35,864 bases of DNA. Origin: Falsigemmobacter faecalis (GTDB lineage: Bacteria; Pseudomonadota; Alphaproteobacteria; Rhodobacterales; Rhodobacteraceae). Numbering within the stretch: position 1 is the first letter of the stretch; every line of letters starts with the position of its first letter. The notes beneath the pieces were generated by a model. That model saw only the letters and a list, made by a program, of their open reading frames with translations. It had not been told where the DNA came from and made no database searches. The DNA is taken from the NCBI RefSeq assembly GCF_003863335.1, contig NZ_RRAZ01000035.1, forward strand, positions 1 to 35,864, read 5' to 3'. The translations under genes and the position numbers were made by a program. Shown piece after piece: positions 1 through 35,864 of this stretch.

Positions 1-225
1 ACTGAGCCCATGGCCGCGTAACTAACCCTAATCAGCCTCCGGCAAACCCGGCGCGGTTCACTGCCGTTGAACCGATGACGGGCAAGCCCTCATTACAGCA
101 CCTCGCACGGCCTGCGTGGTCGTGGCGTTTTTATGACGAATTCCTCCCCCAGAGCTTCCTTCCATTCCTTCGAAAGGATCGCACCATCAAACCGTGGGAT
201 CAAACACGTCACGGATCTGCCTTGC
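1..225. other. Left edge, no gene assigned
   Basis: No convincing gene covers this stretch, which lies just downstream of the stop codon of the minus-strand DUF2125 gene. A short minus-strand frame from a GTG at 212 to a TAA at 93 is open, but I recognise no homology in its 39 residues. The window starts inside this intergenic stretch, so its real neighbour is not visible. Confidence 0.4.
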
Positions 226-1722
226 CTATCTCATGCGCTCGCCGTTCAGCGTGACACTCCCATCAGGCAAGGTCTTAATGGCGCTGATCCAGCTGTCCAC
301 ACCGGGTCCAGGCTTCGTGAAGCTGCGCAGCATCCCCGTGGCGATCCCGGAATTTTCCTGCGCCAACACGCCAAGTGTCGTCAGCGCCCGTATCAGCCGC
401 TCTACCCCACTCATCGCGATATGGGCCTGACCGACGGGCGAAAGAGTGCGGGCTGCAGCATCAAAGCGAAAGGCGCCCTCTGCCTCAAAGCGCGCGCCCG
501 CGACCGAAAGGAGCGCTTTACGAAGTGTAAGGGTCTCAGGCCGTATAAAGTCGTCAGGGTCGCCGGCCTCAGCCTGCCCGGAAGTTGCGGTGGCCAGGTC
601 AAAGCGCATTTTTCCATTCAGATCGAGGTCAAGTTGCAATGGATCACGGAGTAAAACGCGACCGCTGTCAAAGACGGCCCAGGCCGTTTCTGACATGCTC
701 AGATCCTGCACGCCGATCTTCAGCCCATAGGGTGCGGCAGTGTCACGGGCGGTGGCGGGCAAAGTCAGCGCAAAGCGCGCTCCGCCAAAACTGACGTCCA
801 TCGGCGCGGGGCCGAGGGGCGTGGTGATGTGAAAATCCAGCGCAGCACTTTCAACGCTGAGGCTGAGGGCGGCTTTCGACAGCGCGATCCGCCCGCTTGC
901 CGGCTCGCTTCGCAAGGCCATGGCATAGGGCAGCGGGAAGGCGTCATCGCGGCCCTCTCCCAGGGTGATGCCCTGAGCGGCGTCAAAGCTGACGCTCAGG
1001 CCGGCCATCAGCGCGGCGCGGAAGGAAGCGGCGTCGACAATGCTGCCGGGGAGAACGCTTTGCGGCAAAATCAGCTCTCCGCGCAACGCCAGCCCTTCGG
1101 TGTCCGAGCGGCTGAGCGGCGGTGTTGTGGCCTTCGTCCCTGCGCCGGTCAGGCGCATCTCGCTGAGAAAACGGCTGGCCTTAAGATCAAGGGCATAGTG
1201 GTGCAGCGCGCCGGGGCGGTCGCTGAAACTGCCCCGCAGTCCGGTCAGAGCAACCCGGCTTTGGGCAGCGCGCCCGGTATCGGCAGGGCCGATTGTCACG
1301 TCGTAAGACAGAGAAAATTCTGCCGCCTGATAGCTGTAGCGGATTCCGCCTGCCGCAGGCTCCGTCGCGGTCACGCTCAGCCCGCTATGGTTGAGTTGCG
1401 GAAGCGCCGCGTCGAGACTGTCCAGACCGCGCAGGGAAAGTGTGCCGGGGCGTATCTCAACGCTGCCATCGGGTTTTGAAGTGAGCTCAATCTGTGACAA
1501 TTGCAGCCGGGCCCCGTTGCTCACCCCCAGCGAAAGACCTGTGAGCTGCAGCGCGCCATCCTTCAGGTGATGACCTTCCGCCTGCAAAGTAAGCCCGGCC
1601 CGTTCGGCTGAGGCCTTCCAGTCGTGCCAGAGCCCCTCTGCAGTCAGCCCTGCAAAGGCCGCATTACCGGGGCAAAGGAGTGCGGCGAGAAGGGGAACGG
1701 TCTGCAAAGAGCGGGTGATCAT
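226..1722 (-). CDS. DUF2125 domain-containing exported protein
   Basis: The 498-residue protein begins with a clear Sec signal peptide (hydrophobic stretch to about residue 24, likely cut after AAFA), so the mature protein is periplasmic or membrane-associated. The rest has no membrane segment. It is made of repeated amphipathic beta-rich stretches of the type 'GALQLTGLSLGV...LQLSQIELTS'. This layout and the length of about 500 residues match the DUF2125 proteins found in nearly all Rhodobacterales. Their function is unknown; the beta-rich pattern recalls AsmA/lipid-transfer-like proteins, but that is only a resemblance. The ATG at 1722 directly precedes the signal peptide. It stands alone, with a gene-poor region upstream. 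Confidence 0.75.
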   Translation of the reverse strand: MITRSLQTVPLLAALLCPGNAAFAGLTAEGLWHDWKASAERAGLTLQAEGHHLKDGALQLTGLSLGVSNGARLQLSQIELTSKPDGSVEIRPGTLSLRGLDSLDAALPQLNHSGLSVTATEPAAGGIRYSYQAAEFSLSYDVTIGPADTGRAAQSRVALTGLRGSFSDRPGALHHYALDLKASRFLSEMRLTGAGTKATTPPLSRSDTEGLALRGELILPQSVLPGSIVDAASFRAALMAGLSVSFDAAQGITLGEGRDDAFPLPYAMALRSEPASGRIALSKAALSLSVESAALDFHITTPLGPAPMDVSFGGARFALTLPATARDTAAPYGLKIGVQDLSMSETAWAVFDSGRVLLRDPLQLDLDLNGKMRFDLATATSGQAEAGDPDDFIRPETLTLRKALLSVAGARFEAEGAFRFDAAARTLSPVGQAHIAMSGVERLIRALTTLGVLAQENSGIATGMLRSFTKPGPGVDSWISAIKTLPDGSVTLNGERMR

Positions 1723-3460
1723 ATCCGTATCCTGTCAGGCAAGGCTGCGGGCCGACCGGCGCCCGGAGCTTCCTGCCATGACTTCCGGGCTTCGACAATA
1801 AGGGGTTTGCCGGAGGGGGCCCCCTGCAGGAGCCGCACTCAGGCAGGTTCATCCTGGTGGTGATAGCATGAGTTGAGCGCTTTTGGCAGGCGGGCGCGCG
1901 TGCAAATGACACGCGCCGGTTGCTTATGCGTGGCAGCATTCGTTTTGCGCTGAGGAGTAACCCGCAGAGCTGTGCGATCCCCCCAATGCTGCACTGTCCG
2001 ATTTTGCCGGGGCCAGGCGAAGCGGCTCTGTGCTCCGGGGGTGAGACTTCCAGGAGCTATGCTCTCACTTTGTACGGGATCCGGTCAGGGAAGCGCGACT
2101 GTCTCCTTGCATCGTTCGATCTCCGGCATGTGCAGGATCTGGGCATGCAGAAGCGGTCAGAGCGCCGCAAAGCAAACGCGCAGACCTTCACAGGCGCAGA
2201 CGTGTGATGAAAAGAAGGGCGGTTCTCTTCGGCACATCGGTGGCGCGAAGTATTGAAGAAATAGCTTAAATGTAATATGTGCTCATTATATTAATATAAA
2301 GACAATTACATTAGTGTATAAATATTGGTGTTCAGAGGGGATTTATTCAACAATTCGCCCGTTGATATGCCCTGCCCAGGCATCGCAGCTCATTCGGCTT
2401 GAGATACGGGTTGTCCTTGCTGGTGAAGGAAACTGAGACCGGGCACCCTCTGAGGCTCATGCTGGCGGCAGTATGGTTGTCTTTGGCGCTTCCCATGGGC
2501 GTCGGGAGGGCAGTTCGCCGTCGCTGCGACCGGGTTTTGATGGCTTGTGAGTGATCTTCCGCAGATCACGCCTGGCAGGCATATGCGCGGATCGTTGGAA
2601 ACGTGCTTAGCGCTGAGGACGGCTCGTCGCAGGGCTTTGAGCCGTCGGTGAGGCATGAGCAATATTCGCCGCCTCTGTCTTGGCGCGCAGGCTGCCGACC
2701 TCAGCTGAGCGACCCGCGGAGGCTGTGCTGTTATCAAGACCTGCGACGAAGTCCCGCCGCTGTCTGAGGGAGGTCATTAGGGGGCAATGTGCGGTAAGGC
2801 GCGCATTCTGCACTCAAACGTGCTTATGGTGGCTGATGGAGAGGGGGCGGTCGCATAGGAAAAATGGCATGCCTGTTGTTACCTTTATGATCAAATAATG
2901 ACTATTACAGGTGTATGCGCATTGGTGCGGTGGCTTCACTGGCGGAAGGCCGCAAAGGGCGGTTTTAAAGAAACTGACGTTTGCCCGGTCCCCGGGAGTG
3001 AGGGAAGCAAATGTAAAAGGGCAGTGACGATGAGGCGGATTTCGGGGCGCAGGGGCCGCGGAAGCCGTGAAAGGCGATCGCATTGTTTGAAAGCCAGTAT
3101 CCTCCGCGGCCTGCAAAGCGCGATTATCCATCAGTGAAGGAATGCGTCGCTCGACGGGGCTGCGGATTTTCGGGGGCGAAGCTGTATATGCCGGCAGCGG
3201 AAGTTGAGGACGAAGCGGTTCGGCCGCTGCATGTGAGGAGCCCGCCTCAGCCATCAATGCGCCATCTGTTCGCGCCTGATGATGAAGGCGGTCGCGAGGG
3301 ATTGAGTGCCGGGAAGCTCAGGCCGCGGATTGGCAGCTGCGGCGGGGCAGGATCGAAGGGGGCCACTCGCGGCAGGCGCTCGGGGCGCAGTGCCGTCTGT
3401 CTCATACCCGTCGTTCTGCCAGGAGCCTGCGGGAGAGACCGGATGCCACCCTGGCCTGAG
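1723..3460. other. Gene-poor region with an A+T-rich patch
   Basis: Roughly 1.7 kb without a frame that looks coding: open frames overlap on both strands, are rich in Arg, Ser and Cys, and match no family I know. The stretch 2240-2345 is strikingly A+T-rich against its surroundings. Together with the decayed transposase that follows, the region looks like a graveyard of mobile DNA, but I cannot identify older pieces in it. Confidence 0.5.
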
Positions 3461-4190
3461 GCCGCCGGTTGCTCGACACCCGCTTTTGCGATGTCCGGCA
3501 GATGAACGGGCATCTGCGAAATCTGCGGGGCTGTGGTCTCTGTGGTGCCGCGCAAGCCCCAGGGTCGGGCAGGGCCTGAACCTGAAGCGGATCCGGCGGC
3601 TGATAAGAGTGATGCCGATCTGGCAAAAAACCGACATCCGCAGGTCAGGGAAGGGCACCGGATCGGTCGCCATCCGGTGCCGGTCGAACGCCCGGGCCAG
3701 GTGTGGTGCGCAGAGATCACCTGCATGGCAATGAGGCGCCCTCGCTATGGCCCCGGGGCCAATGGCGGAGAATGCTCAGCTCTCTGGCTTCGGGCCATAA
3801 AGGACTGGTTCCCCGCAAAGGACGGGCGTGGCGGGGGGCCATGGACCTCCACGGATCCGGGGATCGTGCTGAAGGGAGGCCACTGCTGCGACGAGGCGTT
3901 AAATGAAGCCATTCACCGCTTCGGGGCAACCAGGATCATGAGTGCAGACCAGAGTGCGCCGTTCAGCTCCTTCGCCTGGACGGCGGGGCTGACGCGCGCC
4001 GATACCGGGATCTTCATGGCCGACACAGGTGCCTGGCAATGGCCTCACGAAAGATAGCGCGTTCATCGAGCGCCTTTGGTGCTCCCTGAATTATGAATGC
4101 GACTGCCCGCATGGCTGTGAGGCGGGGGAACCGGCCCCCCTTTTTGACCGGACAGGTCAGCATCAGCTGCCAGGCTTCAGACTGTTCCTG
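3461..4190 (+). pseudogene. Decayed IS3-family transposase (OrfB part)
   Basis: Pieces of an IS3-family OrfB can be followed through at least three reading frames. They are: a helix-turn-helix-like segment (RRLLDTRFCDVRQMNGHLR, about 3463-3530), then NLKRIRRLIRVM (about 3575-3612), then the start of the rve core, VERPGQVWCAEIT (from 3683), and the second motif ADQSAPFSS (Asp near 3947). After another frame change comes AFIERLW with the catalytic Glu near 4068. The first catalytic Asp of the DDE triad appears replaced by Glu (3713). Frameshifts and the absence of OrfA show the gene is dead. I could not find paired terminal inverted repeats, so the limits are approximate. It is a relic, not an active element. 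Confidence 0.75.
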
Positions 4191-4341
4191 AGCACAGGCT
4201 TATGTCCGACTGAGAGAGTATTACGGATGGCGGCCGCCCTCGTCGCCGGGGTGCTGCCGCAAAGCTTCGGGTCGTGCCGGAGGCACCGGAAGATCGGGCC
4301 AGCCGTTTTGTTGTCGCGCGCTCCGGGCGTCAGACAGGCAA

Positions 4342-4373
4342 AAGCCGCCCGGACCTGAGGGGTCGGGCGGCTT
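4342..4373 (-). terminator. Terminator of pit
   Basis: Inverted arms AAGCCGCCCGGACC and GGTCGGGCGGCTT form a G+C-rich stem with one mismatch or bulge. On the minus strand it is followed by a short T run (TTTTG). It sits about 20 bases after the pit stop codon. Confidence 0.75.
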
Positions 4374-4393
4374 GAACGTCCGGTCTCTCCGGA

Positions 4394-5869
4394 TCAGTCG
4401 AAGAAGCGGATGATCAGGAAGATCAGCGCCGACAGGATACCCGTCGCCGGGACCGTCACCACCCAGGCCGCGCCAATGGCGAGGACGTGGTTGCGGCGGA
4501 CCAGCTTGCGGCGGCTGCGCTCTTCGGGGGGCAGGGCGGGGACTTCGGCCTCGCGCAGCTGGGTCTTCAGGCGGCGCTCGGCGTCCCACTCGCGGAAGAA
4601 GCCAACGCCGAAGATCGCGCCGATGGCGATATGGGTCGAGCTGACCGGCATGCCGAACCACGACGCGATGATCACGGTGATCGCAGCCGAGAGCGAGACG
4701 CAATAGGCGCGCATCGGGTTCAGCTTGGTGATCTGCTGGCCGACCATGCGGATCATATGCGGGCCAAAGAGCAACAGGCCAAAGGAGATCCCGAAGGCAC
4801 CGATCACCATGACCCAGAGCGGCACACTCACCGCGCCGCCGACATTGCCGGAGGTGGCCTCAACGATCGCAGCCAGCGGGCCCACGGCATTGGCGACGTC
4901 GTTTGCGCCATGCGCAAAGCTGAGCAGCGCAGCAGAGACGACCAGCGGAATTGCAAAGAGCACTTTCAGCGATTTGTTGCGGTTCTCAAGGCCTTCAGAC
5001 TGACGACGGATCACCGGGATCATCACCAGCCAGGTGCCGATCCCCACACCCAGACCGATCAGCAGAGCGGTGCCCATGGTGATCTTGATAACGTTGTTCA
5101 GACCCTTCAGCGCCAGATAGGCGGCAAAGGTGCCCGACATCACGCCGATCAGAACCGGCACCCAGGTCCGCGCGGCGGCGATCTTATCGTCGCGGTAGAT
5201 GATGCGCGCTTTGATGAACCACAGGAAGCCCGCAGCGGCCGCCGCACCCAGGGCAGGCGAAATCACCCAGCTGGCCACGATCTGGCCCATCATGGCCCAG
5301 TTCACCGAAGCCATGCCCGCTGCGATCATGCCTGAACCGAGCACACCCCCGACCACCGCATGGGTGGTGGAGACCGGCGCGCCGATATAGGTCGCGACGT
5401 TCACCCAGAGCGCCGAGGCCAGCAGCGCGGCCATCATGACCCAGACAAATTCACCGCTCGCCGCGATGCTTTCCGGGGCCACGATGCCTTTTGAGATCGT
5501 GTCGACCACATCGCCGCCGGCGATCAGCGCTCCCGCCGTTTCAAAGATCGCAGCGATCAGGATCGCGCCGCCCATGCTGAGTGCATTGGCACCCACCGCC
5601 GGGCCCATGTTGTTGGCGACGTCATTGGCACCGATGTTCAGCGCCATATAGGCCCCGATGGCAGCCGCGCAGGCCACGATCAGCGTGGTCGAGCTCTGCC
5701 CGAAAATCAGCGCGGCTGCGAGACCCGAGAGCAGAATGAAGACCAATGCGATCCCCGGCGCGACCAGCGGCCGGGCGATATAGCCCGACGCGCGCTCGAG
5801 CGCGGAAAAGCGACCCAGATCGCGGTCCAGCGTCTCCAGGTGGCGCGGTTCAAAATCATGTTCAGCCAC
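4394..5869 (-). CDS. pit: Inorganic phosphate transporter, PiT family
   Basis: A 491-residue polytopic membrane protein that should import phosphate (as metal-phosphate) with protons or sodium. It has the two family signatures in inverted copies, GANDVANNMGP in the N half and GANDVANAVGP in the C half, plus the paired PVSTTHA and PVSSTHI segments and about ten to twelve hydrophobic helices. I chose a GTG start at 5869 because GAGG lies just upstream (CACGAGGGCACC) and the protein then begins with a short cytoplasmic tail (VAEHDFEPRH), as in related proteins. The frame stays open upstream to 6160, but that part is Arg/Pro-rich and overlaps the candidate PhoB array. A terminator follows the gene. 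The upstream repeats suggest phosphate control. Confidence 0.93.
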   Translation of the reverse strand: MAEHDFEPRHLETLDRDLGRFSALERASGYIARPLVAPGIALVFILLSGLAAALIFGQSSTTLIVACAAAIGAYMALNIGANDVANNMGPAVGANALSMGGAILIAAIFETAGALIAGGDVVDTISKGIVAPESIAASGEFVWVMMAALLASALWVNVATYIGAPVSTTHAVVGGVLGSGMIAAGMASVNWAMMGQIVASWVISPALGAAAAAGFLWFIKARIIYRDDKIAAARTWVPVLIGVMSGTFAAYLALKGLNNVIKITMGTALLIGLGVGIGTWLVMIPVIRRQSEGLENRNKSLKVLFAIPLVVSAALLSFAHGANDVANAVGPLAAIVEATSGNVGGAVSVPLWVMVIGAFGISFGLLLFGPHMIRMVGQQITKLNPMRAYCVSLSAAITVIIASWFGMPVSSTHIAIGAIFGVGFFREWDAERRLKTQLREAEVPALPPEERSRRKLVRRNHVLAIGAAWVVTVPATGILSALIFLIIRFFD

Positions 5870-5984
5870 GGTGCCCTCGTGTGTTGTCCGGGGGTGCTTT
5901 TGCCGGGTTTTGTGACAGCTGGCCACCGGATTCTGCAGGTATTTAAGGCCAGGACTGCGGCTTTTCGCGCCTTTTTTGCCTTTG

Positions 5985-6013
5985 TGTAAAACCTTTGTAA
6001 CAGCCATGTAACA
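5985..6013 (-). promoter_or_regulatory. PhoB-box-like array upstream of pit
   Basis: Three heptamers repeat with an exact 11-bp period: TGTAAAA at 5985, TGTAACA at 5996 and TGTAACA at 6007. Read towards pit they are TGTTACA, TGTTACA and TTTTACA with 4-bp spacers. PhoB sites are direct 7-bp repeats with this 11-bp period (consensus CTGTCAT-like), so the geometry fits although the letters deviate. The array lies about 115-145 bp before the pit start codon. A further CTGTCAC half-site is at 5912-5918 on the same strand. Confidence 0.55.
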
Positions 6014-6177
6014 CGAAGCCGGAAAACCGGCTCCCCGCCGTGCGGAGTTGTGATCTGTCAGCCGGGGGTTGACGCCCGCTGCCGCGCCGCCATTCTGGGC
6101 CGGTCGCGGGCGCGAGGCGCGCGGGCACCGCGCCTCAGGGCAGTCCTGACGCGCGCACAAAGAGGGAAGAGGCAGCG

Positions 6178-6552
6178 ATGTTCAGCCATATTTTTGTCGG
6201 CACCAGTGATATGGACGCGGCGAAGCGTTTTTATGATGCAACCCTCGGGACGCTTGGGGTGGCTGAAGGGGTGACCGATCCGAAAGGGCGTCTGTTCTAC
6301 CGCACCGCAACCGGCACCTTTGGTGTCAGCCGCCCGATCAATGGCGAAGCGGCCAGCGGCGCAAACGGCGGCACCATCGGCTTTGCGGCCAGCTCGCCTG
6401 AGGAGGTGAAGGCCTGGCATGCCGCCGGTCTGGCGCATGGCGGCACCGCCATTGAAGATCCGCCCGGTGATCGCGGCAAAGGGCTGTGGCTGGCCTATCT
6501 GCGTGATCCTTCGGGCAATAAGGTCTGTGCGCTCTGCCGCGTAAAATCCTGA
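6178..6552 (+). CDS. VOC (glyoxalase/bleomycin-resistance fold) protein
   Basis: A 124-residue protein with the single-module VOC layout: MFSHIFVGTSDMDAAKRFYDATL at the start, a central Gly-rich strand region, and the C-terminal LAYLRDPSGNKVCALCR typical of this fold. Members bind a metal and act as isomerases, dioxygenases or resistance proteins; the substrate here cannot be told. His4 and a Glu/Asp near the C-terminal strand could be metal ligands, but the full set is not obvious. A GAGG lies 9 bases before the ATG. It diverges from pit and ends in its own terminator. Confidence 0.8.
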   Translation: MFSHIFVGTSDMDAAKRFYDATLGTLGVAEGVTDPKGRLFYRTATGTFGVSRPINGEAASGANGGTIGFAASSPEEVKAWHAAGLAHGGTAIEDPPGDRGKGLWLAYLRDPSGNKVCALCRVKS

Positions 6553-6615
6553 TGCATCCGCGCGGGGAGTGGCAGCGATCTGCCCGCGCCCCGCAGGCGG
6601 GTCGGTAACGCTTTG

Positions 6616-6650
6616 AAGCGGTGTCCCCGGGTCGGGGGCGCCGCTTTTTT
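6616..6650 (+). terminator. Terminator after the VOC gene
   Basis: Arms AGCGGTGTCCCC and GGGGGCGCCGCT pair with two small mismatches, followed by six T. It lies just before the ribosome-binding site of the next gene, and so separates the two transcription units. Confidence 0.8.
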
Positions 6651-6683
6651 AAATATAATAAAGACATCGACAGGGGCAAAAGA

Positions 6684-7790
6684 ATGACATCAGCGGCAGA
6701 GGCGATCAGCACCTGGGTCCGGCAGGAGAGCCAGAGCCAGGACAGCGCCGGGGTGAATGCGATGATGGATCTGGTGGCGGCGGAAGTCGCAGGCCAGGGC
6801 ATCGCAACAGAGCGGATCGCCGGACGAGAAGGTCTGGGTGATCATCTGGTGCTGCGGGCCGGGCCACAGACCGGGCAGGCCCCGATTCTGGTGCTCTCGC
6901 ATCTTGATACGGTGCATCCCAAAGGCACGATCAACGGCCCGCTGCCGCTGCGCATTGAGGGCGACAAATTCTACGGCCCCGGTCTTTATGATATGAAAGC
7001 CGGTGCCTGGATGGCGCTTCAGGCCTTCCGCGAGGCCCTGGCCGAGGGGCTGCTGACCCGGCCGGTCACCTTTATCTTTACCGCAGATGAAGAGATCGGC
7101 TCTCCGACCAGCCGCGCGCTGATTGAGGCTGCGGCCAAAGGCGCCCGCGCCGCGCTGATCACCGAGCCTGCGCGTCATGGCGGTAAAATCGTCACCGCCC
7201 GCAAGGGCACGGCCTCGTTTGAGATGGAGATCGAAGGCCGCGCCGCCCATGCCGGGGTGAATCACGCCCTCGGCCGCTCTGCGCTGCGCGAAGCGGCGCA
7301 TCAGGTGCTCACCCTGGAGGGGATGACCGATTATGAAGCCGGGACCACGATCAATGTGGGGCAGCTGAAGGGCGGCACGGTCACCAATGTGGTGCCGCAG
7401 TTCGCCAGCCTGAAAATCGACGGCCGGGTCTCCAGCCTTGCGGCGGGGGAAGATCTGGTGCGCCGGGTGCTGGCGCTGACCCCTCGCACGCCGGACACCG
7501 CCCTGCGGATCCGCGGCGGCATGAACCGCCCGCCCTATGAGAAGACCCCCGATGTGGCGGCGCTTTTTGATCACGCCAGGGCGCTGGCCGCAGAGATCGG
7601 CTATCTGCTGGAAGATGTGCCGATGACCGGCGGCGGCTCGGACGGCAATTTTACCGCCGCGCTGGGGGTGCCGACGCTGGACGGGCTGGGGATCGATGGC
7701 GACGGGGCGCATACGCTGCAGGAGCACGGACTTCTCTCCTCCATCGCGCCGCGTCAGGCGCTGATAAAGGCGCTGCTGCGCACGCTGTGA
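6684..7790 (+). CDS. M20-family metallopeptidase (carboxypeptidase G2-like)
   Basis: A 368-residue zinc hydrolase of the M20/M25 family, which removes the C-terminal amino acid from N-acyl or peptide substrates. Metal and catalytic residues are visible: SHLDTV (His73, Asp75), GPGLYDMKAG (Asp103), TADEEIGS (catalytic Glu136, ligand Glu137), and a C-terminal GAHTLQEHG His. The inserted dimerisation domain, with GRAAHAGVNHALG, lies between. The nearest family I recognise is glutamate carboxypeptidase/carboxypeptidase G2. I chose the ATG at 6684 because CAGGGG lies 7 bases before it; the longer open frame runs through the preceding terminator. No signal peptide is seen with this start, so it should be cytoplasmic. 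The substrate is unknown. Confidence 0.85.
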   Translation: MTSAAEAISTWVRQESQSQDSAGVNAMMDLVAAEVAGQGIATERIAGREGLGDHLVLRAGPQTGQAPILVLSHLDTVHPKGTINGPLPLRIEGDKFYGPGLYDMKAGAWMALQAFREALAEGLLTRPVTFIFTADEEIGSPTSRALIEAAAKGARAALITEPARHGGKIVTARKGTASFEMEIEGRAAHAGVNHALGRSALREAAHQVLTLEGMTDYEAGTTINVGQLKGGTVTNVVPQFASLKIDGRVSSLAAGEDLVRRVLALTPRTPDTALRIRGGMNRPPYEKTPDVAALFDHARALAAEIGYLLEDVPMTGGGSDGNFTAALGVPTLDGLGIDGDGAHTLQEHGLLSSIAPRQALIKALLRTL

Positions 7791-7796
7791 CGGTCT

Positions 7797-7826
7797 GATG
7801 CAGGCGGCCGATCGGACGCCTGCATC
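7797..7826 (+). terminator. Stem-loop after the M20 gene
   Basis: Perfect 10-bp arms GATGCAGGCG and CGCCTGCATC begin 6 bases after the stop codon. There is no T run, so it may be a weak or factor-assisted terminator. Confidence 0.5.
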
Positions 7827-8486
7827 CTCAGGGAGAAAGACCCGGGGAATCTGACAGGCTTCCGGTTTTGTCACAGGGAAGTGAAGAAAGCCCTGGAAAC
7901 ATTCCGCCTGGGGTCTGGAACCCGGCCCGGGGGCTGCCTGCGACAATCTGTCCACCGGCTTCGCTGCGGGCGCACAGTCAAAATGAAGTCACTTTATTAA
8001 GGCCCGCACAGCACTTCGGTATACGGCTGCACACCGTTCAGGGGCCTCAGACTCAAGCTGTCAACTTGTCGCAGGGTGTCGCGGGCAGGGATTGCCTTAT
8101 TTTTCAGCATCTTGCTACACTGGGGCGCGAAAGCCCGTTTCAGCGGTCCCGAAAAACGCCCGCAGAGCGGCCTTTTCGAGCCCGATTTTGCCCGCGCGTC
8201 CCTCTGACTGTTTCGCGCCCGATGCTGCATTGCGGCGGGTCTGTGCTGCGGTTGCATGGGGTCCGCAGCTTTCGTTGACACACCAGATCCGCTCTGCCAA
8301 AGCCGCCGCCACCGGAGGCGCTCTCCGGTATCGGGAACCCCATTCGCAGCCCTGGTGTTTTCCTGGCGCGGGCGAAGTGCCGTCCCCGATCCTGCCCGAT
8401 TGCCATACCAGGATCCCGCCGCCGAAAGTCGCTTTCGTGCGGACTGGTTGGTTTACCCTGCTGCGCGGCTTACATGCGGAGGCTGT
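7827..8486. other. Long untranslated region before the pch operon
   Basis: About 660 bp with no believable gene. It holds one reasonable promoter candidate (8092-8121), which would give the operon a leader of roughly 360 bases. A TTGACA at 8275-8280 has no matching -10 box. The leader is G+C-rich with several short self-complementary runs, but I recognise no riboswitch or known leader. Confidence 0.5.
8092..8121 (+). promoter_or_regulatory. Candidate sigma-70 promoter of the pch operon
   Basis: TTGCCT (8092-8097) and TACACT (8116-8121) are separated by 18 bp. The spacer is A+T-rich next to the -35 box. It is the best match in the upstream region, but it is only a sequence match. Confidence 0.35.
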
Positions 8487-8849
8487 ATGATTACGAGACG
8501 CGGTTTTATGATTTCAAGCGGTGGTGCCATGGCGGCGCTGTCCTTCGCCGGTGCGGGTTTCGCTGCATCTGCCGGTGACAGCCTGATCAGCATTGCAAGC
8601 CCCGCCCGCCCCATGGCTCCGGCTCTGCAGGGTGCCTCGCACCTTGTGCTGAGCGGCGACCGTCTGGCCGATGTGCGCGCCCTTGAGGCCGCACTTACCC
8701 AAAATGCGGGCTCGACCCTGCGCCTGTCGCTCGATGCGGCAGATGCTGTGCTGTTTGACGTGGCGCGTACCCGTGTCGGCGTTCAGGCAACCCAAATCTC
8801 TGCGGCCGCCGGTCATGCCGACTACCGCCTGATCTCCACCGGAGTGTGA
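8487..8849 (+). CDS. Small Tat-signal protein of the 4-cresol dehydrogenase operon
   Basis: A 120-residue protein that begins with a twin-arginine signal (TRRGFMISSGGAMAALSFAGAGFAA, Arg4-Arg5), likely cut near residue 27. The remainder is about 90 residues, soluble, with no cysteine and no motif I know. The start at 8487 is fixed by GGAGG 4 bases upstream and by the signal peptide; an open frame reaches back to 8256 but is not needed. It is followed after 4 bases by the cytochrome gene. In Pseudomonas pch clusters a small gene of unknown role (pchX) also accompanies the two subunits, though in another position. Inference: because the flavoprotein has no signal peptide of its own, this Tat substrate could carry or mature it. 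No homology beyond context supports that. Confidence 0.75.
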   Translation: MITRRGFMISSGGAMAALSFAGAGFAASAGDSLISIASPARPMAPALQGASHLVLSGDRLADVRALEAALTQNAGSTLRLSLDAADAVLFDVARTRVGVQATQISAAAGHADYRLISTGV

Positions 8850-8853
8850 TCTG

Positions 8854-9201
8854 ATGAAAGCTACCATGCTTCGCCTTGCAGCCGTGGCTGCCGTGGCGCT
8901 TTCGGCGCAGGCCGCCGTTGCCGAGACCATCACCGAGCGTCTGGACGACCGCAACTACTTTGCGGATGGCAAAGACGCCTGGGACAAAGTCTGCGCCCGC
9001 TGCCACACCACCGTTGACGGCAAGACCGACCAGTCTGTCGGCCCGGATCTGTCGCAGATCGAATATGACGCGGATACGCTGAAGCACTTCGTGCGCAACG
9101 GTCACCTCGCCATGCCTGCCTTCTCTGCTTCGCACATCAGCGATGCGACGATCGTCGAAATCGCTGATTACATGGCGAAAAACATCTACAAAGGGGAATA
9201 A
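8854..9201 (+). CDS. pchC: Cytochrome c subunit of 4-cresol dehydrogenase
   Basis: A 115-residue class I cytochrome c with a Sec signal peptide (cut after AAVA, residue 23). The haem motif CARCH is at Cys47, Cys50 and His51, and the likely sixth ligand is Met87 in HLAMPAF. The mature protein of about 92 residues is small, like PchC of the p-cresol methylhydroxylase flavocytochrome. There it accepts electrons from the flavin subunit and passes them to the periplasmic chain. The stop codon lies 2 bases before the flavoprotein start, so translation is probably coupled. Sequence alone cannot separate it from the cytochromes of eugenol hydroxylase or 4-ethylphenol hydroxylase. Confidence 0.85.
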   Translation: MKATMLRLAAVAAVALSAQAAVAETITERLDDRNYFADGKDAWDKVCARCHTTVDGKTDQSVGPDLSQIEYDADTLKHFVRNGHLAMPAFSASHISDATIVEIADYMAKNIYKGE

Positions 9202-9203
9202 GA

Positions 9204-10766
9204 ATGAGCGATCGTGAGTTCGTCGCGCTGCCGGAAGGCGTGAGCCAGGAAAACTTCGCGAAAGCCGTTGCTGCTTTTGAAACCGTCCTCGGCGTGGAAA
9301 ACGTTCTGACCTCGGAAGAGCGTCTGACCCCCTACTTCAAGACCATGATGCCGGTCGATGACGACCTCTACAAAATGTCGGCAGTGGTTCAGGCAACCAC
9401 CGTTGAGCAGGTCCAGGAAGTCGTCAAGATCTGTAACGAGTTCAACGTTCCGGTCTGGACCGTTTCGACCGGTCGTAACTTCGGCTACGGCACCTATGGC
9501 GTGTCAAAGCGCGGCACCGTTGTGCTTGATCTGAAGCATATGAACAAGATCATCTCGGTCGACCGCGAGCTGGGCACCGCTCTGCTGGAGCCGGGCGTGA
9601 CCTACCAGCAGCTCTTTGACTACCTGCAGGAAAACGACCTGCCGTTCTACCTGTCCTGCCCGGCGCCTTCCGCCATCGCAGGTCCGGTCGGCAACACCAT
9701 GGACCGCGGCGTGGGCTATACCCCCTACGGCGAGCACTTCATGATGCAGTGCGGCATGGAAGTCGTTCTGGCCGATGGTCAGGTTCTGCGCACCGGCATG
9801 GGCGGCGTTGAAGGCACCACCGCATGGCAGGTGTTCAAATGGGGCTATGGCCCGTATCTCGACGGAATCTTCACCCAGTCGAACTACGGCATCTGCACCA
9901 AGATGGGCATCTGGCTGATGCCGAAGCCGCCGGTCTATAAGCCCTTCGGCATCATCTATGACAATGATGAAGACATCGAAGAGATCGTCGACCTGCTGCG
10001 TCCGCTGCGTCTGTCGAACACGATCCCGAACGCGATCGTCTATGCCAACACCCTTTATGAAGCAGCGCCGATCATCTCGCGCCGCAAATATTTCGACGGT
10101 GAAGGCCACACCCCGCAGGAGGTGATCCAGGAGATCCGCGAGAAAGAGGGCCTTGGCGCCTGGAACGTCTATGCGGCGCTTTACGGCACCAAAGAGCAGG
10201 TTGAAGTCAACTGGAACCTGGTGAAAGCGGTCGTCGAGGGTCACGGCAAAGGCCGTCTGATCACCGAAGAAGATCACGCCGGCACCCAGCCCTTCCAATA
10301 TCGTGCAGACCTGATGCGTGGTTACATGACCATGCAGGAATTCGGTCTCTACCGCTGGCGCGATGACCGCGGCCAGGGCGGTGGCTCGATGTGGTTCGCT
10401 CCGGTGACCGTGGCCAAAGGTTCGGAAACGCTTGACCAGACCAAACTGGCAACCGAAATTCTGAACAAATACGGCTTCGACTACGTTGGTGAATACATCG
10501 TGGGTATGCGCGACATGCACCACATCATCGACGTTCTCTTCGACAAGTCGAACGAAGAAGAGACCAAGCGCGCTTACGACTGCTTCAAAGAGCTGATCGA
10601 GAAGTTCGCTGAAAAAGGCTACGCCGTGTACCGCGTGAACAACGCCTTCATGGATCAGGTCGCGGATACCTTTGGTGAAGCTCAGCGCAACATCAACCGC
10701 ACTTTGAAGCGCGCGCTGGATCCGAAAGGCATCCTCGCGCCGGGTAAATCGGGCATCGATATCTGA
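9204..10766 (+). CDS. pchF: 4-cresol dehydrogenase (hydroxylating) flavoprotein subunit
   Basis: A 520-residue flavoprotein of the vanillyl-alcohol oxidase/PCMH family, very close in length and sequence to Pseudomonas PchF as I remember it. It should oxidise 4-alkylphenols to a quinone methide that is then hydrated to the 4-hydroxybenzyl alcohol and aldehyde. The FAD-binding PCMH-type fold is at the N-terminus (STGRNFGYGTYG, residues 88-99; GPVGNTMDRGVGYTPYGEHF, 160-179). Tyr383 in GLYRWR aligns with the tyrosine that binds FAD covalently in PchF. SMWFAPV, GMRDMHH and GYAVYRVN follow, with Tyr95 and Tyr476 as likely phenol-binding residues. About four extra residues follow Tyr383, and Lys515 stands where I recall Arg in PchF. 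It has no signal peptide. Its codon choice (many CGT and GTT) resembles the ribosomal genes, suggesting high expression. The exact substrate remains open (cresol, ethylphenol or eugenol types). Confidence 0.9.
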   Translation: MSDREFVALPEGVSQENFAKAVAAFETVLGVENVLTSEERLTPYFKTMMPVDDDLYKMSAVVQATTVEQVQEVVKICNEFNVPVWTVSTGRNFGYGTYGVSKRGTVVLDLKHMNKIISVDRELGTALLEPGVTYQQLFDYLQENDLPFYLSCPAPSAIAGPVGNTMDRGVGYTPYGEHFMMQCGMEVVLADGQVLRTGMGGVEGTTAWQVFKWGYGPYLDGIFTQSNYGICTKMGIWLMPKPPVYKPFGIIYDNDEDIEEIVDLLRPLRLSNTIPNAIVYANTLYEAAPIISRRKYFDGEGHTPQEVIQEIREKEGLGAWNVYAALYGTKEQVEVNWNLVKAVVEGHGKGRLITEEDHAGTQPFQYRADLMRGYMTMQEFGLYRWRDDRGQGGGSMWFAPVTVAKGSETLDQTKLATEILNKYGFDYVGEYIVGMRDMHHIIDVLFDKSNEEETKRAYDCFKELIEKFAEKGYAVYRVNNAFMDQVADTFGEAQRNINRTLKRALDPKGILAPGKSGIDI

Positions 10767-10795
10767 TTCCTGACTTTGGTTAAGTAACGAGTTCG

Positions 10796-10831
10796 CAGCC
10801 CGAAAGCTTCTGCTTTCGGGCTGTTTTTTTT
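10796..10831 (+). terminator. Strong terminator of the pch operon
   Basis: Perfect 12-bp arms CAGCCCGAAAGC and GCTTTCGGGCTG with a TTCT loop, followed by eight T. It is a textbook rho-independent terminator 29 bases after the stop codon. Confidence 0.95.
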
Positions 10832-10966
10832 GGCCTCTGCGCGCAGAGGACCGGTCGTTTTTGCACAAAGGCGAGACAAAATCGCGAATACAGCCTATGG
10901 GTGCATTGACAAATCCCGCGCCCGAATGTCTGGCAGGTAATTCCTGAAAATACCGGAATTATCCTT

Positions 10967-11110
10967 ATGTCCAAGCGATTTACCCTTGCCGCTCTCCTGA
11001 CCGCCGCCTGCCTGATGTCGGGCTGCATGAGTGCTGTTGGCGCGGTTGCCGCCAATGAGGACGTGCAGGACTTTGCAATCGACTCGGTTGCGGATTTCTT
11101 CGACCTCTGA
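10967..11110 (+). CDS. Short putative lipoprotein
   Basis: A 47-residue reading frame beginning MSKRFTLAALLTAACLMSGC: a signal peptide ending in a lipobox (LMSG-Cys20), so the mature part would be a lipid-anchored peptide of only 28 residues, acidic at its end (NEDVQDFAIDSVADFFDL). Such tiny lipoproteins are common and mostly of unknown function; entericidin-like peptides are one possibility. The ribosome-binding site is weak. A TTGACA at 10906-10911 lacks a clear -10 partner. The lipobox and the codon use make it likely to be a real gene. Confidence 0.65.
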   Translation: MSKRFTLAALLTAACLMSGCMSAVGAVAANEDVQDFAIDSVADFFDL

Positions 11111-11171
11111 TCACGGCGTGGCAGGACAGGGTTCTGCCGCCGCCTCCCGCCCCGGGCAGGGGGGAATCACC

Positions 11172-11198
11172 TTGAACCCAAGTGCTTTCGGGTATAAA
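11172..11198 (+). promoter_or_regulatory. Possible promoter before rplO
   Basis: TTGAAC (11172-11177) and TATAAA (11193-11198) have a short 15-bp spacer, followed by about 90 bases of leader to rplO. The boxes are good but the spacing is poor. A promoter is expected here because rplO is cut off from the rest of the spc operon by unrelated genes. Confidence 0.3.
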
Positions 11199-11289
11199 GG
11201 CAGCGGACCTGTCTTCGGGCAGGGTTTATTTTTGACAGGCCGAGTGTCCCCATCCGTCGCTGACGGGGGTTTCCGGCAAGGAGAGCGAC

Positions 11290-11766
11290 ATGAAACTTCA
11301 CGAACTTCGTGATAACGACGGCGCAGCAAAGAAACAGAAACGCGTTGCACGCGGTCCTGGTTCGGGCAAAGGCAAAATGGCCGGCCGTGGTATCAAAGGT
11401 CAGAAATCGCGTTCGGGCGTTGCGCTGAATGGCTACGAAGGCGGCCAGATGCCGCTCTACCGTCGCCTGCCGAAGCGCGGCTTCACCAAGCCGAACCGTA
11501 AAGAATTCGCTGTCGTCAACCTGGGCCTCATCCAGAAGTTCGTCGAAGCAGGCAAGCTGTCGGCTGCTGCTGAGATCAACGAGGACGCACTGGTTGCAGC
11601 AGGCCTGACCTCGCACAAGCGTGACGGCATCCGTATCCTCGCCAAAGGCGAGATCACCACGGCGCTGAACCTGGTTGTTGCAGGTGCTTCGGCAGCAGCA
11701 GTCGAGGCGGTTGAGAAGGCTGGTGGCAAGATCACCCTGACGGTGAAAGCTGCTTCGGCTGAATAA
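11290..11766 (+). CDS. rplO: 50S ribosomal protein L15
   Basis: A 158-residue protein with the L15 N-terminal Gly/Lys-rich arm ([20 protein letters not shown]), the segment [18 protein letters not shown], and the C-terminal domain. It is a late-assembly protein of the large subunit. AAGGAGAG lies a few bases before the ATG. It is normally preceded by rpsE-rpmD; here the 5' neighbours are a small lipoprotein and the pch operon, so the usual spc order is broken upstream of it. secY follows after 100 bases with a hairpin between. Confidence 0.98.
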
Positions 11767-11813
11767 GCGGTTGCAGGCGCGGTAAGTCGCGCTTAAATCT
11801 GCTCAAGTTTTCC

Positions 11814-11849
11814 AGCGCCGCCGACCGGGAAACGGTTCGGCGGCGCTTT
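11814..11849 (+). terminator. Hairpin between rplO and secY
   Basis: Arms AGCGCCGCCG and CGGCGGCGCT (with a partly paired ACC/GGTT inside) and only three T afterwards, 18 bases before secY. It may be an attenuator rather than a full stop, since secY has no obvious promoter of its own. Confidence 0.5.
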
Positions 11850-11866
11850 CATGAAAGAGACCGGAC

Positions 11867-13222
11867 ATGGCATCTGCTGCAGAGCAAATGGCGGCCAACC
11901 TGAGTTGGGGGGCGCTCGGTAAAGCGACCGACCTGCGCCAGCGTATCTTCTTTACCATCGGCCTGCTGATCGTTTACCGCCTTGGCACCTATATCCCGGT
12001 GCCCGGCATTGATGCCTTTGCTCTAAAAGAGTTTATGGATCAGGCGGCGACCGGCATCGGTGGCATGCTTAATATGTTTACCGGCGGTGCTATCAGCCGG
12101 ATGGGGATCTTCGCCCTGGGGATTATGCCCTATATTTCGGCGTCGATCATCGTGCAGCTGGTCGGGGCGATGTATAAGCCCTGGGAGCAGCTGAAGAAGG
12201 AAGGCGAGGCCGGCCGTAAGAAGCTGAACCAGTACACCCGTTTCGGTACGGTGATTCTGGCGGTCTTCCAGGCCTGGGGCATCGCCATCTCGCTTGAGGC
12301 CGGGGATCTGGCCCATGATCCGGGCATGTTCTTCCGCATTGCGGCCGTCATTACCCTGGTCGGCGGCACCATGTTCCTGATGTGGCTGGGTGAGCAGATC
12401 ACGCAGCGCGGCATCGGCAACGGCATCTCGCTGATCATCTTCGTCGGTATCGTCGCAGAGATCCCGGGCGCGCTGGCACAGTTCTTCTCGCAGGGCTGGT
12501 CGGGCGTGATTCACCCCGCGGTCATCATCGGCATCCTGGTGATGGTTGTGGCTGTGATCGCGGCTGTGGTCTTTGTGGAGCGCGCTTTGCGCAAGATCCA
12601 CATCCAGTATCCCCGCCGTCAGGTGGGCATGAAGGTCTATGACGGCGGATCGTCGCACCTGCCGATCAAAGTCAACCCGGCGGGCGTTATCCCGGCGATC
12701 TTTGCCTCCTCGCTGCTGCTGCTGCCGGTCACTGTCTCGACCTTCTCGGGCGGCAATACCGGCCCGGTCATGTCAACGATCCTTGCCTATTTTGGCCCGG
12801 GTCAGCCGCTTTACCTGGTGTTCTTCGCGCTGATGATCGTCTTCTTCAGCTACTTCTACACCTTCAACGTGTCGTTCAAGACCGAGGAAGTGGCAGAGAA
12901 TCTGAAGAACCAGACCGGCTTTATTCCTGGCATCCGCCCTGGTAAGAAGACCGAAGATTACCTGAACTACGTGGTCACCCGCGTGCTGGTTCTGGGGTCT
13001 GCCTATCTGGTCGCGGTCTGTCTGCTGCCTGAGATTCTGCGCAACCAGCTGTCGGTGCCCTTCTACTTTGGTGGGACTTCCGTTCTGATTGTGGTCTCGG
13101 TAACGATGGACACCATCAACCAGGTGCAAAGCCATCTGCTGGCCCATCAATATGAGGGCCTGATCGAAAAGAGCCGTCTGTCCGGTAAAAAGCGCGGGAA
13201 TCGCGCGCCGGCCCGCCGCTGA
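11867..13222 (+). CDS. secY: Protein translocase subunit SecY
   Basis: A 451-residue inner-membrane protein with ten hydrophobic helices, the pore of the SecYEG channel. Family stretches are plain: RIFFTIGLLIVYRLGTYIPVPGI at the start, GIMPYISASIIVQL in helix 2, GIGNGISLIIFVGIV in helix 4, the cytoplasmic loop YPRRQVG, and the C-terminal loop GFIPGIRPGKKTEDYLN. It lies between rplO and adk, 18 bases before adk, as in most bacteria. Length and start fit the family. Confidence 0.98.
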   Translation: MASAAEQMAANLSWGALGKATDLRQRIFFTIGLLIVYRLGTYIPVPGIDAFALKEFMDQAATGIGGMLNMFTGGAISRMGIFALGIMPYISASIIVQLVGAMYKPWEQLKKEGEAGRKKLNQYTRFGTVILAVFQAWGIAISLEAGDLAHDPGMFFRIAAVITLVGGTMFLMWLGEQITQRGIGNGISLIIFVGIVAEIPGALAQFFSQGWSGVIHPAVIIGILVMVVAVIAAVVFVERALRKIHIQYPRRQVGMKVYDGGSSHLPIKVNPAGVIPAIFASSLLLLPVTVSTFSGGNTGPVMSTILAYFGPGQPLYLVFFALMIVFFSYFYTFNVSFKTEEVAENLKNQTGFIPGIRPGKKTEDYLNYVVTRVLVLGSAYLVAVCLLPEILRNQLSVPFYFGGTSVLIVVSVTMDTINQVQSHLLAHQYEGLIEKSRLSGKKRGNRAPARR

Positions 13223-13240
13223 GTTAGGGAGCACTGAACC

Positions 13241-13888
13241 ATGCCGAATATCATTCTCCTCGGGCCGCCGGGCGCAGGGAAGGGAACCCAGGCGAAGCGA
13301 CTTGAGGAAGAGCGCGGCATGGTGCAGCTCTCGACCGGTGACATGCTTCGCGCCGCGAAAACCAGCGGCACGGAGATGGGCAAGCGCGTTGCCGAAGTCA
13401 TGGAGCGTGGTGAGCTGGTCACCGATGAGATCGTGATCGGTCTCATCGAGGAAAAGCTCGCCGGCGCACAGGGCGGTGGTTTCATCTTCGACGGCTTCCC
13501 GCGCACGCTGCCTCAGGCAGATGCACTGGGGCGCCTGATGGCGAAGATGGGCCAGGCGCTTGATGCCGTGATCGAGATGCAGGTTGATGATGCAGCACTC
13601 GTTGCCCGCATCACCGGCCGCTATACCTGCGGCGACTGCGGTGCGGTCTATCACGATGAGACCAAGCCGACCAAGGTTGAGGGCACCTGCGATGTCTGCG
13701 GCGGTCACAAGATGACCCGTCGTGCTGATGACACCGCCGATGCGCTGAAAACCCGCCTGATGGAATATTATAAGAAGACCTCGCCGCTGATCGGCTATTA
13801 CTATGCCAAAGATCAGCTGAGCGGTGTTGACGGCCTGGCCGAAATGGATTCGGTCTCGCAAGCGATTGCCGGCATCCTTGACCGCTGA
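13241..13888 (+). CDS. adk: Adenylate kinase with zinc-type LID
   Basis: A 215-residue cytoplasmic enzyme that converts ATP and AMP to two ADP. The P-loop GPPGAGKGT is at residues 8-16, the AMP-binding stretch [10 protein letters not shown] at 83-92. A long-type LID carries four cysteines (Cys130, Cys133, Cys150, Cys153) that should bind zinc, as known for the Paracoccus denitrificans enzyme. A good AGGGAG site precedes the ATG. It is coupled to secY and followed by the promoter-like region of rpsM. Confidence 0.97.
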
Positions 13889-13903
13889 GGCCCCTGCCAC
13901 AGC

Positions 13904-13948
13904 TTGACGGTGCCTGTAAAACCCCATAGGGATCAGCCTCCCTATGGG
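13904..13948 (+). promoter_or_regulatory. Candidate promoter and inverted repeat before rpsM
   Basis: TTGACG (13904-13909) and TAGGGA (13927-13932) are 17 bp apart. The -10 box forms the left arm of a hairpin, CCCATAGGGA (13923-13932) with TCCCTATGGG (13939-13948). There is no T run. It can be read as a promoter with an overlapping operator, or as a weak adk terminator. It would give rpsM a leader of about 140 bases. Confidence 0.4.
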
Positions 13949-14081
13949 AATCATTGTCTGGTTTCCGGACCGGACGAATCACCTCGATGCGATGCATACT
14001 GCCCCTTGTTCCCGTAACTCTGGGTTATGCGTTGTGAAAAAAGGTTCTGGCATAACGGAACCGCAACGAAAGGACTTGCGC

Positions 14082-14450
14082 ATGGCACGTATTGCTGGCG
14101 TCAACATCCCGACTGCAAAACGCGTACCGATCGCGCTGCAGTATATCCACGGTATCGGTGCTCAGGTTGCTGAGCAGATCTGCGAAGCTGTGGGTATCGA
14201 CCGCACCCGCCGCGTCAACGAGCTGTCGGACGCCGAAGTTCTCGCAATCCGCGAGCACATCGACGCGACCTTCACCGTTGAAGGCGACCTGCGTCGTGAA
14301 GTTTCGACCAACATCAAGCGTCTGATGGACCTTGGCTGCTACCGTGGCCTGCGTCACCGTAAGAACCTCCCGGTTCGCGGTCAGCGTACCCATACCAACG
14401 CTCGCACCCGTAAGGGCCCTGCGAAGCCGATCGCCGGCAAGAAGAAGTAA
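14082..14450 (+). CDS. rpsM: 30S ribosomal protein S13
   Basis: A 122-residue protein beginning [20 protein letters not shown], the invariant start of S13, with the helix-two-turn-helix core and the basic tail [14 protein letters not shown] that reaches the decoding centre and contacts the P-site tRNA. The frame is open from 13944, but only the ATG at 14082, with AAAGGA just before it, gives the family length. rpsK follows after 14 bases. Confidence 0.98.
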
Positions 14451-14464
14451 GGGAGCGCTGAAAC

Positions 14465-14860
14465 ATGGCACGTGATACCAAAGCCCGCGCTGGTAAGAAA
14501 AAAGAGCGTAAGAATATCGCATCGGGCGTCGCCCATGTGAACTCTTCGTTCAACAACACCAAAATCCTCATCTCCGACGTTCAGGGCAATGCGATTTCCT
14601 GGTCGTCGGCTGGCACCATGGGTTTCAAGGGTTCGCGTAAATCGACCCCTTACGCTGCCCAGATGGCTGCTGAGGACGCTGGTAAAAAAGCTCAGGAACA
14701 CGGCGTGAAAACGCTGGAAGTCGAAGTTCAGGGCCCGGGTTCGGGTCGTGAATCGGCACTGCGCGCCCTGGCTGCTGTCGGTTTCAACATCACCTCGATC
14801 CGTGATGTCACCCCGATCGCGCACAACGGCTGCCGTCCGCCGAAGCGTCGCCGCGTCTGA
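14465..14860 (+). CDS. rpsK: 30S ribosomal protein S11
   Basis: A 131-residue protein of the platform of the small subunit, with the family stretches [32 protein letters not shown], and the C-terminal signature [24 protein letters not shown] precedes the ATG. It is part of the alpha operon (rpsM-rpsK-rpoA) with normal spacing; rpsD is absent from this cluster, as is usual in alphaproteobacteria. Confidence 0.98.
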
Positions 14861-14975
14861 GCCGCGAACAGCATCACAAGGCCGTGCCCCCGGGCGCGGC
14901 CTGCACGTATTTTACGACCCTCGGGCGTCTGTCGTTTAGGGACATGGACGACAGACAGGAATGGAGGCGCATCGC

Positions 14976-15992
14976 ATGATCCACAAGAACTGGCAGGAAC
15001 TGATCAAGCCGCAACAGCTCGAGGTCAAGCCGGGTGTCGACGCATCGCGCGTCGCAACCGTCATCGCCGAGCCGCTGGAGCGTGGCTTTGGTCTGACACT
15101 CGGCAACGCTCTGCGTCGCATTCTGATGTCGTCGCTTCAGGGCGCGGCCATCACGAGCGTTCAGATTGACAACGTTCTGCACGAATTCTCCTCGGTTGCC
15201 GGTGTGCGTGAAGACGTCACCGATATCGTTCTGAACCTGAAGGGCGTTGCCCTGCGCATGGATATCGAAGGGCCGAAGCGCCTCTCGATTTCGGCAAAAG
15301 GTCCGGGCGTTGTGACCGCCGGCGACATCACCGAAGTCGGTGGCGTCACCATCCTGAACAAAGACCACGTCATCTGCCACCTTGATGACGGCGCGGATGT
15401 GTTCATGGAACTGACCGTGAATACCGGCAAAGGCTATGTTTCGGCGGATAAGAACCGTCCGGAAGATGCCCCGATCGGTCTGATCCCGATCGATGCGATC
15501 TATTCGCCGGTCAAGAAAGTCAGCTACGAAGTCACCCCGACCCGCGAAGGTCAGGTTCTGGACTACGACAAGCTGACCATGAAAATCGAAACCGACGGTT
15601 CGCTGACCCCGGATGATGCAGTGGCCTATGCTGCGCGCATCCTTCAGGACCAGCTGTCGATCTTCGTGAACTTCGAAGAGCCGGAATCGGCAAAAGCGGG
15701 CGAGATCGACACCGGTCTTGAGTTCAACCCGCTGCTGCTGAAGAAGGTTGACGAGCTTGAGCTGTCGGTCCGTTCGGCCAACTGCCTCAAGAACGACAAC
15801 ATCGTCTATATCGGCGATCTTATCCAGAAAACCGAAGCCGAGATGCTCCGCACCCCGAACTTCGGCCGCAAGTCGCTCAACGAGATCAAAGAAGTTCTCG
15901 CGAATATGCAGCTGCACCTGGGTATGGAAGTCGAAGACTGGCCGCCGGAAAACATCGAAGATCTGGCAAAGCGTTTCGAAGATCAGTTCTGA
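14976..15992 (+). CDS. rpoA: RNA polymerase alpha subunit
   Basis: A 338-residue protein with the assembly domain (residues about 1-230, including [18 protein letters not shown]) and the C-terminal domain that binds UP elements and activators. The latter contains [13 protein letters not shown] with Arg266, the counterpart of E. coli Arg265. GGAGG ends 8 bases before the ATG at 14976; an in-frame ATG at 14961 lies upstream of this site and is not needed. A hairpin and a promoter candidate separate it from rplQ. Confidence 0.98.
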
Positions 15993-16002
15993 TCCGCATT
16001 GC

Positions 16003-16031
16003 TTGACTTTTGAGGGGGGCGTGTCTACACG
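16003..16031 (+). promoter_or_regulatory. Candidate promoter of rplQ
   Basis: TTGACT (16003-16008) and TACACG (16026-16031) with a 17-bp spacer. The -10 box lies inside the right arm of the hairpin at 16015-16036. Transcription would start near 16038 and give a leader of about 105 bases to rplQ. Confidence 0.4.
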
Positions 16032-16039
16032 CCCCCTTT
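16015..16039 (+). terminator. Hairpin after rpoA
   Basis: Arms GGGGGCGTG and CACGCCCCC around a TCTA loop, followed by TTT. It is a likely, possibly leaky, terminator of the alpha operon that overlaps the rplQ promoter candidate. Confidence 0.6.
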
Positions 16040-16143
16040 ATAAATGCCGGCGCTGGCCGGGAACTTATGGGCATGGTGCCCCAATGATGCCGGAACCTAC
16101 GCAGTTCGGGCTCTACAAAGTAGAATAGCACTGGAGAAGACCC

Positions 16144-16563
16144 ATGCGTCACGCACGCGGCTACCGTCGCCTTAACCGTACCCACGAGCACCGCAAAGCT
16201 CTCTTCGCGAACATGTCGGGCGCCCTGATCGAGCACGAGCAGATCAAGACCACCCTGCCGAAAGCGAAAGAACTGCGTCCGATCGTTGAAAAACTGATCA
16301 CGCTCGCGAAACGCGGCGACCTGCACGCCCGTCGTCAGGCACGTGCTGCTCTCAAAGAAGACAAGCACCTTGAGCGTCTCTTTGACATCCTCGGCCCGCG
16401 CTACAAAGAGCGTCAGGGTGGCTACATCCGTATCATGAAAGCCGGCTTCCGTTACGGCGACATGGCACCGATGGCTATCATTGAGTTCGTTGACCGCGAC
16501 ACCTCGGCCAAAGGCGCTGGCGACCGTGCCCGTCTGGAAGCTGAGTTCGAAGCTGAAGAATAA
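16144..16563 (+). CDS. rplQ: 50S ribosomal protein L17
   Basis: A 139-residue protein beginning [20 protein letters not shown], the L17 signature, with the family stretch [24 protein letters not shown] and the C-terminal [18 protein letters not shown]. It has a short acidic tail (EAEFEAEE). A GGAG is placed well before the ATG. It ends the ribosomal cluster and is followed by a strong terminator. Confidence 0.98.
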
Positions 16564-16592
16564 TCACCGGGCGTAAGCCCTGAGTGATTGAA

Positions 16593-16621
16593 AAGGCCCG
16601 CCGGTTTCGGCGGGCCTTTTT
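16593..16621 (+). terminator. Terminator of rplQ
   Basis: Perfect arms AAGGCCCGCCG and CGGCGGGCCTT with a GTTT loop, then a T run. It closes the ribosomal gene cluster. Confidence 0.95.
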
Positions 16622-16769
16622 GTTTTGCCTGCTCAGGCAATCCGGGGGGCAGGCTGCGGCACCGGCGCTCACAACGCACGGGCCTCATTTCAAAAGCGGA
16701 ACGGCTGAGCTTGTCGGGGCGGGGCTGCGTCACCATATTTCGGACAGGATGAATTTTCCCGGAGGTGGC

Positions 16770-18188
16770 ATGGCTTACGCGCATTTGGCCCGGCGGATGT
16801 CGGCGGCAGTTCTGATGGCGGCGCTGGCCGCGGGGCCCGCCCTGGCGCAGCAGGTGCCCGCCACACGCGGCGAGATCGCGCTGAGTTTCTCGGGGGTCGT
16901 CAAAGTGGCCGCGCCTTCGGTGGTCAGCATCTATGCCACCAAAGTGGTTGAGCGCCGCGTCAGCCCCTTTGCGGGGGACCCGATGTTCGAGCGGCTCTTT
17001 CGCGATTTCGGTGCCACGCGCCCTGAGGTGCAGAACTCGCTGGGCTCAGGTGTGATCGTGGGCGTTGAGGGGCTGGTGGTGTCGAACTACCATGTCGTCG
17101 AAGGCGCGCAGGAGATCACGGTGCTGCTGCAGGACCGCCGACAGCTGCGGGCCCGGGTCGTGCTGGCCGATCAGGACAATGATCTGGCCGTGCTGCGGCT
17201 GGAAGGGGCAGAGGGGCTTCCGGCGATCACCCTGCGCGACAGCGATGAGGTTGAGGTGGGGGATCTGGTCCTGGCCATCGGCAATCCCTTCGGTCTCGAT
17301 CAGACCGTCAGCATGGGGATTATTTCTGCGCTCTCGCGCTCGGCGATCTCGGTGGGCGACGGGCGCGGCTATTTCCTGCAGACCGATGCGGCGATCAACC
17401 CCGGCAACTCCGGCGGGGCGCTGGTCGATCATCAGGGGCGGCTTGTGGGGATCAATACGGCGATCCTGTCGCAGTCGGGCGGCTCAAACGGGGTGGGCTT
17501 TGCGATTCCGTCGAACCTTGTGCGCGCTGTGGTCGCTCAGGCGGCAGAGGGCAAGGACCGCTTCATGCGCCCCTGGGCCGGGGTGACGGGGCAGGCGGTG
17601 GATGGCACGCTGTCGGAAAGCCTGGGCCTCAGTCATCCCGAAGGGGTGCTGATCTCGGGGCTGCACCCGGCCAGTCCCTTTGCGGCGGCGGGTCTGCGCT
17701 CGGGCGATCTGGTGCGCAGTCTGCAGGGGCATGTGGTGAACGGCCCGGCGGAGATGATCTACCGCATGTCCGAGCTGGGCATCGGCGAGCGGGCGAAAGT
17801 GGTCTACCGCCGCGGCGGGCAGGATCTTGAGGCCGAGGTCGAAATGATCCTGCCGCCCGACAGCCCTGCGCGCGATCCCCGCCGTCTGGGCCGGGACGCG
17901 GGGCCCCTTCAGGGGCTGGAGGTGGTGCGGCTTAATCCGCTGGTTCAGGAAGAGATGAAACTTCAGGTCACGCTGCCCGGGGCGGTGGTGGTCTCGGCCG
18001 TCGCGGGCTGGGCGGCGGAAGCGGGCCTGCGGCCACGCGATCTTTTGGTCGCCATCAACGGCCGAGAGGTCAGCAGCCCCGAGGCGGCAGAGCAGGCGGC
18101 ACAGGCTGAGGCCGGGCGGGGCACCCGGTCCTGGGCGGTCTCGGTGGTCCGCGAGGGCCGCCCGATCACGTTGCGCTTTCGCACCTGA
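16770..18188 (+). CDS. Deg/HtrA-type periplasmic serine protease
   Basis: A 472-residue protein with a signal peptide (cut after ALAQ/ALA near residue 26-27), a trypsin-like domain and two PDZ domains (about 240-330 and 385-470). The triad is His108 (SNYHVVEG), Asp138 (DNDLAVLRL) and Ser214 (NPGNSGGAL). It should degrade or refold damaged envelope proteins. GGAGGTGG immediately before the ATG at 16770 fixes the start; the open frame from 16584 runs back into the rplQ terminator. The length and two PDZ domains fit DegP/DegQ/MucD types, which cannot be told apart here. The gene starts a same-strand series with rnhA and the TRIC gene. Confidence 0.92.
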   Translation: MAYAHLARRMSAAVLMAALAAGPALAQQVPATRGEIALSFSGVVKVAAPSVVSIYATKVVERRVSPFAGDPMFERLFRDFGATRPEVQNSLGSGVIVGVEGLVVSNYHVVEGAQEITVLLQDRRQLRARVVLADQDNDLAVLRLEGAEGLPAITLRDSDEVEVGDLVLAIGNPFGLDQTVSMGIISALSRSAISVGDGRGYFLQTDAAINPGNSGGALVDHQGRLVGINTAILSQSGGSNGVGFAIPSNLVRAVVAQAAEGKDRFMRPWAGVTGQAVDGTLSESLGLSHPEGVLISGLHPASPFAAAGLRSGDLVRSLQGHVVNGPAEMIYRMSELGIGERAKVVYRRGGQDLEAEVEMILPPDSPARDPRRLGRDAGPLQGLEVVRLNPLVQEEMKLQVTLPGAVVVSAVAGWAAEAGLRPRDLLVAINGREVSSPEAAEQAAQAEAGRGTRSWAVSVVREGRPITLRFRT

Positions 18189-18269
18189 GGCAGGCGGACG
18201 CGGGCGCCCGCTCTGGGCAGGCCCGCGCTTTCGCGCTAAAGGGGAAGCTGCAGTTTTCAGGTGAGCCCC

Positions 18270-18734
18270 ATGACCCAGATTTTCGCCTATACCGATGGTG
18301 CCTGCTCGGGCAATCCCGGCCCGGGTGGCTGGGGTGTGCTGCTGCTTGCGCGCCGCGATGGCGAAGTGGTCCGGGAGCGCACCCTTCAGGGCGGCGAGCC
18401 TGATACCACCAACAACCGCATGGAGCTGATGGCCGCCATTCAGGCGCTGGAGGCGCTTGGGCGGCCGAGCGAGATCACCGTTGTCACCGATTCCGCCTAT
18501 GTGAAAAACGGTGTGACCGGCTGGATCTTCGGCTGGAAGAAGAACGGCTGGAAGACCGCTGACCGCAAGCCGGTGAAAAACGTCGATCTCTGGCAGGCGC
18601 TGGATGCCGCGCAGGCCCGCCACCAGGTCACCTGGCAGTGGATCAAAGGCCACGCAGGCCATACCGAGAACGAACGCGCCGATGAGCTGGCCCGCGCCGG
18701 CATGGCGCCCTTCAAGCCGGCAAAAACGCCATGA
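18270..18734 (+). CDS. rnhA: Ribonuclease HI
   Basis: A 154-residue enzyme that cuts the RNA of RNA-DNA hybrids. The catalytic carboxylates are visible in [29 protein letters not shown] and ERADELA, and the basic-protrusion segment [16 protein letters not shown] is present. I prefer the ATG at 18270, spaced from AGGTGA, over the in-frame GTG at 18261; this gives the usual 155-residue size. The stop overlaps the start of the next gene by four bases (ATGA), so the two are translationally coupled. Confidence 0.95.
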
Positions 18735-19366
18735 CCCTGGTTGGGGTTCTGGATCTGGCCTCGGTGGTGATCTTTGCGCTGACCGGCGCACTGGCGGCCA
18801 GCCGGGCGCAGCTTGATGTGATCGGCTTTCTGTTTCTCGGCTGTCTGACGGCGGTGGGCGGCGGCACTTTGCGCGATGTCCTGCTCAATCGCGATGTCTT
18901 CTGGATGGTCTCCCCGCAGTTTCTGGGGGCGGCCTCTGCGGCGGCGGTGCTGGTGTTTTTCACGGCGCATCTGCTGGAAAGCCGTCTCAAAGCGCTGGAC
19001 TGGCTGGATGCGCTGGCCCTTGCGGTGGCGGTTCCCGCAGGTGTGGGGGCGGCGCTCTCTATGGAGCAAAGCTGGCCGATCGTGCTGGTCATGGGCGTGG
19101 TGACGGGCTGCATGGGCGGCCTTATGCGCGATGTGGTCTGCAATGAGGTGCCTCTGGTGCTGAAGCAGGGTGAGCTTTACGTCACCTGCTGTTTTGCCGG
19201 CAGCGGCACCGCGCTTTTGCTGCGCGAACTCCCCGAGGGCAGCCTGCCGGGCGGTTCAGCCCTGATTGGCTGCGGCGTGGTTGTCTTCGCGCTGCGGGCG
19301 GGGTCGATGGCCTTTGGCTGGCGGCTTCCGGTTTATAAATCCCGCCCGCCAAGGGCGAAACGTTAA
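18731..19366 (+). CDS. TRIC-type cation channel family protein (UPF0126)
   Basis: A 211-residue membrane protein with about seven hydrophobic helices in two similar halves. Each half holds the Gly-rich motif of the family: [13 protein letters not shown] and [20 protein letters not shown]. Bacterial members (YadS/YicG-like) form homotrimeric monovalent-cation channels, judged from the family. Its ATG overlaps the rnhA stop codon. The function next to rnhA is not evident; the overlap only shows joint expression. Confidence 0.85.
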
Positions 19367-19400
19367 GCGCCGCGCAGACGGTGCGGGAAGGACGAGTGGA

Positions 19401-19895
19401 ATGGGTCGTGCCAGGAAAGTGCCCGATGAGGTGGTCTTTGAAGCGGTGTTGACGCTTCTCGATACCCGCGGGGAGAAGGCGGTGACCTTTGCCGCGATTG
19501 CTGAGCGTGCGGGCCTTGCGGCCTCTTCGCTGGCCGAGCGTCATGGCACCGTGACGGCAATGATCGCCGACAGCCGCGAAGCCGCCTGGCAGCGCCTTGA
19601 GGTGCTGACCGACCGCGCGTCGCTGGAAGCCGGTCGTGACGCAAAAGGCGCGGTGCAGTTTCTCAAATACCTGAACGGCGCGGCACTTCCCGCCGCCCGT
19701 GTGCAGCCCGAGCGCGCCGCCCGCTGGCGCGCAAGGGTTGAGGCAGAGATCGCTTTGCGCCTTGGTGGCGGGGCAAAGGGGCGCGATGCCGCGGCGATGC
19801 TGTTTGCGGTCTGGTATGCCCAGACCGCCTGGCCCGGCCCCGAGGTCAGCCGATTGCGCCTGAAGGGCGTTCTGCGACGTCTGGGGCTTGCTTAA
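19401..19895 (+). CDS. Small TetR-like transcriptional regulator
   Basis: A 164-residue protein with an N-terminal helix-turn-helix (about residues 10-55: VFEAVLTLLDTRGEKAVTFAAIAERAGLAASSLAERHGT), as in TetR/AcrR regulators. The C-terminal part is shorter than usual, so ligand binding is uncertain. GGAAGGACG precedes the ATG at 19401. It follows the TRIC gene after 34 bases on the same strand and converges with fahA; the two stop codons share TTAA. The target genes are unknown. Confidence 0.7.
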   Translation: MGRARKVPDEVVFEAVLTLLDTRGEKAVTFAAIAERAGLAASSLAERHGTVTAMIADSREAAWQRLEVLTDRASLEAGRDAKGAVQFLKYLNGAALPAARVQPERAARWRARVEAEIALRLGGGAKGRDAAAMLFAVWYAQTAWPGPEVSRLRLKGVLRRLGLA

Positions 19896-21157
19896 ACCTC
19901 TCTCGCCCAGTCGGGCAGTGGCGGGGCGGGCAGCATTTTGCCACGGCATTCGCCAAAGCCGATGCGGAAGCCCTCGCCGCGCGCATGGCCGCGCAGGATC
20001 ACGCTGTCGCCGTCTTCCAGAAACCCCCGGGTCACGCCGGGGGCAATCTCGAAGGGCTCTTTGCCGCCCTGCGACAGTTCCAGCATCGAGCCATAGCTGC
20101 CCGCATCCGGCCCCGAAATGGTGCCCGAGCCGATCAGATCGCCGACAGAGGTCGGCGCGCCGCTGATCGCCTGATGGGTAATCTGCTGGGCGGAGGCGTA
20201 GTAAAGATGCTGGCTGTTGGTGCGGGAGACGATCTTCTCCGGATAGCCCTCCGCCTGCAGCGCTACTTCCAGATCGATGTCGTAAAACACCGGCCCCGGC
20301 TCGCGCAGATAGGTCAGCAGCGGCTGAGGGCGCTCCGGCGCGGGGCGGCGGAAGTTCTCCAGCGCGGCCTTCATCACGATCCAGGGGCTGATGGTGGTGG
20401 CCGTGGCCTTGGCGGTGAAGGGGCCCATGGGATTGGCCTCCCAGGCCTGAAAATCCCGCGCCGACCAGTCGTTCAGCAGCACATAGCCAAAGATCATCTC
20501 ATCGGCCTGCGCCACCGAGACCGGGCCTTCGGCAGGCTGACCGACCACCGCGCCGAGTTCCAGCTCAAAGTCAAAGCGCCGCGTGGCACTCAGCACCGAG
20601 CGGTCCTGGCCTGAGGGTTTGATCTGGCCCCTGGGCCGCCGGATCCCGGTGCCTGAAACGATCACAGACGAGGCGCGGCCATTATAGGCCAGCGGCATCT
20701 GCGCCCAGTTCGGCGTCAGCATCGGGGTTTTGCCTTTGAACATCCGGCTGACATTCTCGGCATGATAGCGGCCCGAATAGAAATCCGTCAGCTCCCCCAC
20801 GAGGAAGGGCAGATGCATCCGCGCCGAGGCCTGCGGCACCAGCATAGAGCGCACCTGCTCGCGCACGGGCGCGTCTTCGGTCAGAAATCCCAGCAGCAGA
20901 ATGCGAAACCGCGTCCAGGCCGCCGGACCCAGTTCCATCAGCGGGTTCCAGTAGGGCGCGTCAAAGATCGGCGATTCCGCCAGCTTCAGAAGGCCCGCGG
21001 CCTCAAGCGCTGTGATATCAAGGATCTGGTCGCCAATCGCCACACCGCAGCGCAGCCCGGTTGCCGGAGTGGAGAAGACGCCGCAGGGCAGATTGTTCAG
21101 CGGAAAGTCAGTCTCCGCAGTATTGGCGCTTGCTACCCAGGACCGCATCAACGGCAT
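19892..21157 (-). CDS. fahA: Fumarylacetoacetase
   Basis: A 421-residue enzyme of the FAH family that splits fumarylacetoacetate to fumarate and acetoacetate, the last step of tyrosine/homogentisate breakdown. Family landmarks include DFYSGRYHAENV, SSVIVSGTGIRRPRGQ, FDFELELGAVVG (metal-ligand Glu pair), LLNDWSARDFQAWE, and GTISGPDAGSYGSMLEL. The start at 21157 is fixed by GGGAGGAG just upstream. No homogentisate dioxygenase or isomerase gene is next to it, so the pathway is scattered. The roughly 300 bases upstream (21158-21453) hold no gene I can support. Confidence 0.95.
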   Translation of the reverse strand: MPLMRSWVASANTAETDFPLNNLPCGVFSTPATGLRCGVAIGDQILDITALEAAGLLKLAESPIFDAPYWNPLMELGPAAWTRFRILLLGFLTEDAPVREQVRSMLVPQASARMHLPFLVGELTDFYSGRYHAENVSRMFKGKTPMLTPNWAQMPLAYNGRASSVIVSGTGIRRPRGQIKPSGQDRSVLSATRRFDFELELGAVVGQPAEGPVSVAQADEMIFGYVLLNDWSARDFQAWEANPMGPFTAKATATTISPWIVMKAALENFRRPAPERPQPLLTYLREPGPVFYDIDLEVALQAEGYPEKIVSRTNSQHLYYASAQQITHQAISGAPTSVGDLIGSGTISGPDAGSYGSMLELSQGGKEPFEIAPGVTRGFLEDGDSVILRGHARGEGFRIGFGECRGKMLPAPPLPDWAREV

Positions 21158-21453
21158 GGTTTCTCCTCCCTGTTGTGCGGGTGTCAGCATGTCGGCCCCT
21201 CTCGTCCATGGCAAGGGGGCGTCGGCGGGATTGAGGGAATTGTGATCCTGCGGGCAGGCAAGTGGCCCCCCCCCGCTGTCCCCTGAACGGGCCGGTGCCG
21301 GAGCTGCACTGCCGCGCCCGCGCCGGTGGTGCGGATGAACCGGCGGGTCGTCCGCAACAGCGCTGCCCTGCGCCCCAGACCCTGGTGGCGCAACCTGAGA
21401 GCGCAGATGTGCGGAGGCACCTGATTTTGGATCGCGGGACCGAAAGGCCCGCC

Positions 21454-22332
21454 TCAGTCGCGGCCGGCCACGTCTTTGTGGATGATCAGGTCGACCTGCG
21501 GATAGGCCTGCCGGATCGCGCGGCGCAGGCCTGCACCGATGTCATGGGCCTCATAAAGCGGCAGCTGGCCATCGAGCTCAATATGAAGCTGCGCAAAGAT
21601 CTGGCTGCCCGAGGTGCGGGTCTTCAGGTCATGCCAGGAGATCACCCCGGGCCAGCTGTCGGCAATCGCGCTGATCCCGGCGATGATCTCAGGATCGGCG
21701 CGGCGGTCCATCAGCGCATCCCAGGCCCCGCGGCCAATCCCGACAGCGCCCTTCAGAAGGACCAGCGCTGCCAGAACCGCGATCACCGCATCGAGCTGCC
21801 AGATCCCCCAGAGCTTTGAGGCGATCAGCGCCAGAATGGAGCCTGCGGCGGGCAGAAGATCGGCCATATAGTGCAGCCGGTCTGCGGCAATGACCCGGTT
21901 GCCGGTCTGCCGCGCCACATAGCCCTGCCACCAGACCAGCGCCAGGGTGATCGCCATGCTGAGCGCCATGGCCAGAATGCCCCAGCCTTCGGCGGCCAGC
22001 TGCGGCGGCTCTTCGGCCTGAAAGCGCAGCACCGCGCTCCAGGTCAGGCCGATGGCAGACAGGATCAGCACCAGGGCCTGAAACAGCGCCGTCAGATCTT
22101 CGACCGAGGTATGGCCAAAGGCGTGATCCTCATCCGGCGGGCGCGCGGCGTAAAAGATCGCGGTGATCGCGCCAAGGCTCATCAGCAGATCAAGGCCGGA
22201 ATCGACCAGCGAGGCCGCGATCGACAGCGAGTCGGTCAAAAGCAGCGCGGCGATCTTGATGAGGATCAGCACTGTGGCTGCCAGGACGGACGCCCGGGCG
22301 GCCCGCAGGTTCAGTTGGTGATGCTCAGTCAT
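21454..22332 (-). CDS. Cation diffusion facilitator (FieF/ZitB-like) metal exporter
   Basis: A 292-residue inner-membrane antiporter that exports divalent metals such as zinc or iron. There are six hydrophobic helices and a C-terminal cytoplasmic domain. The transport site has Asp44 and Asp48 (SLVDSGLDLLMS) in helix 2 and His154 and Asp158 (RLHYMADLL) in helix 5, the DD-HD set of FieF-type proteins. EDHAFGHTSVEDL is the intracellular-loop signature. The cytoplasmic domain keeps metal-site residues (HDLKTR, HIELDG). It lies 41 bases behind the SH3 gene on the same strand, a possible two-gene unit. Confidence 0.92.
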   Translation of the reverse strand: MTEHHQLNLRAARASVLAATVLILIKIAALLLTDSLSIAASLVDSGLDLLMSLGAITAIFYAARPPDEDHAFGHTSVEDLTALFQALVLILSAIGLTWSAVLRFQAEEPPQLAAEGWGILAMALSMAITLALVWWQGYVARQTGNRVIAADRLHYMADLLPAAGSILALIASKLWGIWQLDAVIAVLAALVLLKGAVGIGRGAWDALMDRRADPEIIAGISAIADSWPGVISWHDLKTRTSGSQIFAQLHIELDGQLPLYEAHDIGAGLRRAIRQAYPQVDLIIHKDVAGRD

Positions 22333-22373
22333 GGCGGGACACCTTTGGCCGTCAGTGGCTCAGGCAGGGCGGA

Positions 22374-22985
22374 TTAGTCGAAAACCTCGCCCGGCTCCAC
22401 CCCCCATATGTCGGACTTTTTGACCCAGCCCCGGATGCCCTCGGCTGAGATGCGGCACCATTCGGGGGCGCATTGCTGCAATCGCACGACCGCGCCCTGT
22501 TGTGCGCGGGCCGTGAGGCTGCCATGGGTGCCTGCGGCGTCATAAATATCCGCCATTTCGGCCATGATCATCGCTGAGCGGTTGTTCGACAGCAGCGCGA
22601 AATGCATCCAGCCGCCCGCGCCCTCGCTGTCCTCAACCCGGCGCCAGTTTTCATATTCTGCGGTGACTTTCAGCGGCAGGCCCTGGCGCTGGTAGATCCA
22701 GTCGACGCGGTGATCCGAGCCGGGTCCGCGCCGCGCCCGGGCTTCGGCGCCTTTCAGCGAGACATAGCGCGGCAGCGCCCGGCGGGTCACACAACCGATG
22801 CCGGGCGGACAGTCTTTTGCCCCCGAACGGGCGGTGGGCAGCGGGGCGGCGGGCCCCTCTCCGGCGGTGCCGCTGGTGCTGTCGCCCTCACCGGCAGGCG
22901 CTTCCTGGCTCAGTGCCGCGCGGGGGGGCAGCAGGCTCAGGGTCGTGAGAGCGGCCAGGGTCAGCACAATCAGGATCAGCCGCAT
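22374..22985 (-). CDS. Exported SH3-domain protein
   Basis: A 203-residue protein with a signal peptide (to about residue 26), a low-complexity Gly/Ala/Pro stretch, a cysteine pair (DCPPGIGC), and two bacterial SH3-like units. The first is in LPRYVSLKGAEARARRGP with the EYENWRRVEDSEGAGGWMH strand set; the second is near the end (CAPEWCRISAEGIRGWVKKSD). Such proteins are common in alphaproteobacteria and are thought to bind cell-wall or envelope partners; no precise role is known. It diverges from the dehydrogenase gene, with about 160 bases shared upstream. Confidence 0.85.
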   Translation of the reverse strand: MRLILIVLTLAALTTLSLLPPRAALSQEAPAGEGDSTSGTAGEGPAAPLPTARSGAKDCPPGIGCVTRRALPRYVSLKGAEARARRGPGSDHRVDWIYQRQGLPLKVTAEYENWRRVEDSEGAGGWMHFALLSNNRSAMIMAEMADIYDAAGTHGSLTARAQQGAVVRLQQCAPEWCRISAEGIRGWVKKSDIWGVEPGEVFD

Positions 22986-23147
22986 TCTTATATCTGTCCA
23001 CAGGGGCCCTGGGGCCCGGAGAGTGAAAACGGGGCGCGGTCTTTTCGCCGCCGCATCCGGCCTGCCGCGCGGCAGAGCTTGTCTGTCGTCCCGGCATTTG
23101 CCACTTTGCCAAAGAAGCGGGCGGTTTGGAAGTGGAGGGACCGGGCA

Positions 23148-24134
23148 ATGGCGGGCAAAAAGCTGAATGTGGTGGTGACACGGCGCTTGCCGGAGGCGGT
23201 AGAGACCCGCATGAGCGAACTCTTCAACGTCCGGTTGCGTGAGGGCGACGCGGCCATGAGCCGCGAAGAGCTGGCTGCTGCGCTGCGCGAGGCGGATGTG
23301 CTGGTGCCCTGCGTGGCGGACCGCATTGACGCGGCCCTACTGGCCCATGCCGGCCCGCAGCTGCGGCTGATTGCGAACTATGGCGCAGGGGTGGATCATA
23401 TCGACGTGGCCACGGCGCGGCAGCGCGGGATTGTGGTCTCGCATACGCCGGGGGTTCTGTCGGAAGATACGGCTGATATGACCCTGGCGCTGATCCTCGG
23501 GGTGCTGCGCCGCCTGCCGGAGGGGTTGCAGGATATGGCCTCGGGCAACTGGCAGGGCTGGTCGCCGATGGCCCATCTGGGGCGGCGGATCTCGGGGCTG
23601 CGGCTGGGGATCCTTGGCATGGGGCAGGTCGGTCTGGCGGTGGCGCGGCGCGCGCGGGCCTTTGGGATGCAGATCCATTACCACAACCGCCGCCGCCTGC
23701 GCCCGGAGGTGGAGGGCGCGGTTGAGGCGACTTACTGGGAGAGCCTCGATCAGATGCTGGCGCGGATGGATGTGATTTCAGTGAACTGCCCGCATACGCC
23801 CTCGACCTTTCATCTGCTCAATGCGCGGCGGCTGAAGCTGCTGAAGCCCTCGGCCGTGATCGTGAACACCTCGCGCGGGGAGGTGATGGATGAGAACGCG
23901 CTTTTGCGCGGGCTGAAGGCCGGAGAGATCGCCGGGGCCGGGCTTGATGTCTATGAGCATGGCCATGAGATCACGCCGGGGTTGCGCGATCTGTCGCAGG
24001 TGGTGCTGCTGCCGCATATGGGATCGGCCACGCTGGAGGGCCGGGTGGAGATGGGCGAGAAGGTGATCCTGAATATCAAGACCTTTGCCGATGGCCACCG
24101 GCCGCCGGACCGCGTTATCCCGGGGATGCTTTAA
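23148..24134 (+). CDS. D-2-hydroxyacid dehydrogenase (glyoxylate reductase-like)
   Basis: A 328-residue NAD(P)-dependent dehydrogenase. The Rossmann motif GMGQVG is at 157-162, followed by the cofactor end HNRRRL, whose arginines suggest NADPH. Catalytic residues are Arg243 (NTSRGEV), Glu270 (LDVYEHG) and His290 (LPHMGSAT). YGAGVDHIDVATARQRGI and HTPGVLSEDTADMTLALIL are typical of glyoxylate/hydroxypyruvate reductases and D-glycerate dehydrogenases. GGAGGGA lies about 8 bases before the ATG at 23148, which excludes the longer open frame back to 22602. The substrate is not fixed by sequence. Confidence 0.88.
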   Translation: MAGKKLNVVVTRRLPEAVETRMSELFNVRLREGDAAMSREELAAALREADVLVPCVADRIDAALLAHAGPQLRLIANYGAGVDHIDVATARQRGIVVSHTPGVLSEDTADMTLALILGVLRRLPEGLQDMASGNWQGWSPMAHLGRRISGLRLGILGMGQVGLAVARRARAFGMQIHYHNRRRLRPEVEGAVEATYWESLDQMLARMDVISVNCPHTPSTFHLLNARRLKLLKPSAVIVNTSRGEVMDENALLRGLKAGEIAGAGLDVYEHGHEITPGLRDLSQVVLLPHMGSATLEGRVEMGEKVILNIKTFADGHRPPDRVIPGML

Positions 24135-24167
24135 GCGCGGAGCCTGCGCAAAAATTCCCGCGCCCTC

Positions 24168-24195
24168 TTGAATTGCGCGGGTTTCCCGGTAGTTT
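24168..24195 (+). promoter_or_regulatory. Candidate promoter of dnaN
   Basis: TTGAAT (24168-24173) and TAGTTT (24190-24195) with a 16-bp spacer, followed by a hairpin in the leader. It is a sequence match only. Confidence 0.35.
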
Positions 24196-24203
24196 GCTCC
24201 TCC

Positions 24204-24225
24204 CGGCAAATGAGGGCATTTGCCG
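24204..24225 (+). repeat. Hairpin in the dnaN leader
   Basis: Perfect 9-bp arms CGGCAAATG and CATTTGCCG with an AGGG loop, ending 21 bases before the dnaN ATG. It has no T run, so it is not a terminator; it may shape the mRNA 5' end or be a protein site. Confidence 0.6.
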
Positions 24226-24246
24226 TGGCAGGAACAGGGGGTTCGG

Positions 24247-25365
24247 ATGAGATTCAGCATCGAGCGTGCGACGCTTCTGAAAGCGGTGGCTCAGGCACAG
24301 TCGGTGGTGGAACGCCGCAACACCATCCCGATCCTTGCGAACGTGCTGGTGGAAGCGGCGGATGCGGGCGTGTCGTTCCGCGCCACCGATCTGGATATTG
24401 AAGTGGTCGATAAGGCGGAGGCCCAGGTGGAGCGTCCGGGCGCGACCACGGTTTCGGCGGTTATGCTGCATGAGATCGTGCGCAAGCTGCCCGATGGCGC
24501 GCTGGTCACGCTGACCGATGATGCGGTCTCGGGGCGGTTGCAGATCCAGGCGGGGCGCTCAAGCTTTAGTCTGGCGACGCTGCCGCGGGAAGATTTCCCG
24601 GTCATGGCCAGCTCGGAATATATGACGAGCTTCCGCGCACCGGCCTCGGTGCTGCGCCGTCTCTTTGAGAAGGCGAAATTCGCCATCTCGACGGAAGAGA
24701 CCCGCTATTATCTGAACGGTGTTTATATGCACACCGCCCAGGGCGAAGAGGGTCCGGCGCTGCGCTGTGTGGCGACCGATGGTCACCGCCTTGCGCGGAT
24801 TGACGCGCCGCTGCCCGAAGGGGCTGCGGGCATGCCCGGGGTGATCGTGCCGCGCAAGACCGTCAATGAGCTGCGCAAGCTTCTGGATGAGGGGGAGGCG
24901 GAGATTGAGGTTTCGGTCTCGGAGACCAAGGTGCGGTTCTCGAATGCCAGCCTGACGCTGACCTCGAAGGTGATCGACGGCACTTTCCCGGACTACAGCC
25001 GCGTGATCCCGACCGGGAACACCCGCCGTCTGGAAGTCGATGCCCAGGCCTTTGCGAAAGCGGTGGACCGGGTGGCGACGGTGTCCTCTGAGCGCTCGCG
25101 CGCGGTGAAGCTGGCGATTGAGGAGGACCGTCTGGTTCTTTCGGTCAATGCGCCGGATTCGGGCGCAGCCGAGGAAGAGCTGATCGTGGCCTATGCCGAT
25201 GAGCGGCTGGAGATTGGCTTTAACGCCAAATATCTGCTGGAGATCGCCGGTCAGGTGGATCGTGAGAATGCGGTCTTTCTGTTCAACTCTTCCGGCGATC
25301 CGACGCTGATGCGCGAGGGCAATGACACCTCGGCGGTCTATGTCGTTATGCCGATGCGCGTATAA
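24247..25365 (+). CDS. dnaN: DNA polymerase III sliding clamp (beta subunit)
   Basis: A 372-residue protein with three clamp domains and the familiar start MRFSIERATLLKAVAQAQSVVERRNTIPIL. RLARIDAPLP near the middle and the end MREGNDTSAVYVVMPMRV are typical. The end forms the partner-binding cleft near Met-Pro-Met-Arg. Only the ATG at 24247 gives this start; an upstream in-frame ATG at 24220 lies in the leader hairpin. It is followed by recF with 82 bases between. dnaA, often the 5' neighbour, is not in the window. Confidence 0.97.
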   Translation: MRFSIERATLLKAVAQAQSVVERRNTIPILANVLVEAADAGVSFRATDLDIEVVDKAEAQVERPGATTVSAVMLHEIVRKLPDGALVTLTDDAVSGRLQIQAGRSSFSLATLPREDFPVMASSEYMTSFRAPASVLRRLFEKAKFAISTEETRYYLNGVYMHTAQGEEGPALRCVATDGHRLARIDAPLPEGAAGMPGVIVPRKTVNELRKLLDEGEAEIEVSVSETKVRFSNASLTLTSKVIDGTFPDYSRVIPTGNTRRLEVDAQAFAKAVDRVATVSSERSRAVKLAIEEDRLVLSVNAPDSGAAEEELIVAYADERLEIGFNAKYLLEIAGQVDRENAVFLFNSSGDPTLMREGNDTSAVYVVMPMRV

Positions 25366-25376
25366 CGGGCCTGAGG

Positions 25377-25411
25377 CCGGGGGCGCTGCCCCCGGACCCC
25401 CGGAGTATTTT
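25377..25411. repeat. Rhodobacterales-type G+C palindromic intergenic repeat
   Basis: CCGGGGGC-GCT-GCCCCCGG forms a perfect 8-bp hairpin, followed by ACCCCCGGAGTATTTT. I recognise this GCT-centred palindrome with the CGGAGTATTT tail as a motif often seen between genes in Rhodobacterales genomes. It lies between dnaN and recF, where a short U tail might let it act as a weak terminator. Confidence 0.6.
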
Positions 25412-25447
25412 GAAAAAGCCAAAGTCAGATCGCGGAGCTGAGCGGCC

Positions 25448-26488
25448 ATGCTGAATTCGCTGCGCCTTGCGATGTTTCGCAGCCACCGCGCTTTGCGGCT
25501 GGAGTTTGATGGCCGTCCGGTGGCCATCCGCGGCCCGAACGGGGCCGGAAAAACCAATATTCTTGAGGCGATCTCGCTGCTTTCACCAGGACGCGGGCTT
25601 CGTGGCGCGCTTTCTGGTGAGATCGCGCAGCGCAGCGGCGCGGGCGGCTGGAAGGTTGCGGCGGAAATTGCCGGGCATGAGGTGGAGACCTGGGGCGAGG
25701 GCGCGGGGCGGCTGGTGCGGCTGGATGGGAAATCTGCCACCCAGGCTGCGCTGGGCGCGCTGGTGCCGATGGTCTGGCTGGTGCCTGCGATGGACCGGCT
25801 GTGGATTGAAGCGCCGGAGGGGCGGCGGCGGTTTCTGGACCGGCTGACGCTTTCGTTTGAGCCGGGGCATGCGGCGGCCTCGCTGACTTATGAGCGGGCG
25901 ATGCGGGAGAGAAACCGGCTGTTGCGCGATGGGGTCAGGGATCCGGGCTGGTATGGCGTGATTGAGGCGCGGATGGCGGAGGCGGGGGCGCGGCTCCATC
26001 AGCACCGCAGCGCCACCGTGGCGCGGCTGGTCGCGGCGCAGATCGAGGGGGCCTTTCCGGCCGCGGATCTGAGCCTTGATCCGGGGCCGGGGACTGAGGA
26101 TCTGGCGGCGGCGCTGGCGGCGGGGCGGGCGCGGGATCTGGCGGCGGGGCGCAGCCTCTCGGGGCCGCATCGCGCGGATCTGGGGGCGTGCTGGCGGGCC
26201 AAGGAGATGCCGGCGGCCATGTGCTCAACCGGGGAGCAGAAACTGCTGCTGATCGGGCTTGTGCTGGCCAATGCGCGGGCAGTTGCGGAGCTGCGCGGTC
26301 GGGCGCCGGTGCTTTTGCTGGATGAGGTGGCGGCGCATCTTGATCCGGATCGGCGGGCTGCGCTTTATGATGCGCTGAGTGCGGCGGGGGCGCAGGCCTT
26401 TCTGACCGGGACAGAGGATGCCCTGTTTGAGGGCTTCGGAGAGCGGGCGCAGGTGCTGCGTCTCGATGGCAATGGCGCGGTGATCTGA
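25448..26488 (+). CDS. recF: DNA replication and repair protein RecF
   Basis: A 346-residue SMC-like ATPase that helps load RecA at single-strand gaps. Walker A GPNGAGKT is at residues 29-36, the ABC-type signature STGEQKLLLIGLVLANA near 260, and Walker B VLLLDEVAAHLD near 288. It is slightly shorter than the 360-370 residues common elsewhere, but all motifs are present. The GGAG before the ATG at 25448 is usable. Gene order dnaN-recF-x-gyrB is the usual replication cluster apart from the exporter gene that follows. Confidence 0.95.
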   Translation: MLNSLRLAMFRSHRALRLEFDGRPVAIRGPNGAGKTNILEAISLLSPGRGLRGALSGEIAQRSGAGGWKVAAEIAGHEVETWGEGAGRLVRLDGKSATQAALGALVPMVWLVPAMDRLWIEAPEGRRRFLDRLTLSFEPGHAAASLTYERAMRERNRLLRDGVRDPGWYGVIEARMAEAGARLHQHRSATVARLVAAQIEGAFPAADLSLDPGPGTEDLAAALAAGRARDLAAGRSLSGPHRADLGACWRAKEMPAAMCSTGEQKLLLIGLVLANARAVAELRGRAPVLLLDEVAAHLDPDRRAALYDALSAAGAQAFLTGTEDALFEGFGERAQVLRLDGNGAVI

Positions 26489-26504
26489 TGCGCCGGGGGA
26501 TAAG

Positions 26505-27125
26505 ATGAGCCTTACGCTGCAGCAGTTGGGATTTTTCGCGCTGGCCATGGCCGGGCTTTGGGCGGTGCCGGGGCCGGTCTGGGTGGCGCTGGTGGCACGG
26601 GCGCTCTCGGGCGGGTTTCGCGGTGCGGTGCCGCTGGCGCTGGGTGTGGCGATCGGGGATCTGGGCTGGGTGCTGCTGGCGCTTCTGGGCATGGCCTGGG
26701 TGTTGTCGGTTTATGGCGATCTGCTGGGGGTGCTGCGCTGGCTGGCGGCGCTGGTCTTTCTGGTCATGGGGGTGCTTTTGCTGCGCTCAAAGGCGGCGGC
26801 GCCGGGGGCGGACAGCCGGCTGACGCGGCCGGGGTTCTGGCCCGGGCTGGCTGTGGGGCTGGCGGCGGTGATCGGCAACCCCAAGGCGATCCTGTTTTAC
26901 ATGGGCTTTTTGCCGGGGTTCTTTGATCTGGGCGCGCTGACCGGCGCGGATATCCTTGCGATCCTTGTTGTGGCGGCGGCGGTTCCGATGATCGGCAATC
27001 TGGCTTTGATCTTCGGGCTGGAGAAGGCGCGGGCGCTTTTGCAAAGCGAGCGTGCGCGGCTGCGGCTGAACCGGGGCTCGGGGGCGCTGCTGATCCTTGT
27101 GGGCCTGGCCATTCCCTTTGTCTGA
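26505..27125 (+). CDS. LysE/RhtB-family exporter
   Basis: A 206-residue membrane protein with about six hydrophobic helices and the family start (AVPGPVWVALVARALSGGFRGAVPLALGVAIGD), followed by GNPKAILFYMGFLPGF in the middle. The family exports amino acids such as homoserine, threonine or lysine; the substrate here is unknown. It begins 17 bases after recF and lies before gyrB, an insertion into the recF-gyrB order. Confidence 0.88.
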   Translation: MSLTLQQLGFFALAMAGLWAVPGPVWVALVARALSGGFRGAVPLALGVAIGDLGWVLLALLGMAWVLSVYGDLLGVLRWLAALVFLVMGVLLLRSKAAAPGADSRLTRPGFWPGLAVGLAAVIGNPKAILFYMGFLPGFFDLGALTGADILAILVVAAAVPMIGNLALIFGLEKARALLQSERARLRLNRGSGALLILVGLAIPFV

Positions 27126-27156
27126 AAGGGGGATTTCCGCGAAAAGACAGGTCTGA

Positions 27157-29661
<2,505 letters not shown>

Positions 29662-29666
29662 GGGCT

Positions 29667-29729
29667 TGTAGGACTGCGCATAATGCTTCGTTTGCGCATA
29701 AGTTTTCGCTCGAAGCGCATAAGATTGCG
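29667..29729 (+). repeat. Transposon end with three TnsB-site-like repeats
   Basis: TGTAGGACT is followed by three 15-bp direct repeats: GCGCATAATGCTTCG (29676-29690), GCGCATAAGTTTTCG (29694-29708) and GCGCATAAGATTGCG (29715-29729). The first repeat starts 9 bases after the first base of TGT, exactly as the first ACAATAAAG site does in the right end of Tn7. These should be TnsB-binding sites. Confidence 0.7.
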
Positions 29730-29750
29730 CGTTTGAAGAACAAAGACCGA

Positions 29751-29782
29751 AAAGCCGCCCTGAAACTTCAGGGCGGCTTTTT
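29751..29782 (+). terminator. Terminator after gyrB, inside the element end
   Basis: Perfect 14-bp arms AAAGCCGCCCTGAA and TTCAGGGCGGCTTT with an AC centre, then a T run. It serves gyrB transcripts. It lies internal to the end repeats, as the hairpin terminator of the Tn7 right end does. Confidence 0.92.
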
Positions 29783-29811
29783 GCTGAGCCGGTAAGGTTA
29801 GGGACGGTACT

Positions 29812-29845
29812 GAGCGCCAGCCTACGTAGACGGAGGCTGGCGCTC
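29812..29845. repeat. Perfect 12-bp inverted repeat
   Basis: Arms GAGCGCCAGCCT (29812-29823) and AGGCTGGCGCTC (29834-29845) enclose ACGTAGACGG. There is no T run. Two smaller self-complementary stretches follow to about 29875 (GCAC...GTGC and AGCCAGGCT). The whole may be a structured RNA or a protein-binding site; its role is unknown. Confidence 0.6.
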
Positions 29846-30081
29846 TCGCACTGCGGGTGCGTAGCCAGGCTCAGCTGTTAAGCCCACTGATCTATGCCAT
29901 ATGAGCGCCTCTACTGCATGTCCTGGCACGATCCGCCCAACCGAAGTCGCGTCATATGGCTAAATTCACGAAAAAGTGATCATTGGAGATTGGTCACCTT
30001 CGACCGAAATGTTTTGTACAAGATCAATTAAGTCATTGAATCTGGATTGAATTGTAAATTCAAAAAAAATCACGTTTTAAC

Positions 30082-30097
30082 ATTCTGCATGCAGAAT
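30082..30097. promoter_or_regulatory. Palindrome upstream of tnsA, possible operator
   Basis: ATTCTGCATGCAGAAT is a perfect 16-bp palindrome. With one bulged C it extends by TTTTAA on the left and TTAAAA on the right. It is centred about 138 bp before tnsA within very A+T-rich DNA (about 29960-30180). Such a site could bind a dimeric regulator or TnsAB. No clear -35/-10 pair could be fixed. Confidence 0.45.
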
Positions 30098-30227
30098 TTA
30101 AAAACCTTCCGTGAATTTTGAATCAAACCAAATTTTCCTTTTGCGTGAATCCGCAATCGATTCAAACCTAAGCGCGGTTTTGATTTATTGCCCTTGAGGT
30201 GGTCGTAAAAGAGATTAAGTAGCCCGC

Positions 30228-30935
30228 ATGAAAAGACATCTTAATGCGTCGCCGGTGGCGCGGTCTGTTTATGACCGCGGCATGAAGAAGAAATTGACCG
30301 TCGTTTCCGGGCGGGGAGTGCACGGATACTGCGCGACCGAGAGTAATCTTGAAGCAGCCGCGATTGCGGTATTTAGCCTTGATCCGGATGTAATCCGTAT
30401 CGAACCCCAGCCTTGCGTTTTCGATATGGTGTCTCTGTCCGAATACGAAAATCACGAAGCCTATCATGCCGCTACAAGAGACAGGCAACTGGCGAAACGC
30501 TACACTCCGGATTTTCGCCTGTCTTTTGAAGGCGGTGACCAAGTTTTGGTGGAAATCAAACACAGTCGCCTCATTACTAAAGACGCGTCAATTCTGAGCT
30601 ACCCTGAAAGATTGGCGGGCTTGGGTATTAAGCTTTGTATTTTCTCCGAGGAAGATATTAATCCTGATTTGTCCTATAATGCAAAGCTTCTGAGAAGTGT
30701 CGCAAGGTATAAAAACAATTTTATACCATTTAATAATGCCCCACTTAATTTGCGGACTGGGTCAGCGCTATTCTCAGAATATTGCGACGCAGGTTATTCG
30801 AGTGGAGAAGTCTTTTCATGGATTGTCTCAGGTGATCTCAAGATAAATCTGAGCAAAGCGCGGATTGGTCGTTGCTCTAATCTTTGCCCCTCATTTGGAA
30901 ATAAAGATCATCTGAGGGTGCTTCGCTATGATTGA
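30228..30935 (+). CDS. tnsA: Tn7-like transposase endonuclease subunit TnsA
   Basis: A 235-residue protein of the TnsA family, which cuts the 5' ends of the element so that it moves by cut-and-paste together with TnsB. The start MKRHLNASPVARSV is typical. The restriction-endonuclease-like core shows ESNLEAAAI (Glu42 candidate), YTPDFRL (Asp95) and VEIKHS (Glu109, Lys111). The C-terminal half should contact TnsC. The ribosome-binding site is weak; an ATG at 30282 would also leave the core intact. The stop overlaps tnsB by 8 bases. It is more A+T-rich than the host genes. The active residues look complete, so replicative-only transposition is not expected. Confidence 0.88.
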   Translation: MKRHLNASPVARSVYDRGMKKKLTVVSGRGVHGYCATESNLEAAAIAVFSLDPDVIRIEPQPCVFDMVSLSEYENHEAYHAATRDRQLAKRYTPDFRLSFEGGDQVLVEIKHSRLITKDASILSYPERLAGLGIKLCIFSEEDINPDLSYNAKLLRSVARYKNNFIPFNNAPLNLRTGSALFSEYCDAGYSSGEVFSWIVSGDLKINLSKARIGRCSNLCPSFGNKDHLRVLRYD

Positions 30936-32892
30936 TGTTGTTTCGAATTATATCGGGAGGCAATTAGTATATGATGGCGTCATTTTTACCGTAACCGCAC
31001 GAACGCAGGACGAGAGTGGATTCATAATTCAAGACGTTGAAGGAAACGGCGCACAAATCTCTAACGAAGAACTGCACGTCCTGCTTGCTCAGGCACAGTC
31101 CGACATATCGCGAAGCCGCCAGTATTTTCAGACTAAAGCGGGACAGCAGGACCAGGAGGTCCGCCTTCAAATCCTGCGTGCGGAGGCCGAACTCAATGCG
31201 CAGGGTTATCTGTCTTGGACGCAACGACATGCCCTGCTGATCGAAAAGTTCCAAGGCTTGAGGGACCGACTCGGCCGCCCAATATCAGTGCCTTCTGTTC
31301 GAGCACTTCAATCGTGGAAAGGTGCTTTTCGTGCAGGCGGGCGTCAAGCTCTTGCTGATGCGCGTCGGCGCTCTGGCAACCGTACTCGACGGCATGATCC
31401 GATATTCGAAGCGATTGTAATCCAGCAGCTGGAGGAACGCTTTGTGAACTCTGATCGCGTGACGGCCAAGGAACTGCACCGGATCAGCTATGCACTTTAT
31501 CAAACTTGGGCCGAAGAGAACAAAGTCACAATGCAGGAATGTGGCGAACGTGTTGTGCGAAGTATTATTTCAAGCCTTCCACACCGTGACCTCATAAAAC
31601 GTCGTATTGGGTGCGATCAGGCCACGAAGGAACTCTTGCGGGCACGCCACTTCGAAATGGTTCAGGCGCCATTTGAACGCGTCGAGATCGATTCTACCCA
31701 GGCTGATATCTTCGTAGTCATCGACAGTGAGGGAAACGTCGCGCGCCCACATATCTGCGCAGCCATCGATTGCGCCACAGGCTTGATCGTAGGGATGTCC
31801 CTCAGCCTTACGCCACCTAATGCAGAACTGACCGCTCGAACGCTGAAGGAAATGATGGTCCCCCACGGCGACGCATTTTTTGATGCATTTGGTATCAGTA
31901 ACAGGCTTGAAGCAATCGGGCGCCCCCTGGTCACGATCTCCGACCAGGGCTCGGAAAATTCGGGCCCCCTCATCGAAAGCATTGTTGAGCACTGCCTTTA
32001 TGAGTTCCGCAAGAACATCCCCAAGAAGCCCGAGAAAAAGCCGTTTATCGAGCGTCTGTTCGGCGTGATGAACGAGTTCATCCACTCGCTGCCAGGCGCT
32101 ACCGAGACCCGTTTAATGAAGAACCGTACGCGGATCGAAAAGGCGACGGCAGAGGCCAGACTAACCTTTGAGCAATTTGAATCTAAGCTCCAGCGCTGGC
32201 GATATGATGTCTATGCGCAGATGCCGCGAAAGCGCGTTACGAGCCATCTGCGTACGAACGAGAGTCCAGCGGCAAGCTGGCGGCGATTGCTGAAAGAGTG
32301 CCTTGTTCCTGAACCGCCGAGCGAGAGCGAAATCCGGCAGATGTTCTTTGCGGGTAGAACCGAGCGCAAGTTGCAGCGGTACGGTGTAGAATATCAACGT
32401 ATTCAATATTTTGGCGAAGCTGGCCTGCTGCTGGACCAGTATGGTCCAGGTGCCAAGCTCGAAATCAGATACGACCCAACCGACATTAGGATGCTGCTTG
32501 CACGCCATCCGAACGACGATGACTGGGTAGAACTAACCGCGAAGGATCCTGATCTGCCTGCGATCAGCTTTGCAGAGCTGGAGCGTTTGCGCAAAACCCT
32601 TCCCGTCGATGAGATGGAAGCACAGGGGGCTCTGTCGGCACAAATTATTCTGAGAGAAATGACTAAAGACATGCACCGGCCGATGCGCGGCCAACGTACC
32701 AAAGCGCGGCGGGCCGCGCATGCCGCCCAAGACTTTCAACGCGATCAGGAAACAGCTCTTCGATCGAAGGCGTCGCCTCGTGGGGCGAATTCATCCAGAC
32801 AGCCGGAGACTGAAGTCGTTTCGTTGAACGAGCCAGTTTTTGTCGCGTCTCCGTCATCGCCGCCTCCAATTGAACGTAGGAGGAGGTCATAA
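30928..32892 (+). CDS. tnsB: Tn7-like DDE transposase TnsB
   Basis: A 654-residue retroviral-integrase-type transposase that cuts and joins the 3' ends. The N-terminal half (to about 240) should hold the helix-turn-helix domains that bind the end repeats. The rve core shows all three acids: Asp255 (VEIDSTQAD), Asp339 (TISDQGSEN) and Glu375 (KPFIERLFG). A Mu-type beta-barrel region and a basic tail (ERRRRS) follow; the tail is the usual TnsC contact. It overlaps tnsA by 8 bases and shares one base with the tnsC start (TAATG). AGGAGG near its end serves tnsC. No frameshift is seen. Confidence 0.93.
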   Translation: MIDVVSNYIGRQLVYDGVIFTVTARTQDESGFIIQDVEGNGAQISNEELHVLLAQAQSDISRSRQYFQTKAGQQDQEVRLQILRAEAELNAQGYLSWTQRHALLIEKFQGLRDRLGRPISVPSVRALQSWKGAFRAGGRQALADARRRSGNRTRRHDPIFEAIVIQQLEERFVNSDRVTAKELHRISYALYQTWAEENKVTMQECGERVVRSIISSLPHRDLIKRRIGCDQATKELLRARHFEMVQAPFERVEIDSTQADIFVVIDSEGNVARPHICAAIDCATGLIVGMSLSLTPPNAELTARTLKEMMVPHGDAFFDAFGISNRLEAIGRPLVTISDQGSENSGPLIESIVEHCLYEFRKNIPKKPEKKPFIERLFGVMNEFIHSLPGATETRLMKNRTRIEKATAEARLTFEQFESKLQRWRYDVYAQMPRKRVTSHLRTNESPAASWRRLLKECLVPEPPSESEIRQMFFAGRTERKLQRYGVEYQRIQYFGEAGLLLDQYGPGAKLEIRYDPTDIRMLLARHPNDDDWVELTAKDPDLPAISFAELERLRKTLPVDEMEAQGALSAQIILREMTKDMHRPMRGQRTKARRAAHAAQDFQRDQETALRSKASPRGANSSRQPETEVVSLNEPVFVASPSSPPPIERRRRS

Positions 32893-33872
32893 TGCCAATT
32901 CTTATGTCCGAAGCGCTGGATGTCCGGATCCGGCATCGCATCTACAGCGAAATCCTGATGGCTCTGCGTGATCAGTTGTCCCGCGCCGCCAACCTGAATG
33001 GAGCGATCATCCCTCTGCTGGGTCCCACTCGTGTTGGAAAGTCTGATTTGCTCTTGGACCTTGTGGACGAAGACACTGGTTTTGCGCCCAGAGCTTCCGC
33101 ATCGTTGCTCAGGCGTCAGCCCATCGTGCTGGGAGCAGTACCGCCCAAACCGAATGAACGGGAGCTGTATCGTGCAATGCTTCTGGCGATGGGCTTTGAC
33201 TGCGGCAAGAAGGAGCGCACCTCAATCGTGCGTGACCGTGTTATCGCTGCAATCAGTCGCGAAGGTGTCGCTGTGCTGGTGCTCGATGAATGCAATCATT
33301 GCGTTGAGCCAGGTGCAAACCTGTCGGCTCGTTCGGCAGCTGATCATTTTAAAACCATTGTAGATGCGACAGGTATTACCTTGGTTTTGGCTGGTCTTCC
33401 GAACTTTCAACGGATCGTGGATGGTAATGAGCAGTTCCGAGACAGGGCCATGCGCAGCCTGATTTTCGAGCCATATTCGTGGTCCTTGGAAAGGGATCGT
33501 GAGGGGTTTGTCGCGGCGATGAACGGCATCTTTGCGCTGTTGCGTGAAGCCTCCGTGGAAACGGACTTTGCGGATCAGGACATTGCGCGCCGGCTGTTCG
33601 CAGTCTGCGGTGGGCGCGTTGGCTTGGCGTTGCGTATCCTGAAAGCTGTGGGCGCAGGAAAGCCTGTCAGCAAACTGACCATGCAAGAGATCGCGGCTGC
33701 GGCGGCAGCCTGCTGTCAGGATCGCCATATGGTATCAGCTGCCTTTTCCTCCCCACCGCCAGGGGATGACGTGCTTTCACGATCTTACGTGAACGTCATG
33801 CAGGAAGCTGGTCTGTCGGTGCTTCCCAATAATGTTCATGAATATGCCGCCGTTCGCGGTCTGAGGGCGTGA
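32892..33872 (+). CDS. tnsC: Tn7-like AAA+ regulator TnsC
   Basis: A 326-residue AAA+ ATPase that links the target selector to the transposase and gives target immunity. Walker A GPTRVGKS is at 44-51, Walker B VLVLDEC at 128-134, with a sensor-like stretch TLVLAGLPN near 180. It is short compared with Tn7 TnsC (555 residues) and closer in size to TniB-type ATPases, so it lacks the long extra termini. The start at 32892 is fixed by AGGAGG. tniQ begins 1 base after its stop. Confidence 0.9.
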   Translation: MPILMSEALDVRIRHRIYSEILMALRDQLSRAANLNGAIIPLLGPTRVGKSDLLLDLVDEDTGFAPRASASLLRRQPIVLGAVPPKPNERELYRAMLLAMGFDCGKKERTSIVRDRVIAAISREGVAVLVLDECNHCVEPGANLSARSAADHFKTIVDATGITLVLAGLPNFQRIVDGNEQFRDRAMRSLIFEPYSWSLERDREGFVAAMNGIFALLREASVETDFADQDIARRLFAVCGGRVGLALRILKAVGAGKPVSKLTMQEIAAAAAACCQDRHMVSAAFSSPPPGDDVLSRSYVNVMQEAGLSVLPNNVHEYAAVRGLRA

Positions 33873-33873
33873 G

Positions 33874-35610
33874 ATGCAAGGGGCTAAGCCACACCCGAAT
33901 GAAAGTCTTAGCGGTTACTTGCGAAGGTGTGCTCACGACGAGCTCTACGAAACGGTAGCCCCCTTCTATGGAAGGTTGGAGGTCCGCTATGGACGCCCAC
34001 TTCTTGGTCAACTTGCCACGGTAGCGACAAAGCTGCAGCTGGAGGGCTCAGTGCTTGAGCAAATTACGCCTGTCAGCGGGGCTGAGAAGGGACAGTTTCC
34101 ACTTCAGTTTGAGCGGTCCTCTTGTGATCCGTTTTGCCCGTATTGCCTGCGAGAGAACGGGTTTTGGGACATCAGCTGGCGCCATTGCTATGTCAGCGCC
34201 TGCCCGCGTCACGGAGCGAGGTTGGTGGATCGATGTGGCAGGTGTGAAACCCAAATTACGCCAGCTACCGGCGGCTTTCTTGCTTGTGAATGCGGGGCTC
34301 CGTTCGCTGAGTTCCCGGCTTCTCAAGCATCTGAGGCCGAAGTGGCAATCTCGGCAAGGCTCATTGAAAGCCGCTGGGGAACGGACTCACAACCCCCAGC
34401 GAGCTTTGATCGCTTCATCCATTTCCTGCACGGGTCCGTACAGTCATCGCGGCTTGATAAGCCGGGGAAGGCCAGGCTGCCCCGAAGTGCAGAGGACGCG
34501 GCATCCGTCGCAAAGGCCGTATGGCCGATGCTGGAGAACCCGCAGGAAGCTTTCGCACAGCTCATTAGTGCGAAACTTCTTGAGAGTGCTGATAGAGATA
34601 TAACCCTGCCTATGAAACTTGGGGGGTGGTACCAGTCGCTATCAAGGTTTCGAGGGCCTTGGTACGACCCGTTCTGGGCTGTCGTACGCTCATTGGGTGC
34701 AGGGCAGAAAGAAGGCCCCTGCATTCAGGAGAATGATCGGCTTACCGCAAAGGAAGCGGCGGCAATCCTCGCCGTGAGAGCTGATCGAATTGTTGAGGCG
34801 GTACGCAGCGGTAAGATCGGGGGCGAGATCAAAGAATCTGCTCTCGGACATCGCCGAACTTGGGTTGATCGGGCTGAAAGTGAAAACATAGCAACCGAGA
34901 GCGCCCGATACTGGGAGGCCAAGACTGCAGCTGAATTTCTCGGGGTCTCGAAGAAGCAGTTTGCATTGTTGGGGGACGCAGGGTTCGTTGCCCCTGTTGA
35001 TCGCAACTCTTTGCCGCCTCTGACGGACGGCATTTTTAAAGCATCTGAGCTGCAGAGGCTGGCCGAAACTATCCGAGTAGGTGCGCGCAGCCCTGCTGGT
35101 GGCGGGACGACAATCCGATTTGCAGACATAAACCAACGCCGCACCAATGAACTTCAGGCTCTCAAGCGAGTGTTCAACGCAATCAAAGCTGGGAAGCTTC
35201 GGGCCGTTTCAGCAGCTTCTGATGATGCTTTGGGAGCTTTTTCTTTTTCTGAAGATGATCTTCGGGCGCTCATTGACAGCCCTGAGCAGAACAAATTTTA
35301 TACCGCGCTGCAGGTTTCTCAAATTTGCGGATGGAAGCACGAGTGCGTCACCCATTGGTGCCGTGAAGATCTTCTTGAAAGTCGAAAATCCAAAACCGGT
35401 GGTGCAGATAGTTATGAAATCAGCCCGGAGGCTCTGGCGGCCTTTCAATCGATGTATGTGGTGCTTTCTGATGTGGCGAAGCTGACAGGGACATCTTCCC
35501 GCAGACTTATCTCTGTATGCGATGCAAGGGGCGTAAAGGCGTTCGCGAAAAGGTGTGGAGGGGCAACTTCCCGTTGCTACTTGGTAAAAGCGGCTGATTT
35601 ATTTGGCTGA
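33874..35610 (+). CDS. tniQ: TniQ/TnsD-like target-site selector
   Basis: A 578-residue protein with the TniQ N-terminal domain (PHPNESLSGYLRRCAHDE, about 6-23). A cysteine/histidine set follows (CPYC 88-91, WRHC 102-105, CPRH 110-113, CGRC 121-124, CEC 138-140) that should bind zinc. The C-terminal 300 residues hold at least three, perhaps four, excisionase/MerR-like helix-turn-helix segments: LTAKEAAAILAVRADRI (290-306), EAKTAAEFLGVSKKQFALL (348-366), TALQVSQICGWKHECVTHWC (477-496) and LSDVAKLTGTSSRRLISVC (531-549). Such size and layout fit a TnsD-type protein that reads one fixed attachment site. The neighbouring gyrB end is the obvious candidate. Confidence 0.88.
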   Translation: MQGAKPHPNESLSGYLRRCAHDELYETVAPFYGRLEVRYGRPLLGQLATVATKLQLEGSVLEQITPVSGAEKGQFPLQFERSSCDPFCPYCLRENGFWDISWRHCYVSACPRHGARLVDRCGRCETQITPATGGFLACECGAPFAEFPASQASEAEVAISARLIESRWGTDSQPPASFDRFIHFLHGSVQSSRLDKPGKARLPRSAEDAASVAKAVWPMLENPQEAFAQLISAKLLESADRDITLPMKLGGWYQSLSRFRGPWYDPFWAVVRSLGAGQKEGPCIQENDRLTAKEAAAILAVRADRIVEAVRSGKIGGEIKESALGHRRTWVDRAESENIATESARYWEAKTAAEFLGVSKKQFALLGDAGFVAPVDRNSLPPLTDGIFKASELQRLAETIRVGARSPAGGGTTIRFADINQRRTNELQALKRVFNAIKAGKLRAVSAASDDALGAFSFSEDDLRALIDSPEQNKFYTALQVSQICGWKHECVTHWCREDLLESRKSKTGGADSYEISPEALAAFQSMYVVLSDVAKLTGTSSRRLISVCDARGVKAFAKRCGGATSRCYLVKAADLFG

Positions 35611-35864
35611 CCGATGCTACAGGCACGCGACTGTCTCAGACGCGCCCTGCACCAGATTTACTCGGGTGACGCCAGCTCTGTAATGCTTGACGATGACATA
35701 AGTTGTGCGTGATGTGAGGTCGACAAGGGAGGTTTATCGAACGTTTTGAAAAGGGCTGCCTTAGGCTCTTAGTCGCCAGTCATGACCCGTGAAATAGTCT
35801 CGATGCTTGAGATGTTCTTGTGACCTGCCACGGGATTTTTCCTCCATCTGCGATTAGAGTCCGG
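35611..35864. other. Downstream of tniQ; possible IS end
   Basis: No gene is seen in these 254 bases. At 35697-35704 CATAAGTT repeats part of the end-repeat core but in a single degenerate copy. From 35821 the sequence TGACCTGCCACGGG with a distant AGAGTCCGG looks like the terminal inverted repeat of an IS3-family element, which would then lie mostly beyond the window; this is only pattern memory. The real far end of the transposon is not visible. Confidence 0.35.

What the first reader, a model, noticed from the sequence alone, without database searches (positions are those of the whole stretch)
29662..35864. Tn7-like transposon apparently using the 3' end of gyrB as attachment site
Seen: tnsA-tnsB-tnsC-tniQ with intact catalytic motifs, reading away from gyrB, beginning with a TGT terminus only 5 bases after the gyrB stop codon. 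Known: Tn7 inserts just downstream of glmS with its tnsA-side end next to the gene, so the conserved coding end is read without harming it. Inference: here the conserved gyrB 3' end is used in the same way. I do not know whether a gyrB-linked Tn7 family has been described.
Basis: partly seen in the sequence, partly recalled or inferred. Interest (0 to 1): 0.85.

Follow-up and report, generated by a model that had tools for sequence, protein, structure and literature searches.

The report
Tn7-like transposons homing to gyrB
A family of bacterial transposons related to Tn7 inserts itself, usually exactly five bases past the stop codon, behind the essential gyrase gene gyrB in many Rhodobacterales, a landing site for this kind of transposon that we did not find described.

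Summary
In detail: gyrB ends at 29661, GGGCT follows, and a TGT end with three GCGCATAA units begins at 29667, then tnsA-tnsB-tnsC-tniQ reading away. The inference also holds. Twelve genomes were found by similarity to this TniQ (E 5e-16 or better; two are fragments). All twelve have a TGTAGG end exactly 5 bp after the gyrB stop; none of six checked genomes with only weak TniQ similarity do. In a survey of 107 gyrB genes, one per genus, exact TGTAGG lies at +5 in 12, at +6 and +7 once each, and at no other offset from 0 to 39. Both ends were found for 12 elements; 9 have perfect 5-bp target duplications. Where the two end types can be told apart, the one with close-packed repeats faces gyrB. 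Two deeply diverged TniQ lineages use the site within one genus, and five genomes hold stacked elements. So the family homes to the gyrB 3' end as Tn7 homes to glmS. Not shown: the window copy's far end (absent from its assembly) and direct TniQ-gyrB binding. The nearest precedent is parE, target of some type I-F3 CASTs. No gyrB report turned up in the open-access library searched.

The parts
27160..29661 (+). gyrB, the attachment gene; its intact 3' coding end is the presumed target sequence (the true start may be a later codon)
   Evidence: (TIGR01059 gyrB, 970 bits against a cut-off of 882)
29662..29666 (+). GGGCT, 5 bp between the gyrB stop and the transposon end; presumed target duplication (its partner copy is not in the assembly)
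   Evidence: (no CCTACAGGGCT in the genome); 9 related elements have a perfect 5-bp duplication at this position
29667..29735 (+). gyrB-side transposon end: TGTAGG plus three GCGCATAA units (29676, 29694, 29715), presumed TnsB sites
29748..29783 (+). hairpin followed by a T run, presumed intrinsic terminator just inside the end
   Evidence: -28.8 kcal/mol, z -7.2; sequence
30228..30935 (+). tnsA, endonuclease subunit, 235 aa
30928..32892 (+). tnsB, DDE transposase, 654 aa
32892..33872 (+). tnsC, AAA+ regulator, 326 aa
33874..35610 (+). tniQ (TnsD-like), 578 aa: N-terminal TniQ zinc-finger core plus a C-terminal part with helix-turn-helix modules; presumed gyrB selector
35611..35864 (.). end of contig; remainder and far end of the element not found in the assembly

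Best explanation
The window holds the gyrB-proximal part of a Tn7-like cut-and-paste transposon (tnsA, tnsB, tnsC, tniQ) from a Rhodobacterales family whose attachment site is the 3' end of gyrB. Inferred mechanism: the long TniQ (TnsD-like) binds the conserved last codons of gyrB through its C-terminal helix-turn-helix part and recruits TnsC and then TnsA+TnsB. These insert the element at a fixed distance past the stop codon, in one orientation, duplicating 5 bp. gyrB stays intact. Because the recognised sequence is upstream of the insertion point, the site can be used again, giving stacked elements. Shown by sequence: site, spacing, duplication, end orientation in most copies, stacking, horizontal spread. 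Inferred: that TniQ is the protein that reads gyrB, and that the window's copy is active.
For: 12 of 12 genomes found by TniQ similarity at E 5e-16 or better have TGTAGG at +5 (own, G192, G358, G073, G298; seven more; gyrB ends read). In 10 of the 12, tns genes or fragments lie downstream of gyrB on the same contig (for G781 and G782 this is inferred from coordinates and matching duplications); in G780 and G783 they are on separate short contigs. Of ten genomes with weak TniQ hits, six had gyrB read and 0 of 6 have the end. Survey: 12 of 107 at +5, one each at +6 and +7, none at other offsets 0-39. Perfect 5-bp duplications in 9 elements: G192 GGCCT, G358 GGCGA, G002 CGGGG, G778 TTCAG, G781 GCGCG, G782 CCAAA, G779 TTTTT, G789 TTGGT, G043 CGGTT. 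The duplicated bases carry 0.15-0.37 bit each, while most first and second codon positions upstream are invariant (26 occupied sites). 11 of 14 near ends have a repeat unit at 27-28 or 48-49 and 0 of 14 has one at 60-120; 7 of 11 far ends have one at 64-108. G192 and G791 against G789: TniQ 36% identical, GyrB 88-89%, G789 grouping with Roseovarius. Empty sites in congeners G394, G234, G395.
Against: The window copy has no visible far end, and none with GGGCT was found. Of the 12 survey positives, five (G013, G038, G048, G056, G067) show only the near end in the 19.5-40 kb fetched, and three contigs end too soon to tell. Some ends lie at +6 or +7 (L127, L129; G065, G007). G073 has its tns genes inverted and a 6-bp spacer AACCCC between stacked elements. 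G791 matches 4 of 5 duplicated bases and G777's first element has a 4-bp spacer. For G358, G002 and G779 the repeat score did not separate the two end types. No empty site could be aligned base by base across a filled one. TniQ binding to gyrB is untested. The C-terminal modules do not match each other significantly by profile comparison, and the fold search could not be run.
Confidence: 0.9

Rival explanations
1. The elements home to gyrB, but the reader of the site is not TniQ: a further element-encoded protein, a host factor or a guide RNA marks gyrB and TniQ is only an adaptor, as in CASTs or TnsF-using Tn6022.
For: A small conserved gene follows tniQ in 3 elements (L084, L085, G791). TniQ works as an adaptor in known systems (PMC10293859 and PMC11406308, passages). 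The closest solved TniQ chains are, as far as I recall, adaptors of I-F3 CASTs.
Against: That small gene was found in none of the other loci compared, nor in the 254 bases after the window's tniQ. The TniQs are 578-616 aa, above the 400 aa that PMC10293859, speaking of loci with two such proteins, takes to suggest direct selection, and 8 of 9 have HTH_17 matches at E 0.1 or better. Cas genes were not searched for systematically.
Confidence: 0.08
2. One ancient insertion behind gyrB inherited vertically and lost in most lineages, with no repeated targeting.
For: All elements sit at nearly the same place, and TniQ and GyrB similarity correlate weakly (rho 0.36 over 55 pairs).
Against: Different element lineages occupy the site within one genus. 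Stacked elements share the same duplication (G358, G789). Three same-genus relatives of the window are empty. Perfect short duplications persist.
Confidence: 0.02
3. General attraction to the dnaN-recF-gyrB region, or to downstream terminators or hairpins, without sequence reading.
For: gyrB lies beside dnaN and recF in the window.
Against: Base-exact spacing from the gyrB stop; 0 of 13 parE or ParE-like ends carry TGTAGG; variable sequence just after the stop.
Confidence: 0.01

Closest known systems
Tn7 (TnsABC+D, glmS attachment site)
   Same: TnsA, TnsB, TnsC and TniQ/TnsD; 5-bp duplication; controlled orientation; insertion past the 3' end of a conserved gene with the recognised coding sequence left intact (Tn7 facts: passages of PMC11406308)
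   Different: gyrB instead of glmS; cargo often between the gyrB-side end and tnsA; no TnsE recognised in the window; no chain that I recognise as Tn7's own TnsB among the 6 solved TnsB relatives listed
Type I-F3 CAST with parE-homing TniQ (Tn7017)
   Same: a Tn7-like element whose selector homes to a type II topoisomerase B-subunit gene (passages; that parE is a paralogue of gyrB is recalled); closest solved TnsB and TniQ chains are, by recalled names, from I-F3 systems
   Different: target is gyrB; 0 of 13 parE or ParE-like ends read here carry TGTAGG; one TniQ and no cas gene recognised in the window
Tn6022 (comM) and Tn6230 (yhiN)
   Same: Tn7-like elements homing to a conserved chromosomal gene (passages)
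   Different: Tn6022 inactivates comM through TniQ plus TnsF/Orf3; here the gene is kept intact and no further selector gene is visible in the window

Membership tests
Tn7-like transposons | TnsA, TnsB (DDE), TnsC (AAA+) and TniQ encoded together | tested here: met
Tn7-like transposons | TGT...ACA termini with arrays of repeated TnsB-like sites, different at the two ends | tested here: met
   near end in the window; both ends in relatives; far end of the window copy not seen
Tn7-like transposons | 5-bp target site duplication | tested here: met
   9 perfect of 12 elements with both ends found; not testable for the window copy
Tn7-like transposons | one orientation of insertion relative to the target | tested here: met
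   0 of 14 near ends has a far-type unit; 11 of 14 have close-packed units, 3 not separable; tns genes inverted within the G073 element
Tn7-like transposons | TniQ/TnsD-dependent targeted transposition | not testable with these tools
   needs an assay
glmS-homing Tn7 (TnsD) | insertion downstream of glmS | tested here: not met
   the site is gyrB
parE-homing I-F3 CAST | insertion adjacent to parE | tested here: not met
   0 of 13 parE or ParE-like ends with TGTAGG; one (L111, G780) has TGTAGT at +5 followed by sequence unlike the element ends
CRISPR-associated transposon | cas genes and guide array in the element | tested here: inconclusive
   none among the window genes annotated; the rest of the window's element is not assembled and relatives' cargo was annotated only in part

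The most novel reading that the evidence does not exclude
A whole selector lineage has specialised on gyrB: TniQ carries a reading head of four or five tandem excisionase-type helix-turn-helix modules that follow the gyrB coding sequence by its invariant first and second codon positions and ignore wobble bases. The gyrB 3' end thereby becomes a family-wide integration hub where unrelated lineages, and tns-less derivatives moved in trans, stack in arrays.
Probability: 0.3. Interest if true: 0.78.

Novelty: new variant of a known kind. Interest (0 to 1): 0.62.

Why it matters
It adds an essential, conserved gene to the short list of safe sites used by Tn7-like transposons, beside parE, which is already known. 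The site is occupied by an exact end in 12 of 107 genera surveyed, so gyrB downstream regions look like a frequent cargo site in this family; proteins of two elements match defence-system models. It offers a new set of selectors for site-directed insertion, a natural experiment on how a protein might read a coding sequence despite codon drift, and a case where stacking raises the question of target immunity.

Tried and rejected
Far end of the window's own element: exact repeat pairs elsewhere in the genome, TGTAGGACTGCGCATAA with up to 3 mismatches (five other hits, judged unlike element ends by eye), host sequence downstream of the G396 remnant traced to contig C32 (homology stops before any end), CCTACAGGGCT (none). 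Left open.

Base-level empty site for G192 within its genus: in the other matching genomes the joined flanks aligned only to the gyrB stop or a few bases past it; right flanks of five elements found no match downstream of the gyrB genes then held.

gyrB ends without tns genes were considered as a refutation, but G002 and G043 have both ends and perfect duplications. tns absence in G002 and G013 rests on tblastn with the window's proteins, in G043, G038, G048, G056 and G067 on profiles.

Plasmid carriage: only distant TniQ (23-31%, 5 records). Viral contigs: none confirmed. Class-wide: 8 of 385, only the window's own strong; the other seven match part of the N-terminal TniQ core.

Weak-hit genomes: of ten (three, seven), gyrB was read in six; G522 gave only a ParE-like end; G500, G658 and G716 were not examined.

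VEHLD versus VENLD at the gyrB end: 0 of 12 occupied against 11 of 95 others, too weak to use. Module-against-module profile comparison in TniQ: not significant. Structural search: not possible.

Literature: searches listed nothing that I recognised as a gyrB attachment site for a Tn7-like element. Most listed papers were seen only as title and start of abstract, and one search listed 20 of 27. Passages were read of PMC10293859, PMC12452197 (gyrB only as a phylogenetic marker), PMC8649781, PMC11406308, PMC10201428, PMC12719977 and PMC3478194. Most subscription papers and all preprints are outside that library, and supplementary tables could not be read; so absence from print is not shown.
Full report
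What is there. The window is an entire contig (C31, 35,864 bases) of a 4.24-Mb genome in 103 contigs. gyrB ends with TGA at 29659-29661; GGGCT follows; at 29667 begins TGTAGGACTGCGCATAATGCTTCGTTTGCGCATAAGTTTTCGCTCGAAGCGCATAAG, with GCGCATAA units at 9, 27 and 48 from the end. A hairpin with a T run, presumably an intrinsic terminator, lies just inside (29748-29783). Then come tnsA 30228-30935, tnsB 30928-32892, tnsC 32892-33872 and tniQ 33874-35610, all reading away from gyrB, with domain matches and the expected motifs. The contig stops 254 bases after tniQ.

Is gyrB really the attachment site? I searched by the transposon's own selector, not by gyrB. In the family, 8 of 394 genomes matched TniQ: five at E 4.5e-16 or better (own, G192, G358, G073, G298, the last a fragment) and three weakly. 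The four species looked up are Rhodobacterales. I then read the gyrB ends. All five from the family search and all seven new genomes have TGTAGG exactly 5 bp after the gyrB stop, 12 of 12. In G780 and G783 they are on separate short contigs. Ten genomes had only weak TniQ hits. gyrB was read in six of them (G361, G271, G605, G688, G650; G022): 0 of 6 have the end. G522 gave only a ParE-like end, without it; G500, G658 and G716 were not examined. In the class, 8 of 385 matched, and all but the window's own matched only part of the N-terminal core.

Survey. From 110 genomes drawn evenly from the family, one per genus, I read 107 gyrB ends (G059 and G090 not fetched, G102 without a gyrB match). 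Exact TGTAGG: 12 at +5, one at +6, one at +7, none at any other offset from 0 to 39. Further downstream of the same genes the hexamer occurs 5 times in 32,431 positions. Degenerate ends at +5 or +6 (for example G035, G044, G066, G096, G106) were not counted. Of the 12, two carry tns genes (G000, G073), two are bounded by perfect duplications without detected tns genes (G002 of 6,287 bp; G043 of 14,074 bp), five show only the near end in the 19.5-40 kb fetched (G013, G038, G048, G056, G067), and in three the contig ends too soon (G025, G047, G100). In Pseudooceanicola, 11 gyrB loci held were read: three exact ends at +5, two at +6, two degenerate, four without.

Insertion chemistry. Both ends were found for 12 elements; 9 have perfect 5-bp duplications: G192 GGCCT (27,710 bp), G358 GGCGA (25,138 bp), G002 CGGGG, G778 TTCAG, G781 GCGCG, G782 CCAAA, G779 TTTTT (six T between two stacked ends, so less informative), G789 TTGGT (28,620 bp) and G043 CGGTT. 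The exceptions are G791 (GTGTA/GTGTG), G777's first element (4-bp spacer) and G073's first element (AACCCC). The five duplicated bases are nearly random across 26 occupied sites (0.15-0.37 bit each), while most first and second codon positions of the last 20 gyrB codons are invariant and wobble positions are not. The same holds for 87 unoccupied genes, so this shows where constant sequence is available, not that it is read. The specificity must lie outside the duplicated bases, and the constant sequence beside them is gyrB.

Orientation. By a crude repeat score, 11 of 14 near ends have a unit at 27-28 or 48-49 and none has one between 60 and 120; 7 of 11 far ends have one between 64 and 108. 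For G358, G002 and G779 the score does not separate the ends. So wherever the end types can be told apart, the close-packed end faces gyrB. The tns genes read away from gyrB in the 11 other elements where direction could be read, but their place varies: tnsA starts 561 bp into the window's element and 21.5 kb into G192's. G073 is the one inverted case, with TnsC and TniQ in one reading frame and part of TniQ missing.

Repeated use and spread. Stacks of elements occur in G358, G779, G789, G777 and G073. In G358 and G789 the same 5 bp lies on both sides of the first element and directly before the second, as expected if gyrB is hit again. In Pseudooceanicola, G192 and G791 carry one TniQ lineage and G789 another: 36% identity although the last 150 residues of GyrB are 88-89% identical; G789's TniQ groups with Roseovarius (67%, support 100/98). 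Same-genus relatives of the window (G394, G234, G395) have no end behind gyrB, and G394 and G234 align at 86% from the last bases of gyrB through the next gene. G396, the closest relative, keeps about 19 bases of the near end and then departs into a 512-aa ORF on the other strand that looks like a transposase by eye.

How it most likely works. By analogy with Tn7 (passages of PMC11406308: TnsD reads the glmS 3' coding end; 5-bp duplication; controlled orientation), TniQ binds the gyrB 3' end and recruits TnsC and TnsAB. In support, TniQ is long, with an N-terminal TniQ core and HTH_17 matches in 8 of 9 members at E 0.1 or better. A model of moderate confidence (mean pLDDT 77.9, pTM 0.46, 9 sequences) shows a succession of helix and strand units from about 289 to 577. 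I read these as four or five tandem HTH modules; sequence profiles do not confirm that they resemble each other, and no structural search could be run. Direct binding is inferred.

Place among known systems. TnsB's best solved relatives are a PseTnsAB fusion (E 3.3e-26) and Tn6677 TnsB (9e-23), then others at about 1.5e-13. TnsC's are VchTnsC. TniQ's best are TniQ chains (E 1.5e-12), with a TnsD at E 0.014. From recalled identities of these entries this hints at a place near the I-F3 branch; no tree with those proteins was built. Attachment genes named in passages I read are glmS, comM, yhiN, parE, tRNA genes, guaC, yciA, ffs and rsmJ (PMC11406308, PMC10201428, PMC12719977). parE, targeted by a TniQ of Tn7017-type CASTs, is the closest precedent; 0 of 13 parE or ParE-like ends read here carry TGTAGG, though one (L111, G780) has TGTAGT at +5 followed by unlike sequence. 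The word gyrB does not occur in the texts of PMC10293859 and PMC8649781 (word counts). Ten literature searches listed no gyrB site, within an open-access library, mostly seen as titles and abstract starts.

What stays open. The window's copy lacks a visible far end, so it may be truncated or simply unassembled. Several gyrB genes carry only a solo end. Some ends are at +6 or +7. Direct TniQ-gyrB recognition, activity and immunity need experiments.

Noticed in passing
L084 11790-12209; L085 11790-12206; G791 element 21003-21422: A small gene of 139-140 aa follows tniQ in three elements and was not found in the other loci compared; no Pfam family above its cut-off for the two copies scanned.
   Followed up: partly
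G002 element (L062), 6,287 bp behind gyrB: Element with both ends and a perfect duplication but no tns genes found; ORFs look by eye like glutathione S-transferases, a hydrolase and a HxlR-type regulator: a possible non-autonomous passenger.
   Followed up: partly
G358 element 13976-20812; G192 element 227-2053; G791 element 281-7578: Cargo resembling defence genes: helicase-like and AAA ATPase proteins of G358 and an OLD/AriA-like ATPase of G192 match PADLOC models; a type I restriction-like cluster in G791 is judged by eye only.
   Followed up: partly
L022/L023 (G073), 5,183 bp into the stack: Two elements separated by AACCCC, which holds the inverted form of the gyrB-side GGGGT, with the tns genes inverted: perhaps an inversion between element ends.
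   Followed up: partly
G396:C130 near 137720: Same-genus relative keeps about 19 bases of the transposon end behind gyrB and then departs into a 512-aa ORF that looks like a transposase by eye.
   Followed up: partly
L231 (G035), behind gyrB: Degenerate end TGTAAGG at +5 and a weak tnsB-profile match to a 279-aa ORF (E 1.2e-6) 1.2 kb in: probably a decayed member.
   Followed up: no
window 11867-29661: secY and rpoA lie on the same contig as dnaN, recF, a LysE/RhtB-like transporter gene and gyrB.
   Followed up: no
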